From Ideonella aquatica (lineage in GTDB: Bacteria; Pseudomonadota; Gammaproteobacteria; Burkholderiales; Burkholderiaceae_C): a stretch of 64,000 nucleotides of DNA. The notes below the pieces were generated by a model, which did not search any database, was not told the DNA's origin, and worked only from the letters and a program-made list of their open reading frames with translations. The position numbers were made by a program, and so were the translations under genes. Location of the stretch: assembly GCF_018069755.1 (NCBI RefSeq), contig NZ_JAGQDE010000001.1, positions 310,001 through 374,000 of the forward strand. Reading direction: 5' to 3'. Below are positions 1-64,000 of this stretch, one piece after another (the first letter of the stretch is position 1; every line of letters starts with the position of its first letter).

Positions 1-44
1 GCCACCTGCCTGCACCGGCCGCCTGACAGCGGCCTCGTCCCCTC

Positions 45-1031
45 ATGTTCAAGAACCTGATCGTCTACCGCCTGGCGCCCGAGTGGCAGCCCGACGTGGC
101 CGCTGCCGAGGCCGCGTTGCAGGCCGCGCGCTTCACGCCCTGCGGCCTGACGCAGCCGGTGTCGGCCGGCTTCGTCGAGCCGCGCGGCCACGACCACGGC
201 CCGCTGCTCGAGCTGGTGGGTGGCCAGTGGCTGCTGAAGCTGCAGACCGAGTCGCGCCTGCTGCCCTCGGCCGTGGTCAAGCGCCGGGTGGACGAACTGG
301 CCCAGCAGATCGAGCAGCAGACCGGCCGCCAGCCCGGCAAGCGCGAGAAGCGCGAGCTCAAGGACCAGGCCACGCTGGAGCTGCTGCCCCAGGCCTTCAC
401 CCGCCAGGGCGCCACCCGCATCTGGATCGACCCCACCGCCCGCGCGCTGATGGTGGACGCCAGCAGCGCCAAGCGTGCCGAGGACGTGGTGACGCTGCTG
501 ACCAAGGCGCTGCCCGGTTTCGGCGTGCGCGCGCTGCAGACCACGCTGTCGCCCGCCGCCGCGATGGCCGCCTGGCTGCTCGACGGCGAGGCCCCGGCCC
601 CGTTCCACCTGGAGCGCGAGTGCGAACTGAAGGCGCCTGACGAAGTGCGCGCCACCGTGCGCTACACCCGCCACCACCTCGACATTGACGAGGTGCGCGA
701 GCACATCAAGGCCGGCAAGCAGGCCACCAAGCTGGCCCTGGGCTGGCGCGGCCGCGTGGCCTTCATCCTGACGGACACGCTGCAGGTCAAGCGCATTGCC
801 TTCGATGATGTGGTGTTCGAGTCCACCAAGGGCTCGCAGACGGCGCCCGAGGAAGCCTTCGACGCCGACGCCGCCATCGCCACCGGCGAACTGGCGCCGC
901 TGGTGGCCGAGCTGATCGAGGCGCTGGATGGCGAGCTCGATGAGAGTGCGGGCCCGGCGGTGCCGGCGTCGTCGCCTGCGACGGTGCAAACCCTGGCCAC
1001 GGCTGGCGACGACAGCGCGCCTTGGGACTGA
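45..1031 (+). CDS. rdgC: Recombination-associated protein RdgC
   Basis: RdgC is a nucleoid-associated, ring-shaped DNA-binding protein that limits RecA-dependent recombination; it acts in the cytoplasm on double-stranded DNA. The 328-residue product starts MFKNLIVYRL and keeps the family's typical features: an N-terminal FTPCG-like segment, a central basic stretch (GKREKRELKDQ) and a conserved VDASSAKRAEDV region near residues 136-148. The length is slightly above the usual 300 or so because of an acidic, Ala/Pro-rich tail after about residue 295. The start at 45 is the first Met of the conserved N-terminus. It stands alone, with the toxin-antitoxin pair about 100 bp downstream in the same direction. 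The identification rests on overall sequence pattern and is confident. Confidence 0.95.
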   Translation: MFKNLIVYRLAPEWQPDVAAAEAALQAARFTPCGLTQPVSAGFVEPRGHDHGPLLELVGGQWLLKLQTESRLLPSAVVKRRVDELAQQIEQQTGRQPGKREKRELKDQATLELLPQAFTRQGATRIWIDPTARALMVDASSAKRAEDVVTLLTKALPGFGVRALQTTLSPAAAMAAWLLDGEAPAPFHLERECELKAPDEVRATVRYTRHHLDIDEVREHIKAGKQATKLALGWRGRVAFILTDTLQVKRIAFDDVVFESTKGSQTAPEEAFDADAAIATGELAPLVAELIEALDGELDESAGPAVPASSPATVQTLATAGDDSAPWD

Positions 1032-1080
1032 GGACCGCCATGGGCGGCCACCCCGATGGACATCGGCCATCCGGGCAAGA

Positions 1081-1102
1081 AATGTCATAACATGCAGACA
1101 TT
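1081..1102. promoter_or_regulatory. Candidate operator of the toxin-antitoxin pair
   Basis: Seen in sequence: the inverted repeat AATGTC (1081-1086), a 10-bp spacer, then GACATT (1097-1102), about 30 bp before the antitoxin start. The spacer contains CATAAC, which could serve as a -10 element. Phd/FitA-type antitoxins commonly autorepress by binding an inverted repeat at this place. The role is inferred from position only. Confidence 0.4.
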
Positions 1103-1132
1103 CAGCGGGGACTGCTCCCGCCGGAGTGCCGC

Positions 1133-1402
1133 ATGCCCACCATCACGACCATTCCCGCGCGCGAGTTCGCACGCAATCTGGCCGGCGCCAAGCGCGCGGC
1201 ACAGGATGGGCCAGTGCTCATCACCGACCGCGGCGAGCCGACCTACGCCCTCCTGCGCATCGAAGACTATTACCGCCTGACAGGGCGGCAAGCCGCCACC
1301 CGCAGCCTGCTGGTCGCGATGGAGGGCCTGCCGGGCACCGAGGGCATCGATTTCGAAGCGCCTCGGCAAGCCGGCACGGCCAGGGTGATCGACCTGGATT
1401 GA
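1133..1402 (+). CDS. Phd/YefM-family antitoxin
   Basis: Small 89-residue antitoxin that would neutralise the PIN-domain toxin encoded three bases downstream and repress the pair's own promoter. The N-terminal half matches the Phd/YefM fold: a start resembling TTIPAREFARN, the central VLITDRGEPTYALLRIEDY strand-turn-strand, then a variable acidic C-terminus ending VIDLD that would wrap the toxin. The product is of typical length (about 80-90). An inverted repeat lies upstream at 1081-1102. The ATG at 1133 follows the sequence GGAGTGCCGC, a reasonable ribosome-binding site. Assignment to a Phd-like antitoxin is firm; the exact subfamily is not determined. Confidence 0.9.
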   Translation: MPTITTIPAREFARNLAGAKRAAQDGPVLITDRGEPTYALLRIEDYYRLTGRQAATRSLLVAMEGLPGTEGIDFEAPRQAGTARVIDLD

Positions 1403-1405
1403 GCC

Positions 1406-1825
1406 GTGATCCTGCTCGACACCAACGTCATCTCCGAACTGCGACCTGGCAAGCGCGAGCCGTCGGCCCAGGTGCGCGCCTGGGCCGACCAGCAGCCCGT
1501 GGACACGCTGTACCTCAGCGCACTGACCGTTCTGGAACTGCGCCTGGGCATGGAGCGCAAGGCGCGTGTCGATGCCGAACAGGGGCGACGCTTGCGCCTG
1601 TGGATCGAGGCTGTCGAGGCTGAGTTCGACGATCGCATCCTGCCGTTTCGTGCCCGCACGGCGCGGCACTGTGCGCCGCTGCATGTGCCGGATCCGCGCA
1701 ACCTGGCTGATTCGATGATCGCTGCCACCGCGGTGGAGCACGGCCTGGTGCTGGCCACGCGCAACGTGCGCGACTTTCAGGGCTTCGGTCTGCGCCTGGT
1801 GAACCCCTGGGACGATCCTGCCTGA
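1406..1825 (+). CDS. PIN-domain toxin, VapC/FitB type
   Basis: Predicted Mg-dependent ribonuclease toxin of a type II toxin-antitoxin system. The 139 residues show the PIN-domain acidic constellation: MILLDTNVISEL with Asp5, a Glu in SALTVLELRLG around residue 48, and RNLADSMIAATA followed by LATRNVRDF near the C-terminus, which supply the remaining acidic residues. It starts with GTG at 1406, three bases after the antitoxin stop, so the two are co-translated. The C-terminal half resembles the FitB branch (NVRDFxGxGxxxxNPW). It ends 25 bp from the convergent GH94 phosphorylase gene. The target RNA cannot be read from sequence. Confidence 0.92.
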   Translation: MILLDTNVISELRPGKREPSAQVRAWADQQPVDTLYLSALTVLELRLGMERKARVDAEQGRRLRLWIEAVEAEFDDRILPFRARTARHCAPLHVPDPRNLADSMIAATAVEHGLVLATRNVRDFQGFGLRLVNPWDDPA

Positions 1826-1850
1826 CGTCGCCTGGCCGGGGCGGTGCCGA

Positions 1851-4800
1851 TCAACCCAGCACCACCTGCACCGAGCCACCACCGCCTGTGGCCGCCTCCC
1901 AGTCCGGGCGAGCGATGACTGCAGCGCCTGAGCGGTAAGCATGGCGGCGACGGGTGAAGCCGATCGGCCGCCCCTCCACGCTCACACCGTGGACCCCAGC
2001 CCCGGCAGCCCCCACCCGGTAGCGCACGGTCAGCGTTTGTGGACCCAGGACCAGCGTCACCTCCAACCCATCCATCGCCGCCGGCATCACCGGGTCGATC
2101 ACCACCGCATCGTGCTCCAGGCGGATGCCCAGGAACTGGCGGATCACCAGTGACAGCGCGATGCCCGCGCCGCTGGAGTAGACGCGCCAGCCGCCCTCCA
2201 GCGGCACCTCGCCGCGGGCGATGCGCTCGTAGTGGTCCTGGGCTTGGTAGCGATCGCTGAACAGCGCGTCGCTGCTGCTGTAGTAGCAGTTGGCCTGGCG
2301 CGGGGCGGCGCTGGCCAGGCGCTGCTGCAGGGCCACGGGGGTGGCCAGGCCCAGGGCCTCGGCGAAGGCCTCGGCCTCGCCCAGGTGGGCCAGGGCCTCG
2401 GCCCAGCGCAGGTGGGCGTGGGTGTACATCAGGCCGATCTCGCGGCCGAAGTAGCTGCTGCTCTCGGCCCGCTGGAACAGCGTCTGTGGGCCGCCACGGT
2501 AGGGCAGCGGGGCGTCGAACAGGCGGGCGCCGTCGGGGCCCATCAGATGCTGGCGGATCAGCGCCACATGGTGGCGCGCCTCCTCGGGCGTCAGCAGGTC
2601 GTTGAGGATGGCGTGCATCATCGGCAGCAGGCTGTGGCGCACGCCGGTGCGCGCATCGCGCGGGTGCAGCAGCCACTCGGGCGGCTGGCCGGGCGGGCGC
2701 AGCAGGTAGCCGGCGATCTGGCCGTCGGCGATCAGCTGCTGGCGGAACTGTTCGCGCACCGCCTGGGCGCGCTCGGCCAGCGCCGCGGCCTCGGGACGGT
2801 CGGCCTGCCGCAGCGCGCGCGACAGCGTGGTGAGCACCTGGTGGTGGAGGGTGACGGTCCAGCTGCTGCACAGGTGCTCGCGCAGCGCGGGGTCGGCGGG
2901 CTGCAGTGCGTCGTTCCAGTCACCATGGCCGTAGGCCGCCAGCAGCGTGCCGGGCAGTACGCGGGCTTCGGTGATGGCCAGTGCGCGCTGGACGTGCTGC
3001 CACAGCGTTTCCGTAATACCGTCCTGGTGGTAGGGCAGCGGCTCGTCCAGCAGGGCGTGGTCGCCGCTGGCGATCAGGTACTGGCCCAGCGCCAGCAGCG
3101 GCCAGTAGACGATGTCGCCGTGCGAGTCGCCGGCGCGGATCTCCCGTTCGCGCGCGAAGAACATGAACCACTGCGGCCAGTCGCCGCTGCGGTCCTGGGC
3201 GCTGAAGACCTGGCGCAGCAGATCACGCACCGGCGCCGTGCGCTGCAGCGCCAGCAGCAGCTCGACCGGCCCCTGGCAGACATCGCGCGTGCCCCAGCCG
3301 CCGCCGCTGAACTGCTCCAGCCCACGCGGTGCCAGGAAGTGCACCAGCGCGTTGTGCTGGAACCAGGGCAGGATGGTGGCCAGCCGCTGGGGCAGGTCCT
3401 GGCCGGGCGGCGCGCTCACGTCGGCCAGTGGGCTGGGGGGCAGTGCGGCGGCAGCCGGGGGCGCCACCTCGACCAGTCCCCCGTGCAGGGTGCAGCCACC
3501 GGCCCTGGCGGGCGCGCAGCGCAGCGCCAGCCAGGGCGTGCCCTGCGGGCGGCCGCTGTTGAACAGCAGGCGGTCGTCATCGATGGCTTCGAGCACCGCG
3601 CCGGGCGTGGCGCGCAGCGTGAAGCGGCCCTGCGGGAAGCGCTCGCCCAAGGGTGTGCCCGGGCGTGTGAACACATGCAGAGCGTTGCCGTCACGGGCCC
3701 AGCGCGGTGTGGTGGCGTCGACACAGTCGTCGCCGTCGATCGCCACCTGCAGTGCCAGCAGCACGCGCAGCGGCGCGCCCTCGGCCACGCGCCAGTCCAG
3801 CGTCAGCGCATGCGGGCGGTGCTGCAGGCCGGCGCGCACCTCGATCAGTCCGCCGTCATGCCGGTACCACCACTGCGCGCTGTCGGGCGTCATCGCAAAG
3901 GCGCTGGGCTGGTCCAGCAGGCGCCAGCCGCCAGCGGTCTCGACGAACAGGCGCAGGCCCTGGCTGCGGAACTGGCCCAGGTAGCCGCGTACCGTGCCCA
4001 GCCAGCGGTTGATGCCCACATGGCCCTGGGTGACCATCGAGTGGAACACGCCGCCCATCCAGCAGGTGCTGGTCAGTGCGGACTCATCGGGTTCGAGCGC
4101 GTCGCCACTGCGCAGCAGGTGGCCGTGCGGACGCAGCACCTGGCGCGCCTTGGCGGGGGTCACCAGGTGCTGCGGCCCGACGAATGCGGAGAGCAAACGG
4201 CCCTCGGCGTCGCGCTCCTCATGCCGCCGCTCGCCAGGCACCCAGGCCTGCAGCGTGGCGTCGTCGGGCGACTGGCAGGCCAGCGCGGGGGCGCTGCTGA
4301 AGAGGCTGCGCGGCGCGGCGGCGGTCGCCGGCCAGGCCGGTGGCGCCGGCGGACAGTGGGCTTCGGCCATCGCCGTCACGGTCTCCACCCAGGCCAGGTC
4401 GGCCGGGCCACTCGCTGCCGGGTGATCGGCCAGCAGCAGGGCGAAGAACCCCAGTTGCGCCCGCGCACCTGGCGGCAGCGTCAGCGCCTCGTCCTGCAGC
4501 GCCAGCAGCGCGTGTTCATGCTGCAGGCGCTGCGCCGGCAGGCCTTGCCGCAGCGCCATGGCGTCGTCGTCTGCGTCGCCGTGGGCGCCGCGGCCCCACC
4601 ACTGCAGGCCGTCAGTGGCCCAGGCCACGCTGCGCCGCAGCGAGCCCAGCAGCAGCCAGGGGTGGCGGCCCTCCACCGCCAGGTTCTGCCGCGTGGCCAG
4701 CACGGTGCCGTGGCGCGAGTGCTGCAGCGGCTGGTGGTCCAGATAGTGGCTGACGTAGTACTCGTTGGTACGCACCGCGCCCCAGGGGGCCAGGCCGGGG

Positions 4801-5189
4801 TCCAGTGCATGCAGCGCATCGAGCTGCAGTGTCTGAGGACCGTCGTTGTGCAGCTCCACATGCCAGAACCAGGCGGTGTCGCTGGCCGAGGGCACCAGGT
4901 GCACGCGCCAGTCCAGGCCGTCCTGGCGGCCCTGGGCATGCAGACCCAGCGCATCGACATGCACGCTGGAGACGCTGTGCGGGCCGAGCAGCGGGATCAC
5001 GTCCGGTGTCTCGCCGCCCAGGCGGCGCAACCACAGGCCGTGGGGGCTGGCGTCGTGGACGCTGGCGGCGTGCTGGTTGACCGACAGACCCAGGGCCTGC
5101 AGGCGGCGCAGGCTGCCATGGGCGGTGAACAGGAAGTCCAGCCCGGCCGGGCTGGTGACGCGCAGATCTGTGCAGAGAGGAGCGCTCAT
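1851..5189 (-). CDS. GH94 glycoside phosphorylase, probable 1,2-beta-oligoglucan phosphorylase
   Basis: Predicted cytoplasmic inverting phosphorylase that would split beta-1,2-gluco-oligosaccharides with phosphate to give alpha-glucose 1-phosphate. The 1112-residue length and lack of a signal peptide fit the long 1,2-beta-oligoglucan phosphorylase branch of GH94 rather than the roughly 800-residue cellobiose or chitobiose phosphorylases. An N-terminal beta-sandwich domain is followed by an (alpha/alpha)6 catalytic domain. GGGWGTRDVCQGP lies near residue 630, and YGHGDWNDALQ near residue 755 carries the Asp that acts as general acid in GH94. It is the last gene of the operon, starting 6 bases after the esterase stop. 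The family is confident. The linkage specificity is inferred from length and from the GH144 neighbour. Confidence 0.85.
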   Translation of the reverse strand: MSAPLCTDLRVTSPAGLDFLFTAHGSLRRLQALGLSVNQHAASVHDASPHGLWLRRLGGETPDVIPLLGPHSVSSVHVDALGLHAQGRQDGLDWRVHLVPSASDTAWFWHVELHNDGPQTLQLDALHALDPGLAPWGAVRTNEYYVSHYLDHQPLQHSRHGTVLATRQNLAVEGRHPWLLLGSLRRSVAWATDGLQWWGRGAHGDADDDAMALRQGLPAQRLQHEHALLALQDEALTLPPGARAQLGFFALLLADHPAASGPADLAWVETVTAMAEAHCPPAPPAWPATAAAPRSLFSSAPALACQSPDDATLQAWVPGERRHEERDAEGRLLSAFVGPQHLVTPAKARQVLRPHGHLLRSGDALEPDESALTSTCWMGGVFHSMVTQGHVGINRWLGTVRGYLGQFRSQGLRLFVETAGGWRLLDQPSAFAMTPDSAQWWYRHDGGLIEVRAGLQHRPHALTLDWRVAEGAPLRVLLALQVAIDGDDCVDATTPRWARDGNALHVFTRPGTPLGERFPQGRFTLRATPGAVLEAIDDDRLLFNSGRPQGTPWLALRCAPARAGGCTLHGGLVEVAPPAAAALPPSPLADVSAPPGQDLPQRLATILPWFQHNALVHFLAPRGLEQFSGGGWGTRDVCQGPVELLLALQRTAPVRDLLRQVFSAQDRSGDWPQWFMFFAREREIRAGDSHGDIVYWPLLALGQYLIASGDHALLDEPLPYHQDGITETLWQHVQRALAITEARVLPGTLLAAYGHGDWNDALQPADPALREHLCSSWTVTLHHQVLTTLSRALRQADRPEAAALAERAQAVREQFRQQLIADGQIAGYLLRPPGQPPEWLLHPRDARTGVRHSLLPMMHAILNDLLTPEEARHHVALIRQHLMGPDGARLFDAPLPYRGGPQTLFQRAESSSYFGREIGLMYTHAHLRWAEALAHLGEAEAFAEALGLATPVALQQRLASAAPRQANCYYSSSDALFSDRYQAQDHYERIARGEVPLEGGWRVYSSGAGIALSLVIRQFLGIRLEHDAVVIDPVMPAAMDGLEVTLVLGPQTLTVRYRVGAAGAGVHGVSVEGRPIGFTRRRHAYRSGAAVIARPDWEAATGGGGSVQVVLG

Positions 5190-5195
5190 CAGGGG

Positions 5196-5939
5196 TCAGC
5201 GGCGGCGCTGGGCCAGCAGCCAGCTCAGCAGTTCGGGGGTGTCGTAGGCGCGGGTCCAGCTGTCGTGGCCCACGCCGGGGTACTCGGTGAAGCGTGGCTG
5301 GGCTCCGGCGGCCCGCAGCGCGGCGATCAGCGCGCGGTGCGGGCCGATCGGCACCGCGTCATCGGCGTCGCCGTGGAAGGCCCAGACCGGCAGGGTCTTC
5401 AGCGTGTCGACGCGGTCCTCGTCGCCGTAGCCGCAGATGGGCGCGATCGCGGCCAGGTCCTGCGGGTACTCGGCCGCCCAGGCCCAGGTGCCAAAGCCGC
5501 CCATCGACAGACCGGTGCAGACCACGCGGTCTGGGTCGGCGGGCAGCGTGGGCAGCAGGTGCTGCAGCAGCGCGTGCAGCAGGTGGGCGTTCCAGGCGGT
5601 GCCGGCCTCCGCCTGCGGGCCGACGACGATGAAGGGGAAATCGTCCTGCCGCTCCAGCGTCTTCAGCGGCCCGTGGACGCGCACCGCCTGCAGGTCCTTG
5701 CCGCGCTCGCCCGAGCCGTGCAGGAAGAACATCACCGGCCAGCGGCGGCCGGGCTCGGTGGCCACGGCGCGCGGCAGGTACAGCCAGTAGCGCAGGCGTG
5801 CGCGAACCAATACCTGGACGTCGGCGGACTGGGCGTGCAGACCCGGGGTGGGGGTGCTCAAGGTGGTGCAGGCCGCCAGCGGCGGCAGGGTGAGGCCCGC
5901 CAGGCCGGCGTGCAGCCACTGGCGTCGGGTGAGGGTCAT
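5196..5939 (-). CDS. Exported alpha/beta-hydrolase esterase (lipoprotein-like signal)
   Basis: Predicted serine esterase of the PHB-depolymerase/dienelactone-hydrolase-like alpha/beta-hydrolase group, 247 residues. The nucleophile elbow is GLSMGGFGTW (Ser in GLSMG), the acid is likely in HGDADDAVP, and the His in GVGHDSWT. The N-terminus has TRRQWLHAGLAG, a twin-arginine-like stretch, followed by a lipobox-like LAAC, so it is probably a periplasmic or membrane-anchored lipoprotein. Its start overlaps the stop of the discoidin protein gene (ATGA), so it is translationally coupled within the glucan operon. An esterase here may remove acyl substituents from the imported glucan, which is inference. 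It could also be a general carbohydrate esterase. Confidence 0.8.
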   Translation of the reverse strand: MTLTRRQWLHAGLAGLTLPPLAACTTLSTPTPGLHAQSADVQVLVRARLRYWLYLPRAVATEPGRRWPVMFFLHGSGERGKDLQAVRVHGPLKTLERQDDFPFIVVGPQAEAGTAWNAHLLHALLQHLLPTLPADPDRVVCTGLSMGGFGTWAWAAEYPQDLAAIAPICGYGDEDRVDTLKTLPVWAFHGDADDAVPIGPHRALIAALRAAGAQPRFTEYPGVGHDSWTRAYDTPELLSWLLAQRRR

Positions 5940-8900
5940 GGGGTGGGCTCCAGCGTGATCGTCAGCGGCGGCGCGGGCAGCGACAGCTCGCGCGCCTGCC
6001 AGGGCAGCACCCGGCCCTGGGCATCGCGGGCGATGGGCAAGGGTGCGCCCTCAGGCCAGCGCAGGTGCAGGCCGCCGGCAGGAGGCCGAGCCAGCGCGTC
6101 GACCGACAGCGTCCAGCCGCGGCCCTGCGGCGTCAGCGACCAGGCCAGCGGCCCGAAGGCCGTGCGCAGGCCGCGCACCGCCCAGGGCTCGCCCAGCCAG
6201 GCGGTGCGCAGGCCCGCGCCGATCACCAGGCTGTGGTCGCGCTCGCGCTCATAGGCCAGCGCATCGAGCGCGCTGCGCAGATAGTCGGAGCTGACCCAGG
6301 CGTGCGGCATGTCACCCAGGAAATGCACCGCGCGCGGGTCGCGCATCACCACCTCGGCCCACTGGTTCCAGCCGGCGGGGCGCTGGTCGGCGAAGAAGAA
6401 GTCCAGCATCTGCCAGGCGCGCTCACCCTGGCCCAGGCGCAGCAGCGCACCGACGCTGCGCAGCTCGTAGGGTGTGTAGTCTTTCCAGTCGCGCCGGCCC
6501 AGGCGGCGCGCCTCGGCCTCCTGCCAGTAGCGCTCGAAGGTGGCCTGCAGCCAGTCGGGCGGCAGCAGGTCGTCGGCCTGGGCGGGGCTCAGCGCGACGG
6601 TGGTGGAGGTGGCGTCGAAGTCGCCCAACTCCGCGGCGCCGGGGATGTAGGCAATGCCTTTGGCCTGCATGGCCCGGGCGATCGACAGGCGCAGTTCGCT
6701 GGCGAACTCGTCGCGCCAGGCGGCCCAGCGGGTGGCGCTGGCTTCGTCGCCCACCGCGCGGGCCAGCCGCGGCGCGTCGCGGTAGCCGCGCAGTGCCCAG
6801 AAGTTGTCCCAGTACGAGTGCATGGGCTTCTCGGAGTAGCCCTCGTGGCTGATCGAGGCCGGCATCAGGCCGAAGAAGGCCTCGCGGCCGGGGGCGCGGT
6901 TGGCCTCGCTGCGCTCGCTCTGGCGCAGCGACTCCATGTAGGCCACCACGCGCTGCACCCGCGGCCAGTGGCGCTGCAGGAAGGCGCGGTCGCCGGTGTG
7001 TTGCCACACCAGCATCACCGCATGCAGGTACTGGCCGTGGCTGTCGTTCTCGGGCACCGGGTCGGCGCCGCGGCGGTCGATGCAGCAGGGCACCTTGCCA
7101 TTGGCAAAGAGGCGCTCGCCGAACCAGTCGACGAAGTCGCGCGAGGCGCCCACCTCGCCCGCCCGCAGCAGGCCTTCGACCATCATCGCGCCGTCGCGGA
7201 TCCAGCTGCGCGCATAGCTGCGTGTGCCGGGCTGCAGCGCGGGGCCGTCGCGGCTGATCAGGATCTGCGCGATGGCGCTGCGCAGGCTGTTGGCCACCCG
7301 CTGCGCGGGCGCGGGCAACTGCAGCGCCACGGCGCCCAGGCGCTGGTGCCAGGTGGTGGCGATGCGCTCGAAGCGCGCGTCCAGGCTGGAGATGGCCTCG
7401 ACGGGCGCGTGCGCGCTGCCCAGCGGCACGGCCAGCGCGATCGTGCGGGCCTGGCCCGGCGCCAGGTCCAGCGCGTAGCGCAGCGCACCGGAGGCGCTGG
7501 CCTGCGGGTCGTTCACGTCGGCGGCGCGGCTCGGCGTGTCGCCCTCGGCCAGACCGGCGTCAAAGGGGCGCAGTTCCACCGCATCTGGCGCTTGCAGCGC
7601 GCGTACACGCGGCTGGCCGTCCACCCACCACTGCGCGTCGCGCCAGGCCAGGCGGCGCAGCGGCACGGCGCCGCCAGGGGTGTTGAGGAACTGCTGCGGC
7701 GGATTGACCTGCCAGGGGCGCAGGCCCAGCAGCAGATGGCCTGTCAGCGGCGCGTCGGGCGGCGCCTGCACGCGGTAGCGCAGCCACATCACCGGCGCCT
7801 GTGCCGGTCCGTCGGCGGCGGCGTCGATGGTGAGCTGCGCGCGCGGGTGCTGCCAATGCACCGCGGGCATCGGCAGGAAGCCGTCGCGCAGCGTGTGTGT
7901 GGCCTGCACCGAGGCCCAGTCGATGCGCGTGCCATCAGCCAGGCGCAGTGCGGGCACGAGGCTGACGTCGCCGGCGCCGATCTCCGCCGCACCGTCCTCG
8001 TCCAGCAGACCGGAGCGCGCACCGCCGCCATCGACGCCCACCACGGTCCAGTAGCTCTGCTCGTTCAGGAACGCGCGGGGCAGCGTGCCGCGCGGCAGCG
8101 CCAGCGCGCGGGTCTTGAGGACCGCGTTGGTGTCGGGCCAGGCGCCGGGCTCGATGCGCTGCAGCTCGGCCAGCGCGTCGCCGCCCTGGCGCTGCACCAG
8201 GCGCAGGTGGCGCGCGCGCTCGTCGGGCAGGTGCAGGGTGTCGATCGGGCCCTGGGCGCCGTCGACGCGGCGCAGCAGCCGCCAGTGACGGCCGTCGTCG
8301 GAGGCCTCCAGGCGCAGCGTGCGCGGCTGCGTGCCGCCACGCCACCAGTGCAGTGCCACGCCATCGAGTTCGCGCACGGCGCCGTAGTCCACCTGCAGCC
8401 GGGCGCGGCCGGGGCCGGGCGACCAGGCGGTGGCGGCGTCGCCGTCCAGGGGCGCAGCGGCCTCGGCCCTGTCCCGGTCGGCCCGGGCGGTGGGCGTGGG
8501 CCAGGTGGCGGGGGGTGGGTCCTGCGCGGTCAGGCTCAGCTGCTGCAGGCAGACCTCGCCGTGGCCGCCGTCGCGGCCGGCGGCCACGGCCAGCTCCAGC
8601 TGGGCGGTGCGACGCAGCGCCTTGTCGGCCGTGGGGCCCCAGGCGAATGACACGGCACGGCCAGGGATGCGCCATTCGACGGGCTGCTGCGGCGGCGGCG
8701 TGTTGGCACGGCGGTGCCACCAGACGTTCTCGCCGCGCTCATCGACGAACTTCAGCTGGATGTCGTTGGCACCACCGCGGCCGTGCAGGCGCAGCGCCAG
8801 TGCGGGGTGGGCCGGCCAGTCGATCGGCAGGGCGCGTCGGGCCACCGCGTAGCCGGAGACGCCGTTGAAATCGTAGGCCAGGCACAGGCCGCCACGGGCG

Positions 8901-9040
8901 TCGCGGCGCAGCGCGGCGCGCACCTGGTCCGAGGCCTCGGCGCGCCAGGCGCTGGTGTCACGGAAGTCGTCCAGCACGCGGGTGGTCGCGGCCTGCGCGG
9001 CGCTGGCCGCGAGCAGCAGGATCAGCGCTACCCACCTCAT
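5936..9040 (-). CDS. Exported discoidin (F5/8C) and six-hairpin glycosidase-like protein
   Basis: Large secreted protein of 1034 residues; its substrate is not known. A Sec signal peptide (MRWVALILLLAASAAQA) is followed by a galactose-binding-like region (about 20-180, with LDDFRDTSAWR) and an F5/8 type C (discoidin) domain at about 190-310 (DGDAATAW, LRLEASDDGRHWRLL). After a beta-rich middle section comes an (alpha/alpha)6-barrel region at about 580-920. Its SYARSWIRDGAMM motif near residue 608 and PENDSHGQY resemble catalytic-barrel motifs of glucoamylase and debranching-type enzymes. The ATG at 9040 overlaps the upstream permease stop (ATGA) and is followed directly by the signal peptide. 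The operon suggests a glucan-processing role in the periplasm. No characterised family can be named from sequence alone. Confidence 0.75.
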   Translation of the reverse strand: MRWVALILLLAASAAQAATTRVLDDFRDTSAWRAEASDQVRAALRRDARGGLCLAYDFNGVSGYAVARRALPIDWPAHPALALRLHGRGGANDIQLKFVDERGENVWWHRRANTPPPQQPVEWRIPGRAVSFAWGPTADKALRRTAQLELAVAAGRDGGHGEVCLQQLSLTAQDPPPATWPTPTARADRDRAEAAAPLDGDAATAWSPGPGRARLQVDYGAVRELDGVALHWWRGGTQPRTLRLEASDDGRHWRLLRRVDGAQGPIDTLHLPDERARHLRLVQRQGGDALAELQRIEPGAWPDTNAVLKTRALALPRGTLPRAFLNEQSYWTVVGVDGGGARSGLLDEDGAAEIGAGDVSLVPALRLADGTRIDWASVQATHTLRDGFLPMPAVHWQHPRAQLTIDAAADGPAQAPVMWLRYRVQAPPDAPLTGHLLLGLRPWQVNPPQQFLNTPGGAVPLRRLAWRDAQWWVDGQPRVRALQAPDAVELRPFDAGLAEGDTPSRAADVNDPQASASGALRYALDLAPGQARTIALAVPLGSAHAPVEAISSLDARFERIATTWHQRLGAVALQLPAPAQRVANSLRSAIAQILISRDGPALQPGTRSYARSWIRDGAMMVEGLLRAGEVGASRDFVDWFGERLFANGKVPCCIDRRGADPVPENDSHGQYLHAVMLVWQHTGDRAFLQRHWPRVQRVVAYMESLRQSERSEANRAPGREAFFGLMPASISHEGYSEKPMHSYWDNFWALRGYRDAPRLARAVGDEASATRWAAWRDEFASELRLSIARAMQAKGIAYIPGAAELGDFDATSTTVALSPAQADDLLPPDWLQATFERYWQEAEARRLGRRDWKDYTPYELRSVGALLRLGQGERAWQMLDFFFADQRPAGWNQWAEVVMRDPRAVHFLGDMPHAWVSSDYLRSALDALAYERERDHSLVIGAGLRTAWLGEPWAVRGLRTAFGPLAWSLTPQGRGWTLSVDALARPPAGGLHLRWPEGAPLPIARDAQGRVLPWQARELSLPAPPLTITLEPTP

Positions 9041-9858
9041 TGCTTGACCCCGCCCATCAGCAGCCCCTGCAGGTAGAAGCGCTGCAGCGCCAGGAACAGG
9101 CCCAGCACCGGCAGCACGGTCAGCACCGCGCCGGCCATCATCAGCTCGGTGTCCTGCACGTGCTCGCGCGACAGGCCGGCCAGCGCCACCGGCAGCGTCT
9201 GCAGCTCGCGGTCGGTCAGCACGATCAGCGGCCACATGAAGTCGTTCCAGGCGCCCAGGAAGCTCAGCAGGGCCAGCGTCACCACCACTGGCGCCAGCAG
9301 CGGCAGCACCACCGAGCGGAAGATGCGCCACTCGCCGGCGCCGTCCAGGCGCGCGGCCTCGATCAGCTCGTCGGGGATGCCCAGCGCGTACTGGCGCACC
9401 AGGAAGATGCCGAACACGCTGGCCAGCCAGGGCACCAGCGCGCCGGCCAGGGTGTTGACCAGGCCCAGGTTCTTCAGCATCAGAAAGAGCGGCAGCATCG
9501 CCACCTGCGCCGGGATCACCAGCGCGCCCAGCAGCGCGCGGAACAGCGTGTCGCGGCCGCGGAAGCGCAGCTTGGCAAAGGCATAGCCGGCGCTCAGGTT
9601 GAACAGCAGCGACAGCGCGGTGGCGCCCAGCGCCAGCAGCAGGCTGTTGATGAAGGGCCGGCCGATGCCGTCGCCGCTGAACAGCGCGCGGTAGTGCTGC
9701 AGCGTGGGCTGCGCGGGCCACAGCGGTGGGGGGAGGGTACTGGCCTCCCCCGGCACCATCAGCGAGGCCGCCACCATCCAGGCCAGCGGCGCCAGCGTCA
9801 GCGCGGCGATGCACATCAGCGCCGCGTGCAGCAACAACGAGACGGCTCGGCGGTTCAT
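9037..9858 (-). CDS. Carbohydrate ABC transporter permease, MalG type
   Basis: Inner-membrane permease of a CUT1-type sugar importer, 273 residues with about six membrane segments. The EAA loop that docks the ATPase reads ELIEAARLDGAGEWRIF, near residues 180-196. The N-terminal region (LAPLAWMVAASL) and the SFLGAWNDFMWPL motif are typical of MalG-like partners. The ATG at 9858 overlaps the MalF-type permease stop by 4 bases, and its own stop overlaps the next gene by 4 bases. With its partner and binding lipoprotein it should import oligosaccharides released by the neighbouring glucanase. No ATPase gene is present in the operon. Confidence 0.93.
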   Translation of the reverse strand: MNRRAVSLLLHAALMCIAALTLAPLAWMVAASLMVPGEASTLPPPLWPAQPTLQHYRALFSGDGIGRPFINSLLLALGATALSLLFNLSAGYAFAKLRFRGRDTLFRALLGALVIPAQVAMLPLFLMLKNLGLVNTLAGALVPWLASVFGIFLVRQYALGIPDELIEAARLDGAGEWRIFRSVVLPLLAPVVVTLALLSFLGAWNDFMWPLIVLTDRELQTLPVALAGLSREHVQDTELMMAGAVLTVLPVLGLFLALQRFYLQGLLMGGVKQ

Positions 9859-10745
9859 GCCGCGCCCTCCTGCCGCCGTGCCACCCACAGTTGCAACCGC
9901 GTCAGCGCGAACATCAGCAGGAACAGCACAAAGGCCACGGCCGAGGCCGCGCCCAGGCTCCACCACTTGAAGCCCTCCTCGTACATGAAGTACAGCACAG
10001 TGACGGTGCGCTGCGCCGGCCCGCCCTGCGTCATCACGTAGGGCTCGGCAAAGAGCTGGAAGTGGCCGGCCATGGTGAGGATGCTGACCATCAGCAGCAT
10101 CGGCGCCAGCTGCGGCAGCGTGATGTGGCGCAGCTGCTGCCAACGGGTGGCGCCTTCCAGCTGCGCGGCCTCGTACAGCTCCTTCGGGATGGCCTGCAGG
10201 CCGGCCAGCAGGATCACCATGTTGTAGCCGTAGTTCTTCCAGACCGACATCAGCATGATCGCCGGCATGGCGGTGGCGGGGTTGCCCAGCCAGTCGATGG
10301 CATCCACGCCCAGCCAGGCCAGGCCGTGGTTGATCAGACCGTAGCGGGTGTGCAGCAGGTACTTCCAGACCACCGCCACCGCCACCAGCGTGGTCACCAC
10401 CGGTGCGAACAGCGCGGTGCGGAAAAAGGCCCGTGCCTTCACCAGCGGCGAGTTCAGCAGCAGCGCCGCGCCGAGTGATGCGCCGATCGACAGCGGCACA
10501 CCCACCACCACAAAGAACAAGGTGTTGCCCAGCGCCTGCCAGAACAGCGGCGTGGTGAGCAGCCGGCTGTAGTTGTCCAGGCCGGCGAAACGCAGGTTGT
10601 CCAGCGAGGCCAGTGCGTAGATGTCGAAGTCGGTGAAGCTCAGGGCCAGCGCGGCCAGCACCGGCAACGCGAAGAACACCGCGATCGCCATCACCGCGGG
10701 GGCGACGAACAGCCAGCCGGCCCAGTCCAAGGGCTTGAGCCTCAT
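9855..10745 (-). CDS. Carbohydrate ABC transporter permease, MalF type
   Basis: Inner-membrane permease, 296 residues, partner of the MalG-type protein. It opens with a membrane segment (WLFVAPAVMAIAVFFALP) and continues with ALSFTDFDIY and NLRFAGLDNY, both typical of MalF/UgpA-like proteins. The ATPase-docking EAA loop is ELYEAAQLEGATRWQQLR around residue 195. The start at 10745 overlaps the stop of the binding-protein gene (ATGA), which places it in a tightly coupled series: glucanase, binding protein, MalF, MalG, discoidin protein, esterase. The ligand is inferred from that context to be a beta-1,2-linked gluco-oligosaccharide. Confidence 0.93.
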   Translation of the reverse strand: MRLKPLDWAGWLFVAPAVMAIAVFFALPVLAALALSFTDFDIYALASLDNLRFAGLDNYSRLLTTPLFWQALGNTLFFVVVGVPLSIGASLGAALLLNSPLVKARAFFRTALFAPVVTTLVAVAVVWKYLLHTRYGLINHGLAWLGVDAIDWLGNPATAMPAIMLMSVWKNYGYNMVILLAGLQAIPKELYEAAQLEGATRWQQLRHITLPQLAPMLLMVSILTMAGHFQLFAEPYVMTQGGPAQRTVTVLYFMYEEGFKWWSLGAASAVAFVLFLLMFALTRLQLWVARRQEGAA

Positions 10746-12016
10746 GCGCGGCCCCCGCGGCGCGCCAGCATCCAGCGGCGCTTCTCCAGCAGGCGGTCGG
10801 CGCGCTCGTCCAGCACCGCCAGCGCGGTCTCGGGCGCCATCGTGCCGCGCACCACATGCTCCAGCACCAGCTTGATCTCGGTGGCAATGCGCTCCCACTC
10901 GGGCACCTGCGGCACCGGGCGCACATGCTCCAGTTGTGCGCGAAAGGCCTGTGTGGGAGCGTCGGTGGCCAGTGTGCCGCCGGCCCAGGCGCTGCGCCGC
11001 GGTGGCAGGTTGCCGGTCATCGCATGGAAACGCTGCTGCACCTCGGGCCGTGCCAGGTAGCGCATCACGGCGAAGGCCTCGGGCTTGTGCGCCGAGCGGC
11101 GGAACATCGCCAGGCTGGCGCCGCCGGCGATCGATGCGCCGGGGCCGCGTGTGCCCTCGGGGCCAGGCAGTGGCGCGGTGGCCCAGCTGCGCTGCAGTGC
11201 GGGCGGCAGGCGTCGGCGGAACTCGCCGATCTGCCAGGGGCCGCTGATGTAGAAGCTGAAGTAGCCGCGGCCGAACTCGTTCCAGAGGTTGGCGATCTCC
11301 TGGTTGCTGGCCGGCGGCGCCAGCTGCTCGCGGTACATCGACACAAAGAAGTCCCAGGCGCGGCGAAAACCCGCGCTGCGGAAATGCCCACGCGTGGCGT
11401 TCTCGCTCAGCAGCGGCTCGTCTTGCTGCAGGCCCAGGGCCACGATCGGGTCGTACTCGTTGAGCGGCAGCAGCACCGCGTAGTTGGCGGGGCCCACGCG
11501 CTGGCGGATGGCGCGCAGCATGCGCTGCCACTCGGCCCAGTCGGCGGGCGGGTGGTCAAAGCCGGCCTGGGCCAGCAGGTCGCGGCGGTAGAACAGCAGC
11601 CGGGTGTCGACATACCAGGGCAGGCCGTAGAGCGTGCCGTCGATCAGGTTGGTGCGCCAGATGCCGTCGAAGTGGTCGGCGGGGTCGATCTCGGGCGCCT
11701 GCGCCAGCCACGGCGCCAAGGGTTCCAGCGCGCCCAGCGCGGCGAACTCGGGCAGCCAGGTGTTGCCCAGCTGGGCCAGATCGGGCGTCGCGTCGCCGGC
11801 AAAGGCGGTGAGCAGCTTCTCGTGCGCGGCACTCCAGGGCAGTTGCTCGATGCGCAGGCGGATCCCGGGGTGCTCGGTGCGGAAGTCCTGCAGCAACTCG
11901 GCCACCACCTCGCCCTCGCGGCCCATGGCCCAGAAGCGCAGCGTGCCGTCGCCCGGGCGCGCGCAGCCCGCCAGCGGCGTGGCCGCCAGCAGCAGGTGGC
12001 GCCGCCGCAGGCTCAT
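10742..12016 (-). CDS. Sugar ABC transporter substrate-binding lipoprotein
   Basis: Extracytoplasmic binding protein of the CUT1 importer, 424 residues. The N-terminus MSLRRRHLLLAATPLAGC has a lipobox (LAGC), so the mature protein should be lipid-anchored on the periplasmic side. The mature part looks like family 1 solute-binding proteins: an early LRFWAMGREGEVV strand, a GDATPDLAQLGNTWLPE hinge segment near residue 75, YGLPWYVDTRLLFYRRDL, and GRGYFSFYISGPWQIGEF. The start at 12016 overlaps the GH144-type gene stop. It should deliver glucan oligosaccharides to the two permeases. The ligand is not readable from sequence. Confidence 0.92.
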   Translation of the reverse strand: MSLRRRHLLLAATPLAGCARPGDGTLRFWAMGREGEVVAELLQDFRTEHPGIRLRIEQLPWSAAHEKLLTAFAGDATPDLAQLGNTWLPEFAALGALEPLAPWLAQAPEIDPADHFDGIWRTNLIDGTLYGLPWYVDTRLLFYRRDLLAQAGFDHPPADWAEWQRMLRAIRQRVGPANYAVLLPLNEYDPIVALGLQQDEPLLSENATRGHFRSAGFRRAWDFFVSMYREQLAPPASNQEIANLWNEFGRGYFSFYISGPWQIGEFRRRLPPALQRSWATAPLPGPEGTRGPGASIAGGASLAMFRRSAHKPEAFAVMRYLARPEVQQRFHAMTGNLPPRRSAWAGGTLATDAPTQAFRAQLEHVRPVPQVPEWERIATEIKLVLEHVVRGTMAPETALAVLDERADRLLEKRRWMLARRGGRA

Positions 12017-13461
12017 CCCAGCCAGCCGCCGGTGAAGCCGGCGCGCCGCAGGCCGCGGCGCAGCGTGGGCTCGCCGCGCATCACGCGCCACAGGCCGCCA
12101 TGGCGGTGGTTGGCGGCGGCCAGCGCGATCGAGCCCTGGTCGATGCCGATGTGGTCCGTGCCTGTCCAGCCAAAGCCGGGCACGGTGCGACCATCGGACA
12201 GCTGGGCGCCCTCAGCCCGGAAGCTGGTGTTGAAGCTGTCGACAAAGCCGTGGTGGTTGTAGATCACGCGGCCGAAGCGCTGCCGCAGCGCGCGCAGCAG
12301 CGGCAGCACCACCTCCGGCGCGAAGGGCAGGCTGGACAGGCCGGCGGCCGGCGCCAGCGTGCCGTCGTCGAAGGTGCCGACCAGGGCGGCGCCGCGGGCG
12401 CGGTAGTCGTGGAACTGACGTGTGCGGCCGCGGTGGTCGGGGCCCTGGATCATGCCGGGACCGTCGCAGGCGGTCAGGCCCCAGATGTCGGCGCCGTAGT
12501 CGTTCCAGTCCTGCGGGTTGGCCACGGCATAGGCGCGCTGCGCCAACGTGGCGCGGCGGCTGTTCTCGAAGTAGTCCAGGCCCTTGTCGCGCATGAAGCG
12601 GTCCTGCAGGCCGCGGAAGTCGATGAAGCAGTGGCTGAACTGGTGCCAGAACAGCGGCGCGCCGCCCAGGTGGGTCTGGCCCATGAAGGTGCCCCAGCCG
12701 CGGGTGTAGGTGCGGCAGTAGTCGTCCCAGGACGAGGCCGCGGCGGGGTGGGTGGGCGATCCCAGCGCCAGCAGGTACATCATCGTCGCTTCGTCGTAGC
12801 CGAGGTAGTCGATGAAGTCGGCGAAGCCGCGCTCGGGGTTCCAGCCCATGCAGATCAGGCCGCCGCGCTGCTGCATCCAGGGCCAGTCGATGCGCTCGTG
12901 GATCGCCTGCACGCGCTGGCGCAGTTCGCGTTCGTCGGCGTGGTCGCCGTCGAAGAAGGCCTGCGCCGTCAGCAGACCGGTCAGCAGCCAGGCGGTGTCG
13001 ATGCTGGAGAGCTCGACACCCGGCGCGAAACGGGTGCCGCGCTCGATGTCGATGAAATGGTAGAAGAAGCCGCGGTGGCCCGCCACGCCGCTGGCCTGCG
13101 GGCCCTGCGGCGCCTGAGCCAGGAAGCGCGCGGCCGTCAGGCAGCGGGCCAGCGCTTGTTCGCGCGGGCGCAGGCCAGATTGCACCGCCGCCACGAAGAC
13201 CGCCAGGGCAAAGCCGGTGGCCGCGGTGCTGGCCATGCGCGGGTTGCCCGGAGAGCGGTCGGGCGCCAGGCCGCTGACCGGGTGGGTGGTGTCCCAGAAG
13301 TAGCCGATCGTGCGGGCCAGCAGGTCGTCGAGCAACACGTCGTTGCTGGCGGGCAGGTCGGTCTCGCCAAAGGGGGACGCGGCCTGAACCGATAGCGGCA
13401 GCAGGCCGGCCGGCGCCAGGGCCAGCAGGTGGCGGCGGGTCAGGGAAGGAGAGGCGGGCAT
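12013..13461 (-). CDS. GH144-type exported endo-beta-1,2-glucanase (glycoamylase-like domain)
   Basis: Predicted periplasmic endo-glucanase, 482 residues. The signal region MPASPSLTRRHLLALAPAGL contains a twin-arginine-like pair and ends near SVQA. The catalytic region has hallmarks of the glycoamylase-like (PF10091) family used by GH144: IGYFWDTTHPVSGLAPDR near residue 55, STAATGFALA, GLTACDGPG, a late ASLP-like turn (GLSSLPFAPEVVLP) and NHHGFVDSFNT. Characterised GH144 enzymes cleave beta-1,2-glucan internally. ATG 13461 is preferred over upstream in-frame starts because it directly precedes the signal peptide. The stop overlaps the binding-protein start by 4 bases. Family membership is good; activity on beta-1,2-glucan is inferred. 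Confidence 0.82.
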   Translation of the reverse strand: MPASPSLTRRHLLALAPAGLLPLSVQAASPFGETDLPASNDVLLDDLLARTIGYFWDTTHPVSGLAPDRSPGNPRMASTAATGFALAVFVAAVQSGLRPREQALARCLTAARFLAQAPQGPQASGVAGHRGFFYHFIDIERGTRFAPGVELSSIDTAWLLTGLLTAQAFFDGDHADERELRQRVQAIHERIDWPWMQQRGGLICMGWNPERGFADFIDYLGYDEATMMYLLALGSPTHPAAASSWDDYCRTYTRGWGTFMGQTHLGGAPLFWHQFSHCFIDFRGLQDRFMRDKGLDYFENSRRATLAQRAYAVANPQDWNDYGADIWGLTACDGPGMIQGPDHRGRTRQFHDYRARGAALVGTFDDGTLAPAAGLSSLPFAPEVVLPLLRALRQRFGRVIYNHHGFVDSFNTSFRAEGAQLSDGRTVPGFGWTGTDHIGIDQGSIALAAANHRHGGLWRVMRGEPTLRRGLRRAGFTGGWLG

Positions 13462-13538
13462 CGTCACAGGGCCAGGGTCGGGATGAGCGCGAGCGCCACG
13501 CGGATCGGCCCGACCCGCGCAGTGTCTCGCACGACAAG

Positions 13539-13561
13539 GGGGCCGGCACACGGCCGGCCCC
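13539..13561 (-). terminator. Strong intra-operon hairpin after the TonB-receptor gene
   Basis: A perfect 9-bp stem (GGGGCCGGC / GCCGGCCCC) with a 5-base loop sits 10 bases beyond the receptor stop codon, in the 109-bp gap before the glucanase gene. The downstream side on the minus strand lacks a T-run. It is therefore more likely an attenuator or RNA-stabilising hairpin than a full terminator, separating expression of the abundant receptor from the genes after it. Confidence 0.5.
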
Positions 13562-13570
13562 GGCGATCGG

Positions 13571-16492
13571 TCAGAACTTGTAGCCGATCGCCAGCCGCAC
13601 GGTGCGTGGATCGCCACGCACCGCGTTCGGCTTACCCAGGTTCAGGTTGTCGCCGCCCACGGCGTTCTTCTGGCCGCCCGGGGCGACCGGACCGCCGCCC
13701 CAGTCGTCGAAGCCGCCGTAGTTGACGACATTGAACAGGTTCAGCACGTCCAGCCGCAGCGTGGCCTGGCCCATGCCCAGCGAGAAGTCCTTGGCCAGGC
13801 CCACGTCGATCTGGCGGAAACTGGGCGACTCGCCCTCCACCGAGACGCACTTGTCCCAGCCGTTGGCACAGCTGGTGATGCGCCGCGGCTTGCCGCTGCC
13901 CCAGGTCATCTTGCCCGACAGCGTGATGCCCCAGGGCAGCAGCTGGTCGGTCAGGCCGGCCAGCACCAGGCGGTGCTGGTCGACCAGCGTGGAGGGGTTC
14001 CAGCCGCGCACGCCGCTGCGGCCATAGGTCCAGTCAAAGATGTCGTTGTTCCACTCGCGGCTGGTGGTCTCGGCGTCGCTGTAGGTGTAGGCCATGTTGG
14101 CTGCCCAGCCCGAGCTGCGCGTGTAGGGCTTCTCGGCCTTCAGCAGCAGCGCGGTGGTGCGGGTCTCGCCGACGAAGTCGCCCAGGATCAGCGTGCCGAA
14201 TCCGTTCGGGCCGCCCCACAGCGGATCGATCGGGCTTTGGGTGCCGTAGCCGCCGTTGGGGTCGCGGTTGCCGCCGAACCAGATGAACTGGTTCTTGGCG
14301 TCGATGCGGCTCAGTGTCACCTCGGTGTTCCAGTCGGCCACGGCCTGGCGCAGGCCCAGGCTGAACTGGTCGGCGTAGGGCATCTTGAACTCGTTGCGGA
14401 TCAGCCAGATTTCGCCGCCCGCCTGCTTGTTCTTCTGCAGCTCGTCCAACGCATGGTTGGCCATCGTGCGGTCATAGCTGCGGCCCCAGCCGCCGAAGAG
14501 CACCGTGGCCTTGTCGCCAAAGACGTCGTACGAGGCGCCCAGGCGCGGCGCGATGGCCCCCTTGAAGGTCTTGCGCGAGCTGCCGGTGGAGATGTAGTCG
14601 GCGATGTTGATGCCGCCCTTGGCCAACGACTGCGCGTAGGTCTGCCCCGGGGGCGCTGTGATGCCACCGATGGTGCGGCCATCCAGCGCGTACAGCGCCG
14701 TCACGCGGTCAGCCGGCGTCACGTAGCTGTTGTTGAGCATGTTGCTCTCATAGTCCCAGCGCAGGCCCAGGTTCAGCTCCAGCTGCTTCGTGACGGTGAT
14801 GTCGTCCTGCAGGTACAGGCCCATCTGGCGGTTGCTGAAGGACACGTCGGCGCCGGGGATCGCGGCGCGGATGTGGCACTGGTCGCTGTCCAGGCCACTG
14901 GCCGAGACGTTGGTGCCGGTGCAGCTGCTGCCGTTGTAGTAGGGCAGGCCGGTCGTGGTGTTGACCACCGTCTCGACCGTGTCCACGCTGAAGGCCGTGC
15001 CCGACAGGCTGTACTTCATGTTCTTCAGCTTGACGCCGCCCTTGACGACATGGCCGCTGAGGCCGGTCCAGGTCAGGTCCTCGCTGACGAACAGACCCTT
15101 CTGGCCGCGATCCTGCGCATCGGGCGAGCCGCCGACGAAGGCGATGTCGCTGGTGTTGTTGATGCGGTCGGTGGGCGAATACTTGTACTTGATGAAGGGC
15201 GAGGTGGCGTTGGAATGCGGGTTCCAGTTGTAGTCCTCGTAGCCCACACGGGCCTCGCTGAGCCAGTCACCGCGCGCCCACTCGTGCTTGAGGTCGACGT
15301 TGGTCGAGTCGTTACTGCGATCCTTCATGTTGTCCGGGGCGCTCAGGCGCTTGTCCTCGGGCAGCAGGTCGGACTCGCGGCGCAGCTTCATGCTCAGCGT
15401 CAGCTTGTTCTCGTCATCGACCTGGGCGTCGATCTTGCCGAACAGCAGGTGCTCGCGGAAGCGGTTGACCTGGCTGCCCTGGGCGGCCTTGAGCGCCGAG
15501 ATCACCCCCGCGTCCGGGTACTTGTCGAGGTTCTGCGGCACGAACTGGCGCGAGTCGTCGATGGTCTTGCCGTCGTAGGCGACAAAGAAATGCACCTGGT
15601 CACGCTTGATCGGTCCGCCCAGGCTGAAGCCATACTCGGACTTCGACGAGGCCGGCAGCGGCACGCCGGCCGCTTCATTGGCCTGCTCGAAGGGGGTCAT
15701 GGCGCGCATCGACGTGCCGGTGCGGTCGATGTAGACCTCGCCATGCAGGTCGTTGGTGCCCGACTTGGTGATGGCGGTGACGGCCGCGCTGCTGACCTGA
15801 TCGAACTCGGCCTTGTAGTTCTGCGTGAGGACCTTGTACTCGGCGATCGCCGACTGCGGGAAGGGGTTGCCGCGCGAGCTGTCCTGGCCGGTCAGGCCGC
15901 CGCGCAGGATGTTGTTCTTCTGACCCACGCCGTCGATGAAGACGTTGACGTGGTCAAAGTTCTGCGAGCCGGCCTGGATGCTGGTGTTGCCGTTGCCGTC
16001 GGAGTTGAAGGCCACGCCCGGCGCCAGATCGGCCGAGCTAAGAAAGTTGCGCGTGGTCTGCGGCAGGGCCTCGATCATGCGGCGCGACACCAGGGTGCCG
16101 ACCTGCGAGTCCTTCACCGCCTGGCGGTTGGCACTGCCGACAATGGTGACCTGCTGACCCGCGCCGACGGCGCTCAGGTCCAGCGAGGCGGTCTCGCCCA
16201 CTTGCAGTGTGACCTCGTTGCCACCCTGACCGCCGACCTGGATCTCGTAGCGGCCCGGAGCCAGGCCGCTGAGCACATAGCTGCCGTCGGCGCGCGTGGT
16301 GGTGCGGTAGGTGTTGCCGTTGTCCTTGCTGAGCGCCACCACCGGCACACCGGCCTGGGCGGCGCTGGCACCCGTGTTGACCTGGCCCTTGAGGGTCGAG
16401 GTACTCAGCTGCGCCTGGGCGGCACCAGCCAGCGCCAGCACGACGGCGGCCGCCAATGCGTGTCTGTGGAAACCTTTTCTCGGCTGATTCAT
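13571..16492 (-). CDS. TonB-dependent outer-membrane receptor with N-terminal regulatory-like beta-sandwich
   Basis: Outer-membrane active importer of 973 residues. A signal peptide (about 28 residues, ending AGAAQAQ) is followed by a carboxypeptidase-regulatory/CnaB-like domain at about 30-115 (GLAPGRYEIQVGG). The plug comes at about 120-245 (RRMIEALPQTTRNF, FIDGVGQKNNILRGG), then a long 22-strand-type barrel ending in a C-terminal aromatic (IGYKF). It belongs to the OmpA-related/TonB receptor group common in oligosaccharide loci. The start at 16492 has GGAGA about 8 bases upstream. It lies 49 bp after the LacI regulator gene. Import of oligoglucan across the outer membrane is inferred from the neighbours. 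Confidence 0.93.
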   Translation of the reverse strand: MNQPRKGFHRHALAAAVVLALAGAAQAQLSTSTLKGQVNTGASAAQAGVPVVALSKDNGNTYRTTTRADGSYVLSGLAPGRYEIQVGGQGGNEVTLQVGETASLDLSAVGAGQQVTIVGSANRQAVKDSQVGTLVSRRMIEALPQTTRNFLSSADLAPGVAFNSDGNGNTSIQAGSQNFDHVNVFIDGVGQKNNILRGGLTGQDSSRGNPFPQSAIAEYKVLTQNYKAEFDQVSSAAVTAITKSGTNDLHGEVYIDRTGTSMRAMTPFEQANEAAGVPLPASSKSEYGFSLGGPIKRDQVHFFVAYDGKTIDDSRQFVPQNLDKYPDAGVISALKAAQGSQVNRFREHLLFGKIDAQVDDENKLTLSMKLRRESDLLPEDKRLSAPDNMKDRSNDSTNVDLKHEWARGDWLSEARVGYEDYNWNPHSNATSPFIKYKYSPTDRINNTSDIAFVGGSPDAQDRGQKGLFVSEDLTWTGLSGHVVKGGVKLKNMKYSLSGTAFSVDTVETVVNTTTGLPYYNGSSCTGTNVSASGLDSDQCHIRAAIPGADVSFSNRQMGLYLQDDITVTKQLELNLGLRWDYESNMLNNSYVTPADRVTALYALDGRTIGGITAPPGQTYAQSLAKGGINIADYISTGSSRKTFKGAIAPRLGASYDVFGDKATVLFGGWGRSYDRTMANHALDELQKNKQAGGEIWLIRNEFKMPYADQFSLGLRQAVADWNTEVTLSRIDAKNQFIWFGGNRDPNGGYGTQSPIDPLWGGPNGFGTLILGDFVGETRTTALLLKAEKPYTRSSGWAANMAYTYSDAETTSREWNNDIFDWTYGRSGVRGWNPSTLVDQHRLVLAGLTDQLLPWGITLSGKMTWGSGKPRRITSCANGWDKCVSVEGESPSFRQIDVGLAKDFSLGMGQATLRLDVLNLFNVVNYGGFDDWGGGPVAPGGQKNAVGGDNLNLGKPNAVRGDPRTVRLAIGYKF

Positions 16493-16541
16493 CGGGATGT
16501 CTCCGGGTGTTGTGGTGGTGAGTGGGACGGGAGAGAAGGCG

Positions 16542-17597
16542 TCAGTGCGGCCCGGACGGGCCGACCGACGGGGCGCCTGTGCGGCGCCCGGCGACGGGAG
16601 AGGGGGTGTGGCAGCTCTGGCGAACCACCAGCTCGGCGCGCAGCGTCTGGCGCGGTGGCACCGGCTTGTCGGGCGACTCGATGGCCGCGGCCAGCGCCTC
16701 CAGCGCCAGCGTGCCCAGCTCGACGATGGGCACGCGCACGGTGGTCAGCGCGGGTTGCACGTAGCGGGCGATCGGCACGTCGTCAAAGCCGGCGAGCGCG
16801 ATGTCCTGCGGCACCTTCAGCCCGGCCTCGCGCAGCGCCCCCAGGCAGCCCAGAGCCATCATGTCGTTGGCGGCAAACACGGCCGAAGGGCGCGCCGACA
16901 GCGCGGCCAGCAAGTGGCCGGCGCGGCGACCGGCTTCTTCGGTGAAGTCACCGGGCAGCACCTGCTCGGCCGCGCCGGGCAGTTCCTTGGCCAGGGCTTC
17001 GCGGTAGCCGGCCAGGCGCTCGGCGGCCTCGTGGTTGTGCTCGGGGCCGGCGATGAAGGCGATGTGGCGGTGGCCGGCCGCGGCCAGGTGGCGCACCATC
17101 GCGCGGGCGCCGCCGCGGTTGTCCACCTCATAGGCGGCCAGCTTCTGCTCGCCGGCGCGGGTGTTGATCAGCACCGCTGGGAGACCGGGCGCCAGACTGG
17201 CCTCCAGCAGCCGGCCATCGCCCTGCGGCGACATCAGCAGCAGGCCGTCCACCCGGCCATGCATGGCGCGCAGCGCGGCAGCGGCCTCCTGCATGTCGCC
17301 GTGCGAGCTCGACAGCAGCAGGTGCAGGCCGCGCGCGCGGGCGGCCAGGTCGATGCCGCGGATCAGCTCGGAGAAATACTCGCCGTGCAGGTCGGGCAGC
17401 AGCGCGCCGATCGTGTGGGTGCGGCGGGTGATCAGGCTGCGTGCGGCGCTGGAGGGCGTGAAGCGCAGCTCGGCGGCCACCTTGTGGATGCGCGCGCGGG
17501 TTTCGGGCGTGACGCTGGGATGGCCGTTGAGCGCGCGTGAGACCGTGGCCACCGAGACCTGGGCTTCGCGGGCGACATCCTTGATGGTCACGGCCAT
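16542..17597 (-). CDS. LacI-family transcriptional regulator of the glucan operon
   Basis: Cytoplasmic repressor/activator, 351 residues. The N-terminal helix-turn-helix with hinge helix reads TIKDVAREAQVSVATVSRAL (residues 4-23), followed by a periplasmic-binding-protein-like effector domain (IGALLPDLHGEYFSELIRGI, VFAANDMMALGCLGAL, DIALAGFDDVPIARY). It is the second gene of the minus-strand operon, 10 bases after the GH1 gene. A cre-like palindrome matching LacI-family operators lies upstream of the operon at 18992-19005 and is its likely binding site. The inducer is probably a beta-1,2-gluco-oligosaccharide or its breakdown product, which is inference. Confidence 0.93.
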   Translation of the reverse strand: MAVTIKDVAREAQVSVATVSRALNGHPSVTPETRARIHKVAAELRFTPSSAARSLITRRTHTIGALLPDLHGEYFSELIRGIDLAARARGLHLLLSSSHGDMQEAAAALRAMHGRVDGLLLMSPQGDGRLLEASLAPGLPAVLINTRAGEQKLAAYEVDNRGGARAMVRHLAAAGHRHIAFIAGPEHNHEAAERLAGYREALAKELPGAAEQVLPGDFTEEAGRRAGHLLAALSARPSAVFAANDMMALGCLGALREAGLKVPQDIALAGFDDVPIARYVQPALTTVRVPIVELGTLALEALAAAIESPDKPVPPRQTLRAELVVRQSCHTPSPVAGRRTGAPSVGPSGPH

Positions 17598-17607
17598 GGC
17601 GGGCTCC

Positions 17608-18963
17608 TCACAAGGCGTTGGCGGCGATCACCGCGGCATAGGCCAGCGCGCTGGCCTTGCGGGTGCGGCGCTGGGTGGCGTAGTCCACATGCAGCAGGCC
17701 GAAGCGCTTGCTGTAGCCGTGCGCCCACTCCAGGTTGTCGAGCAGCGACCAGGCGTAGTAGCCGCGCACATCGACACCGGCGCTGATGGCCGCATGGACC
17801 GCGGTCAGGTGCTTGTGCAGGGTCTGGGTGCGCAGCGGGTCGGGCAACGGGTCAACCTCGGCGCTGGGGGGATCGAAGAAGGCCGAGCCGTTCTCGGTGA
17901 TGTAGATCGGCAGCTGGCCGTAGCGGTTCTTCACCCAGGTCAGCGTGTCGGTCAGACCGCGCGGGTAGACCTCCCAGGCGGTTTCGGTGTGCAGGGCGCC
18001 GCGCTGCGGCACCGCGCTGGCGCGTTGCGGCCAGGCCGATTCATCGGCGCGCACCACGCTGCGGGTGTAGTAGTTGACGCCCAGCCAGTCGATCGGCTCG
18101 CGGATCAGCGCCATCTGATCGGCCGGGCGCGGTGCGGGCCAGGCCTCGCCGAAGACCTCGGCCAGTTCCTCGGCGTGGGTGCCGCGGAAGACCGGGTCCA
18201 GGTACTGGCGGTTCATGTAAGCCTCGGCACGCAGCGTGGCGGCCAGGTCGGCCGGGCTGTGGCTGGCCGGGTACTTGGGCTCGAGGTTGACCACCAGGCC
18301 GATCTGGCCGCGGGCGCCGCTGGCGCGGAAAGCCTGTACACCGCGGCCATGGGCCAGCAACAGGTGGTGCGCCGCGATCGCGGCCTCAAAGGCGCTGCGG
18401 TGGCCTGGCGCCAGCACGCCGTGCATATAGCCCCCGTCGGCGACCACCCAGGGCTCGTTGAGCGTGCTCCACATCGGCACCCGGTCGCCCAGGGTGCGGA
18501 ACATCAGCGTGGCGTAGTCGGCAAACCAGTCGGCGATGTCGGGGTTCAGCCAGCCGCCGCGGTCGTCCAGCGCAGCCGGAAGGTCCCAGTGGTAGAGCGT
18601 GATGTTGGGCGCGATGCCGGCGGCCAGCAGTGCATCGACCACGCGGCTGTAGTGGTCCAGGCCGGCCTGGTTGATGCGGCCGCGGCCTTCCGGCAGCACG
18701 CGCGACCAGGCGATGCTGAAGCGGTAGGACTGCAGGCCCAGCGAGCGCATCAGCGCAATGTCCTCGGGGTAGCGGCGGTAGTGGTCGCAGGCGATGTCGC
18801 CGGTGTCGCCATCGCGCACGCGGCCAGGCGTGTGGCTGAAACGGTGCCAGATGCTGGGTCCCGCACCGTCAGCCAACGGCGAGCCCTCGACCTGGTAGGC
18901 GGCGGTGGCCGCGCCCCAGACAAAGCCAGGCGGAAAGCGGAGCGGGTCAGAGTGCGCTGTCAC
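17608..18963 (-). CDS. GH1 beta-glucosidase
   Basis: Retaining beta-glucosidase of glycoside hydrolase family 1, 451 residues, with no signal peptide and so cytoplasmic. Family motifs are FPPGFVWGAATAAYQVEG at the N-terminus, the acid/base Glu170 in STLNEPWVV and the nucleophile Glu357 in YITENGSAF. YAWSLLDNLEWAHGY follows towards the C-terminus. I chose the GTG at 18963 because it places VTAHSDPLRF immediately before the conserved start of the fold; longer in-frame versions would run through the operator at 18992-19005. It is the first gene of the operon. It likely finishes disaccharides such as sophorose or glucose-containing products left by the phosphorylase. Confidence 0.93.
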   Translation of the reverse strand: MTAHSDPLRFPPGFVWGAATAAYQVEGSPLADGAGPSIWHRFSHTPGRVRDGDTGDIACDHYRRYPEDIALMRSLGLQSYRFSIAWSRVLPEGRGRINQAGLDHYSRVVDALLAAGIAPNITLYHWDLPAALDDRGGWLNPDIADWFADYATLMFRTLGDRVPMWSTLNEPWVVADGGYMHGVLAPGHRSAFEAAIAAHHLLLAHGRGVQAFRASGARGQIGLVVNLEPKYPASHSPADLAATLRAEAYMNRQYLDPVFRGTHAEELAEVFGEAWPAPRPADQMALIREPIDWLGVNYYTRSVVRADESAWPQRASAVPQRGALHTETAWEVYPRGLTDTLTWVKNRYGQLPIYITENGSAFFDPPSAEVDPLPDPLRTQTLHKHLTAVHAAISAGVDVRGYYAWSLLDNLEWAHGYSKRFGLLHVDYATQRRTRKASALAYAAVIAANAL

Positions 18964-18991
18964 GGTGCACGATGGGCGGCGATGGGGGTGG

Positions 18992-19005
18992 TGTAAACGT
19001 TTCCA
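18992..19005 (-). promoter_or_regulatory. cre-like LacI-family operator at the head of the glucan operon
   Basis: TGTAAACGTTTCCA carries the perfect core AAACGTTT (18995-19002) with near-symmetric flanks, matching the general LacI/CcpA-type pattern TGWAANCGNTNWCA. It ends 28 bp before the GH1 start codon, where bound repressor would block transcription. The LacI regulator is encoded two genes into the same operon. I found no second copy before the receptor or glucanase genes, so the whole operon probably answers to this one site. Confidence 0.75.
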
Positions 19006-19148
19006 TGGATGGTAGCGACCGTGCTTGGTGCGTCTGCCGGGGTTTTCCCGGGCTGTGGCGTGGTGACCGCGTGGCCGCGTCACGGCGCGCACCGCGGCGG
19101 GGCGAAAGACCGGCGCGCGGCTGGCGCAGTTCTTGATAACCCAGGCGC

Positions 19149-19721
19149 ATGTCCGACCTGTCACGCCAGCCCACGCCCCGCGCCATGGACGCCTTTGGCC
19201 ATGCGCTGATGGTGCTGCAGGCGCGCAGTGGCCGGCGCCTGTGGCAAAGCCCGCTGGCGCGCCGCCTGTTGGGCGACTACTTTGCCGGCCTGCCCGAGGT
19301 GGCGGTGCCGGCCGAGGTGGCCGCGTGGGCCACGCGCGAAGCGCTGCGCCAGTCGATCGGTGCCGAGCCGCGCCCGCTGACCGTGCTGCGCGGCACCCGC
19401 CGCCTGCACTTCATGCTGCACCTGGAGGCCGAGAGTCCCGACCAATGGTTGCTGGTGCTGCGCGACGAGGCCGACGACGCGCGCCTGTCGTCATTGCTGG
19501 TGGCCTTTGCGCCGATCGACGTGCGTTCGGCCGAGTTGCTGCTGTGGCTGGCCGATGGCGAGCCGTCGCCGGCGATTGCGGAGCGCCTGGGTTTGAACAG
19601 CACCGAGTGGACCCAGGCGCTGCTGCGCCTGTGCGCCTACCTGGGCGTGGACCAACCCGGCGAGGCCGCGCGACTGGCGCGCGAGGCTCTGGCCGGACCG
19701 GTCACTGCCGCTGACCGCTGA
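19149..19721 (+). CDS. Receiver-less paralogue of the urease-linked LuxR-type regulator
   Basis: Protein of 190 residues with no characterised function. From about residue 15 it is collinear with the region after the receiver domain of the response regulator at 29354-30322. The shared middle domain starts DAFGHALMVLQARSGRRLWQ and includes QWLLVLRDEA. A C-terminal segment (IAERLGLNSTEWTQALLRL) lies where the partner has its LuxR helix-turn-helix. Here that helix-turn-helix is degenerate, lacking the RTVHKH-like recognition helix. It is divergent from the glucan operon and its end overlaps the convergent CsgG-like gene by 20 bp. It may be a partner or anti-regulator of the full-length protein, or a decaying copy. 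Confidence 0.7.
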   Translation: MSDLSRQPTPRAMDAFGHALMVLQARSGRRLWQSPLARRLLGDYFAGLPEVAVPAEVAAWATREALRQSIGAEPRPLTVLRGTRRLHFMLHLEAESPDQWLLVLRDEADDARLSSLLVAFAPIDVRSAELLLWLADGEPSPAIAERLGLNSTEWTQALLRLCAYLGVDQPGEAARLAREALAGPVTAADR

Positions 19722-21009
19722 ACTGGCCGCCCTGCGGTCGGCCGGCGTAGTTCCACTGGCCGGTGACCGTGCCGCGGCCCGGGCTGAACACGCCGCTGAA
19801 CACCGCTGAGCCCGCCTGGCCGCTGGTGCTCATCGTGGCACGACCGCTGCCGTCCACGCGGCCGCTGACGCTGAAGGCGCCGGTGGTGCTGGATTGACCG
19901 CTGCCGCTGATCTGCCCACCGGGCGACACCTGGACCAGGAAAGTGCCGCTTTCAGCGCCGCCGAAGCTGCCGCTGTAGGTGCCCGCAAACGCAGCGGTGC
20001 CGACGTTGCCGCCGCCGGAAGTCAACGGCAATGGGGCCGGGGCGGGGGCAGGCACGGCCGCAGCGCCGCTGCCCGGCCCCACCAGCGTGCGCTGCACCCA
20101 GCCGCTGAAGTTGGCCGAATCCACGTAGATGAAGCCGTTCTTCGCCTCGCCGCTGGCGATCAGCTCGTCGGCTTTGGTCAGCGTGGCCACCACCTTGCCG
20201 TCGCGCGAGGGTTGGTCAAAGACCTTGACGTTGGCGATCTTGGCCACCAGCAGCTGACCGGCGGCCTGCGGCGACTCGGCGCGCGTGCTGGCCGCCGCAT
20301 TGGCGTCACCCGCGGCGCTGGAGGTGCGGATCAGCTGCGGGTTGTCGCGGATCTGGCGCACGATGCGGTTGTAGTTGTCCAGGAAGCCGGCGGCCACCAT
20401 CTTGCCCTCAGGTGTGCTGGTGTAGCCGCCCACGGCCACCGCGCCTGCCCAGCCACCCAGGCCGAAATCGGTGCGCGTGGCCTTGCCTTCGGCCGAGGCC
20501 ACCTGGATGCTGGAGCGCACATCCGCCAGCAGCAGGCTGGTCATGGCCTCCTTGAACTTCAGACCGCCGGCCAGCGCCCCCAGCGTGCCGCCCAGCTGGC
20601 CGAGCAGCGCACCGCCGATGCCGCCAGTGGTGGACGAGCCGATCTGCACGGCCGGGGTCATGACGAAATCGGCGGCCTGCATCTGGCCCTTGCCGACATT
20701 GGACTCGGCGCGCAGGTCACCCCCCGCGGCCAGCGCGCGTTCCTGCTGCAGGTTCTGCATTGCGACGCCGCGCTCGACCACATCAAAGCAGCCCGACTGC
20801 TGCACCATGCCGCGCAGCAGCGCCGCGGGCGAGCCCAGGCCATACGGGCTGAGGTAACCCCAACCCTGCTGCGGCTCGGCCACCGCCAGCACGCCCAGCT
20901 TGCGAGAGCACTGCTCCACCTGGGGCGTGTCCTGGGCCTGGGCCAGACCGGCCAGCAGCAGCGTGCCGACGGCCAGCAGGCGGGGCAAGGCGGGAATCCA
21001 TCGTGTCAT
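19702..21009 (-). CDS. CsgG-like exported protein with SH3-type domain
   Basis: Exported protein of 435 residues. The signal peptide is MTRWIPALPRLLAVGTLLLAGLAQAQ, followed by a CsgG-like region (LGVLAVAEPQ, GMVQQSGCFDVVERG, VGKGQMQAADFVMTPAVQ), which in its family forms or assists outer-membrane complexes. An SH3-like segment follows at about 270-335 (VKVFDQPSRDGKVVATL, GWVQRTLVGP), then a Gly/Ser-rich beta-repeat C-terminus (about 360-435). No CsgE/F or curli subunit genes are nearby, so it is not a curli system. The start at 21009 has GGAGGA about 8 bases upstream. It follows the urease operon after a GC-rich hairpin. Its function beyond the domain is unknown. Confidence 0.75.
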   Translation of the reverse strand: MTRWIPALPRLLAVGTLLLAGLAQAQDTPQVEQCSRKLGVLAVAEPQQGWGYLSPYGLGSPAALLRGMVQQSGCFDVVERGVAMQNLQQERALAAGGDLRAESNVGKGQMQAADFVMTPAVQIGSSTTGGIGGALLGQLGGTLGALAGGLKFKEAMTSLLLADVRSSIQVASAEGKATRTDFGLGGWAGAVAVGGYTSTPEGKMVAAGFLDNYNRIVRQIRDNPQLIRTSSAAGDANAAASTRAESPQAAGQLLVAKIANVKVFDQPSRDGKVVATLTKADELIASGEAKNGFIYVDSANFSGWVQRTLVGPGSGAAAVPAPAPAPLPLTSGGGNVGTAAFAGTYSGSFGGAESGTFLVQVSPGGQISGSGQSSTTGAFSVSGRVDGSGRATMSTSGQAGSAVFSGVFSPGRGTVTGQWNYAGRPQGGQFSGQRQ

Positions 21010-21092
21010 TCGGGTCCTCCATGGCGGCCCGTGGCGTGGGCCTGTGCCCTGCATTCTGCCGCCGTGCGCAAGGCTGAATGGGGCGGAGGGGT

Positions 21093-21107
21093 CCCCCAAG
21101 AGGGGGG
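21093..21107 (-). terminator. GC hairpin downstream of ureG
   Basis: CCCCC (21093-21097), loop AAGA, GGGGG (21102-21106) lies about 15 bases after the ureG stop. It is embedded in a stretch resembling the intergenic hairpin element seen at 51564-51624 (both share a C/G-run hairpin followed by GCGGACCG). There is no T-run, so factor-independent termination is only possible. Confidence 0.4.
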
Positions 21108-21122
21108 CTTGCGGACCGCCGA

Positions 21123-21770
<648 letters not shown>

Positions 21771-21783
21771 GGTGAGACGTCCT

Positions 21784-22494
21784 TCAGGAGCGGAACAGGC
21801 GCGAGTACTGCGACTCGTGCTGTGCGGAAAGAATGGCCAGCATCGGCGACATCGCCTGGCGGCCGCTGTCGGGCAGGGCCAGGGCCTGATCGACCGCGTC
21901 GGGCAAGGCATCGGCCAGCGCGCCCAGCAAACGCTGGCCGGCGCCCTGGCCCAGCGGCACCGCCTTCAGCGCGGCCTGCACCAGGTTCTCGGTCCAGCCA
22001 AAGCCGAAGGCGAGCAGCGCCTCGCGTTCCGGCGCGGCAGCCTTGTGCGCCGCCAGCGCAAAGGCGATCGGCCAACTGGGCGAGGGTTTCAGCGCGGCCA
22101 GCAGCGCCACCTGCGCATCGCCCGGGTACTGGGCCTTGAGCCACTCGGTGAGCGAGTAGCCCATCTGCTCGCCCATGCGGCGGAACTCGTGCGACTCGCG
22201 GGTCAGGCGCACCCAGTCGGCCAGCTCATGGATGCGGGTGTGGTCACCGCGCCGCCAGGCGCGCAAGGCCTGCGCCAGCACCGGCAGCTCGCTGCGCGCC
22301 ATCACCAGCTGCAACTGGTCCAGCAGCCAGGCGCGGCAGCCGGTCTCGTCGCGCACCCAGCCCGACTCGACCGCGGCTTCCAGCCCCTCGCTGTAGCTGA
22401 AGCCGCCCACCGGCAGCGCAGGCGAGGCCAGCCACATCAGGCGCAGCAGCGTGGGCGCCGGCAGCGGTGCGGCAGGGCGGCGGACGCGAGGCAT
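21784..22494 (-). CDS. ureF: Urease accessory protein UreF
   Basis: All-helical chaperone of 236 residues that forms the UreG-F-D complex gating GTP-dependent nickel insertion. Recognisable family features are [20 protein letters not shown] near residues 23-42, then [18 protein letters not shown] and the conserved C-terminal end QYSRLFRS. The start overlaps the ureE stop by one base (TGATG). The N-terminus [14 protein letters not shown] is a short variable extension. Confidence 0.97.
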
Positions 22495-23021
22495 CAGTGG
22501 CTGTGGGGGTGGCCGTGACCGCCATGGGTGTGGCTGTGGCCGTCGTGGTCATGGCCATGGTCGCCGTAAGCGCCGCCCTCGGGCTCGAAGGGCGCCTCGC
22601 AGTACGCCACCGACAGACCCAGGCCACCCAGCATCTCGGCCAGCACGGGGTCGGGCTCGAAGAGCAAGGCGTCGGGGGTGAGTGCCAGCGGCACATGGCG
22701 GTTGCCCAGGTGGTAGGCGGCGCGCAGCAGGTCAAACGGTGTGCCGCCTTCACGCACCTGCACGCGCATCACCGGCTGCGGCGCGGCCTCGATGCGCAGC
22801 AGCACGCCATCCTCGGCCACCAGCACATCGCCGCCGCGCAGCACCTGGCCGCGCGGCAGCACCACCAGCACGCGCTCGCCCTGTGCGGTGTGCGCGTCGA
22901 AGCGGCTTTTCTGGCGGGTGTCCCAGTCCAGCGCCAGCACGCCGGCACGGGCCAGCACGGGCGCGGCCAGACGGGTGCCGCGCGGCAGGCGGCGGCTGTA
23001 GAGCCGGGCGTCGGGGCTCAC
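22494..23021 (-). CDS. ureE: Urease nickel metallochaperone UreE with His-rich tail
   Basis: Cytoplasmic nickel carrier, 175 residues. The N-terminal half has the UreE pattern ([27 protein letters not shown] in outline). The C-terminal half carries [15 protein letters not shown], whose His residue binds nickel at the dimer interface. The last 25 or so residues are a histidine-rich tail alternating His with Gly, Asp, Ser and Thr (11 His), as in nickel-storing UreE variants. It overlaps the GNAT gene by 4 bases and ureF by 1 base. Confidence 0.97.
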
Positions 23022-23494
23022 AGGTGGCGCTGCATGTAGCGGCTGAACGGGTCCAGCGTGTAGTCGTCGAAGGGCCCGCAGTCCACAAAGCCGGCCGACA
23101 GGTACAGGCCATGCGCGGGCTCGAAGTACGGGCCGGTGCCAGTCTCCAGCAGCAGTTGCTGCAGGCCCAGGCTGCGGCCGAAGGCGATCAGGTGCTGCAG
23201 CATCTGCCGACCCAGGCCGTGGCCGCGCAGATCGGCGCGCGAGCGCATGGACTTGAGCTCGCCGCGCGTCATGTCCAGGCGCTTGAGCGCGCCGGTCACC
23301 ACCAGCTCATCCCCAGCGGGCGTGTCGTACCAGCCGGTGAAGAAGCTGATCTCGGGGCGGCGCAGCTGGGCCATGTCCAGCGCGTGCACGCTCTCGGGCG
23401 GCGAGGTGGCGTGCATGTCGGCCAGGTGCTCGTTCATGAAGGCCTCGATGCGCGGGTCGCTGAGGTCGTCCTGGCGGATGCGGAGCAGGGGCAT
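23018..23494 (-). CDS. GNAT-family N-acetyltransferase inside the urease operon
   Basis: Predicted acetyl-CoA-dependent acetyltransferase of 158 residues. The acetyl-CoA-binding motif A is RADLRGHGLGRQMLQHLIAF (R-x-x-G-x-G/A loop) near residue 88. It is followed by LLLETGTGPYFEPAHGLYLSAGF, typical of the YhfR/PhnO-like subgroup. It lies between ureC (8-base gap) and ureE (4-base overlap), so it is co-translated with the urease genes. It is not a known urease accessory factor. The substrate is not evident; a nitrogen compound or a protein target would be a guess. Confidence 0.88.
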   Translation of the reverse strand: MPLLRIRQDDLSDPRIEAFMNEHLADMHATSPPESVHALDMAQLRRPEISFFTGWYDTPAGDELVVTGALKRLDMTRGELKSMRSRADLRGHGLGRQMLQHLIAFGRSLGLQQLLLETGTGPYFEPAHGLYLSAGFVDCGPFDDYTLDPFSRYMQRHL

Positions 23495-23502
23495 GGGGCG
23501 GC

Positions 23503-25241
<1,739 letters not shown>

Positions 25242-25242
<1 letters not shown>

Positions 25243-25547
25243 CACAGCGCTCCTTGCACCAGACCGCGGAAGCCCCAGACCGCGCGGTCGCCCGCGTAGT
25301 CCACCAGTTCCACCGTGCGCTGCTGGCCCGGCTCGAAGCGCACCGCGGTGCCGCTGGCGATGTTCAGCCGCATGCCGTGGGCTGCCGCGCGGTCGAAGCG
25401 CAGCGCGCCGTTGGTCTCGGCGAAGTGGTAGTGCGAGCCCACCTGGATCGGGCGGTCGCCAGTGTTCTCGACCACCAGCGTCAGCGTGCGGCGGCCGGGG
25501 TTGAGGTCGATCTCGCCGGGATCGGTCAGCAGTTCACCTGGAATCAT
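25242..25547 (-). CDS. ureB: Urease subunit beta
   Basis: Structural subunit of the UreABC trimer, 101 residues, starting MIPGELLT as in most bacterial UreB proteins. The core [18 protein letters not shown] and the segment [17 protein letters not shown] are conserved, and it ends with FRGLVQGAL. An upstream in-frame extension is possible but adds only non-conserved residues, so the ATG at 25547 is used. It follows ureA by 31 bases. Confidence 0.97.
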
Positions 25548-25578
25548 TCGGGGGCTCCGTGGCACCTGATTGGTGCAA

Positions 25579-25881
25579 TCAGGCAATGGGTTGGTGCACG
25601 GTCACCAGCTTGGTGCCGTCAGGGAAGGTGGCCTCGACCTGGATCTCGGGGATCATCTCGGGCACGCCGTCCATCACCTGGCCGCGGCTGAGCACGGTCT
25701 TGCCGGCGCTCATCAGCTCGGCCACGCTGCGGCCGTCGCGCGCGCCTTCCAGGATGGCCGCGGTGATCAGTGCCACGGCCTCGGGGTAATTGAGCTTCAG
25801 CCCGCGGGCCAGCCGGCGCTCGGCCAGCAGCGCGGCGGTGAAGATCAGCAGCTTGTCCTTCTCGCGGGGGGTGAGGTCCAT
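25579..25881 (-). CDS. ureA: Urease subunit gamma
   Basis: Smallest urease structural subunit, exactly the expected 100 residues, from [14 protein letters not shown] through [10 protein letters not shown] to TVHQPIA. It is the first gene of the ureABC-GNAT-EFG operon. A well-matched sigma-54 promoter sits at 25915-25930, giving a predicted leader of about 20-25 bases. Regulation by nitrogen through RpoN is therefore likely. The transporter-kinase fusion gene starts divergently 106 bp away. Confidence 0.98.
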
Positions 25882-25914
25882 GGCATCGGTGGTTCAGGCG
25901 ACAGCGTCGATTGC

Positions 25915-25930
25915 AGCAAGGCCAATGCCA
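25915..25930 (-). promoter_or_regulatory. Sigma-54 (RpoN) promoter of the urease operon
   Basis: Read on the minus strand the site is TGGCATTGGCCTTGCT, with the invariant GG and GC separated by exactly 10 bases. It differs from the consensus TGGCACR-N4-TTGCW by one pyrimidine change. The GC lies about 35 bases before the ureA start, the right place for a -12 element. RpoN promoters need an activator such as NtrC. I did not find an obvious NtrC site within the short divergent spacer. Confidence 0.75.
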
Positions 25931-25986
25931 TCTGTCCAGCGGGCGGTCCAGGCTGGTGCGTTTCTTGATGGCAGACGGGGCTTGCC

Positions 25987-28900
25987 ATGGATGCCGCCAC
26001 CCCGCCCGTCGCCCCCCGCCCGCAGCAGGTCATCCCGATCCGCCGCGACTACAACGCCTGGGTGGCCAGCGAGACGCTGGAGGACTATGCGCTGCGCTTC
26101 ACGCCGCGCTCGTTCCGCAAATGGAGTCCCTGGCGGGTGGCCAACACCGCGTTTGGTGCCGCGTCTTTCCTGGTGCTGGAGGCGGTGGGGGCGACACTGC
26201 TGGTGCAGCACGGCTTCGTCAATGCCTTCTGGGCCATCCTGGCCACCGGGCTGGCGATCTTCCTGGCCGGCTGGCCGATCAGCGTCTACGCGGCGCGCCA
26301 TGGCGTGGACATGGACCTGCTCACCCGCGGTGCCGGTTTCGGCTACCTGGGCTCCACCGTCACCTCGCTGATCTACGCCAGCTTCACCTTCATCTTTTTC
26401 GCCCTCGAGGCGGCGATCATGGCCTACGCGCTGGAGCTGGTGGCCGACATCCCGCCGGCCTGGGGTTATCTGCTCTGTGCGCTGGTGGTGATTCCGCTGG
26501 TGGCGTATGGCGTCACCGCGCTGTCCAGGCTGCAGGTCTGGACGCAGCCACTGTGGCTGGCGATGCTGGTGCTGCCCTACATCGCCGTCCTCCAGGCGCA
26601 CCCGGACTGGTGGCAGGGTCTGCAGGGTTTTTCAGGCCAGTCCGGCGGTGCGGGCTTTGACCTGCTGTCCTTTGGTGCCGCCACCACAGTGGGCATGGCG
26701 CTGATCACCCAGATGGGCGAGCAGGTCGACTACCTGCGCTTCATGCCCGAGCCCCGGCCGGGCCAGCGCGCCCGCTGGTGGCTGGCGGTGGCGGCCGGCG
26801 GTCCGGGCTGGGTGATTCCTGGCGTGCTGAAGATGCTGGGCGGCGCGCTGCTGGCCTGGCTGGCGCTGCAGCAGATGGTGCCGCCCGACCGCGCCGTCGA
26901 TCCCAACCAGATGTACCTGCTGGCCTGGGAGCAGGTGCTGGGTCACTACCACTGGGCGGTGGCGGCCACCGCGGTGTTTGTGGTGGTGTCGCAGCTGAAG
27001 ATCAACGTCACCAACGCCTACGCCGGCTCGCTGGCCTGGTCCAACTTCTTCTCGCGCGCCACCCACAGCCACCCGGGGCGGGTGGTGTGGATGGTGTTCA
27101 ACCTGCTGATCGCGCTGATGCTGATGGAGCTCAGCGTGTTCCAGGCGCTGGAGCGGGTGCTGGGCCTGTTCGCCAACCTGGCGATCAGCTGGCTGATGGC
27201 GGTGGTGGCCGACCTGGTGATCAACAAGCCGCTGGGCTGGAGCCCCAAGGGCATCGAGTTCCGCCGCGCCTACCTGCACGACATCAACCCGGTGGGTGTG
27301 GGCGCGATGGGCCTGGCCTCGGTGCTGTCGATGGCGGCGCACCTGGGCGCCTTCGGGCCGCTGGCGCAGGCCTTTTCGGCGCTGGTGGCGGCGGTCACGG
27401 CCTTCTGCGCGGCGCCGGCCATCGCCTGGGCCACGCGCGGCCGCTACTACCTGGCGCGCGACCCGGCTGAAGACGGCGGCCGCTACCTGGGCGCCGCGCT
27501 GCACCGCTGCCTGGTCTGCGAGCGCGACTACGAGGCCGACGACATGGCCGGCTGCCCGGCCTACGGCGGCCCGATCTGCTCGCTGTGCTGCACGCTCGAT
27601 GCCCGCTGCCAGGACCGCTGCAAGCCCACACCGCGCATCAGCGACGCGGTCTGGGGCCGCTGGCGCGGTGCGCTGCGCCGTCTGCTGCCGCGCGCCTGGG
27701 CCGGCCAGGTCGACACCGGCCTGGGCCAGTACCTGCTGATGATGGCGGTGCTGGTGCCGCTGCTGGGCGGCCTGGCGGCACTGCTGGTGCGCCTGGCGCG
27801 CTCGGGGCAGGACGGCTACTGGCAGGTCTTTGCGACCATGCTGCTGCTGGCCGCGGTGGTGGCCTGGTGGCTGGTGCTGGCGCAACGCAGCCGCGCCGTG
27901 GCCCAGGAGGAGACCGAGCGCCAGACTGATGCGCTGGTGCGCGAGATCGACTCGCACCGCCAGACCGACCTGGCGCTGCAGGCCGCCAAGCGCCTGGCCG
28001 ATGCCGCCAACCAGGCCAAGACGCGCTACATCACGGCGGTCAGCCACGAGCTGCGCACACCGCTCAACAGCATCCTCGGCTACGCCCAGCTGCTGGGCGA
28101 TGACCCGGCCATCCCGGCGCAGCGCCGCCCGGCGGTGGAGGTCATCCGCCGCGGCGGCGAGCACCTGCTGGGCCTGATCGAGGGCACGCTGGACATTGCT
28201 CGCATCGAGAGCGGCAAGCTGAGGCTGGACGTGCGCCCGATGCGGCTGCGCGAAGCCATCCGCGAGCTGGTCACGCTGTTCGAGCAGCAGGCGCAGGCCA
28301 AGGGCATCGGCTTTGCCGTCATCGGCGTCGATGCCCTGCCTGAGGCGGTGCGCGCCGACGAGCGCCGTCTGCGCCAGATCCTGATCAACCTGCTGGGCAA
28401 CGCGGTGAAGTTCACCCGCCACGGCCAGGTCACGCTGCGCGCCGCCTACAGCGGGCAGATGGCCCGCTTCGAGGTGGTGGACACCGGACCGGGCATGGAC
28501 ACTGCCGAGGTGGCGCGCGTCTTCGAGCCCTTCGAGCGCGGTAGCGCTGCCGGTGGGAGCGCCGCCGGCGGCACCGGCCTGGGCCTGACGATCAGCCGCA
28601 TGCTGACCGGCCTGATGGGCGGCGAGCTGACGCTGGACAGCACGCCCGGCCAGGGCAGCATCTTTCGCCTGAAGCTCTTCCTGCCAGAGGTGGCCGGTGC
28701 CCACAGCGCACCGGCGGGCCGCGTTCGCCATGCCGGCTATGCCGGGCCGCGCCGCACGCTGCTGGTGGTCGATAACGAGGAGGCCGATCGCCAACTGCTG
28801 GCCGACCTGCTGCAACCGCTGGGCTTCACGATCGAGGCGGCCGGCAGCGGCGAGGCCGCCCTGGCGCGCCTGGCCTCACTGAAGCCCGACGCGATTTTCA

Positions 28901-29370
28901 TGGACCTGGCGATGCCCGGCATCGACGGCTGGGAGACCATCCGCCGCCTGCGCGCCCAGGGCCTGAGCCGGGCGCCGCTGGCGGTGGTCTCGGCCAACGC
29001 CTTTGATCGCGCGCTGGACCACGACGTGGACCTGCCGCCCGAGGACTTCCTGGTCAAGCCCGTGCGACTGGACGACCTGCTGGCCTGGCTGGAGCGGCGC
29101 CTGCAGCTGCAGTGGATAGCCGCGCCGCCGCCTACCGCGCCACCGCCACCGGCGCCCGAGACACCCCCGCCCGCTGCCGCGCTGCAGCGACTGAACGAGC
29201 TGGTGGGCCTGGGCTACCTGCGCGGCATCACCCAGGAGCTCGACCGCCTGGAGGCCGCGCACGCGGACAGCGCCGCCTTCATTGCACGATTGCGCGGCCT
29301 GGCGCGCGGCTTCCAGCTCGACGCGCTGGCCGACACCCTGAAGAAAGCCCTGAATGAGCCCGCCGTCTGA
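25987..29370 (+). CDS. NCS1-type transporter fused to hybrid histidine kinase/response regulator
   Basis: Membrane sensor of 1127 residues. Residues about 25-500 look like a full NCS1 (purine-cytosine/allantoin permease) carrier with some 12 membrane segments (TRGAGFGYLGSTVTS, LSFGAATTVGMALITQMGE, LKINVTNAYAGSLAWSNFFSR). A cysteine cluster with seven or more Cys follows at 508-548 (CLVCERDYE, CSLCC, CQDRC). Two more membrane segments span 580-632, then a HisKA domain with phospho-accepting His in AVSHELRTPLNS near 685, and a HATPase (NLLGNAVKF, GTGLGLTISRM). The receiver at 924-1050 has Asp in FMDLAMPGIDG, and a helical tail follows. It is divergent from ureA, and its end overlaps the response-regulator gene by 17 bases. 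It probably senses a nitrogenous solute. Confidence 0.88.
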   Translation: MDAATPPVAPRPQQVIPIRRDYNAWVASETLEDYALRFTPRSFRKWSPWRVANTAFGAASFLVLEAVGATLLVQHGFVNAFWAILATGLAIFLAGWPISVYAARHGVDMDLLTRGAGFGYLGSTVTSLIYASFTFIFFALEAAIMAYALELVADIPPAWGYLLCALVVIPLVAYGVTALSRLQVWTQPLWLAMLVLPYIAVLQAHPDWWQGLQGFSGQSGGAGFDLLSFGAATTVGMALITQMGEQVDYLRFMPEPRPGQRARWWLAVAAGGPGWVIPGVLKMLGGALLAWLALQQMVPPDRAVDPNQMYLLAWEQVLGHYHWAVAATAVFVVVSQLKINVTNAYAGSLAWSNFFSRATHSHPGRVVWMVFNLLIALMLMELSVFQALERVLGLFANLAISWLMAVVADLVINKPLGWSPKGIEFRRAYLHDINPVGVGAMGLASVLSMAAHLGAFGPLAQAFSALVAAVTAFCAAPAIAWATRGRYYLARDPAEDGGRYLGAALHRCLVCERDYEADDMAGCPAYGGPICSLCCTLDARCQDRCKPTPRISDAVWGRWRGALRRLLPRAWAGQVDTGLGQYLLMMAVLVPLLGGLAALLVRLARSGQDGYWQVFATMLLLAAVVAWWLVLAQRSRAVAQEETERQTDALVREIDSHRQTDLALQAAKRLADAANQAKTRYITAVSHELRTPLNSILGYAQLLGDDPAIPAQRRPAVEVIRRGGEHLLGLIEGTLDIARIESGKLRLDVRPMRLREAIRELVTLFEQQAQAKGIGFAVIGVDALPEAVRADERRLRQILINLLGNAVKFTRHGQVTLRAAYSGQMARFEVVDTGPGMDTAEVARVFEPFERGSAAGGSAAGGTGLGLTISRMLTGLMGGELTLDSTPGQGSIFRLKLFLPEVAGAHSAPAGRVRHAGYAGPRRTLLVVDNEEADRQLLADLLQPLGFTIEAAGSGEAALARLASLKPDAIFMDLAMPGIDGWETIRRLRAQGLSRAPLAVVSANAFDRALDHDVDLPPEDFLVKPVRLDDLLAWLERRLQLQWIAAPPPTAPPPPAPETPPPAAALQRLNELVGLGYLRGITQELDRLEAAHADSAAFIARLRGLARGFQLDALADTLKKALNEPAV

Positions 29371-30322
29371 GTCGCCCACCGACCTGCTCGATGCTGGCGA
29401 CGCCGACGTGGTGCTGGTGGTCGACGACGTGCCCGACAACCTGGCCGTGCTGCACGACGCATTGGATGAATCCGGCTACACGGTGCTGGTCGCCACCCAC
29501 GGCGAGGCCGCGCTGGAGCGTGCGCGCCAGGCCCGGCCGCACCTGGTGTTGCTGGATGCGGTGATGCCGGGCATGGACGGCTTCGAGGTGGCCCGTCGCC
29601 TGAAGGCCGATCCGGCCACCGCCGCCATCCCGATCGTCTTCATGACCGGCCTGACCGATGCCGAGCATGTGGTGCAGGCCTTTGCCGCCGGCGGCATCGA
29701 CTACGTCACCAAGCCGCTGCGCCCGCGCGAGGTGCTGGCGCGCATTGCCGCCCACCTGCGTGCCGCCCGCGCCCAGGCGCAGGCGCGCAATGCGCTGGAC
29801 GCCTTCGGCCACGCCACGCTGGTGCTGCGCCAGCGCGACGGCCGCCGGCTGTGGCAGACCGCGCTGGCCCGCCAGCTGCTGCGCGAGCACTTTCCCGAGG
29901 TGCCCGACGAGCAACTGCCCGCCCCGTTGCTGACCTGGGTGCAGGAGGTGGTGCCCGAGGCCGCCACGTCTGCGCCCACGCGCCAGCTACAAACGCCGCG
30001 CGGCCGCTTGACGCTGGCCCTGCACCCGATGGGCGAGGACGATGGCACGCCCGGCACCGACGGTGAATGGCTGCTGGTGCTGCGCGAGGCCAGCGAGGCC
30101 GCGCTGATGCTGGCCCTGGCCCAGGCCTTTCCGCAGCTCACCGCGCGTGAGCGCGAGGTGCTGTACTGGGTGGTCCAGGGCAAGACCAACCGCGACATCG
30201 GCGACATCCTGGGCACCAGCCCGCGCACCGTTCACAAGCACCTCGAGCATGTTTTTGAGAAGCTGGGTGTGGAAACCCGCACAGCGGCGGCGGGTGTGGT
30301 GATGGCGCGGATGGGGCGCTGA
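29354..30322 (+). CDS. Response regulator with receiver, novel middle domain and LuxR helix-turn-helix
   Basis: Cytoplasmic DNA-binding response regulator of 322 residues. The receiver spans about 18-135 with acidic pocket VVDDV, phospho-Asp68 in LLDAVMPGMDG, Thr98 and Lys120. A middle domain (about 147-245, DAFGHATLVLRQRDGRRLWQ) does not match a domain I can name and recurs in the protein at 19149-19721. The C-terminal LuxR-type HTH reads LTAREREVLYWVVQG followed by TSPRTVHKHLEHVFEKLGVE. It overlaps the transporter-kinase gene, so it is almost certainly the cognate partner. Likely targets are the urease and urea-transport genes, by proximity only. Confidence 0.9.
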   Translation: MSPPSESPTDLLDAGDADVVLVVDDVPDNLAVLHDALDESGYTVLVATHGEAALERARQARPHLVLLDAVMPGMDGFEVARRLKADPATAAIPIVFMTGLTDAEHVVQAFAAGGIDYVTKPLRPREVLARIAAHLRAARAQAQARNALDAFGHATLVLRQRDGRRLWQTALARQLLREHFPEVPDEQLPAPLLTWVQEVVPEAATSAPTRQLQTPRGRLTLALHPMGEDDGTPGTDGEWLLVLREASEAALMLALAQAFPQLTAREREVLYWVVQGKTNRDIGDILGTSPRTVHKHLEHVFEKLGVETRTAAAGVVMARMGR

Positions 30323-30364
30323 TCGGTAACATCTCGGTAACAAGACGTCGGGCAATCGGTAACA
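30323..30364 (+). promoter_or_regulatory. Three direct repeats TCGGTAACA in 11-bp phase before the BTAD regulator
   Basis: TCGGTAACA occurs at 30323-30331, 30334-30342 and 30356-30364, with start-to-start distances of 11 and 22 bp. Direct repeats on an 11-bp multiple are the characteristic binding pattern of SARP/OmpR-type winged-helix activators. The gene starting 45 bp downstream encodes a protein with such an N-terminal domain, so autoregulation is a reasonable inference. Confidence 0.7.
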
Positions 30365-30409
30365 CTTCGAAAGCCGGCGCGGCGTGCCGTCGTGACCGCT
30401 TGCCTGTCG

Positions 30410-33400
30410 ATGAACCCACCACCTGAATCCGCTCCCATCCGTCTGCGTCTGGGCCTGCGTCCCTCGCTGCTGTCCGCCGATGGGCAAGAGCTGGCGCTGT
30501 CGCGCAAGGATGCCGCGTTGCTGGCGATGCTCGCTGTTGAGGGCGCTTGCGCCAAGGACCATCTGGCCGCGATGCTGTGGCCCGACGCCGACAGCCAGCG
30601 CTCGCGCCTGAGCCTGCGCCAGCGGCGCTTTCGCCTGGCTCGGGCTGCGGGTGTGCCGGTGGTGGTGGGCGAGGACACGCTGAGCCTGAATCCCGCCGTG
30701 GTCACACAGCTGCAGGCCTTCGACGAACCGGGCGACGCATGGCCTGAGACCGAGCTGCTGGGCAGTCAGACCTTCGACGATTGCCCCGACTTTCAACGCT
30801 GGCTGCAGGGCGCCCGCCCGGCCTGGCGGCGCCGCATCACCACTCGGCTGGAGCAGCATGCCGAGGCGCTGGAGGCCGAGGGCCGACTGGTCGAAGCCCT
30901 GGCCTTGGCGCGCCGTCTGGCCGAAGACGAGCCCCTGTCCGACCGGGCGCACCGCCGCCTGATCTGGCTGCACTACCTGCGAGGTGACCTGGGCCGCGCG
31001 CTGGGCGAGTACAAGGCCTTCTGCGACCGTCTGGCCGAGGAGCTGGGTGAGCTGCCTGACGACGCCACCGGCGAGCTGGTGGCCCGCATTCGGCTGGGCG
31101 AGTTCAGCGATGCCGCAGCCCGCACGGCCCCCAGCGATGCCCCCCGGCAGTGGCCCTTCGTCGGTCGCGACGCCGAACTGGGCGCACTGCATCAGGCCTG
31201 GTCCGACCGCCGACCGATGCTGGTCGAAGGCATGCCTGGCATTGGCAAGACGCGTCTGATCGGTGAGGCGCTGCGCGCCCAGGCCGGCTGCTGCTGCCTG
31301 CATGTGCCGGTGTTCGCCGGTGAGCGTCACCGAACCTACGCCGTGCTGGCGCGTTTGTTGGCCAACCTGTGGCTGGGGCCGTCAGCGCTGAGGCCCCAGG
31401 GGCATCTTGACTTGCCTGATTGGGCCCGCAGCGAGCTGGCTGCGTTGTTGCCCGAGCTGCACCCCAAGCGCCAGGCCGAGCTGCGGCCGCTGGGCCTGCA
31501 GCGCGCGCTGGAGTGCGCGCTGTCCCAGGCCGGCCCCGATCTGGTGGTGATTGACGATCTGCAGCAGGCTGACCAGGCCACACTGGAACTGCTTCCCGCG
31601 CTCAGCCGCCCCGGCCTGCCGCCCTGGTGGCTGGTCTGTCGCAAAGGGGAGCGACCGGCGGAGATCGATGCCTGGCTGCAGGCGTCGCCGGCGCCGCAGG
31701 TGATCGAGCTGCAGCCGCTGGACCAGTCGGCCGTCGCCGTGTTGCTCGCCCATGCCTCACCCCATAGCGCCCCGAACGGCTCGGCGGCTTCCATCCTGCG
31801 CTCATCGGGCGGCGTGACCTTTCTGGTGGTGGAGCTGATCAAGGCGATGGCCGAGGGGCGCATGCCCGTCGGCGACGGCACGCCCCAGGGCGCTGCGCAC
31901 TTCATCCGCTCGCGCGAGGCCTCGCTGGATGCCACGGCTCGGCAGATGGCACGCACGGCAGCGGTCCTGCGTGCGCCGCTCACAGCCGCCGCCGCGGCCG
32001 CGATCTGGGACACGGCCGAAGCGCCCTGGCAGGAGGCTTTGCGACATCTGGAGGCGGTGCATTGGGTGGACGCGCAATTGCGCATGCACGACCTGGTGGC
32101 CAGCGCCCTGTATGAGGCCCTGCCACAGGCCGAGCGGCGCGCCTTGCATGCCCGCCTGGCGGCCTGGATGGAGCGCGAGGGTCACCCACCGGCCGATGCC
32201 GCCCAGCACCATGAAGCCGCCGGCCAGCCGGCGCAGGCTGCACCGTTGTTCGAGCGCGCAGCCGCCGAGGCCGCCCGGGCCTGCCGGGTGGCCGAACAAG
32301 CGTGTTTCCAGCGCAGTGCGGCCGAGGCTTGGCAGGCCTGCGGACGCCATGACGAGTCCTTCGAGGCGCTGCGCGCCAGCCTGGATCCGCTGCTGATGGG
32401 ACTGGGCGCCGAGGCCGCTTTGCCGGTGGCTCAGCAGATGCTGGCCCAGGCCCGTGGCCCGCTGCAGCATGTCCAGGCCCACATCGCGCTGGCAGAACTC
32501 GACAACCACCTGGGCCGCTATGCGGATGCCGACGCGCGCGCCGCCCGTGTGCAGCCCGTCGCCCAGTCGCTGCAGGATGTCGACGCCTGCATCCAGCTGG
32601 GGGCTCACCGCGCGTATGCGCTGGTGTCACTGTCCCGACTGGCCGAGGCCACCGAGATCCTGGCGCAGCTGGAGCCCCTGCTCGAGAAGGCCACCCCGCT
32701 GGTGCGCAAGGAGTACGTCGAGGCCCAGGCCGTGGTGTGCTGGCGTGCCGGCCAGCTGGGCCGCTGCGCCGAATACACCCAGACCGCGCTGGACCTGCAG
32801 TTGGCCTGCGGACGCTGGGCCGGTGCGCTGGTGCAGGCCAGCAATCTGGCGGCGATCCAGACCCTGCGTGGGCGCTTTCGCCAGGCCGATGAGCTGCTCA
32901 ATGCCAGCCTGGCGTGGCGAGACATGCTCGGGCCGCTGGAAGGCCACACCGTGGCCGGCCTGGACACGGTGCGGGCCTGGATCGACATTGGCCTGGGCCA
33001 CGCGGCCGATGCGCTGGCCACCGCCCGCCGCGCGCTGGGCTTCTACCAGGGCGCCAGCGCCTTGGACCGCATCGCGGCGCACGCCACCGAGACGCTGGCA
33101 CGCATCCACCTGGCGCTGGGTCAGGTGGATGAGGCCCGTGCGGTCCACGCCCCGCTGGCGGCGGTGCTGCTGCCGGTGCAGGGGACGCGTGGCTGGCTGC
33201 TGGCCGCGGCCATCGAACGGGCCGCCGGGGGCGACGCCCAGCCCGCGCTGGACCAGGCCGCGTCATTGGCCGCGCAGGCCAGCGATACGCGGCTGCTGCA
33301 ACTGAGGTTGGCGGCCGAGCGCCTGTGCAGCGGCCGCGAGCCGCCGTCGCCAGCGGATCTGGCGGCGGTCGAAGGCCAGGCCCTCGAGTGCGAGCAGGAC

Positions 33401-33892
33401 GCGCTGGCCGCACGCCTGGCCTGGCACCGCGTGGGCGTGTTGCTGGACCGGGGCGATGCTGCCGCGGCGGCCGAGCTGGCGCGCCGTCTGCTGGACAGCC
33501 CGGCCTGGCCCGAGGACATCCTGCCCTGCCACTGGCAGTGGCTGGGCGCGCTGACCCTGCAGCTCGTGGGCGACGCCCAGGCCCCGGTGTGGCAGCAACG
33601 TGCCGAGGCTGCGCTGGCACGCACATGCCAGGATCTGCAGGGGGGATGGCCCACGCCAGCCTGGCCACGCTTTGCCCATCTGCAGGCGGCGGTGGCAGCG
33701 TGGCCGGCGCCGACCGACCGCCTCAGCGCTTGTCCAGCACCAGACCGCGCCGCTCCAGCAGTGGCTCGAGGCGCGGCTCGTGGCCGACCAGGTGACGGAA
33801 CAGGTCCATCGCGTCCTCGCTGCCGCCGCGCGACAGCAGCTTGTCGCGCAGCGCATCGCCGTTCTCGCGTGTCAGGCCGCCGTTGGCCATGA
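30410..33892 (+). CDS. SARP/BTAD-type regulator with ATPase and TPR-like repeats
   Basis: Large cytoplasmic regulator of 1160 residues. An OmpR-like winged helix at about 10-95 (LSRKDAALLAMLAVEG, LLWPDA-like MLWPDADSQRSRLSLRQRRF) is followed by a bacterial transcriptional activation domain at about 105-235. A STAND-type ATPase follows, with P-loop VEGMPGIGKTRLIG near residue 275 and Walker B-like LVVIDDLQQADQATL. A long alpha-helical TPR-like section spans about 600-1095. The ATG at 30410 is preferred over the upstream GTG at 30392 because conserved sequence begins right after it. The last 56 residues overlap the convergent M3 peptidase gene and look non-native. The inducing signal is unknown. 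Confidence 0.85.
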   Translation: MNPPPESAPIRLRLGLRPSLLSADGQELALSRKDAALLAMLAVEGACAKDHLAAMLWPDADSQRSRLSLRQRRFRLARAAGVPVVVGEDTLSLNPAVVTQLQAFDEPGDAWPETELLGSQTFDDCPDFQRWLQGARPAWRRRITTRLEQHAEALEAEGRLVEALALARRLAEDEPLSDRAHRRLIWLHYLRGDLGRALGEYKAFCDRLAEELGELPDDATGELVARIRLGEFSDAAARTAPSDAPRQWPFVGRDAELGALHQAWSDRRPMLVEGMPGIGKTRLIGEALRAQAGCCCLHVPVFAGERHRTYAVLARLLANLWLGPSALRPQGHLDLPDWARSELAALLPELHPKRQAELRPLGLQRALECALSQAGPDLVVIDDLQQADQATLELLPALSRPGLPPWWLVCRKGERPAEIDAWLQASPAPQVIELQPLDQSAVAVLLAHASPHSAPNGSAASILRSSGGVTFLVVELIKAMAEGRMPVGDGTPQGAAHFIRSREASLDATARQMARTAAVLRAPLTAAAAAAIWDTAEAPWQEALRHLEAVHWVDAQLRMHDLVASALYEALPQAERRALHARLAAWMEREGHPPADAAQHHEAAGQPAQAAPLFERAAAEAARACRVAEQACFQRSAAEAWQACGRHDESFEALRASLDPLLMGLGAEAALPVAQQMLAQARGPLQHVQAHIALAELDNHLGRYADADARAARVQPVAQSLQDVDACIQLGAHRAYALVSLSRLAEATEILAQLEPLLEKATPLVRKEYVEAQAVVCWRAGQLGRCAEYTQTALDLQLACGRWAGALVQASNLAAIQTLRGRFRQADELLNASLAWRDMLGPLEGHTVAGLDTVRAWIDIGLGHAADALATARRALGFYQGASALDRIAAHATETLARIHLALGQVDEARAVHAPLAAVLLPVQGTRGWLLAAAIERAAGGDAQPALDQAASLAAQASDTRLLQLRLAAERLCSGREPPSPADLAAVEGQALECEQDALAARLAWHRVGVLLDRGDAAAAAELARRLLDSPAWPEDILPCHWQWLGALTLQLVGDAQAPVWQQRAEAALARTCQDLQGGWPTPAWPRFAHLQAAVAAWPAPTDRLSACPAPDRAAPAVARGAARGRPGDGTGPSRPRCRRATAACRAAHRRSRVSGRRWP

Positions 33893-35882
33893 GCCAGGCC
33901 ACGGTATCGGCGTCCAGCACCTCGCTCCAGATGTAGGCGTAGTAGCCGGCCGAGTAGCCGCCCATGATGTGGCTGAAGTAGGGCGTGCGGTAGCGCGGTG
34001 GCACGGGCGCGAAGTCCAGGCCTTCCTCCTTCAGCACGCGCGTCTCGAAGGCCATGACCTCCGCTGCGGCGGGCACCTCGTTGGCACGCAGCTGGTGCCA
34101 GCGCTGGTCCAGCAGGGCCGAGGCCAGGTAGGACGTGGTGATGTAGCCCTGGTTGAAGCGCTTGGCACCCGACACCTTGTCCAGCAGTGCGGCCGGCATC
34201 GGCTCGCCCGTCCGGTGGTGTCGGGCGTAGCTGGCCAGCACGCTGGGCCAGTAGGCCCAGACCTCGTTGACCTGCGAGGGGTACTCGACAACATCGCGCG
34301 GCACGCGGCCCAGGCTGGGGTAGCGACTGCGGTTGAACATGCCGTGCAGCGCATGGCCGAACTCGTGGAACAGCGTGTTCACCTCGTCCCAGGTCAGCAG
34401 CGTGGGATCACCCGCTGGCGGCTTGGGAATGTTGAGGTGGTTGGCCACCACGGGCGAGGTGCCTTCCAGCGGGTTATAGCGCACGTAGGCGTTCATCCAG
34501 GCGCCGCCGCGCTTGGTGGGTCGTGCGTACAGATCGGCCAGAAAGATGGCGAGCTGCTGGCCCTTGCTGTCGAAGACGTCGTAGACCCACACGTCCGGGT
34601 GGTAGACCGGCAGGTCGGTGCGGCGCTTGAAGCTCAGGCCGTACAGCTGCCGGGCGGCAAAGAACACGCCGCGCTCAAGCACGTTGGTGATCTCGAGGTA
34701 GGGCCGCAGCTGGTTCTCGTCGAAGCCATGGCGGTCGGCGCGCAGCTTCTCGGCGTAGTAGGACCAGTCCCAGGCCTGCAACTCAAAGCGGGGCTGCTGC
34801 CGGGCGGCCTGGTCGCGGTCGATCAGGGCTTGCAGCTCGGCGGCCTCGGCCCGGGCGGCAGCCATGGCGGCCGGGGCCAGCCGGCGCAGCAGCGTGTTGA
34901 CGGTCTCGGGGGTGCGGGCGGTCTCGTCCTCCAGCACCTGCGCGGCGTGGGTGGGGTGGCCCAGCAGCGCGGCGCGCTCCTGGCGCAGCTGCATGACGCG
35001 CGACAGCAGACCGGTGGTGTCCTGGGCGTTGCCGCGGCTGCCGCGTGCCACCGAAGCCCGGTGCAGGCGCTCGCGCACAGCACGCTGGTGCAGCAGCGTC
35101 TCGGCCGGCTGGATCGTGGTGTTCTGCAGTGCGATCAGGTACTTGCCTGGCAGACCACGCTGGCGGGCGGCCTCGGCCGCCGCCGCCACCTCGCCTGGGC
35201 TCAGGCCGTCCAGCTCAGCCGCCGTGTCGACCACCAGCGCGGAATCATTGACCTCGGCCAGCACGGCCTTGTTGAAGCGCGCGCTCAGCGTGGCCAGCTC
35301 GGCATTGATGGCCCGCATGCGGACCTTCTGGTCGTCATTCAGCAGCGCCCCGGCCCGCACCATGTCGAGCCGCATGCGCTCAATCAGGCGGCGTGCCTCG
35401 GCGTTGGGTGCCGCGTGGTCGCGTTGGGCGTACAAGGTGTCGACACGGGCAAAGAGCCTGGGATTGAGCTGGATCGCATCGCGGTGTGCGGCCAGTCGCG
35501 CGGCGTAATCGCTCTGCAACTGCTGGCGGGCTGGATGGGCGTCGACGCCCAGCAGGCTGAACAGCAGCGTGGTGGTGCGCGACAACAGCCGGCCGGAGCG
35601 CTCCATCGCGACGATGGTGTTGTCGAAGCTGGGCGCCGCCGGGTTGTCGGCGATGGCCTGGACCTGGGCCTGCTGCTCGGCCATGCCGCGCTCCAGCGCG
35701 GGCGCGAAGTGCTCGTCGCGCAGGCGGTCGAAGGGCGGGTACTGCAGCGGCAAGGGGCTGGGGCTGAACAGCGGGTTGTCCGTGTCGGGCGATGGCAGAG
35801 CCTGCGCATCGGCGGTGCCCAGGCTGGCGATCACGGCCAGGAGCAGCAGGGGGCGCCAAGCTGGCAGGCGTGTGCAGAACAT
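33723..35882 (-). CDS. M3-family zinc metallopeptidase (oligopeptidase A/Dcp type), exported
   Basis: Peptidyl-dipeptidase/oligopeptidase of the thimet family, 719 residues. The zinc site is HEFGHALHGM with His506, Glu507 and His510, and the third ligand Glu lies in YPSQVNEVWAYW about 25 residues later. The conserved C-terminal GGYSAGYYAYIWSEVLDAD is intact. ATG 35882 gives a cleavable signal peptide (LLLLAVIASLGTADAQA), so the enzyme is probably periplasmic, as for Dcp-like relatives. It lies 7 bases after a small membrane-protein gene. Its 3' end lies inside the reading frame of the convergent BTAD regulator. Confidence 0.95.
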   Translation of the reverse strand: MFCTRLPAWRPLLLLAVIASLGTADAQALPSPDTDNPLFSPSPLPLQYPPFDRLRDEHFAPALERGMAEQQAQVQAIADNPAAPSFDNTIVAMERSGRLLSRTTTLLFSLLGVDAHPARQQLQSDYAARLAAHRDAIQLNPRLFARVDTLYAQRDHAAPNAEARRLIERMRLDMVRAGALLNDDQKVRMRAINAELATLSARFNKAVLAEVNDSALVVDTAAELDGLSPGEVAAAAEAARQRGLPGKYLIALQNTTIQPAETLLHQRAVRERLHRASVARGSRGNAQDTTGLLSRVMQLRQERAALLGHPTHAAQVLEDETARTPETVNTLLRRLAPAAMAAARAEAAELQALIDRDQAARQQPRFELQAWDWSYYAEKLRADRHGFDENQLRPYLEITNVLERGVFFAARQLYGLSFKRRTDLPVYHPDVWVYDVFDSKGQQLAIFLADLYARPTKRGGAWMNAYVRYNPLEGTSPVVANHLNIPKPPAGDPTLLTWDEVNTLFHEFGHALHGMFNRSRYPSLGRVPRDVVEYPSQVNEVWAYWPSVLASYARHHRTGEPMPAALLDKVSGAKRFNQGYITTSYLASALLDQRWHQLRANEVPAAAEVMAFETRVLKEEGLDFAPVPPRYRTPYFSHIMGGYSAGYYAYIWSEVLDADTVAWLMANGGLTRENGDALRDKLLSRGGSEDAMDLFRHLVGHEPRLEPLLERRGLVLDKR

Positions 35883-35889
35883 CGCGGCC

Positions 35890-36234
35890 TCAGTGGGGGG
35901 GATGGTCGGGGCCATGGGCGGCGCGGCGGTCCATCGGGTAGGCATCGGCCACATAGGCCGGGCCCTTCATCACCATCACGATGAACGCGCCAATGGCCAC
36001 CGTCAGCACCCCGTTCCAGTGCAGGAACAGCAGGCCCAGCACCCAGTGGTCGACCGTGTTGAGCGCGAAAGTCTCTGCGGCGAGGTCCGCGCCCAGCAGC
36101 CGCACCAGCAGCGAGGGCAGCATCAGCAGCAGCGAGCCCTGCCAGAGTGCCTTGGGCAGCAGGCGAAGGATTCGGCGCTCCAGGCCAGGTGGGGTGCGCT
36201 GGCCGCCGGGCAGGCGCTGGAAGGCATCGACCAT
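35890..36234 (-). CDS. Small two-helix membrane protein
   Basis: Protein of 114 residues that I do not recognise by function. It has an N-terminal basic amphipathic part (GLERRILRLLPKAL), a first hydrophobic segment (SLLLMLPSLLVRLLG), a second (HWVLGLLFLHWNGVLTVAIGAFIVMVM) and a His/Pro-rich C-terminus. The start at 36234 follows the MerR stop by 16 bases, and the M3 peptidase begins 7 bases after its stop. The three probably form one transcript led by merR. Longer in-frame starts would intrude into merR. Confidence 0.7.
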   Translation of the reverse strand: MVDAFQRLPGGQRTPPGLERRILRLLPKALWQGSLLLMLPSLLVRLLGADLAAETFALNTVDHWVLGLLFLHWNGVLTVAIGAFIVMVMKGPAYVADAYPMDRRAAHGPDHPPH

Positions 36235-36250
36235 GGGGGTACCTTGGGGG

Positions 36251-37237
36251 TCAGGGCAGGGGCAGGCCCTCGTGGCGCGCCAGGCGCTCCAGGGCCGATT
36301 CGAACAGCGCGCGCGAGGCGCCGGCCACCTGCTGCAGATAGGCATGCAGGCGGGCGTCGGCGCTGTCGCGGTGGGCACAGGCCGCACTGTAGGCCTCGAA
36401 GCTGGAGAGCTGCATCAGCAGTTCCGCCACATGGCGCGGGCATTCGCAGGCCAGCGTCGGCGACAGGCCGGCGATGCGGGTGAGGGTGGCGTCGTCGTAG
36501 CGGCGCGGTGCCAGGGCGGCGCTGAGGGCCGGCGGGGGCGCTGCCGGGGGCGGGTTGTCGCGTGCCGGCAGACTGTCCAGCAGCGCCGCCAGCCAGCGGC
36601 CCAGTGCCGGGTCGTCAGCGGGCTCGCGCAGCGTGGCCACGTCGGCGTCAGCCAGCGCCAGCGTGGCGGCCGAGCTGGCGTAGCGGTAGACCACGGCCAC
36701 CCGGCGTGCGCCGCAGGCCTGGCGCGCTGCAGCCAGCTCGGGCGGCAGCGCAGACGGCAGCGTCGGGGCGTGCCACAGCAGCAGCTCGGCGCCAGCAGCC
36801 GCCCGCAGCGCGTCCTGCAGTGAGGCATAGGCCGCCACTGACGGCACCGTCGGCAGCAGCGCTCGGGTCACCGCGGGGCGCTGCAGCCGCGCCGCCAGGG
36901 CCGTGCCCACCACCGCCACGCGGGGTGCAGGCCTGCGCAGGCGAGCGGCCGGGGTTGGTGCCTGCTGGGCCAGGCGCTGCAACTCGGCCGAACTCAGCGC
37001 CGCGATCGAGCCGATCGCATGGCCTTGGCCGGTCAGTTGCCGCAGCAGCAGCAGCCGCTGCACATCGGCCGGCGCATACAGCCGGTGACCCGAGGGCGCT
37101 GTGGCCGGCTTCACCGCCTGGTGGCGCTGCTCCCAGATGCGCAGCGTGGCCACCGGCATGCCGGCCAGGCGGGCCACCGCGCCGCTGCGCAAACCGGGCG
37201 CACTGTCGGTGGGGGAGGGCAAAGGGCGTGGCGGCAT
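36251..37237 (-). CDS. MerR-family regulator of the photolyase island
   Basis: Transcriptional regulator of 328 residues. The N-terminal MerR winged helix is SGAVARLAGMPVATLRIWEQ followed by SGHRLYAPADVQRLLLLRQL (about residues 20-75). The rest is unlike metal-sensing MerR proteins and resembles the long MerR proteins (LitR/CarH-like in size) that accompany photolyase genes in Burkholderiales. The late segment CECPRHVAELLMQLSSFEAY is characteristic of that group. I do not see a clear cobalamin-binding ExxH motif, so light sensing by B12 is not supported. It is divergent from the DUF2256/photolyase operon. Confidence 0.85.
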   Translation of the reverse strand: MPPRPLPSPTDSAPGLRSGAVARLAGMPVATLRIWEQRHQAVKPATAPSGHRLYAPADVQRLLLLRQLTGQGHAIGSIAALSSAELQRLAQQAPTPAARLRRPAPRVAVVGTALAARLQRPAVTRALLPTVPSVAAYASLQDALRAAAGAELLLWHAPTLPSALPPELAAARQACGARRVAVVYRYASSAATLALADADVATLREPADDPALGRWLAALLDSLPARDNPPPAAPPPALSAALAPRRYDDATLTRIAGLSPTLACECPRHVAELLMQLSSFEAYSAACAHRDSADARLHAYLQQVAGASRALFESALERLARHEGLPLP

Positions 37238-37333
37238 GGTGTGGTGAGTTATCAATGAGTCGGAAAAATCAACTCATAGTCGCTGAATATACCCTTTCGT
37301 GCAATGAGTGAGTTGGATATATATGATCCAGCC
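37238..37333. promoter_or_regulatory. Divergent AT-rich control region between merR and the photolyase operon
   Basis: This 96-bp spacer is clearly richer in A/T than its surroundings. TGAGTT occurs at 37245-37250 and 37309-37314, its complement AACTCA at 37271-37276, and the 8-bp direct repeat CAATGAGT at 37253-37260 and 37302-37309. Repeated half-sites like these are probably the operator for the divergently encoded MerR protein. TA-rich stretches (GAATATACC, GGATATATATGATCC) could supply -10 elements for both directions; I cannot fix the start sites. Confidence 0.55.
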
Positions 37334-37507
37334 ATGTCCCGCCACCGTCTGTCCGCGCCGTCCTCGTTCAAGGGCAACAAGCAGGCCCTGCCCAGCAAAC
37401 CCTGTTTGGCCTGCGGCCGCCCGATGAGCTGGCGCAAGCGCTGGTCCGCCTGCTGGGACGCCGTGCGCTACTGCTCCGACGCCTGCCGTCAGGACCGCCG
37501 CCGATGA
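37334..37507 (+). CDS. DUF2256 zinc-binding small protein
   Basis: Small protein of 57 residues of the DUF2256 family. The pattern KPCLACGRPMSWRKRW ... CWDAVRYCSDACR has four Cys arranged as two CxxC/CxxxC pairs, suggesting a treble-clef-like zinc site. DUF2256 genes commonly precede FeS-type photolyase genes, as here, where the stop overlaps the photolyase start by 4 bases. ATG 37334 is chosen over 37304 because the family homology begins there. The role in photolyase maturation or repair is not known. Confidence 0.9.
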   Translation: MSRHRLSAPSSFKGNKQALPSKPCLACGRPMSWRKRWSACWDAVRYCSDACRQDRRR

Positions 37508-39066
37508 GCCGCGTGCGCCACCTGGTGCTGGTGCTGGGTGACCAGCTCGACCTGGACGCCGCCGCGTTCGACGGCTTCGACCCCGCGCAGGACGCGGTGT
37601 GGATGGCCGAGGTGGCCGAGGAATCCACCCATGTCTGGTCCAGCCAGCCGCGCACCGCGCTGTTCCTGGCCGCGATGCGGCACTTCGCCCAGGCGCTGCA
37701 GACGGCGGGCCGGCCACTGCACTACAGGCGTCTGGACGACCCGGACAACCGTGGCACGCTGGCGGCCGAGCTGGCGGCGGCGCTGCCCGCCCTGGCACCC
37801 CGGCGCGTGCTGATGACCGCGCCGGGCGACTGGCGGGTGTGGCAGGCCCTGAAGGCGGTGGTGGCCGAGGCCGGCCTGGTGCTGGAGCTGCGCGAGGACC
37901 GGCACTTCTACAGCACCGTGCGCGAGTTTGCGGCGCACGCCAAGGGCCGCCGCACGCTGCGCCTGGAGTACTTCTACCGCGAGCTTCGCCGTCGCCATGG
38001 GGTGCTGATGCGCGGCAGCGGCGTCCAGGCGCAGCCGATCGGCGGCCAGTGGAATTTCGACGCCGACAACCGCGAGCCCTTCGGCCCTGACGGCCCTGGC
38101 CCGGTGCCGCCGCGCAGCCGTTTTGAGCCCGACGCCACCACGCGCGAGGTGCTGGCCCTGGTGGCCCAGCGCTTTGCCGATCACCCAGGGGCGCTGGCCC
38201 ACTTCGCCTGGCCGGTCACGCGCGAGCAGGCCCTGCTGGCGCTGCAGCAGTTCATCGAACAACGCCTGCCGCACTTCGGCCGCACGCAGGACGCGATGTG
38301 GCCCGGCGAGCCCTGGCTGTACCACTCGCACCTGTCGGCTGCGCTGAACCTGAAGCTCATCTCGGCGCGCGAGGTGGTGCAGGCCGCCGAGGCGGCGTAC
38401 CACGCCGGCCAGGTGGACATCGCCAGCGCCGAGGGCTTCATCCGCCAGATCCTGGGCTGGCGCGAGTACGTGCGCGGCCTGTACTGGACGCAGATGCCCG
38501 GCTATATGTCGCACAACGCGCTGCAGGCCGACCAAGACTTGCCCGCCTGGTACTGGACGGGCGACACCGACATGGCCTGCCTGCGTGACGCGCTCACGCA
38601 GACGCTGGTGCATGGCTACGCGCACCACATCCAGCGCCTGATGGTCACCGGCCTGTTCGCGCTGCTGCTGGGCGTGCGGCCGCAGCAGGTGCACGCCTGG
38701 TACCTGTCGGTCTACGTGGACGCGGTGGAGTGGGTCGAGCTGCCCAACACCTTGGGCATGAGCCAGTACGCCGACGGCGGCCTGATGGCCAGCAAGCCCT
38801 ATGTGGCCACGGGCCGCTACATCGAGCGCATGGGCGGCGGCTGTGCCGGCTGCCGCTACGACCCGGCGCAGCGCGTGGGCGAGCGCGCCTGCCCTTTCAC
38901 CACGCTGTACTGGGACTTCCTGGGCCGCCATGAGGCGCTGCTGGCGCGCCACCCGCGCATGGCGCTGCAGGTGAAGAACCTGGCGCGGCTGCCGCCGACC
39001 GAGCGTGAGGCGGTGCGTCAGCGCGCCGACGCGATCCGCCAGGGCCAGGTGGGGGTGGCGGCATGA
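37504..39066 (+). CDS. FeS-type cryptochrome/photolyase, PhrB (6-4 photolyase-like)
   Basis: Flavoprotein of the iron-sulphur bacterial cryptochrome/photolyase group, 520 residues, which repairs (6-4) photoproducts in characterised members. Four cysteines, Cys359, Cys447, Cys450 and Cys463, are spaced 88, 3 and 13 residues apart, the arrangement that binds the [4Fe-4S] cluster. The N-terminus HLVLVLGDQLD and the conserved HHIQRLMVTG and ASKPYVATGRYIERMG segments confirm the family. It sits second in a four-gene, translationally coupled series (DUF2256, this gene, an FAD-domain protein and a classical photolyase). Confidence 0.95.
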   Translation: MSRVRHLVLVLGDQLDLDAAAFDGFDPAQDAVWMAEVAEESTHVWSSQPRTALFLAAMRHFAQALQTAGRPLHYRRLDDPDNRGTLAAELAAALPALAPRRVLMTAPGDWRVWQALKAVVAEAGLVLELREDRHFYSTVREFAAHAKGRRTLRLEYFYRELRRRHGVLMRGSGVQAQPIGGQWNFDADNREPFGPDGPGPVPPRSRFEPDATTREVLALVAQRFADHPGALAHFAWPVTREQALLALQQFIEQRLPHFGRTQDAMWPGEPWLYHSHLSAALNLKLISAREVVQAAEAAYHAGQVDIASAEGFIRQILGWREYVRGLYWTQMPGYMSHNALQADQDLPAWYWTGDTDMACLRDALTQTLVHGYAHHIQRLMVTGLFALLLGVRPQQVHAWYLSVYVDAVEWVELPNTLGMSQYADGGLMASKPYVATGRYIERMGGGCAGCRYDPAQRVGERACPFTTLYWDFLGRHEALLARHPRMALQVKNLARLPPTEREAVRQRADAIRQGQVGVAA

Positions 39067-40256
39067 CCGGGTTGGCCGAGTTCCCGCCCACACCCGCTGC
39101 CGCCCGCGCCCGCCTGGCTGCCGTGCAGCCGGCCGCGTACGCGCGCAGCCGCAACGCACTGGACGGCGCGGTGACGCGGCTGTCGCCCTACATCACCCAC
39201 GGCCTGCTCAGCCTGCCCGAGGTGTTGGCCACGGTGGCCGCGCGCCACCGGCTGGACCTGGGCCACCGCTTCGTGATGGAGCTGGGCTGGCGCGCCTGGT
39301 TCCGATACCAGTGGCGGCAGCATGGCGAGGCCATCCTGTCCTCGCTGCACCCCGGCCCACTGCCGGAGGCGGCCTATGCCGACGAATTGCCCGCCGACAT
39401 CCGCCAGGCCCGCACGGGTGTGCCGGTGATCGACCAGGCGGTGCGCACGCTCTACGCCACCGGCTACCTGCACAACCATGCGCGGATGTGGCTGGCCAGC
39501 TATGTGGTGCACCTGCGCAAGGTGCACTGGCGCGTGGGCGCCGACTGGCTGCTGGGCCATCTGCTGGATGGTGACCTGGCCAGCAACCACCTCAGCTGGC
39601 AGTGGGTGGCCGGCACTGGCAGCCACCGGCCCTACCTGTTCAATGCCGACAATGTGGCGCGCTGTGCGCCGGCACCCTGGCACTGCGCCAGCACGGTGCT
39701 GGACACGGGCTACGAGGCGCTCGACGCCCTGGCGCACTCACCGCAGGCGGTGCCGATGCGGCCCTCGCTTGTGGGTGTCGACGAGCCGCCGCTGTCGTCG
39801 CAGCCCACAGGTGCCACAGCGCCCGAGCCTGAGGCTGTGGCCGGGCGCGATGTCTGGCTGGTGCATCCCTGGGCGCTGGGCGACCCGCCGCCCGATCTGC
39901 CGGCCGGCTGCCTGTGCGTCGGCTGGTGGCCGGCCGAGCAGCATGCGGCCTGGCCCTGGAGCGCCGCCCGCTGGGCCTTCGTCGGCACACGGATGGCGGC
40001 CTTAGCGCCGCAGCGCTGGCAAGGCCGGCTGGGCGACCTGGCCGCCGCGCTGACGGGCGCCCGCTCGGTGCACACGCTGGCCGATCCGCACATCGACCCC
40101 TGGCTGCCGCCCGAAGTGCAGCGCCGAGCACCCGCCGCGCTGTTTCCCGAGCCGGACCGGCCCTGCCCCTCGTTTTCGGCCTGGTGGTCGCGCAGCATGC
40201 GGGGCCTGCGAGCGCTGTCCGAGTTGCCGGGCCTGCACCAGGAGGCTCAGGCATGA
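39063..40256 (+). CDS. Photolyase FAD-domain protein with unusual domain order
   Basis: Protein of 397 residues that begins directly with the photolyase FAD-binding helical domain and lacks the usual N-terminal antenna domain. The motifs LSPYITHGLLSLPEVL, TGVPVIDQAVRTLYATGYLHN and DLASNHLSWQWVAGTGSHRPYLFN lie within residues 40-205. The last 150 residues (from DVWLVHPWALGDPP) form an alpha/beta-looking segment with WSAARWAFVGTRM and GARSVHTLADP, reminiscent of a photolyase antenna half placed after rather than before the FAD domain. It overlaps its neighbours by 4 bases on both sides. Whether it repairs DNA or only senses light is unknown. Confidence 0.8.
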   Translation: MTGLAEFPPTPAAARARLAAVQPAAYARSRNALDGAVTRLSPYITHGLLSLPEVLATVAARHRLDLGHRFVMELGWRAWFRYQWRQHGEAILSSLHPGPLPEAAYADELPADIRQARTGVPVIDQAVRTLYATGYLHNHARMWLASYVVHLRKVHWRVGADWLLGHLLDGDLASNHLSWQWVAGTGSHRPYLFNADNVARCAPAPWHCASTVLDTGYEALDALAHSPQAVPMRPSLVGVDEPPLSSQPTGATAPEPEAVAGRDVWLVHPWALGDPPPDLPAGCLCVGWWPAEQHAAWPWSAARWAFVGTRMAALAPQRWQGRLGDLAAALTGARSVHTLADPHIDPWLPPEVQRRAPAALFPEPDRPCPSFSAWWSRSMRGLRALSELPGLHQEAQA

Positions 40257-41866
40257 GCGAAGGCCGGCCGCAGCTGGTGTGGTTCAAGCGCGACCTGCGC
40301 ATCAGCGACCATGCGCCGCTGGCCCAGGCGGCGCAGCGCGGCCCGGTGGTGGGCTTGTATGTCTACGAGCCCAGCCAACTGCATTCGGCCGAGTTCGATG
40401 CCTGCCACCTCGACTTCATCAACGACAGCCTGGCCGAGCTGCGCGAAGCGCTGGCCCGGCGCGGCTGTCCGCTGCTGATCCGCGTGGGCGAGTGTCCGCA
40501 GGTGCTGCAAGACCTGCACACGCAACTGGGTTTTCGCACGCTGTGGAGCCACGAGGAGACCGGCCTGGAGGTGAGCTTTGCGCGCGATCGCCGGGTGGCC
40601 GCCTGGTGTCGCGCGCAAGGCATCGACTGGCACGAGCTGCCGCAGTGCGGCGTGATCCGCCGCCTGCGCAGCCGCGATGGCTGGGCTGCGCGCTGGGAGC
40701 AGCGCATGTCGGCGCCGCTGGTGGCGCCGCCGGAGGGGCTGTCCACCGTGGCAGCGCTGCGCGACCTGGGCGAGGTGGCCGTGCGCCACCCGATCCTCGG
40801 TGCAGCCGCGCTGGGTGTGGCCGGCGCGCCGCGCCCCGAGGCCCAGCGCGGTGGCGAGCGCCGCGGACGCGCGGTGCTGCAGTCGTTTCTCAGCGAGCGC
40901 GGCGTCGATTACCGGCGCGGCATGTCCTCGCCCACCACCGGCTTTGAGGCCTGCTCGCGCCTGAGCGCCCACCTGGCCTGGGGCTCGCTGTCACTGCGCC
41001 AGGTGCACCAGGCCTGCGAGCAGCGCCGCGCGGCGATCGATGAGGCGCGCGCCGTGGGCGCGCCGGTCGATCCGCGCTGGCCCGGCTCGCTGCAGTCCTT
41101 CAGCAGCCGGCTGCGCTGGCACTGCCACTTCATGCAGAAGCTCGAGGACGAGCCGCGCATCGAGTTCGAGAACTTCTCGCACGCCTTTGACGGTCTGCGT
41201 GAACCCGGTGCCCACCCCGAACGCCTGGCCGCCTGGTGCGCAGGCCGCACCGGCTATCCGCTGATCGATGCCTGCATGCGCGCACTGCACAGCGGCGGCT
41301 GGATCAACTTCCGCATGCGGGCGATGCTGGTGTCGTTCGCCGCGCAGCACCTGTGGCTGCACTGGCGCGACTTTGCCCCCTTCCTGGCGCGCCAGTTCAT
41401 CGATTTCGAGCCCGGCATCCACTACAGCCAGGTGCAGATGCAAAGCGGCACCACCGGCATCAACGCCATCCGCATCTACTCGCCGATCAAGCAGGCGCAG
41501 GACCAAGATCCCGAGGGCATCTTCATCCGCCGCCACGTGCCCGAGCTGGCTGCGGTGCCCACGGCCTTCCTGGCCCAGCCTGAGCGCCTGCCCAGCGCGC
41601 TGCAGCAGCGCCTGGGCGTGTGCATCGGCCGCGACTACCCGGCGCCGATCGTCGAGCATGCCAGCGCCTACCGTGCCGCGCGCGAGCGCATCGGCGCACT
41701 GCGCCAGACAGCCCAGGCGCGCGCCGAGGCCGAGCGCGTGCTGGCGCGCCACGGCAGCCGCCGCAGCGGTCTGCCGGACAGTGAGCGGCGTCGCCGGCCG
41801 CGCCGGCCGGACGCGGACGCGGGCGCGGCGACGCAGCTCACGCTGTGGGGCGATCCCGCGGCATAG
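40253..41866 (+). CDS. Cryptochrome/deoxyribodipyrimidine photolyase
   Basis: Full-length photolyase-family flavoprotein of 537 residues. The N-terminal antenna domain begins LVWFKRDLRISDHAPL. The FAD domain carries RLSAHLAWGSLSLRQVH, GRTGYPLIDACMRAL, GGWINFRMRAMLVSFAAQHL and DFEPGIHYSQVQMQSGTTG. It ends with a basic Arg-rich stretch and QLTLWGDPAA. It repairs pyrimidine dimers using blue light or acts as a cryptochrome; the subclass is not decided here. ATG 40253 overlaps the preceding stop (ATGA). It is the last gene of the photolyase operon; 105 bp without a gene follow. Confidence 0.93.
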   Translation: MSEGRPQLVWFKRDLRISDHAPLAQAAQRGPVVGLYVYEPSQLHSAEFDACHLDFINDSLAELREALARRGCPLLIRVGECPQVLQDLHTQLGFRTLWSHEETGLEVSFARDRRVAAWCRAQGIDWHELPQCGVIRRLRSRDGWAARWEQRMSAPLVAPPEGLSTVAALRDLGEVAVRHPILGAAALGVAGAPRPEAQRGGERRGRAVLQSFLSERGVDYRRGMSSPTTGFEACSRLSAHLAWGSLSLRQVHQACEQRRAAIDEARAVGAPVDPRWPGSLQSFSSRLRWHCHFMQKLEDEPRIEFENFSHAFDGLREPGAHPERLAAWCAGRTGYPLIDACMRALHSGGWINFRMRAMLVSFAAQHLWLHWRDFAPFLARQFIDFEPGIHYSQVQMQSGTTGINAIRIYSPIKQAQDQDPEGIFIRRHVPELAAVPTAFLAQPERLPSALQQRLGVCIGRDYPAPIVEHASAYRAARERIGALRQTAQARAEAERVLARHGSRRSGLPDSERRRRPRRPDADAGAATQLTLWGDPAA

Positions 41867-41971
41867 CGCCCTCACGGAACCCGCGGCCGGATCCGCTCCC
41901 CTCAGCGTGGGCGTAGACGCCGCAGTGCGGCGGCCCGACAGTGCCTCCCGGGACACCCCAGGAGGACGCCC

Positions 41972-42499
41972 ATGACCGACACCGCCGTGCTCGACGCCCC
42001 TGCCGCCGCGCCGCTGGCACCGCCGCCCTTCGGCGACATCGTCATCGCCACCGGCTGCGGCCAGGGGCCCACGCGCCTGGCCGCGTTCGACACCGCGCTG
42101 CTCGATGCCGGCGTGGCCAACTACAACCTGCTGTGCCTGTCGTCGGTGATACCGCCCGGCAGCCGCCTCGTGCGTGGTCGCTGGCACACGCCGGCCGAGC
42201 ACTACGGCCAGCGGCTGTATGTGGTGATGTCCGAGATGCGCGAGGACCGGCCCGGCCACGCGGCGCATGCCGGCGTGGCCTGGGTGCAGGCCGAGTGCGG
42301 CGGCCAGGGCCTGTTCGTCGAACTGCACGACAGCGACCCGGCACGGCTGGAGGCCGACCTGCACGCGACGCTGCACACCATGCAGCGCAACCGCGGCGTG
42401 GCCCTGGGGCCGGTGCACAGCCAGATCGCCAGCGTGCGCTGCGAAGACCAGCCGGTCTGCGCGCTGGTCATCGCCGTCTATGCGAGCCAGCCATGGTGA
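41972..42499 (+). CDS. Pyruvoyl-dependent arginine decarboxylase
   Basis: Self-processing decarboxylase of 175 residues that makes agmatine from arginine. The autocleavage site lies in NLLCLSSVIPPGS, where the bond between Ser57 and Ser58 would be cut to make the pyruvoyl group. Flanking family residues (GCGQGP near residue 28, WVQAECGG and a C-terminal IAVYASQ) are present. AGGAGG lies 8-10 bases before the ATG. Its 3' end overlaps the start of a PACE-type exporter gene by 7 bases, so the two are translationally coupled, linking decarboxylation to polyamine export. Confidence 0.9.
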   Translation: MTDTAVLDAPAAAPLAPPPFGDIVIATGCGQGPTRLAAFDTALLDAGVANYNLLCLSSVIPPGSRLVRGRWHTPAEHYGQRLYVVMSEMREDRPGHAAHAGVAWVQAECGGQGLFVELHDSDPARLEADLHATLHTMQRNRGVALGPVHSQIASVRCEDQPVCALVIAVYASQPW

Positions 42500-42951
42500 G
42501 CGCCGCGCCGCCCGCCGAGGCGCCGCTGCGCAGCGCGCGTGAACGGCTGCTGCAAACCCTGGCCTACGAGGCCGGCGGTCTGCTGCTGGTGACGCCGCTG
42601 TTCTCGCAGGGCAGCGCGATCGGGCTGGCCGATTCCTTCACGCTGCTGCTGATGCTGTCTGGGGTCGTGATGGCCTGGGCCGCGGTGTTCAACACCGTGG
42701 TCGATCGCCTGGAGGCCCGCCACCGGGGCCGCAGCGCCAGCGAGCGGCCGGCGGCGGCGCGCCTGGCCCATGCGCTGGGGCTGGAAGGCGGAGCGGTGCT
42801 GCTGACCTGGCCGGTCATCCACGCCGCCAGCCACCTGGGCTGGTGGGCCGCGCTGGGCGCCGACCTGGCGCTGACCGCCGCCTATGCGGCCTACGGCTAT
42901 GTGTTTCACCGCCTGTTTGACCTCTGGCGGCCGGTGCGTTCGGCCGGTTGA
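42493..42951 (+). CDS. PACE-family inner-membrane efflux protein
   Basis: Protein of 152 residues with four predicted membrane helices arranged as a tandem pair (bacterial transmembrane pair domain), as in AceI of Acinetobacter. The first helix has ERLLQTLAYEAGGLLL, where Glu26 aligns with the essential membrane Glu15 of AceI. The second repeat has GGAVLLTWPVIHAASHLGWW. AceI relatives export chlorhexidine and short-chain diamines such as putrescine and cadaverine. The overlap with the arginine decarboxylase gene suggests the physiological substrate here is agmatine or putrescine, which is inference. Confidence 0.9.
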   Translation: MVSAAPPAEAPLRSARERLLQTLAYEAGGLLLVTPLFSQGSAIGLADSFTLLLMLSGVVMAWAAVFNTVVDRLEARHRGRSASERPAAARLAHALGLEGGAVLLTWPVIHAASHLGWWAALGADLALTAAYAAYGYVFHRLFDLWRPVRSAG

Positions 42952-43029
42952 GCTGGCGCCTGCGCGAGACCGGCGCGCTGATGGCACTTCAGTGCGCATG
43001 AGGGCAGGCCGCTCGTCAGCAGCGTGGCC

Positions 43030-43761
43030 TCAGTCCCGCCCGGCCTGCTCGATGGCTGCGGCGATGGCCGCCGGGTCGGTGAACCACACCTCGTGGCTGC
43101 CGCTGCACTCGATGTAGCGGAACAGCCCCAGCCGCTCGGACAGGCGCGGATGCCAGCCCAGGCTCTGCGGCAGCGCGCTGTCCATGCGGCAGTTGACATA
43201 GCTCTTGGGCAGCGGGCAGGCGGCCATGGGCTGGCTCAGGGTGATCGGGTCCTGGAACGTCTTGTACGGGTGCGGGTTCAGCCGATCAAAGGCCTGCTGC
43301 GCCAGCGCCCCATCGGCATCGTTGATGAAGGCCTCGCGCCAGATGGGGAAGGGCAGCATCACCGCGCCGCCGTTGGCCGCGGCGACGCCGTCGAACAGCG
43401 CGGTGTAGTGCGGCGGCACCAGGTCATTCAAGCACTCGCCTGGCTGCGGCACGAAGGCGTTGACGTAGACCAGGCGGGCCAGGCGCTGCGGGCACAGGTC
43501 GGCGGTGCGCGAGATCACCATGCCGCCATAGCTGTGGCCCACCAGGCGTACCTGCTGCAGCTGGTGCTGCTCCAGGTCGTCCACCAACGAGCGGGCGGCG
43601 TCTTCCAGGCCGGTGCGCGCGCGATCGTCGCCCGGGCGGTTGCCGGCCAGCGTGGGGCAATGCACGGTGTGGCCGCGCGCGCGCAGGCGCTCGGCGGTGG
43701 CGTCCAGCTCGGCGCCGGTGTGCCAGGCGCCATGGACGAGTACATAGGTGTTGGTGGCCAT
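43030..43761 (-). CDS. Alpha/beta hydrolase (MES/EstC-like)
   Basis: Serine hydrolase of 243 residues. It starts NTYVLVHGAWHTGAELD, an oxyanion-hole HGAWH segment typical of methylesterase/hydroxynitrile-lyase-like enzymes. The nucleophile is in LVGHSYGGMV near residue 95, and the C-terminal His in ECSGSHEVWFTDP completes the triad. No signal peptide is seen, so it should be cytoplasmic. It lies downstream of, and in the same direction as, an AraC regulator gene, with a 109-bp spacer holding two 18-bp direct repeats. Its natural ester is unknown. Confidence 0.9.
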   Translation of the reverse strand: MATNTYVLVHGAWHTGAELDATAERLRARGHTVHCPTLAGNRPGDDRARTGLEDAARSLVDDLEQHQLQQVRLVGHSYGGMVISRTADLCPQRLARLVYVNAFVPQPGECLNDLVPPHYTALFDGVAAANGGAVMLPFPIWREAFINDADGALAQQAFDRLNPHPYKTFQDPITLSQPMAACPLPKSYVNCRMDSALPQSLGWHPRLSERLGLFRYIECSGSHEVWFTDPAAIAAAIEQAGRD

Positions 43762-43820
43762 CGGGGTCTCCTGCCGGGGTGATCAGGTCCCTGAGTCTGC
43801 GCGCCGGTTTGGCGCGCGGC

Positions 43821-43860
43821 TGGCCGTTGTGTGCCAGGCCAATGGCCGCTGTGTGCCAGG
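43821..43860. promoter_or_regulatory. 22-bp-spaced direct repeat, candidate AraC-family operator
   Basis: TGGCCGTTGTGTGCCAGG (43821-43838) and TGGCCGCTGTGTGCCAGG (43843-43860) differ by one base and start 22 bp apart, two helical turns. They lie 60-100 bp before the hydrolase start and just after the AraC gene stop. AraC/XylS-type activators bind tandem direct repeats of about this spacing upstream of the promoter they control. Confidence 0.6.
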
Positions 43861-43870
43861 ATGACCGGCG

Positions 43871-44821
43871 TCAGCGCGGGCGCAGCGCCGACGGCGGCTG
43901 GCCCAGGTGGCGGCGACACAGCCTGGCGAAGTGCGAGGGGTCGAGCAGGCCGACCCGGCGGCCGATCTCGGCCACCGCCAGCTGCTGCAGCGCGCGGCTG
44001 CCCAGCATCTGCTGCGCCTGCGCCATGCGCTCGGCGAGCAGCAGCGCGGCAAAGGTTTGACCGCGCGCGGCCAGCGCACGGTGCAGGCTGCGCACCGAGC
44101 GGCCCAGGTCGGCAGCGATGGTGCTGGCGCTGAGGCCGGGCTCGGCCAGGCGCTGGCGCAGTGCGGCGCGCACGCGCGCCAGCGTGTCGTCAGCCATCGG
44201 CGCTGGCCTGCTGGCGCTGCCGCAGGCCAGCGCCAGCAGCGCGCCGAGCTGGTCGGTCAGCAGCTCGGCCGGTAGGGGTGGCGCGCTGGCCAGGTCTGGC
44301 CGCCAGGGTCGCGCAAAGGCCGACAGGGCCGCGCCCCAGCCGGCCCCGTCGTCGCGGCGGAAGGGTTGCGCAGTGTGCGCCTGCGGCTCGTCCACCCAGC
44401 GCAACAGCCAGTCCAGCGGCAGTGCCAACGACACGGTGCTGGGGCCGTCGGAGAAATCGAAGCTGTAGGGGCGGCGCGCGTCCACCAGCACGAAGTCGCC
44501 CGGCCGCATCAGCGCCTCGCGGCCGTCCTGGCGCACCCGCCAGGCGGTGTCCTGGTTGCCCAACAAAAAGGCCCAGCGCCCGTCGCCGCGGGCAATGCCG
44601 CGCGGCGTGCGCCAGACCTGCTGGGCCGAGGCGCGCACCCAGTTCACGCCCACCGGCCCCAGCGGCACGGACAGCAGCTCACCCTGAAAGTGGCGCGGGT
44701 CGCCGCTGGCTTCCATGGCCAGAAAGCCCTCGGAGATGGCGCCGGCCCAGTAGTCCAGCCGCTGGGCGGCGGGCACGGCGTCGGTGCTCCAGCGGCGGAC
44801 GGTGTCGGGGCGGGCTGACAT
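43871..44821 (-). CDS. AraC-family transcriptional regulator
   Basis: Regulator of 316 residues. The N-terminal ligand-binding-like domain (AraC_binding_2/FeaR type) starts WSTDAVPAAQRLDYWAGAI and includes MRPGDFVLVDARRPYSFDF near residue 115. The C-terminal double HTH spans about 210-316 (GLSASTIAADLGRSVRSLHR, VAEIGRRVGLLDPSHFARLC, RHLGQPPSALR). It probably activates the downstream alpha/beta hydrolase gene through the repeat at 43821-43860. The inducer is not known. Confidence 0.93.
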   Translation of the reverse strand: MSARPDTVRRWSTDAVPAAQRLDYWAGAISEGFLAMEASGDPRHFQGELLSVPLGPVGVNWVRASAQQVWRTPRGIARGDGRWAFLLGNQDTAWRVRQDGREALMRPGDFVLVDARRPYSFDFSDGPSTVSLALPLDWLLRWVDEPQAHTAQPFRRDDGAGWGAALSAFARPWRPDLASAPPLPAELLTDQLGALLALACGSASRPAPMADDTLARVRAALRQRLAEPGLSASTIAADLGRSVRSLHRALAARGQTFAALLLAERMAQAQQMLGSRALQQLAVAEIGRRVGLLDPSHFARLCRRHLGQPPSALRPR

Positions 44822-44914
44822 GGGCCGCAGTGTGCGGCGATGCCGGGGCGTCGGGGGCTGGGGCTTGCCCGGTGGTCGGCCCGCTGGTGGGCTCGGTGCA
44901 GGGGTGGCTCGGGA

Positions 44915-45598
44915 TCAGGGACCGGTTTCGGTGGGCGAGGTGACGATCGCGTCAAACGCCGCCTGGCTCAGGTACTGTGGCGTGTAGCTGGCGCCCTGGG
45001 CGGCCAGCGTCTTCATGAATGCCCGCAGATGGTTTCGCGAGCCGCGCAGCAGCTCGCCGTAGACCATCAGGATGTCCGCATTGTCGATGGCGGCCTGCTG
45101 CTCGGTGATGTCGCGGATGTCGAGCTCTTCGATCTGCGCGCCCACCCGCAAGGCGTCGACCTGGCTGGACTGGCTGGCAGCCACCAGATCGTCGTGGAGC
45201 GACTGGAAGGCCGGCGTGGCGAACTGGCCTTCGGGCAGGCCCTGCAGCGGGTCGGGCAACTGGTAGCGATCGAGCAGGGACAGCACAGCGGCGGTGTGCG
45301 TGGCCTCGCTGCTGGCGATGTTGCTGAAAATCGGCATGCTCCATCGCAGCGCCGACGCCGCATACACATCATGCGCCAGGCGCTCTTCCTCACGGATCGA
45401 CGCCAGGCTGGCCGATTCGGATGTCGACAGTGGCGACAGCGGGTAGAGGAGCAACTGCGCCGCCAGCTTGCTGGCGTCAAAGCGGGAGGCGCCTTGTTCG
45501 TCCACCGACAGGGCGGGGCTGCTGTCGCCGCCACCGCAGGCCGTCAGCAAGGCCGTGACGGTGGCCAGCAGAGCGCGCTTGAGGGCAAAGGGGCTCAT
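44915..45598 (-). CDS. DUF2202 ferritin-like lipoprotein
   Basis: Exported protein of 227 residues. A signal peptide with lipobox-like LLTAC precedes a GGGDSS linker, so it should be a lipoprotein. The DUF2202 domain (about 65-205) shows IREEERLAHDVYAAS, FSNIASSEATHTAAVLSLLDRYQLPDP and a second DILMVYGELLRGSRNHLRAF helix. The Glu and His residues are in ferritin-like four-helix positions, suggesting a metal-binding role. The start at 45598 has GGAG about 8 bases upstream. A 160-bp spacer with no gene precedes it. Function unknown. Confidence 0.9.
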   Translation of the reverse strand: MSPFALKRALLATVTALLTACGGGDSSPALSVDEQGASRFDASKLAAQLLLYPLSPLSTSESASLASIREEERLAHDVYAASALRWSMPIFSNIASSEATHTAAVLSLLDRYQLPDPLQGLPEGQFATPAFQSLHDDLVAASQSSQVDALRVGAQIEELDIRDITEQQAAIDNADILMVYGELLRGSRNHLRAFMKTLAAQGASYTPQYLSQAAFDAIVTSPTETGP

Positions 45599-45758
45599 GT
45601 CTCGGTTCTCCAGGAGGGTGAAACAGGCGGCATCGGCGGGGAAGGGATCCGCCTGGGTGCTCGCCTGAAAGATACTGCACTGGGTATGTTGATCGATTGC
45701 GTTCGCGCACCCTGGTCCAGGGAACTTTGCGCGCGCTGCCAGCTCCTGCGCCGCGCGC

Positions 45759-46466
45759 TCAGGGCGCCAGGCCCAGGCCGCGCTCCTCGTGGGTTCGCCC
45801 GTCGCGGATGTGGTAGAGCCGACGGAAGGTCGGGATGATCTTTTCGTCGTGCGTGACCACGATGATCGCGGTGTGGTGCTGCACGGCCATCTGGTTCAGG
45901 ATGCGCACCACGGCCAGCGCGCGCTCGCTGTCCAGCGGGGCGGTGGGCTCGTCGGCCAGGATCACTGGCGGCCGATTGGCCAGTGCGCGGGCGATCGAGA
46001 CCCGCTGCTGCTCACCCCCCGACAGCTCCGACGGCCGGGCTCCGGCGCGGTGTGCCACGTCCAGCGCAGTCAGCAGCTCGCGCGCGCGGGCACGGGCCTC
46101 GGCATTGGGTCGGCCCGCCAGCATCGGCAGCAGGGCCACGTTGTCGGTGACGTCCAGGAAAGGAATCAGGTACGGCGCCTGGAAGACGAAGCCGATGCTG
46201 TCGCGGCGCAGCGCGCGCAGGTCGGGCAGGGTCCAGCCGTTGTCGTAGATTGTTCGGCCACCCAGCACCATGCGGCCGGCGGTCGGCTCAATCACCGCGC
46301 CCAGGCACTTCAACAGCGTGCTCTTGCCCGAGCCCGACGGACCGATCAGGCCCACCACCTCGCCGGGGGCCACGGTCATGTTGACGTCCTTGAGCGCCTC
46401 GACGGCGGTGTCGCCCTGGCCATAGCGCTTGCGCAGGCCTTCGATGCGGATGCCAGCGTCGTCCAC
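45759..46466 (-). CDS. ABC exporter ATPase, DevA/MacB type
   Basis: Nucleotide-binding subunit of 235 residues. It carries Walker A GPSGSGKST, Q-loop FVFQAPYLIP, signature LSGGEQQRVSIARAL, Walker B VILADEPTAPLD and the switch His in VVTHDEK. It follows the FtsX-like permease by one base and ends the exporter operon. Sequence type and gene order (adaptor, permease, ATPase) match DevBCA glycolipid exporters and MacAB-like systems. The substrate is unknown and no TolC homologue is present in the window. Confidence 0.93.
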   Translation of the reverse strand: MDDAGIRIEGLRKRYGQGDTAVEALKDVNMTVAPGEVVGLIGPSGSGKSTLLKCLGAVIEPTAGRMVLGGRTIYDNGWTLPDLRALRRDSIGFVFQAPYLIPFLDVTDNVALLPMLAGRPNAEARARARELLTALDVAHRAGARPSELSGGEQQRVSIARALANRPPVILADEPTAPLDSERALAVVRILNQMAVQHHTAIIVVTHDEKIIPTFRRLYHIRDGRTHEERGLGLAP

Positions 46467-46467
46467 C

Positions 46468-47685
46468 TCAGCCTCCGATCGCGGCGGCCGGATCGACCTT
46501 CAGCGCCACGCGAATCGCCAGGGTGCTGGCCAGCGCGCAGATCAGCAGCACCGCCACCAGCCCGCGCAGTGCATCGGCCGGCTCCAGCAGCACGTACTTG
46601 GGGAAGATCGGTGCCCAGACCGTGGCAGCCACCTTGCCCACCGCGAAGCCCATCAAGCCCAAGCCCAGCGCCTGCTGCAGGATCATGGAGGCGATCGTGC
46701 GGTTGCGCGTGCCGATCAGCTTGAGCACCGCGATCTCGCGGATCTTGCCCAGCGTCATCGTGTAGATGATGAAGGCGACGATCGCCGCGCTGACGATCGC
46801 CAGGATGACCAGAAACATGCCGATCTGCCGCGCCGAGGTGGCGATCAGCTTGGCAACCAGGATGTCCTCCATCTGGGCGCGCGTGTAGGCCTCCAGGTGC
46901 TTCCAGCGGCGGATCGGTTCGGCCACGGTCTGCGGATCGGCCTGGGCGTGCACCTGCACCAGGATGGCATTGACCTGGTGGTTGCTGGCCTGCGCGGCCA
47001 GCAGCGCATCCAGCACGCCGCCCGCCCCGGGGCGGTTCAAGGACGGGTTGGCCAGGGTGCGGGCGCGCTCGTTGAGGATGGCCTCGTTGTCCTTCAGGAA
47101 CTGGGCCTCCTGGGCGTCCTTCAGCGGGATGAAGACCATCGGGTCGCCGCCGGAGGACACCATGCGCCGCGTCAGTCCCACCACGCTGTAGTCGTGCCGG
47201 CGGATGCGGATGCGGTCGCCGAGCGCGAAACCGGTGCGCACGTCGGCGATCGCCTCGTAGTGGCTGCGCGTGAGCTGGCGCCCGGCGACCAGGTAGCCGG
47301 GCTGGCCGGGCAGCCCGGGCTCGAAGCCCACCACCATCGCACGCACCTCACGGCCGCCGTCCGGCGCCGGGCCGCTGGCCGCGCGCCGGACCTGCATCGT
47401 CAGGTAGGTGACATTGGCCGCGCGTGCGACACCGGGCAGCGCCAGCACGCTGCGCACCGTGTCGTCACGCAGGCTGGACGATTCGGCATAGGGGCCCTGG
47501 GTGTCCTGTTGCACCACCCAGAGGTCGGCGCCGCTGTTGTCGAGCAGTGCGCGCGCATCGTCGACCATGCCGCGGTAGACCCCGGCCATGGTCAGCGTCA
47601 CGCCAATCAGCAGGCCCAGCCCCAGGCCGGTGAGGACGAACTTGCCCCAGCCATGCAGGATGTCGCGGCCGGCCAGGCTGATCAC
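46468..47685 (-). CDS. ABC exporter permease, FtsX/DevC type
   Basis: Inner-membrane permease of 405 residues. One N-terminal membrane segment (VLTGLGLGLLIGVTLTMAGVY) and three C-terminal ones (VILAIVSAAIVAFIIYTMTL and two more after residue 335) surround a large periplasmic domain of about 230 residues, as in MacB/DevC. KIREIAVLKLIGTRNRTI is the typical coupling-helix region before the last segments. It overlaps the adaptor gene by 4 bases. Confidence 0.92.
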   Translation of the reverse strand: MISLAGRDILHGWGKFVLTGLGLGLLIGVTLTMAGVYRGMVDDARALLDNSGADLWVVQQDTQGPYAESSSLRDDTVRSVLALPGVARAANVTYLTMQVRRAASGPAPDGGREVRAMVVGFEPGLPGQPGYLVAGRQLTRSHYEAIADVRTGFALGDRIRIRRHDYSVVGLTRRMVSSGGDPMVFIPLKDAQEAQFLKDNEAILNERARTLANPSLNRPGAGGVLDALLAAQASNHQVNAILVQVHAQADPQTVAEPIRRWKHLEAYTRAQMEDILVAKLIATSARQIGMFLVILAIVSAAIVAFIIYTMTLGKIREIAVLKLIGTRNRTIASMILQQALGLGLMGFAVGKVAATVWAPIFPKYVLLEPADALRGLVAVLLICALASTLAIRVALKVDPAAAIGG

Positions 47686-48872
47686 GGCTGCGGCCCGGCC
47701 AGCGAATCCACCACCTGCAGGCGGCTGTGGCTGTTCAGCGCCTTCTCGCTGTGCACCACGATGCGGTCGCCGGCGCGCAGGCCGTCCAGCACCTGCACCT
47801 GGCCGTCCAAACTGGCCTGACCCAGCCGCAGTGCCACGAAGCGCAGCGCGTCGCCATCGAGCTGCCAGACGCCGGTGCGCCCTTGCACCTGCACGATCGC
47901 GGCATTGGGCACCAGCAGCGCGTCTGAGGCGGCTGGCAGGCTCAGCGTGACCTCGGCCAGGTCGCCCACCGACACACCACTGGGCAGGGGATCAAAGGCC
48001 ACCAGGGCCATGCGCTCCTCGGTGACGCTGTCGCTGACCGCTTCAACCCGGGCCACGTGGCCGCGCAGCGCAGCCCCGGGCTGGGAGCGCAGTGCGATCT
48101 GTGCCGGCAGGCCGACGGCCAGGCCAGCCGAGCGTGCCTGGTCCAGGCGCACCCGCACCCACAGCGAATCCGGCGCGATCAGGCGCAGCACGGCCTGGCC
48201 GGCGATCACCGTCGAGCCGGGCTCAGCGTCACGGCTGGTGACCACGGCGTCCATCGGCGCCGTCAGGCGCAGGCTGGCGCGCTGCTGGAGCAGGCCGGCC
48301 CGTTCGGCGGCCAGGCGCTGCAGGTCGTGCTGGGCAGCGGACAGGTTGGCTTCGGCGGCGCCCAGGGCGGCCTCGGCGGAGGCCAGTTCCTGCAGCCGCG
48401 CTTCCAGCGCACCGGCGCTGATGAAGTTCTGCGCGGCCAGGTCGGTGTTGCGGCGCGCGTTCATGGCGGCCAGCTCGCGTCGGGCCAGCATGTCGCGGCC
48501 TTGCGCCTGGGCGGCGGCCAGGGTGCTGCCGGCGCGGGCGATCGAGGCCTCCACCGCGAGGCGCCGCTCCTCCAGGTCGACCGGGTCCATCTCGGCCAGC
48601 CATTGGCCGGCCTGGACCGTGTCGCCGACCTCGACCCGCACCGAGCGTACGCGGCCGGCCAGCGTCGGTCCGACCAGCACGCTGCGGCGCGCCTCGACGG
48701 TGCCGATGCCGAACAAAGCGGGGGTGAGTCGTCCTGGCTGCACGGAGGTCAGCGTGACGCGGATGGGGGCCAAGGGGCCTGCCCGCATCACCACGGCGGC
48801 CAGGGCCAGCAGCAGGGCCAAGGCCAGCAGGGCAAGCAGCCAGCGGCGCTTCAGGGTCTTCAGAACGCTCAC
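47682..48872 (-). CDS. HlyD/DevB-type periplasmic adaptor
   Basis: Membrane-fusion protein of 396 residues. It has one N-terminal membrane anchor (LLALLALALLLALAAVVM), a barrel-sandwich/lipoyl half-motif (AGRVRSVRVEVGDTVQAGQ) and a long coiled-coil hairpin at about 105-225. The second lipoyl half contains LTAPMDAVVTSRDAEPGSTV, and a beta-barrel region follows (RVRLDQARSAGLAVG). It should bridge the inner-membrane ABC permease and an outer-membrane channel encoded elsewhere. It overlaps tetR (upstream) and the permease gene by 4 bases each. Confidence 0.92.
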   Translation of the reverse strand: MSVLKTLKRRWLLALLALALLLALAAVVMRAGPLAPIRVTLTSVQPGRLTPALFGIGTVEARRSVLVGPTLAGRVRSVRVEVGDTVQAGQWLAEMDPVDLEERRLAVEASIARAGSTLAAAQAQGRDMLARRELAAMNARRNTDLAAQNFISAGALEARLQELASAEAALGAAEANLSAAQHDLQRLAAERAGLLQQRASLRLTAPMDAVVTSRDAEPGSTVIAGQAVLRLIAPDSLWVRVRLDQARSAGLAVGLPAQIALRSQPGAALRGHVARVEAVSDSVTEERMALVAFDPLPSGVSVGDLAEVTLSLPAASDALLVPNAAIVQVQGRTGVWQLDGDALRFVALRLGQASLDGQVQVLDGLRAGDRIVVHSEKALNSHSRLQVVDSLAGPQP

Positions 48873-49459
48873 GTGGGTTCTCCGATGCCTCGCCAGTACA
48901 AAGCGAAGAGGGGGGCGGCCTGCTGGCGCAGGGCGGCCGGCCGGCCGGACAGCATGGACTGCATCACCAGACCCTGGATCAGCCCGATGAAGGCGGTGGC
49001 GGCGGTGTCGGGGTCGATCGCTGGCTGGCCGGGCTGCGCCCGGGTCAGGACGGCCGTCAGCAGGCGGCGGTAGTCCCGCAGCACGGCGCGCACTTCGTGC
49101 TTGGCCGGCGAGTCGGCCGCCTGCTGCAATTCGTGGAAGATGAAGCGCGGCACGCCAGGGTGCTCGATGACGAAGTCGACATGGGCGTCGAACATGGCCC
49201 GCAGCGCTTCGGCGGGGCCGGGCGCGTTGTTGGCCGCGGTCTGCAACGCACCCAGCAGGGCCTCATGGACCCAGCGCATGGCCGCCAGCCAGATGGCGTC
49301 CTTCGAGGGAAAGTGCTTGAACACCGCGCCCTGGCTAACGCCCACGGCCAGGGCGATGTCTCCGGTGGTGATGCGTGCCGGGCTGCTGCTGCCCGCCAGA
49401 TGCAGCGCCGCCTGGACGATCTCGGCCTGGCGTTCAAGGGTGGGCAGACGGGGCGGCAC
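48869..49459 (-). CDS. TetR-family repressor of the ABC exporter
   Basis: Repressor of about 196 residues. The N-terminal HTH is ITTGDIALAVGVSQGAVFKH, followed by FPSKDAIWLAAM and a helical ligand domain (AHVDFVIEHPGVPRFIFHEL). The start is uncertain: the GTG at 49459 is used because an earlier in-frame TTG at 49477 would begin inside the palindrome at 49476-49491. It is the first gene of the exporter operon and overlaps the adaptor by 4 bases, so it probably controls its own operon. Confidence 0.88.
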   Translation of the reverse strand: MPPRLPTLERQAEIVQAALHLAGSSSPARITTGDIALAVGVSQGAVFKHFPSKDAIWLAAMRWVHEALLGALQTAANNAPGPAEALRAMFDAHVDFVIEHPGVPRFIFHELQQAADSPAKHEVRAVLRDYRRLLTAVLTRAQPGQPAIDPDTAATAFIGLIQGLVMQSMLSGRPAALRQQAAPLFALYWRGIGEPT

Positions 49460-49475
49460 GGCAGGGTGGCCTGGC

Positions 49476-49491
49476 AAGTAATTGAATACTT
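49476..49491. promoter_or_regulatory. Palindrome upstream of tetR, candidate TetR operator
   Basis: AAGTA (49476-49480), ATTGAA, TACTT (49487-49491) is an inverted repeat in an A/T-rich island directly before the regulator gene. TetR-family repressors that head the operon they control usually bind such a palindrome. The centre is imperfect. Confidence 0.5.
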
Positions 49492-49634
49492 ACCATGTTA
49501 GTCGGGTCTGCCGTCGCCCGCAGCGCCCGGGCGCCGTGGCGCTTGCGCTGGATCATGTCGGTGCAGGCAACGATGCGTCTCGACCCATGCCGTCTGGTCG
49601 GCACGGTGTCCACCGAGACGAACCTGGGCCCGCC

Positions 49635-50189
49635 TCAGTGCGCGCTTCTGACCAGGCGCACCGCCAGCTTCGAGCCCTTGGGCACGTCGTCGCGCGCCTG
49701 CCCGTCGCCCAGATGCACCGCCCAGCCATTGACAAAGCTGCTGTCGGCGACCTGAGTGCCGCTCTGGCCGCGCATCACGCTGCCGTAGTTGTACGGGTTC
49801 ACGCTCTCTTGCGAGAGGCTGGGCATGCCGCTCCAGTGCCAATCGGCGGGCGCGCCCGGAAACAGCTTGGGGTCCAGTCCCTGGCCGTTGCGGCGCACCA
49901 GGTGCTGCAACTCAGGCACGCGCGGCAGGCGCCAGGGCAGGCCGGTCTGCTTGGCCAGTGCGCGCGCGCGGGCCAAGGCCTCGGTGTGACGCAGCAGCTC
50001 AGGGGCGCCGCTGCAGGTCTTGCCCGTCCAGCGCTGGCCCACCAGGCAGCGGGACCAGGCCAGGTGGGCGGTGGGGTCGAGGATCTCCTGGCCATCGGGC
50101 GACGGCGCCGCCCCGGCCGCAGTGGCCAGCGCGGGGCTGCCCAGGGCCAGCACGGCAGCCAGGATCAGGCCAGGAAGGGTGAAGCGCAT
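49635..50189 (-). CDS. Exported DUF1566/Lcl-domain protein
   Basis: Protein of 184 residues with a signal peptide (MRFTLPGLILAAVLALGSPALATAAG). The mature part has the DUF1566 pattern: an early DPTAHLAWSRC, a C...W..ALARARAL helix and WRLPRVPELQHLV, then SSFVNGWAVHLGDGQ and a terminal AVRLVRS. In this family the domain is a C-type-lectin-like fold of unclear function, often on cell-surface proteins. ATG 50189 is chosen because it starts the signal peptide. It diverges from urtA, with 98 bp between them. Confidence 0.8.
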   Translation of the reverse strand: MRFTLPGLILAAVLALGSPALATAAGAAPSPDGQEILDPTAHLAWSRCLVGQRWTGKTCSGAPELLRHTEALARARALAKQTGLPWRLPRVPELQHLVRRNGQGLDPKLFPGAPADWHWSGMPSLSQESVNPYNYGSVMRGQSGTQVADSSFVNGWAVHLGDGQARDDVPKGSKLAVRLVRSAH

Positions 50190-50287
50190 GCGCAGCACTC
50201 TACGCCAGTGTGCGTATGGTCGGTCCGGGCGGCGGCTTCTAACCTGCGGGCACTGATTCACCCCCAACCCCTCCGAGGAGCACCCGC

Positions 50288-51553
50288 ATGCAATTCACCC
50301 GCCGTTCCATCACCGCGCTGGCCGCCGCCGCCTGCGCGCTCGGCTTCACCACGCTGGCCCAGGCCGCCGACACCATCAAGGTGGGCGTGCTGCACTCGCT
50401 GTCGGGCACGATGGCGATCTCGGAAACCGTGCTGAAGGACACCGTCCTGATGGCCATCGACGAGATCAACGCCAAGGGCGGCCTGCTGGGCAAGAAGCTC
50501 GAGCCGGTGGTGGTGGATCCGGCCTCGAACTGGCCGCTGTTCGCCGAGAAGGCCAAGCAGCTGATCGACCAGGACAAGGTGGCCGTGGTCTTCGGCTGCT
50601 GGACCTCGGTGAGCCGCAAGTCGGTGCTGCCGGTGTTCGAGGAAAAGAACTCGCTGCTGTTCTACCCGGTGCAGTACGAAGGCGAAGAGCTGAGCAAGAA
50701 CGTGTTCTACACCGGTGCCGCGCCCAACCAGCAGGCGATTCCCGCGGTGGAGTACCTGATGAGCAAGGACGGCGGCTCGGCCAAGCGCTTCGTGCTGCTG
50801 GGCACCGACTACGTCTACCCGCGCACCACCAACAAGATCCTGCGCGCCTTCCTGAAGGCCAAGGGCGTGGCCGAGTCGGACATCATGGAGGAGTACACCC
50901 CCTTCGGCCACTCCGACTACCAAAGCATCATCGCCAAGATCAAGAAGTTCGCCTCCGAAGGCAAGAAGACCGCGGTGGTCTCCACCATCAATGGCGACTC
51001 CAACGTGCCCTTCTACAAGGAACTGGGCAACCAGGGCCTGAAGGCGACCGACGTGCCGGTGGTGGCCTTCTCGGTGGGTGAAGAGGAACTGCGTGGCGTG
51101 GACACCAAGCCGCTGGTCGGCCACCTGGCTGCCTGGAACTACTTCATGAGCATCAAGAACCCGGCCAACGCCGAGTTCGTCAAGAAGTGGAGCGACTACG
51201 CCAAGGCCAAGGGCATCGCCGGCCACAAGGACAAGCCGTTGACCAATGACCCGATGGAAGCCACCTACATCGGCATCAACATGTGGGCCCAGGCCGTGAC
51301 CAAGGCCAAGTCCACCGACACCGACAAGGTGATCGCGGCGATGGCCGGCCAGACCTTCAAGGCGCCGGGCGGCTTCACCAGCACGATGGACAAGGAAAAC
51401 CACCACCTGCACAAGCCGGTGTTCATCGGTGAGGTCAAGGCCGATGGCCAGTTCAACGTGGTGTGGAAGACCCCGGGTCCGGTCGTGGCCGATCCGTGGA
51501 GCGACTACATCGCCGAGAACAAGGGCAAGAAGAACGTCCCCGAGAAAAAGTAA
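50288..51553 (+). CDS. urtA: Urea ABC transporter substrate-binding protein
   Basis: Periplasmic urea-binding protein of 421 residues. A signal peptide (MQFTRRSITALAAAACALGF ending AQA) is followed by DTIKVGVLHSLSGTMAISE, the standard start of UrtA-type type 1 binding proteins. VFGCWTSVSRKSVLPVFEE and VEYLMSKDGG are strongly conserved in UrtA. GAGGAG lies about 7 bases before the ATG. It heads the urtABCDE operon. The gene has lower GC at wobble positions than the overlapping shadow frames, consistent with a highly expressed gene. Confidence 0.97.
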   Translation: MQFTRRSITALAAAACALGFTTLAQAADTIKVGVLHSLSGTMAISETVLKDTVLMAIDEINAKGGLLGKKLEPVVVDPASNWPLFAEKAKQLIDQDKVAVVFGCWTSVSRKSVLPVFEEKNSLLFYPVQYEGEELSKNVFYTGAAPNQQAIPAVEYLMSKDGGSAKRFVLLGTDYVYPRTTNKILRAFLKAKGVAESDIMEEYTPFGHSDYQSIIAKIKKFASEGKKTAVVSTINGDSNVPFYKELGNQGLKATDVPVVAFSVGEEELRGVDTKPLVGHLAAWNYFMSIKNPANAEFVKKWSDYAKAKGIAGHKDKPLTNDPMEATYIGINMWAQAVTKAKSTDTDKVIAAMAGQTFKAPGGFTSTMDKENHHLHKPVFIGEVKADGQFNVVWKTPGPVVADPWSDYIAENKGKKNVPEKK

Positions 51554-51563
51554 CCCCCCCCTA

Positions 51564-51624
51564 CCGCAGCACAGCTGCGGCCCCCCCAGGGGGGCGCCAC
51601 TGGCGGACCGGCAGAGCCGGATCC
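51564..51624. repeat. Multi-hairpin intergenic element between urtA and urtB
   Basis: Three hairpins follow in a row: CCGCAGC-ACA-GCTGCGG (51564-51580), a C7/G6 stem (51581-51594), and GGACCGGC-AGA-GCCGG-A-TCC (51605-51624). The layout resembles GC-rich intergenic elements repeated in Burkholderiales genomes; a shorter relative follows ureG at 21088-21119. It probably acts as a partial terminator or mRNA 3'-end stabiliser, allowing more UrtA than permease. Confidence 0.6.
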
Positions 51625-51689
51625 GCGGTGGCTGCCGGAAGGCGCGGGCGGCTTCGCCGACCCGCGTTTTCGTTTGCTGAGGGCATGTG

Positions 51690-53264
51690 ATGATTCGTTG
51701 GATGGTGGGCCTTGGTCTGGCGCTGTCGGCCTGGAGTGCTTCGGCGCTGACGGCGGAGCAGGCGCGGGCGATTGCGGCGGGGGAGACTGATGCGCGGATT
51801 GCGGCGCTGGGCGAGGCGGCCAAGCAGCCGGATGCGGCGCTGGCGGGCTTTGTGCAGGCGCTGCTGGAGGATGCGGTCAAGCTGACGCCCAAGGCGGTGC
51901 TGGTGGTCGATGGCGCGGCGGTCAAGGATGCCGTGACCGGGGCGGCGGCGACGCTGCCCGACGACGCCGAGGACGTGGTCAACAACAACCGCATGCGCGG
52001 CGCGCTGCAGGCGGTGCAGGCGTCGATGAAGCTGCTGTCGCCGGAGCTGGCGGTGCGCCAGGCGGCGGTGGCCGAACTGGCCAAGGGCGGCGTCGATGAA
52101 GCCCAGTTGCCATTGCTGGACAAGGCGGTCGAGGCCGAGCCGGATGCGGCGCTGAAGGCCACGCTGGGCCGGCTGCGCGCCAGCGTGCTGGTGGCGTCGG
52201 CCGATGCCGCCAAGCGGCTGACGGCGGTGAAGGAGCTGTCTGTCAGTGGTGAGCCCACGGTCAAGGCGCTGCTGCAGGAACGCCTGGCCGTCGAGACCGA
52301 TGCCGAGGTCAAGGGCGCGCTGATGAGCGCGATCGGCCAGGTCGAGTCGCGCCTGGCCTGGGGTGAGCGCCTGGGCGTGGTGTTCACCGGCGTCAGCCTG
52401 GGCAGCATCCTGCTGCTGGTGGCGCTGGGCCTGGCGATCACCTATGGCCTGATGGGCGTGATCAACATGGCCCACGGCGAGCTGATGATGATCGGCGCCT
52501 ACGCCACCTACGTGGTGCAGAACCTGTTCCGCGCCTATGCGCCGGACGTCTTCGACTATTACCTGTGGCTGGCGGTGCCGGCCTCGTTCCTGGCGGCGGC
52601 GCTGGTGGGCGCGGTGCTGGAGCGCACGGTGCTGCGCTGGCTCTACGGCCGGCCGTTGGAGACGCTGCTGGCCACCTGGGGCATCTCGCTGGTGCTGATG
52701 CAGGGCGTGCGCTCGCTGTTCGGTGCGCAGAACGTGCCGGTGGAGAACCCGGCCTGGCTGTCGGGCGGCATCGCGGTGCTGCCCAATCTGACGCTGCCCT
52801 ACAACCGCATCGCCATCATCGGCTTCGCCTTCGCGGTGCTGGCCGGTGTGGCCCTGCTGATCGCCCGCACCCGGCTGGGCCTGTTCGTGCGCGGCGTCAC
52901 GCAGAACCGCCGCATGGCCGCCTGCGTGGGCATCCACACCGCGCGCATCGACACCTACGCCTTCTCGCTGGGCGCCGGCATCGCCGGGCTGGCCGGCTGT
53001 GCGCTCAGCCAGGTGGGCAACGTCGGCCCGGACCTGGGCCAGAGCTACATCGTCGACAGCTTCATGGTGGTGGTGCTGGGCGGCGTGGGCCAGCTGGCCG
53101 GCACGGTGTACGCCGCGCTGGGGCTGGGTGTGCTGAACAAGTTCCTGGAAGGCTGGGCCGGTGCGGTGCTGGCCAAGATCATGGTGCTGGTGTTCATCGT
53201 GGTGTTCATCCAGAAGCGTCCGCAAGGGCTGTTCGCGATGAAGGGCCGAAGCGCCGAGGCATGA
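51690..53264 (+). CDS. urtB: Urea ABC transporter permease UrtB
   Basis: Inner-membrane permease of 524 residues. It is longer than LivH because UrtB carries an N-terminal signal-like segment and a periplasmic helical-repeat domain of about 220 residues (here residues 20-225). The LivH-like permease follows from about 230: VALGLAITYGLMGVINMAHGELMMIGAYATY, then a C-terminal ALIVLGGVGQLAGTVYAA-type segment. ATG 51690 is used; a GTG one codon earlier is possible. It is separated from urtA by 136 bp holding hairpins. Confidence 0.96.
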   Translation: MIRWMVGLGLALSAWSASALTAEQARAIAAGETDARIAALGEAAKQPDAALAGFVQALLEDAVKLTPKAVLVVDGAAVKDAVTGAAATLPDDAEDVVNNNRMRGALQAVQASMKLLSPELAVRQAAVAELAKGGVDEAQLPLLDKAVEAEPDAALKATLGRLRASVLVASADAAKRLTAVKELSVSGEPTVKALLQERLAVETDAEVKGALMSAIGQVESRLAWGERLGVVFTGVSLGSILLLVALGLAITYGLMGVINMAHGELMMIGAYATYVVQNLFRAYAPDVFDYYLWLAVPASFLAAALVGAVLERTVLRWLYGRPLETLLATWGISLVLMQGVRSLFGAQNVPVENPAWLSGGIAVLPNLTLPYNRIAIIGFAFAVLAGVALLIARTRLGLFVRGVTQNRRMAACVGIHTARIDTYAFSLGAGIAGLAGCALSQVGNVGPDLGQSYIVDSFMVVVLGGVGQLAGTVYAALGLGVLNKFLEGWAGAVLAKIMVLVFIVVFIQKRPQGLFAMKGRSAEA

Positions 53265-53265
53265 G

Positions 53266-54393
53266 ATGACGACGACGACTCTGAACCTTCCCGCGCCGCG
53301 CCGCGGCCTGCTGCTCACCCCCGCCGGCTGGTCCGGCGTGCTGCTGGCCACGCTGGTGGTGACCGCGCTGGTGCCGGTGCTGAACCTGCTGGTGCCAGCC
53401 GACAGCGTGTTCCACCTCAGCGACTTCTATGTGCAGCTGGCCGGCAAGATCATGTGCTACGCGATCTGCGCGCTGGCCATGGACCTGATCTGGGGCTACA
53501 CCGGCATCCTCAGCCTGGGCCACGGCCTGTTCTTCGCGCTGGGCGGCTACGGCATGGGCATGTACCTGATGCGCCAGATTGGCCGCGACGGCAACTACCA
53601 GAGCGACCTGCCCGACTTCATGGTCTTCCTGGACTGGAAGGCGCTGCCCTGGCACTGGGCCTGGAGCGACAGCTTTGCGCTGCAGATGCTGCTGGTGCTG
53701 GTGGTGCCGGGCCTGCTGGCCTTCGTGTTCGGCTTCTTCGCCTTCCGCAGCCGCATCAAGGGCGTGTACTTCAGCATCATCACGCAGGCCATGACCTTCG
53801 CGGCGATGCTGCTGTTCTTCCGCAACGAGACCGGCTTCGGCGGCAACAACGGCTTCACCGACTTCAAGCGCATCCTGGACATCCCGATCGCCCAGCCGTC
53901 CACCCGCATGGTGCTGTTCGTCATCACCGGTCTGACGCTGATCGGCTTCTACCTGATGGCCCGCGCCATCGTGAACAGCAAGTTCGGCCGCGTGCTGCAG
54001 GCGATCCGCGATGCCGAGAGCCGCGTGATGTTCACCGGCTACAACCCGCTGGCCTACAAGCTGGCGATCTGGACGCTGAGTGCCGTGATGTGCGGCGTGG
54101 CGGGTGCGCTCTATGTGCCGCAGGTGGGCATCATCAACCCGGGCGAGATGAGCGCGGCGGCCTCGATCGAGATCGCCATCTGGGCCGCGGTGGGCGGTCG
54201 CGCCACGCTGATCGGGCCGATCGTCGGCGCCTTCTTCGTCAATGGTGCGAAGAGCTGGTTCACGCAGGTGTTCCCCGAGTTCTGGCTGTATTTCCTGGGC
54301 GCGCTGTTCATTGCGGTGACGCTGTTCCTGCCGCAGGGATTGGTCGGCCTGGTGGACCGCCTGAAGGGCGCGAAGAAGGAGGAGCGCGCATGA
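53266..54393 (+). CDS. urtC: Urea ABC transporter permease UrtC
   Basis: Second inner-membrane permease, 375 residues, LivM-like. It carries LIWGYTGILSLGHGLFFALGGYGMGMYLMR, the UrtC-specific insertion with GNYQSDLPDFMVFLDW, and NNGFTDFK, then ALYVPQVGIINPGEMSAAAS and AAVGGRATLIGPIVGAFFVN near the end. It starts one base after the urtB stop and overlaps urtD by 4 bases (ATGA). Confidence 0.97.
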   Translation: MTTTTLNLPAPRRGLLLTPAGWSGVLLATLVVTALVPVLNLLVPADSVFHLSDFYVQLAGKIMCYAICALAMDLIWGYTGILSLGHGLFFALGGYGMGMYLMRQIGRDGNYQSDLPDFMVFLDWKALPWHWAWSDSFALQMLLVLVVPGLLAFVFGFFAFRSRIKGVYFSIITQAMTFAAMLLFFRNETGFGGNNGFTDFKRILDIPIAQPSTRMVLFVITGLTLIGFYLMARAIVNSKFGRVLQAIRDAESRVMFTGYNPLAYKLAIWTLSAVMCGVAGALYVPQVGIINPGEMSAAASIEIAIWAAVGGRATLIGPIVGAFFVNGAKSWFTQVFPEFWLYFLGALFIAVTLFLPQGLVGLVDRLKGAKKEERA

Positions 54394-55271
54394 CGCCCGA
54401 CCTGATGGAAGCCGGCGCCAAGGCGCTGGAGGCGCACCGCGCCAAGGTGGAGGCCGAGGTCACCAGCGGCGACCGCGGCGCCAGCTTCGGCCGCGTGCTG
54501 CACGGTGCCGAGCCCGACTTCGCACACGGCGTGGCGCTGTACCTGGACGACATCACGGTCAGCTTCGATGGCTTCCGGGCGCTGAACGCGCTGAGCCTGG
54601 CGGTCAACGTGGGCGAGCTGCGCTGCATCATCGGCCCCAACGGTGCCGGCAAGACGACGATGATGGACGTCATCACCGGCAAGACCCGGCCCGATGCCGG
54701 CACCGCCAGCTTCGGCTCCAACATCGACCTGCTGCGCCTGCGCGAGAACGAGATCGCGCAGATCGGCATCGGCCGCAAGTTCCAGAAGCCCACGGTCTAC
54801 GAGCAGCTCAGCGTGTTCGAGAACCTGGAGCTGGCGCTCAAGGCCGACCGCCGCGCGCGCGCCAGCCTGTTCTCGCGCCTGTCGGGTGCGCAACTGGACC
54901 GCATCGGCGAGATCCTGCAGCTGATCCACCTGCTGCCCGATGCCCAGCGCACCGCCGGCCTGCTCAGCCACGGCCAGAAGCAGTGGCTGGAGATCGGCAT
55001 GCTGCTGATGCAGGACCCCAAGCTGCTGCTGCTGGATGAGCCGGTGGCCGGCATGACCGACGAAGAGACCGAGCGCACCGCCGAGCTCTTCCTGAGCCTG
55101 GAGGGCCAGCATTCGCTGGTGGTGGTGGAGCACGACATGAAGTTCGTCGACCAACTGACCGAGGGCCGCAAGACGGTGACCGTGCTGCACGAGGGCAGCG
55201 TGCTGGCCGAGGGCCTGCTGCGCGACGTGCAGGCGAACGAGAAAGTGGTCGAGGTCTACCTGGGACGATGA
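54390..55271 (+). CDS. urtD: Urea ABC transporter ATPase UrtD
   Basis: LivG-like ATPase of 293 residues. A 45-residue N-terminal extension is followed by YLDDITVSFDGFRALN, Walker A IIGPNGAGKTTMMD, the Q-loop QKPTVYEQLSVFENL, the UrtD-typical signature region LLSHGQKQWLEIGMLL and Walker B LLLLDEPVAGM. The ATG at 54390 overlaps the urtC stop. An alternative is a shorter start near VALYLDD, but the long form keeps the coupled overlap. Confidence 0.96.
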   Translation: MTPDLMEAGAKALEAHRAKVEAEVTSGDRGASFGRVLHGAEPDFAHGVALYLDDITVSFDGFRALNALSLAVNVGELRCIIGPNGAGKTTMMDVITGKTRPDAGTASFGSNIDLLRLRENEIAQIGIGRKFQKPTVYEQLSVFENLELALKADRRARASLFSRLSGAQLDRIGEILQLIHLLPDAQRTAGLLSHGQKQWLEIGMLLMQDPKLLLLDEPVAGMTDEETERTAELFLSLEGQHSLVVVEHDMKFVDQLTEGRKTVTVLHEGSVLAEGLLRDVQANEKVVEVYLGR

Positions 55272-55272
55272 G

Positions 55273-55965
55273 ATGCTGAAGGTCGAAGGTCTGAACCAGT
55301 ACTACGGCGGCAGCCACATCCTGCGCGGCGTCTCCTTCGAGGCGCGCCTGGGCGAGGTCACCGTGGTGCTGGGCCGCAACGGCGTGGGCAAGACCACGCT
55401 GCTCAAGAGCCTGATGGGCGTGGTGCCGGTGAAGACCGGCACGGTGCAACTGGATGGACGCGAACTGACGCGGTCCACCCCGTATGAGCGGGTGCGCGCC
55501 GGCATGGGCTATGTGCCACAGGGCCGCGAGATCTTCGGCCGCCTGACGGTGGAGGAGAACCTGCGCATGGGCCTGGCCAGCCGGCCGGCGGGCACCAAGA
55601 TCCCGGACGAGCTGTTCACGCTGTTCCCGGTGCTCAAGCAAATGATCGCCCGTCGCGGCGGGGACCTGTCGGGTGGCCAGCAGCAGCAACTGGCGATCGC
55701 CCGCGCGCTGGCGCCGGGCCCGAAGCTGCTGATCCTGGACGAGCCCACCGAGGGCATCCAGCCCAGCATCATCAAGGACATCGGCCGCGTGATCCGCATG
55801 CTGGCCGACCGCGGCGACATGGCCATCGTGCTGGTCGAGCAGTACTACGACTTTGCCGCCGAGCTGGCCGACCAGTACCTGGTGATGGAGCGCGGTGAGA
55901 TCATCGCCCGCGGCCGTGGCGAGGACATGCAGGCCAACGGCGTGCGCGAGCTGATGTCGATCTGA
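55273..55965 (+). CDS. urtE: Urea ABC transporter ATPase UrtE
   Basis: LivF-like ATPase of 230 residues completing the importer. It carries LNQYYGGSHILRGVSFE, Walker A VLGRNGVGKTTLLKSLMG, Q-loop YVPQGREIF, signature LSGGQQQQLAIARAL, Walker B LLILDEPTEGIQPSI and the switch region VLVEQYYDFA. It starts one base after the urtD stop. It ends 15 bp from a convergent small coiled-coil gene. Confidence 0.97.
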   Translation: MLKVEGLNQYYGGSHILRGVSFEARLGEVTVVLGRNGVGKTTLLKSLMGVVPVKTGTVQLDGRELTRSTPYERVRAGMGYVPQGREIFGRLTVEENLRMGLASRPAGTKIPDELFTLFPVLKQMIARRGGDLSGGQQQQLAIARALAPGPKLLILDEPTEGIQPSIIKDIGRVIRMLADRGDMAIVLVEQYYDFAAELADQYLVMERGEIIARGRGEDMQANGVRELMSI

Positions 55966-55980
55966 GCGGGCGCGCCGCGC

Positions 55981-56217
55981 CTACCAGGGCAGGCCGCTGT
56001 CCTTGATGATCTTCTCGGTCTCCTGCTGGTCCAGCTTCAGGGCCAGGTCGCGGCGCTTCTCCAGGGCCTGCCGGGTCAGGAACGGCGCCAGCTTGGCCTT
56101 GGCCGCCTTGGCCTTGGCGTCCTCGGGGTTCTTGGACAAGACCTTGTTCAGGCGTTCCAGCTCCTTGAGCAGGCGGTCCAGGTCCTTGTTGAAGGCGTCG
56201 ATGTACTTGTGGCCCAC
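55981..56217 (-). CDS. Small charged coiled-coil protein
   Basis: Soluble protein of 78 residues, MGHKYIDAFNKDLDRLLKEL onward, rich in Lys, Leu and Glu with heptad-like spacing over residues 8-70 and no Cys. It has no signal peptide or membrane segment. Similar short coiled-coil proteins occur as hypothetical genes in related genomes; I do not recognise a function. It is convergent with urtE and 98 bp from the next gene. Confidence 0.7.
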   Translation of the reverse strand: MGHKYIDAFNKDLDRLLKELERLNKVLSKNPEDAKAKAAKAKLAPFLTRQALEKRRDLALKLDQQETEKIIKDSGLPW

Positions 56218-56315
56218 GGCGTGGCTCCTGAGTCAGATTGACGCTGGATATTCTGGGTGCCCAGCGCCGGTGGCGGTGACCGGGTTCGCCCATCCCCCCA
56301 AGCTCGTCGAGGCGA

Positions 56316-57692
56316 TTAGCGGCGCTGCAGGCGGAAGGCCTCGGCCGGACTGGCCGACGGTGGCAGCCCCGGGGCGGCCTGGCGCCATGCTGTCCACAGC
56401 GAGGACCAGGCCGGCGTGTCCTGCAGCGCAGCCCAGCTGGGGTCGGTGTCGAGCAGCAGCAGGTTGGGGTCGCGCCCTTGTAGAGCACGCCGCAGCAGAC
56501 GCAGGGCAGGCTCGGTCTCGTGCCAGCGGGCCCAGGCCAGGGCCAGCACGTAAGGCGACACCGGCTGGGCTTCCAGCGCCTGCAGGGCCTCGCGCGCCTG
56601 GGCGCGCTCGGTGGCCGGGCCGGTCAGTCCGCGCACCGACCAGGCCAGTGCCTGGTAGCCGGCCTCCTGCGGGGCGGCCACCTGCGCTTCCTCGGCCCAG
56701 GGGCGCGCAGCGTCGGCGTTGCCATCGAGCAGCGCGATCAACGCCGCCATCGCCAGTGCCGGTGGGCTGCCGGGGGCGATGTCCAGCACCGAGGCCAGCT
56801 CGGCGCGGGCCTGGTCGCGCCGGCCTTGCGCCAGACGCAGGTTGACCAGATGCATGCGGCTGCTCAGGTAGTGCGGGTCGGCACGGCGGGCCTGCAGCAG
56901 CGCGGCCTCGGACGCCGCGAGCTCGCCACGCAACAGCAGGTGCCAGCCAAGGGCACTGTGCACGAAAGCCTGGTGGGGGGCGAGCGCCAGCGCGCGCTCG
57001 AAACCTTGCCGGGCCTGCGCCCAGTCCCAGCCGAACTGGTGGTGAGCCGCGGCGCGCAGCGTATGGGCCAGCGCATCGGCGGGATCGAGCTGCAGCGCCC
57101 GCTCAAGCGCCTGCTCGGCCTCGGGCGCCGCCTGCCGTGGCGGCAGTGCCCAGCTGATCGCGGTGTTGTACCAGGCGCGGCCCAGGCCAGTCCAGGCGGC
57201 GGCCCACTCCGGCGCGGCCCGGCAGGCCGCGGCGAAGCGGTCGCGCGCCTGGGCCAGGTTGGGGCCGGTGACCGGACCGCGCAGGAAGTGCTCGCCGCGC
57301 TCCAGCAGGTCGCGCGCCGGCCCGAGCCGCTCATCGCTGGAGGCCGGACCCAGCCAGTGCACCTGGTAGCTGCCAGGCAGCAGTTGCAGGCGCCAGGCGT
57401 CCAAGCGGCCGTCGCGTTCATAGTAGCGCGCCAGGCGGGCGCGCAGGCGCCGCATCTCCACCCTGACGATGCTGTCCACCGTGGGGTCGAAGCGGTCCGC
57501 CGGGCGGCCCAGCACCTGCACCGCGATCAACGACTCCTTCAGGCAGGCGATGTCGCCCGCCGCGCTGCGCTCGGCCAGATGGCGCAGCAGGCGCCGGTGG
57601 CGCACGGCCCGCGCGAAGGCGGGGCTGGCCTCGATGCGGGCCAGCGCCGCGGCCTGTGCACTGGGCAGGGCGGGGGAAGGCGGCGTGCTCAT
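56316..57692 (-). CDS. TPR protein with winged-helix-like N-terminal domain
   Basis: Protein of 458 residues. Residues about 25-115 (RRLLRHLAERSAAGDIACLK, LGRPADRFDPTVDSIVRVEM, RRLRARLARYYERDG, LLPGSYQVHWL) form the domain often found at the N-terminus of large adenylate-cyclase-like or TPR regulators in Proteobacteria. It is helical with a DNA-binding-like beta hairpin. Residues 130-450 are TPR-like repeats (ALERALQLDPADALAHTLRA and others). No catalytic cyclase domain is present. It may act as a transcriptional or scaffold regulator. Confidence 0.75.
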   Translation of the reverse strand: MSTPPSPALPSAQAAALARIEASPAFARAVRHRRLLRHLAERSAAGDIACLKESLIAVQVLGRPADRFDPTVDSIVRVEMRRLRARLARYYERDGRLDAWRLQLLPGSYQVHWLGPASSDERLGPARDLLERGEHFLRGPVTGPNLAQARDRFAAACRAAPEWAAAWTGLGRAWYNTAISWALPPRQAAPEAEQALERALQLDPADALAHTLRAAAHHQFGWDWAQARQGFERALALAPHQAFVHSALGWHLLLRGELAASEAALLQARRADPHYLSSRMHLVNLRLAQGRRDQARAELASVLDIAPGSPPALAMAALIALLDGNADAARPWAEEAQVAAPQEAGYQALAWSVRGLTGPATERAQAREALQALEAQPVSPYVLALAWARWHETEPALRLLRRALQGRDPNLLLLDTDPSWAALQDTPAWSSLWTAWRQAAPGLPPSASPAEAFRLQRR

Positions 57693-57800
57693 CGCCCGGC
57701 CAGCTTAGCCAATGTGTCACTCGCCTGTCACCCCCGCACACTCGACCGCGGCGTGGCGGCCCCCCAGACTGGGGCTTTCATCCACCCTGATGGAGGCTCC

Positions 57801-58781
57801 ATGGACAAGCGCATGGCGGTGGCGGCGATGCTGGCGGTCGGCGCCCTGGCATCGGCCCGCGCCCAGTACACGCTGTACGTTGGCAACGACCAATGCCCCA
57901 CCAACAATTCGGTGACCCGCTTCACCGGCAAGCCCTGGGGCGCTGGCGCCACCGTGCCCGTGGGTCACTGTCCGGCCGGCATCGCCTTCAGCCCCGACGG
58001 TGCCACCGCCTGGGTGATGAATGCCGGTGCCAACACCATCACCCCGATCGCCACGGCCAGTTTCAGCCCCGGCGCCGCCTTCGATGCCGGTGTGGTGGCG
58101 CCGCTGTTCGCGGCGGTCACGCCCGATGGCCAGTGGCTGGCCACCACGGGCGCCGGCTCCAACCAGCTGGCGCTGATTGCCACCACCAACACGGCGCTGG
58201 TGAAGACCGTGGCGGTCGGGGCCTCGCCCACCGGCCTGGCCCTGCTGCCCGATGGCAGCAAGGCGTACACCGCCAATGTGGCCGACAACACCGTCTCGGT
58301 GGTGTCGCTGGGCACCCAGCCGAAGCTGAAGAAGACCTTGTCGCTGCCCGGCTGCAGTCCTTACGGCATGGCGGCCACGCCCGATGGCAGCGCGGTCTAC
58401 GTGGCCTGCATCAGCGGGCCGCTGTGGCGCATCCGCACAGCCAAGGACAAGGCCGATGCGGCACCGATCGCGCTGCCGCAAACCAGCGGCGGCGCCCAGG
58501 TGGTGATCACACGCGACGGCAAGACGGCCTTCGTCTCGAACACCAACGGCGCGGTCTACCCGGTGACGCTGAAGACCGGCGCGGTGGGCGCGCCGATCGC
58601 CATCCCCGGCGCCTACGGTCTGGCGCTGAGCCCGGATGGCAAGGTGCTGGCGGTGGGCAATGGCGACTGCTGCTGGCTGGACACGCCGGTTCACTTCATC
58701 AAGGTCAGCACGCTGACGGTCGAGACCACGCTGGGCACCGGGACGAACTACACCCATCGCTGGCTCGCCTTCCAGCCCTGA
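57801..58781 (+). CDS. Exported YncE/YVTN-type beta-propeller protein
   Basis: Protein of 326 residues with a signal peptide (MDKRMAVAAMLAVGALASARA). It carries repeated 40-45-residue blades ending in patterns such as GIAFSPDGATAWVMN, GLALLPDGSKAYTANVADNT and GMAATPDGSAVYVAC, the YVTN/YncE beta-propeller signature. It has an unusual number of Cys for a propeller (CPTNNS, GHCPAG, GCSPYG, DCCW), which could form disulphides in the periplasm. It stands alone; the flavoprotein gene begins 39 bp downstream. Its partner is unknown. Confidence 0.82.
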   Translation: MDKRMAVAAMLAVGALASARAQYTLYVGNDQCPTNNSVTRFTGKPWGAGATVPVGHCPAGIAFSPDGATAWVMNAGANTITPIATASFSPGAAFDAGVVAPLFAAVTPDGQWLATTGAGSNQLALIATTNTALVKTVAVGASPTGLALLPDGSKAYTANVADNTVSVVSLGTQPKLKKTLSLPGCSPYGMAATPDGSAVYVACISGPLWRIRTAKDKADAAPIALPQTSGGAQVVITRDGKTAFVSNTNGAVYPVTLKTGAVGAPIAIPGAYGLALSPDGKVLAVGNGDCCWLDTPVHFIKVSTLTVETTLGTGTNYTHRWLAFQP

Positions 58782-58820
58782 TGACCGCTCGGGCCGCAGG
58801 CCCTACACTGCGGCCCCCCC

Positions 58821-60092
58821 ATGAGCGATACCACCCCTGCCACCGCCCCGCGTGTCGCCGTTGTCGGCGCCGGCCCTGCTGGCCTGATGGCGGCCGAGGT
58901 GCTGGCCGCGGCCGGCGCCCAGGTCGATGTGTTCGATGCCAGCGCGGTGCCGGCGCGCAAGTTCCTGCTGGCTGGCAAGGGCGGCCTGAACCTGACCCAC
59001 TCCGAGCCGCTGCCGGCCTTCACCGACCGCTATGCCGAGCGCGCGCCCGAGGTGGCGCGCTGGCTCCAGACCTTCGGCCCGCAGGCGCTGCGCGACTGGG
59101 CCCAGGGCCTGGGCGTATCCACCTTTGTGGGCAGTTCCGGCCGGGTATTTCCAGAATCGATGAAGGCCGCGCCGCTGCTGCGCGCCTGGCTGCATCGCCT
59201 GCGCGCCAGCGGCGTGCGCCTGCACCTGCGGCACCGCTGGCAGGCTGGCGCCTTGCAGCACGGGCCCGAGCTGCGCTTTGAGACGCCTGACGGTCCGCGC
59301 CAGGTGCATGCCGATGCGCTGCTGCTGGCGCTGGGCGGCGCCAGCTGGGCCCGCCTGGGCTCGGATGGCGCCTGGGTGCAGCCGCTGGGCGAGGCGGGTC
59401 TGGCACTGTCGCCGCTGCAGCCGGCCAACTGTGGCTTCGATGTCGGCTGGAGTGAGCACTTCGCCAGCCGGCACGCGGGGGCGCCACTGAAATCGGTGCT
59501 GCTGGATGCGCGTGACAGCCGCGGTCGCCAGTTCCGTCGCAAGGGCGAGTGCGTGGTCACTGCCACCGGGCTGGAGGGCAGCCTGGTCTATGCGGCGTCG
59601 GCGTTGCTGCGCGACGAGATCGCTGCGCATGGCCGAGCGCTGGTGCTGCTGGACCTGCTGCCCGACCGCCCGCTGGACGAGCTGCAGACTGCCCTGGCAC
59701 GCGGCCGGGGCGCGCGCAGCCTGGCCAACCACCTGAAGGAGCAGGCCGGTTTGTCCGGTGCCAAGGCCGGCCTGCTGCGCGAAGGTCTGAGCGCCGAGGC
59801 CTGGCAACTGCAGAGCCGCGACGTGGCCTGGCTGGCGCGGCGCATCAAGGCGCTGCCGCTGCAGCTGCATGCGGCGCGGCCGATCGACGAGGCGATCAGC
59901 ACCGCCGGCGGCGTGCGGCTGGAGGCGCTGGACGCGCAGCTGATGTGGCGCGATCGCCCGGGCGTGTTCTTTGCCGGCGAGATGCTGGACTGGGAGGCGC
60001 CCACGGGCGGCTACCTGCTCACGGCCTGCTTCGCCAGCGGGGTGGTGGCGGCGCGTGGACTGCTGCAGTGGTGGGCGGCCAAGACCCCGTGA
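58821..60092 (+). CDS. HI0933-family flavoprotein (NAD(P)/FAD-dependent oxidoreductase)
   Basis: Cytoplasmic flavoprotein of 423 residues. The FAD-binding fingerprint is VVGAGPAGLMAAEVLAAAG at about 14-32, with the second glycine motif LALGGASWARLGSDG and the family's C-terminal GVFFAGEMLDWEAPTGGYLL. These point to the HI0933/TIGR03862 group, whose substrate is not defined. It lies 38 bp upstream of a glutathione S-transferase gene in the same direction. Confidence 0.9.
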   Translation: MSDTTPATAPRVAVVGAGPAGLMAAEVLAAAGAQVDVFDASAVPARKFLLAGKGGLNLTHSEPLPAFTDRYAERAPEVARWLQTFGPQALRDWAQGLGVSTFVGSSGRVFPESMKAAPLLRAWLHRLRASGVRLHLRHRWQAGALQHGPELRFETPDGPRQVHADALLLALGGASWARLGSDGAWVQPLGEAGLALSPLQPANCGFDVGWSEHFASRHAGAPLKSVLLDARDSRGRQFRRKGECVVTATGLEGSLVYAASALLRDEIAAHGRALVLLDLLPDRPLDELQTALARGRGARSLANHLKEQAGLSGAKAGLLREGLSAEAWQLQSRDVAWLARRIKALPLQLHAARPIDEAISTAGGVRLEALDAQLMWRDRPGVFFAGEMLDWEAPTGGYLLTACFASGVVAARGLLQWWAAKTP

Positions 60093-60129
60093 CAACGCGG
60101 GTGCCGCTGGCCCCGTAGCATGCCGGCCC

Positions 60130-60804
60130 ATGATCACAGTCCACCATCTGAACAACTCGCGCTCGCAGCGTGTGCTGTGGCTGCTCGAGGAACTGGGGCT
60201 GCCCTACGAGATCCGGCACTACCAGCGCGACCCGCAGACCATGCTGGCGCCCGCGTCCCTGAAGGCGGTGCATCCGCTGGGCAAGTCGCCCGTGCTGACC
60301 GACGGCGACATCACGGTGGCCGAGAGCGGCGCGATCATCGAGTATGTGCTGGACAGCCACGGCCAGGGCCGGCTGCGGCCCCTGCCGGGCACGCCAGAGC
60401 AGCGCCGCTTCCGCTACTGGCTGCACTTCGCCGAGGGCTCGGCCATGCCGCCGCTGCTGCTGAAGCTGGTGTTCGCGCGGGTGCAGTCGGCGCCGATGCC
60501 CTTCTTTGTCAAGCCGGTGGCACGCGGCATCGCCGCCAAGGTGCTGGGCAGCTTCGTCGAGCCCAACCTGCGGGCGCAACTGGATTTCATGGAGGCCGAG
60601 CTGGCGGGCCGCGACTGGTTTGCCGGCGACGACTTCAGCGCCGCCGACATCCAGATGAGCTTCCCGATCGAGGCCGCGGCGCAGCGCGCCGGCCTGGATG
60701 CCTCGCGCCCCCGGCTGATGGACTGGCTGCGCCGCATCCACGCGCGGCCGGCCTACCGGCGCGCGCTGGAACGGGGCGGTCCCTACGATTTCGCGCGCGA
60801 CTGA
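60130..60804 (+). CDS. Glutathione S-transferase
   Basis: Enzyme of 224 residues. The N-terminal thioredoxin-like domain begins ITVHHLNNSRSQRVLWLLEE with Ser/Asn in the active-site position, and the glutathione-binding SxAI motif is AESGAIIEYVL. The C-terminal helical domain has DWFAGDDFSAADIQMSFPI. It resembles the plasmid-type group called GST-like in Burkholderiales. Electrophile detoxification is the general role; the substrate is not readable. Confidence 0.92.
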   Translation: MITVHHLNNSRSQRVLWLLEELGLPYEIRHYQRDPQTMLAPASLKAVHPLGKSPVLTDGDITVAESGAIIEYVLDSHGQGRLRPLPGTPEQRRFRYWLHFAEGSAMPPLLLKLVFARVQSAPMPFFVKPVARGIAAKVLGSFVEPNLRAQLDFMEAELAGRDWFAGDDFSAADIQMSFPIEAAAQRAGLDASRPRLMDWLRRIHARPAYRRALERGGPYDFARD

Positions 60805-60821
60805 GACGCCACGCGGGGCGC

Positions 60822-62759
60822 TCAGGTCCTGAGCTGATCGACCAGGCGGTGCAGCTCGTCCGCGCCGTGGCGCAGCGTGTTGGCCGCACTGCTGGTGGCC
60901 TCGGCGCTGTGGGCGTTGTGCGCGGTGGTGTCGCCGATCTGGCGCACCGCCTCGGCCACCTGACCCACGGCCAGGGTCTGCTCGCGGGTGGCGGTGGCCA
61001 GCTGGCCCATGGCCTCGCCGACACCACCCACCTGGTCCAGGATGCGGTCAACACTGTCGCGCGCCTTGTGGATCTCGGCCACGCCGGCTTCCACCTGCTC
61101 GGCCGAGCCGGTGATCAGTGAACGGATCTCACCCGCGGCACTGGCGCTGCGCTGGGCCAGCGCCCGCACCTCGCCGGCCACCACCGCGAAGCCGCGGCCC
61201 GATTCACCGGCCCGGGCGGCTTCCACCGCGGCATTGAGCGCCAGGATGTTGGTCTGGAAGGCGATGCCGTCGATGACCTGCACGATCTCGCCAACCCGGC
61301 GGCTGGTGGCGGCGATGCCCTCCACCGTCTGCACCGCGCCCTGCATGCGCTGGCGGCCATCGGCGCCGGTGTGGCGGATCTGGTGAAACAACTGGTCGAC
61401 CTGTTCGACATGGCTGGCGTTGCTGCGGGCGGTCTGCGAGACCTGCTCCAGCGTGGCCGCCGACTCCTCGACCGTGGCGGCCTGCTGGCTGGCGCGGCTG
61501 GCCAGGTCGTGGCTTTGCTGCTCCATCTGCTGGCCGGTTTGCGCCACCTGCTGGGCATGGCTGCGGATGCTGCCCACCACGCCGGCCAGGCGGGTACACA
61601 TGGCATCCAGCTCATGCGCCATGGTCGCGAACTCGTCGCGGCCCTGCACCTGGGCCCGCACCGACAGGTCGCCCTCGGCGCCGGCATGGGCCACGCGGCT
61701 GACGCGCTGCAGCGCGTCCATCACGCTGCTGTAAAAGCCCACCAGTGCGTAGGCCAGTACCAGGATGCCCAGCAGCGAGCCGCCCAGCGCCAGCCACTGG
61801 CGCTGCTGCAGACGCTGCTCGCGCGCACGCAGGATCTCGGACAGGCGGCTGGTGGCCTGGCGCGAGAAGGCGATGGTGGCCTCAATCGCGGTCGTGCCGG
61901 CCTTGAAGAAGGCCTGGGCGTCTCCTTGCGGCTGACCCTCGGCGAAGCTGCGGCCTGCCAGGGCGGCAAAGGCCTGGTTGGTCTCCACCATCGGCGCGAA
62001 GCCCGCGGGCTCCGGCTCGCCCGCGCGGACCAGTGCTGCGACCCGGTTCTTCATGCCCTCGGTCTGTTCCTGCAGCATCGCCACACGGCCGTTGACCTGG
62101 GCCATGTCGCTCAGGGCGGCTTCGCCGCGGCTGATCAGGCCCGCGCCCTGGCCGCGCAGCAATCCGGCCACCTCGGTCAGCGGCAGGGTGCGCTCAACCA
62201 CCACGTCCATCAGGAAGTAGCTGGCCGCCTCGGGATCGAAGTACAACTCCGAGACTTCTCCGACCTGCGACACCAGCGTGCGCACGGCCTTGATCTGGGC
62301 GGTGTGGGCGGCAAACACCTGGGCACGATCGCCCTCGCGTCGGCCCTGCGCCAGCGCGGCCAGGGAGGTGGCGATCGGGGGCCAGGCCTCGGCCAGTCCC
62401 CACGCCTGCAGCGTGGTCTGTTCGCCCTGCATCGCCGCCAGCGCCTTGGTCAGATCGGCCCGCGTGGCCTGCAGCGCCGACTCCGCCGAGGCATTGCCGC
62501 TCATCGCCAGATTGGTCTGGCCGCGGTGTTTCTGGGTCAGTACCGCCACATCCAGCAAGGCGGTGACGACGCGCGCGCCCTGGGCTTCGTTGCGGGCCAC
62601 GGCCAGCTCTCGGCCGGTGTCGAGCAGTGTTCTGGCGATCAGGATCAGCAGCGGGACGGCGATCAGCGCCACGATCAGTGCCATCTTGGCAGGCAGCCGA
62701 AGCTGGCGCATCACGGACACGGCCGGGCGCAGCAAGGATCCATCGGCAGCAAAGGACAT
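60822..62759 (-). CDS. Methyl-accepting chemotaxis protein
   Basis: Transmembrane chemoreceptor of 645 residues. The first membrane segment is near 25-48 (MALIVALIAVPLLILIA). A long helical periplasmic sensor (about 50-325) resembles nitrate/nitrite- or urea-type helical-bundle domains only in general shape. A second membrane segment (LGGSLLGILVLAYALVGFY) is followed by a HAMP domain and a signalling hairpin with IDGIAFQTNILALNAAVEAA, GRGFAVVAGEVRALAQRS and adaptation sites. The C-terminus ends without a CheR pentapeptide. The ligand is unknown; neighbouring ureD invites a nitrogen-related guess only. Confidence 0.93.
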   Translation of the reverse strand: MSFAADGSLLRPAVSVMRQLRLPAKMALIVALIAVPLLILIARTLLDTGRELAVARNEAQGARVVTALLDVAVLTQKHRGQTNLAMSGNASAESALQATRADLTKALAAMQGEQTTLQAWGLAEAWPPIATSLAALAQGRREGDRAQVFAAHTAQIKAVRTLVSQVGEVSELYFDPEAASYFLMDVVVERTLPLTEVAGLLRGQGAGLISRGEAALSDMAQVNGRVAMLQEQTEGMKNRVAALVRAGEPEPAGFAPMVETNQAFAALAGRSFAEGQPQGDAQAFFKAGTTAIEATIAFSRQATSRLSEILRAREQRLQQRQWLALGGSLLGILVLAYALVGFYSSVMDALQRVSRVAHAGAEGDLSVRAQVQGRDEFATMAHELDAMCTRLAGVVGSIRSHAQQVAQTGQQMEQQSHDLASRASQQAATVEESAATLEQVSQTARSNASHVEQVDQLFHQIRHTGADGRQRMQGAVQTVEGIAATSRRVGEIVQVIDGIAFQTNILALNAAVEAARAGESGRGFAVVAGEVRALAQRSASAAGEIRSLITGSAEQVEAGVAEIHKARDSVDRILDQVGGVGEAMGQLATATREQTLAVGQVAEAVRQIGDTTAHNAHSAEATSSAANTLRHGADELHRLVDQLRT

Positions 62760-62800
62760 GTCAAAACCCCTCGGGCGCCGAGAACACGGCGAATGCGTGT

Positions 62801-62808
62801 TTATCGCC
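62801..62808 (-). promoter_or_regulatory. Possible flagellar-type (sigma-28) -10 element before the chemoreceptor gene
   Basis: On the minus strand GGCGATAA (62808-62801) lies 42 bases before the chemoreceptor start and resembles the FliA -10 consensus GCCGATAA in all but one base. The matching -35 (TAAA-like) is not recognisable at the proper distance, so this is a weak call. Confidence 0.25.
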
Positions 62809-62882
62809 CGACCGCTGCGCTCACGAACGCCCGAAAAGACGGGCCTGGACGCGTTTTACCGATGCACCCGCGGTGCCCGGGG

Positions 62883-63713
62883 TCAGAGTGCCCACAGGCG
62901 TGGCGGGCACTCGGCCAGCGCCCACAGCCGCTGTCGCCAGGCGGCGCGCACGGCGCGGGCCAGCGTGAACAAGGCCTCGGTGCGCGGCGCCAGCGCGCGC
63001 AGCACGACCACCCCCTCATCGGCGGCGCTGGCACCGGCCTGGGCGGCCAGCGGCAGGCCGGCGATGCAGGTGCGCGCGTCCTCCAGCAGCTGTTCGCGCA
63101 GTGCGTCGCTGAAGCCGTTGCCGCTGGCGCACCACAGCGTGGCCAGGGCACGCTGTCCGGCCCAGCCGAGCGGCGAGTCCAGCAGCACCCGGTCGTCGGC
63201 GCTGATGCGCCCCCGCTCCAGCCAGCGGCCGCCAATGGACAGCGTCTGCTGCAGCTCGCCCCGCTCGAACGCCAGGTCGGCGGCCGGCAGGCCCAGGGCC
63301 AGCAGGTCCCAGCCGATCATCTGCGCGCCGGGTGCCAGGTCGAAGTGCAGCGCGTTGGCGGCCAGGCAGCCGCTGTAGGCAATGGTCTCCAGCGGCAGCC
63401 ACTCCAGCCGCGCACCGGCCGCCACGCGGGCCCGCAGTGTCTGCGTGGCCAGCGGACCGGCGCTGCGGTAGAAGCGGGTGGCGCCGGGGGTGGTGATCAG
63501 CGCGTGGGTGCCGGCGTCCAGTGTGGCCTCGATCAGCAGCTCGTCGCCGCCGACAATGCCGCCCGGCGGATGCACCAGCACGTGGTGGCAGATCGCATCG
63601 CCCTCAGGGTAGAGGCGCTGCAGCACGCGCAGCGGGCCCTCATGCCGATCGAGTGCGGTGGTGCGCTGGTTCTCGAGCCGGTAGTCGAGCCGCAGGTGGC
63701 CGCGCCAGCTCAT
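62883..63713 (-). CDS. ureD: Urease accessory protein UreD
   Basis: Scaffold protein of 276 residues that joins UreF and UreG on apo-urease for nickel insertion. It carries GPLRVLQRLYPEG, the family hallmark HHVLVHPPGGIVGGDELLIE near residues 43-62, TPGATRFYRSAG and ARLEWLPLETIAYSGC. It is separated from the rest of the urease genes by about 37 kb, while the upstream neighbour overlaps its start by 4 bases. Without it the ureABC enzyme should stay inactive, so it must work in trans with the operon at 21-26 kb. Confidence 0.95.
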   Translation of the reverse strand: MSWRGHLRLDYRLENQRTTALDRHEGPLRVLQRLYPEGDAICHHVLVHPPGGIVGGDELLIEATLDAGTHALITTPGATRFYRSAGPLATQTLRARVAAGARLEWLPLETIAYSGCLAANALHFDLAPGAQMIGWDLLALGLPAADLAFERGELQQTLSIGGRWLERGRISADDRVLLDSPLGWAGQRALATLWCASGNGFSDALREQLLEDARTCIAGLPLAAQAGASAADEGVVVLRALAPRTEALFTLARAVRAAWRQRLWALAECPPRLWAL

Positions 63714-63997
63714 TCAGGCGCCGGCAGGCTGTCCACCGCGTCGCGCAGCCACTCGCCGGCCGGGATGGTGGTGATCAGGCCCTCGCCGCGCATGCGCTCC
63801 AGCACGCGGCGGCTGGTGCAGAACGGGGTGCCCTGGCGGCGGCTGAAGGCGTAGAACTGGCCGTTGTCGCTGATCCAGTCCAGGCGCACGGCGGTCCAGC
63901 GGCCTTGCAGGCTGGCACGGCACAGGTCATCGACCGCCAGGCCGGCCAGCCACTGCTGGCGGTCGCGCCAGGCCGGGGAGTCGGTGTTGTCGTCCAT
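63710..63997 (-). CDS. Small DUF1631-C-terminal-like protein
   Basis: Soluble protein of 95 residues. The segment LQGRWTAVRLDWISDNGQFY followed by AFSRRQGTPF and SRRVLERMRGEGLITTI resembles the C-terminal beta-rich part of DUF1631 proteins (related to PilZ-like folds), here as a free-standing domain. It overlaps ureD by 4 bases (ATGA), so it is translationally coupled to it. The ATG at 63997 lies 4 bases from the window edge, so upstream context is not visible. Function unknown. Confidence 0.65.
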   Translation of the reverse strand: MDDNTDSPAWRDRQQWLAGLAVDDLCRASLQGRWTAVRLDWISDNGQFYAFSRRQGTPFCTSRRVLERMRGEGLITTIPAGEWLRDAVDSLPAPE

Positions 63998-64000
63998 GGC

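Follow-up and report, generated by a model that had tools for sequence, protein, structure and literature searches.

Sensing through transporter domains joined to kinases is described for CbrA and Ks-Amt5 in the accessible parts of the two papers (PMC7918813, PMC5764959). In Ks-Amt5 a transporter is re-used as the nitrogen-compound receptor of a kinase; there the Amt domain joins the kinase directly, with no PAS, HAMP or STAC in between, and the accessible text describes no receiver domain (PMC5764959). The SLC5/STAC kinases (CbrA, CrbS/MxtR, RpuS) combine a LeuT-fold transporter with a histidine kinase in the regulation of nutrient genes. The Ideonella aquatica kinase analyzed here likewise joins a LeuT-fold transporter domain to a histidine kinase, apparently re-uses a transporter as a nitrogen-compound receptor and probably regulates nutrient genes, but its nearest fold is NCS1, and it carries an eight-cysteine module, an extra helix hairpin and a receiver domain. 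SSF, STAC and PAS were not matched in a Pfam scan of the sequence alone, in agreement with an earlier note on this DNA, which had set the protein apart from the SLC5-type fusions. Among the literature matches listed, no title or abstract described an NCS1-type kinase or its regulator, most subscription journals lying outside the coverage.

Architecture of the kinase fusion

An open reading frame at 25987..29370 (+) of the window, the 64,000-nucleotide stretch analyzed here, encodes 1127 aa from an ATG start and holds a transporter-like domain and a hybrid sensor histidine kinase in one protein. This is a real fusion, and it is not due to chance, because relatives of residues 1-628 are encoded in 464 GTDB genome stretches (80 of which were kept). 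Kinase and receiver were both found by Pfam as the earlier note had read them, with all domains of a hybrid histidine kinase present: HisKA (residues 678-743; 28018..28215, +) with H687 conserved, HATPase_c (residues 791-899; 28357..28683, +) and REC (residues 926-1034; 28762..29088, +). Residues 1-677 had no Pfam match, and an HPt domain was absent from the kinase by Pfam. The N-terminal NCS1-like LeuT-fold domain (approximately residues 27-500; 26065..27486, +) is followed by the cysteine module C-x2-C-x11-C-x7-C-x2-CC-x5-C-x3-C (residues 508-545; 27508..27621, +). Two further membrane segments had also been claimed; the AlphaFold model contains both helices (578-603 and 608-627; 27718..27867, +), and the hairpin probably spans the membrane.

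A NarL/LuxR-type response regulator (29354..30322, +), with REC, a middle region and a GerE/LuxR-type HTH by Pfam, follows the kinase, and of 77 near relatives with 1 kb or more of sequence past the kinase, 75 have such a regulator immediately downstream. Pfam found no sigma-54 activator domain in the window's regulator. On the other side, ureA (25579..25881, -; PF00547, Urease_gamma) diverges from the kinase gene, with ureB (25242..25586, -; PF00699) and ureC (23503..25245, -; PF00449/PF01979) beyond it, so that the divergence from ureA and the dedicated LuxR partner both held up. No structured RNA reached Rfam gathering scores within 25000-31000.

Gene neighbourhoods and distribution

A survey of co-occurrence with ure and urt genes, suggested in the earlier note, revealed an association far beyond the Ideonella genome. 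Our census took in 51 further Pseudomonadota genomes and 56 places with a homologue, after setting aside the window, a stand-alone gene in G193 and a fragment in G236; 54 of the places adjoined urease, urt or formamidase genes. Five had urt only, and the two with none both end at a contig edge. Because 37 of the 56 places lie near fmd genes (fmdA/amiF-type) and 12 near urease, urea together with formamide or short-chain amides is the better reading of the ligand class. These neighbour labels follow tblastn thresholds set by us, with the FmdA and AmiF queries taken from L142 and L153. Among near relatives, ure, urt and fmd were absent at five loci (L003, L019, L020, L031, L057) despite at least 4.6 kb on each side.

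Of 398 sampled Pseudomonadota genomes, 53 contained a match to the membrane part, as did 532 records in a plasmid set of 72,556, Klebsiella accounting for 342 of these; a few of the plasmid matches (e.g. Arthrobacter) were stand-alone genes without a kinase. Family proteins are often annotated merely as "ATP-binding protein". Sinorhizobium meliloti SMb20609/SMb20610 is a member, with 46% identity over 1136 columns, divergent urtA-E and the regulator downstream, and the accessible text lists SMb20609 as an uncharacterised PhaR target and nothing more (PMC12542648).

Fold and binding-site residues

The "full NCS1-type carrier" of the earlier note stood by fold and fell by family match, and we regard the N-terminal domain as NCS1-like (NCS1, TC 2.A.39) on the predicted fold. 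For each of two AlphaFold models (mean pLDDT 68.6 and 77.1; pTM 0.66 and 0.81) the five best PDB matches in Foldseek were Mhp1 and CodB entries, with SLC5-type structures ranking below NCS1. The second model matched Mhp1 and CodB with TMq 0.62-0.64, both models being of moderate confidence, since the input alignments were narrow (alignment A1, Neff 1.7). PF02133 was not matched in the kinase by Pfam at E<=1, in any of the 31 rows of homologue alignment A1 at E<=10, or in the genome that holds the kinase. Direct sequence proof of NCS1 membership failed, and NCS1 was supported by the fold and by a bridge through the stand-alone relative L112. This protein matched PF02133 above cut-off (3.6e-9) and TIGR00800 at 2.5e-16, yet far below the model cut-off (59 of 353 bits), and aligned to A1 with hhalign (probability 99.9, E 3.4e-32, 447 columns; residues 27-501 of the kinase). 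The Arthrobacter stand-alone relative did not match PF02133. Alignment to CodB or AllW alone gave hhalign probabilities of 5.9 and 1.3, a PDB profile search returned one match that was not a transporter (splicing factor CWC24, E 3), and a PDB search with L112 returned one weak, unrelated match.

Conservation was measured in a 138-row table of the window protein and 137 of 145 kinase places, leaving out L002, L021, L131, L134, L152, L155 and L171 (length outside 1000-1300 aa) and L157 (by name). The predicted pocket (F61, E65, T134, E141, L239, Q242, E245, N340, N343) was kept in 137 or 138 of the 138 rows. The aromatic sandwich of NCS1 carriers is formed mostly by Trp in TM3 and Phe or Trp in TM6 (PMC9379551). 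In alignment A2 the position of CodB Trp108 is F137 (Phe in 130 of 138 rows, Leu in 8), and CodB Phe204 aligns with Leu239, with loss of the TM6 aromatic; R251 aligns with CodB R216. The Na2 Thr pair of CodB TM8, T278/T279, aligns with I339/N340, and the Na2 residues are lost. Compared with the NCS1 carriers Mhp1, CodB, AllW and MetT, the fold is common (to Mhp1 and CodB), whereas here a kinase is fused and the aromatic sandwich and Na2 Thr pair of CodB are not kept. Of the two findings that the earlier note had named as together speaking against its reading, loss of NCS1 substrate-site residues was found in part, and the homologues do adjoin urea genes. Urea had been listed as a ligand beside allantoin, hydantoin and nucleobases, and it fits the adjoining genes. 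We rejected the cyclic ligands as unlikely, mainly on these residues, as the aromatic sandwich is not kept and the neighbours, in searches aimed at urease, urt and formamidase genes, are urea and amide genes. An NCS1 protein, MetT, is able to carry an acyclic ligand, according to the accessible part of its description (PMC13390362).

The same residues bear on whether the domain is a true urea or amide transporter, a transceptor in which signalling follows flux and not binding. CbrA, in the text accessible, transports histidine, has likewise lost its Na2 residues, and is stimulated by a proton and not a sodium gradient (PMC7918813); here K338 is invariant in the 138-row table, and stand-alone relatives without a kinase exist (L112, L155). 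We consider such a transceptor possible but rather unlikely, since urease, urt or formamidase genes lie near each of the 54 sampled places that have flank, making uptake by the kinase domain look redundant, and Ks-Amt5 is described in the accessible text as having lost transport on becoming a sensor (PMC5764959).

The predicted pocket was identical in ure and fmd loci, so the pocket by itself does not account for two ligands. Candidate residues for a urea/formamide specificity switch (404, 241, 63) separated the clades, but the independent pairs were too few, and they were rejected; for the positions that separated best (404 and 241 among them) at most three independent pairs were supported (p>=0.25).

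The cysteine module

The cysteine cluster proposed earlier is a constant feature of the family. All 138 rows keep the eight cysteines (508, 511, 523, 531, 534, 535, 541, 545), and 135 keep their spacing; the module is the most conserved region of the kinase. Across 150 genomes it was met only at places of the NCS1-like kinase family, and no other protein host was found. A comparison with Prok-RING_1 gave a weak best E of 1.1, in 2 of 31 rows, and the one PDB match, to CWC24 (E 3), was also to a RING protein.

An alternative is a signal other than urea or amide: redox state or a metal read by the eight cysteines, which their conservation would suit, or else a product that both pathways share or the nitrogen status (ammonium), with the NCS1-like domain serving as an anchor. 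Ammonia is the common product of urease and formamidase. In the accessible text, PhaR directly targets S. meliloti SMb20609, which puts the amount of SMb20609 under the control of carbon storage state (PMC12542648). The membrane domain, on the other hand, is conserved as HisKA is and above HATPase and REC (mean conservation 0.76, 0.77, 0.69 and 0.62, respectively), which is unexpected for an anchor, and fmd-type and ure-type kinases coexist in four genomes (G158, G225, G246, G379), an arrangement that one shared nitrogen signal would make unnecessary. We view this explanation as quite improbable.

Upstream elements of urtA and ureA

An operator-like palindrome, TACGCCAGTGTGCGTA (50201..50216, +), lies 71 bp before urtA (50288..51553, +; urea ABC substrate-binding protein, TIGR03407 above cut-off), and is the sole match in the window and one of three in the genome. 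A -10-like TAACCT (50240..50245, +) follows the palindrome at a spacing often seen in the family: TAnnnT at this fixed distance has T in 52%, A in 81% and T in 83% of 64 dereplicated rows. The genes urtB, urtC, urtD and urtE (51687..55965, +) were assigned by Pfam families, with urtD assigned by position and a match to plasmid genes annotated urtD. The urtABCDE cluster is 20 kb downstream of the LuxR-type regulator.

Of 84 fetched loci, 72 had the palindrome ahead of urtA. In a comparison of all 134 UrtA places (E<=1e-100) in the 398-genome search, with p values that ignore kinship, TACG-N8-CGTA preceded urtA at 12 of the 17 places whose genome has a ure/urt-type kinase and at one of the 29 whose genome has the fmd-type alone (there not in the family form). 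It was at none of the 88 places in genomes that lack the kinase, five of these places falling within the family or order to which the window belongs. These counts take no account of phylogeny and five of the 17 ure/urt-type places have no site, so that the palindrome could be bound by another regulator and accompany the kinase merely by descent. This we hold to be very unlikely, given the absence from places without the kinase, the position of the palindrome between urtA and the kinase in 26 of 34 fmd/urt loci, and its persistence where kinase and urtA are far apart (approximately 100 kb in G019, 245 kb in G379).

In the region between ureA and the kinase gene, a sigma-54-like -24/-12 element, TGGCA-N6-TTGC (25915..25930, -), faces ureA, and a weak, imperfect site, TGGTGC-N5-TTGA (25954..25969, +), may face the kinase gene. 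The motif GGCA-N6-[TC]TGC occurred in 51 of 60 dereplicated ureA-kinase intergenics compared with 37 of 1200 doublet-shuffled copies, in shuffles that move two-base blocks and not strict dinucleotides; the intergenic sets were dereplicated (60 and 34 of 104), and one analysis used five shuffles. From these sequences, ureA looks sigma-54-dependent. The exact palindrome was found in none of the 60 intergenics.

Direct control of urease by the kinase, implied in the earlier note, draws on the near relatives, where, of 72 with 0.7 kb or more of upstream sequence, 60 have a divergent ureA no more than 6 kb from the kinase, and on a degenerate palindrome (at least 10 of 16 letters) in 27 of the 60 intergenics compared with 46 of 600 shuffles. 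The window's own intergenic has no operator (best 8 of 16 letters), and a regulator lacking a sigma-54 activator domain does not suit the promoter facing ureA; we consider direct control improbable. Because the palindrome precedes urtA and the sigma-54-like promoter faces ureA, the likely target of the regulator is urtABCDE and not ureA.

Discussion

We propose, with a probability of roughly two in three, that the kinase senses urea and related small amides through a receptor domain derived from a transporter, and that its regulator activates urtABCDE. The NCS1-like membrane domain would bind, and perhaps slowly carry, urea or a short-chain amide, and the eight-cysteine module and the two-helix hairpin behind it would relay the change to the kinase. 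H687 would be phosphorylated and the phosphate passed to the LuxR-type regulator, either directly or through REC and an unlinked HPt. The phosphorylated regulator may then bind TACG-N8-CGTA, centred approximately 43 bp before the presumed urtA transcription start, and activate urtABCDE, 20 kb away here, or, in the formamidase clade, the urt-fmd operon beside the kinase. The apparent use of sigma-54-type promoters by ureA, and perhaps by the kinase gene, suggests a two-key logic, in which low nitrogen, putatively acting through sigma-54 and NtrC, would lead to production of urease and sensor, and urea would then switch on uptake.

On balance we favor the view that these proteins may form a third class of transporter-derived sensor kinase, in which an NCS1-like domain, coupled through an eight-cysteine module of its own, would act as a dedicated urea and short-chain-amide receptor in many Pseudomonadota and gate urtABCDE or the fmd operon through a defined operator. 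To our knowledge, bacterial sensing of external urea is poorly known, and this kinase family is a good candidate for a urea/amide sensor not described before, providing one candidate receptor family together with its regulator, operator and target. If true, transporter-kinase fusions would extend to another carrier family, and an NCS1-like scaffold would be shown to read non-cyclic ligands. The proposal also offers a function for proteins now labelled "ATP-binding protein" and for SMb20609.

The kinase, its regulator and the urea genes

The kinase ORF (25987-29370, + strand, 1127 aa) contained, by Pfam, a HisKA domain (residues 678-743), a HATPase_c domain (791-899) and a REC domain (926-1034), as the earlier note had predicted, while no Pfam match was found before residue 678 and no HPt domain within the kinase. 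The next gene (29354-30322) encodes a regulator with REC and GerE/LuxR-type Pfam domains, and ureA, ureB and ureC lie to the left and divergent, bearing out the proposed LuxR partner and the divergence from ureA. The ureE, ureF and ureG genes follow beyond these, and urtA-E are located at 50288-55965. The genome is close to that of Ideonella alba (L011), which showed 97% identity across kinase residues 1-628.

Several other genes were observed in the window. A large BTAD and AAA ATPase protein (30392-33892, +) is encoded immediately 3' of the regulator, a GNAT acetyltransferase gene (23018-23494, -) with similar genes in 4 loci lies between ureC and ureE, and a ureD-like stretch (63156-63647, -; tblastn E 6e-14) lies about 37-38 kb from ureA. 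A 190-aa protein (19149-19721, +), with neither a receiver nor a Pfam match and 91% conserved in I. alba, shared 35% identity with the output half of the regulator over 181 aligned positions and is possibly its receiver-less paralogue. A glycoside phosphorylase-like protein with SOGP domains was also found (1851-5189, -).

Genomic neighbourhoods

The near relatives, 80 selected by similarity, were counted where enough flanking sequence was present. Of 72 with 0.7 kb or more upstream, 60 had a divergent ureA no more than 6 kb away; of 77 with 1 kb or more downstream, 75 had the regulator directly 3' of the kinase; and of 62 with 8 kb or more, 27 had urtA downstream. Counting against the association, ure, urt and fmd (formamidase) genes were not found at five near-relative loci (L003, L019, L020, L031, L057) despite at least 4.6 kb on each side. 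In a less biased sample, 53 of 398 Pseudomonadota genomes gave a match. The 56 places other than the window included 37 with fmdA/amiF-type neighbours (35 of these also with urtA), 12 with urease and 5 with urt alone; the co-occurrence with urea genes that the earlier note proposed to survey was seen, with fmdA/amiF-type genes included, at 54 of 56 places, the other two being cut at contig ends. Ure and fmd contexts swapped at least four times in a quick 75-row tree, and one kinase of each type occurred together in four genomes (G158, G225, G246, G379).

By the threshold set here, the regulator was adjacent at 49 of 55 places. Four of the six misses had the regulator with its middle region absent, and two (L131, L134) were without such a regulator. 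For the regulators of L167-L170, tblastn found REC and HTH, not the middle region. L134 carries a variant (7397-11346): its kinase lacks REC (894 aa), the protein encoded next combines REC, HisKA and HATPase, and an FmdA-family gene lies close by.

Plasmid annotations agree with the sampled neighbourhoods: nitrilase-fmdB-formamidase-ABC genes facing the kinase-regulator pair in B. vietnamiensis, formamidase-urtEDCBA with the pair in K. pneumoniae (L153, CP052559.1), urt genes by the kinase in S. medicae, and urease clusters in Mitsuaria, Novosphingobium and Methylovirgula. On the K. pneumoniae plasmid these genes and the resistance genes sul2 and aph are roughly 4 kb apart, and 342 Klebsiella plasmid records matched the membrane part.

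Membrane domain and cysteine module

The NCS1-type carrier of the earlier note was recovered by fold and not by direct family match, as PF02133 was unmatched by the window kinase, by 31 aligned relatives and by the whole genome. For each of two AlphaFold models, the five best PDB matches were Mhp1 and CodB entries (E 1e-7 to 9e-6), suggesting an NCS1 fold; the SLC5-type urea transporter DUR3 ranked 8-9 for the second model. A 497-aa stand-alone protein (L112:3949-5442) forms a sequence bridge between the kinase and NCS1: it matched PF02133 above the family cut-off and TIGR00800 with E 2.5e-16, yet far under that model's cut-off, and its alignment with the kinase profile spanned 447 columns (E 3.4e-32). 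By eye, it adjoins a gene reading as a tandem carbon-nitrogen hydrolase. A second stand-alone relative without a kinase was found on an Arthrobacter plasmid (L155:8935-10611, 558 aa); it had no Pfam match, its Cys region is degenerate, and its divergent neighbour looks by eye like bioB.

The eight-Cys module was the most conserved stretch of the kinase across 138 rows (mean 0.81, with HisKA at 0.77, the membrane domain 0.76, HATPase 0.69, REC 0.62 and the hairpin 0.56). All eight Cys were conserved in 138 of 138 rows, with fixed spacing in 135, and likely form a metal or Fe-S site; the only hints of a family for the module were not significant. When 150 genomes were searched with residues 496-628, all 15 matches, spread over 14 genomes, fell at places of the kinase family. 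If the membrane domain is a 12-helix carrier with both ends inside, the module would be cytoplasmic and the last two helices would bring the chain back to the kinase.

Ligand pocket

In CodB, cytosine is held between Trp108 and Phe204, aromatics said to be conserved throughout NCS1, and Na+ is bound by Gly29, Phe32, Asn275, Thr278 and Thr279 (PMC9379551). In our alignment with CodB, whose rows share 16-28% identity with the first and which may be a residue off in places, Trp108 corresponds to F137, Phe204 to L239, and Thr278/Thr279 to I339/N340. In this alignment the TM3 position is still aromatic, and the TM6 aromatic and the Na2 Thr pair are replaced. E141, four residues after the TM3 aromatic, would be the position of Mhp1 Gln121. 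Ten positions (F61, E65, T134, E141, L239, Q242, E245, Q246, N340, N343) were conserved in at least 137 of the 138 rows, with no difference between urease and formamidase loci. That the stacking pair is lost would be consistent with a small acyclic ligand. MetT is an NCS1 protein that carries an acyclic compound, metformin; its pocket, however, is described as aromatic (PMC13390362).

Palindrome before urtA and sigma-54-like sites

At the fmd/urt loci, a palindrome of about ATACGTCA-NN-TGACGTAT was seen between urtA and the kinase gene. The form TACG-N8-CGTA was present in 26 of 34 dereplicated intergenics, against 8-10 of 34 for the commonest dyad of five shuffles. The window held a single copy (50201-50216; shuffle mean 0.06), 71 bp ahead of urtA, and the 5.17 Mb genome three. 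Of 84 fetched loci, 72 had it no more than 400 bp ahead of urtA, against 91 matches overall in 2.73 Mb. The control set comprised every UrtA place with E<=1e-100 from the search of 398 genomes, 134 in total. The palindrome was observed at 12 of 17 places in genomes with a ure- or urt-type kinase (G389, G225, G340, G162 and G368 being without it), at 1 of 29 with an fmd-type kinase only (that one not of the family form), and at 0 of 88 without a kinase. Fisher tests of co-occurrence, without kinship correction, gave 3e-12 and 2e-6; an initial run covering 110 of these places gave 6/8, 1/23 and 0/79 for the same groups. A -10-like TAnnnT (T 52%, A 81%, T 83%) was common to 64 dereplicated sites, 39-44 bases past the palindrome start (TAACCT, 50240-50245, in the window). 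If this is a -10 element, the palindrome centre would lie near -43, which for FixJ/NarL-type regulators fits an activator touching polymerase.

On the urease side, the exact palindrome was absent from all 60 dereplicated ureA-kinase intergenics. Of these 60, 27 held a degenerate form matching 10 or more of the 16 letters, versus 46 of 600 shuffles; the window intergenic was not among them (best 8/16). GGCA-N6-[TC]TGC, which is spaced like sigma-54 -24/-12 elements, was present in 51 of 60 (43 ureA-ward, 41 kinase-ward); the shuffles had it in 37 of 1200, and the fmd/urt-set intergenics in 12 of 34. The window carried a ureA-ward site (25915-25930) and a weak kinase-ward site (25954-25969).

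Relation to known systems and proposed mechanism

S. meliloti SMb20609, described as functionally uncharacterised and sharing its protein module with UreA and UreB (PMC12542648), is a member of this family (46% identity over 1136 columns), with urtA-E divergent, the regulator downstream and the published PhaR motif present at its stated place. A 2026 Ectopseudomonas genome paper mentions a hybrid kinase and LuxR regulator beside a second urt operon (PMC13296017); the pair may belong to this family. Fusions of a transporter to a kinase have been described for SLC5 (CbrA, CrbS and, from an abstract, RpuS) and Amt domains (PMC7918813, PMC13022988, PMC5764959), and the term NCS1 is absent from the main text of these three papers, so the NCS1-like fusion would be a new version of a known arrangement.

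We put the probability that the kinase-regulator pair regulates urt at about 0.9. The membrane domain is likely the sensor, and its ligand is probably urea or a short amide. In the most likely reading, urea or a short amide would bind the NCS1-like domain, the kinase would then phosphorylate the regulator, either directly or via its REC domain and a separate HPt protein, and the phosphorylated regulator would activate urtABCDE.
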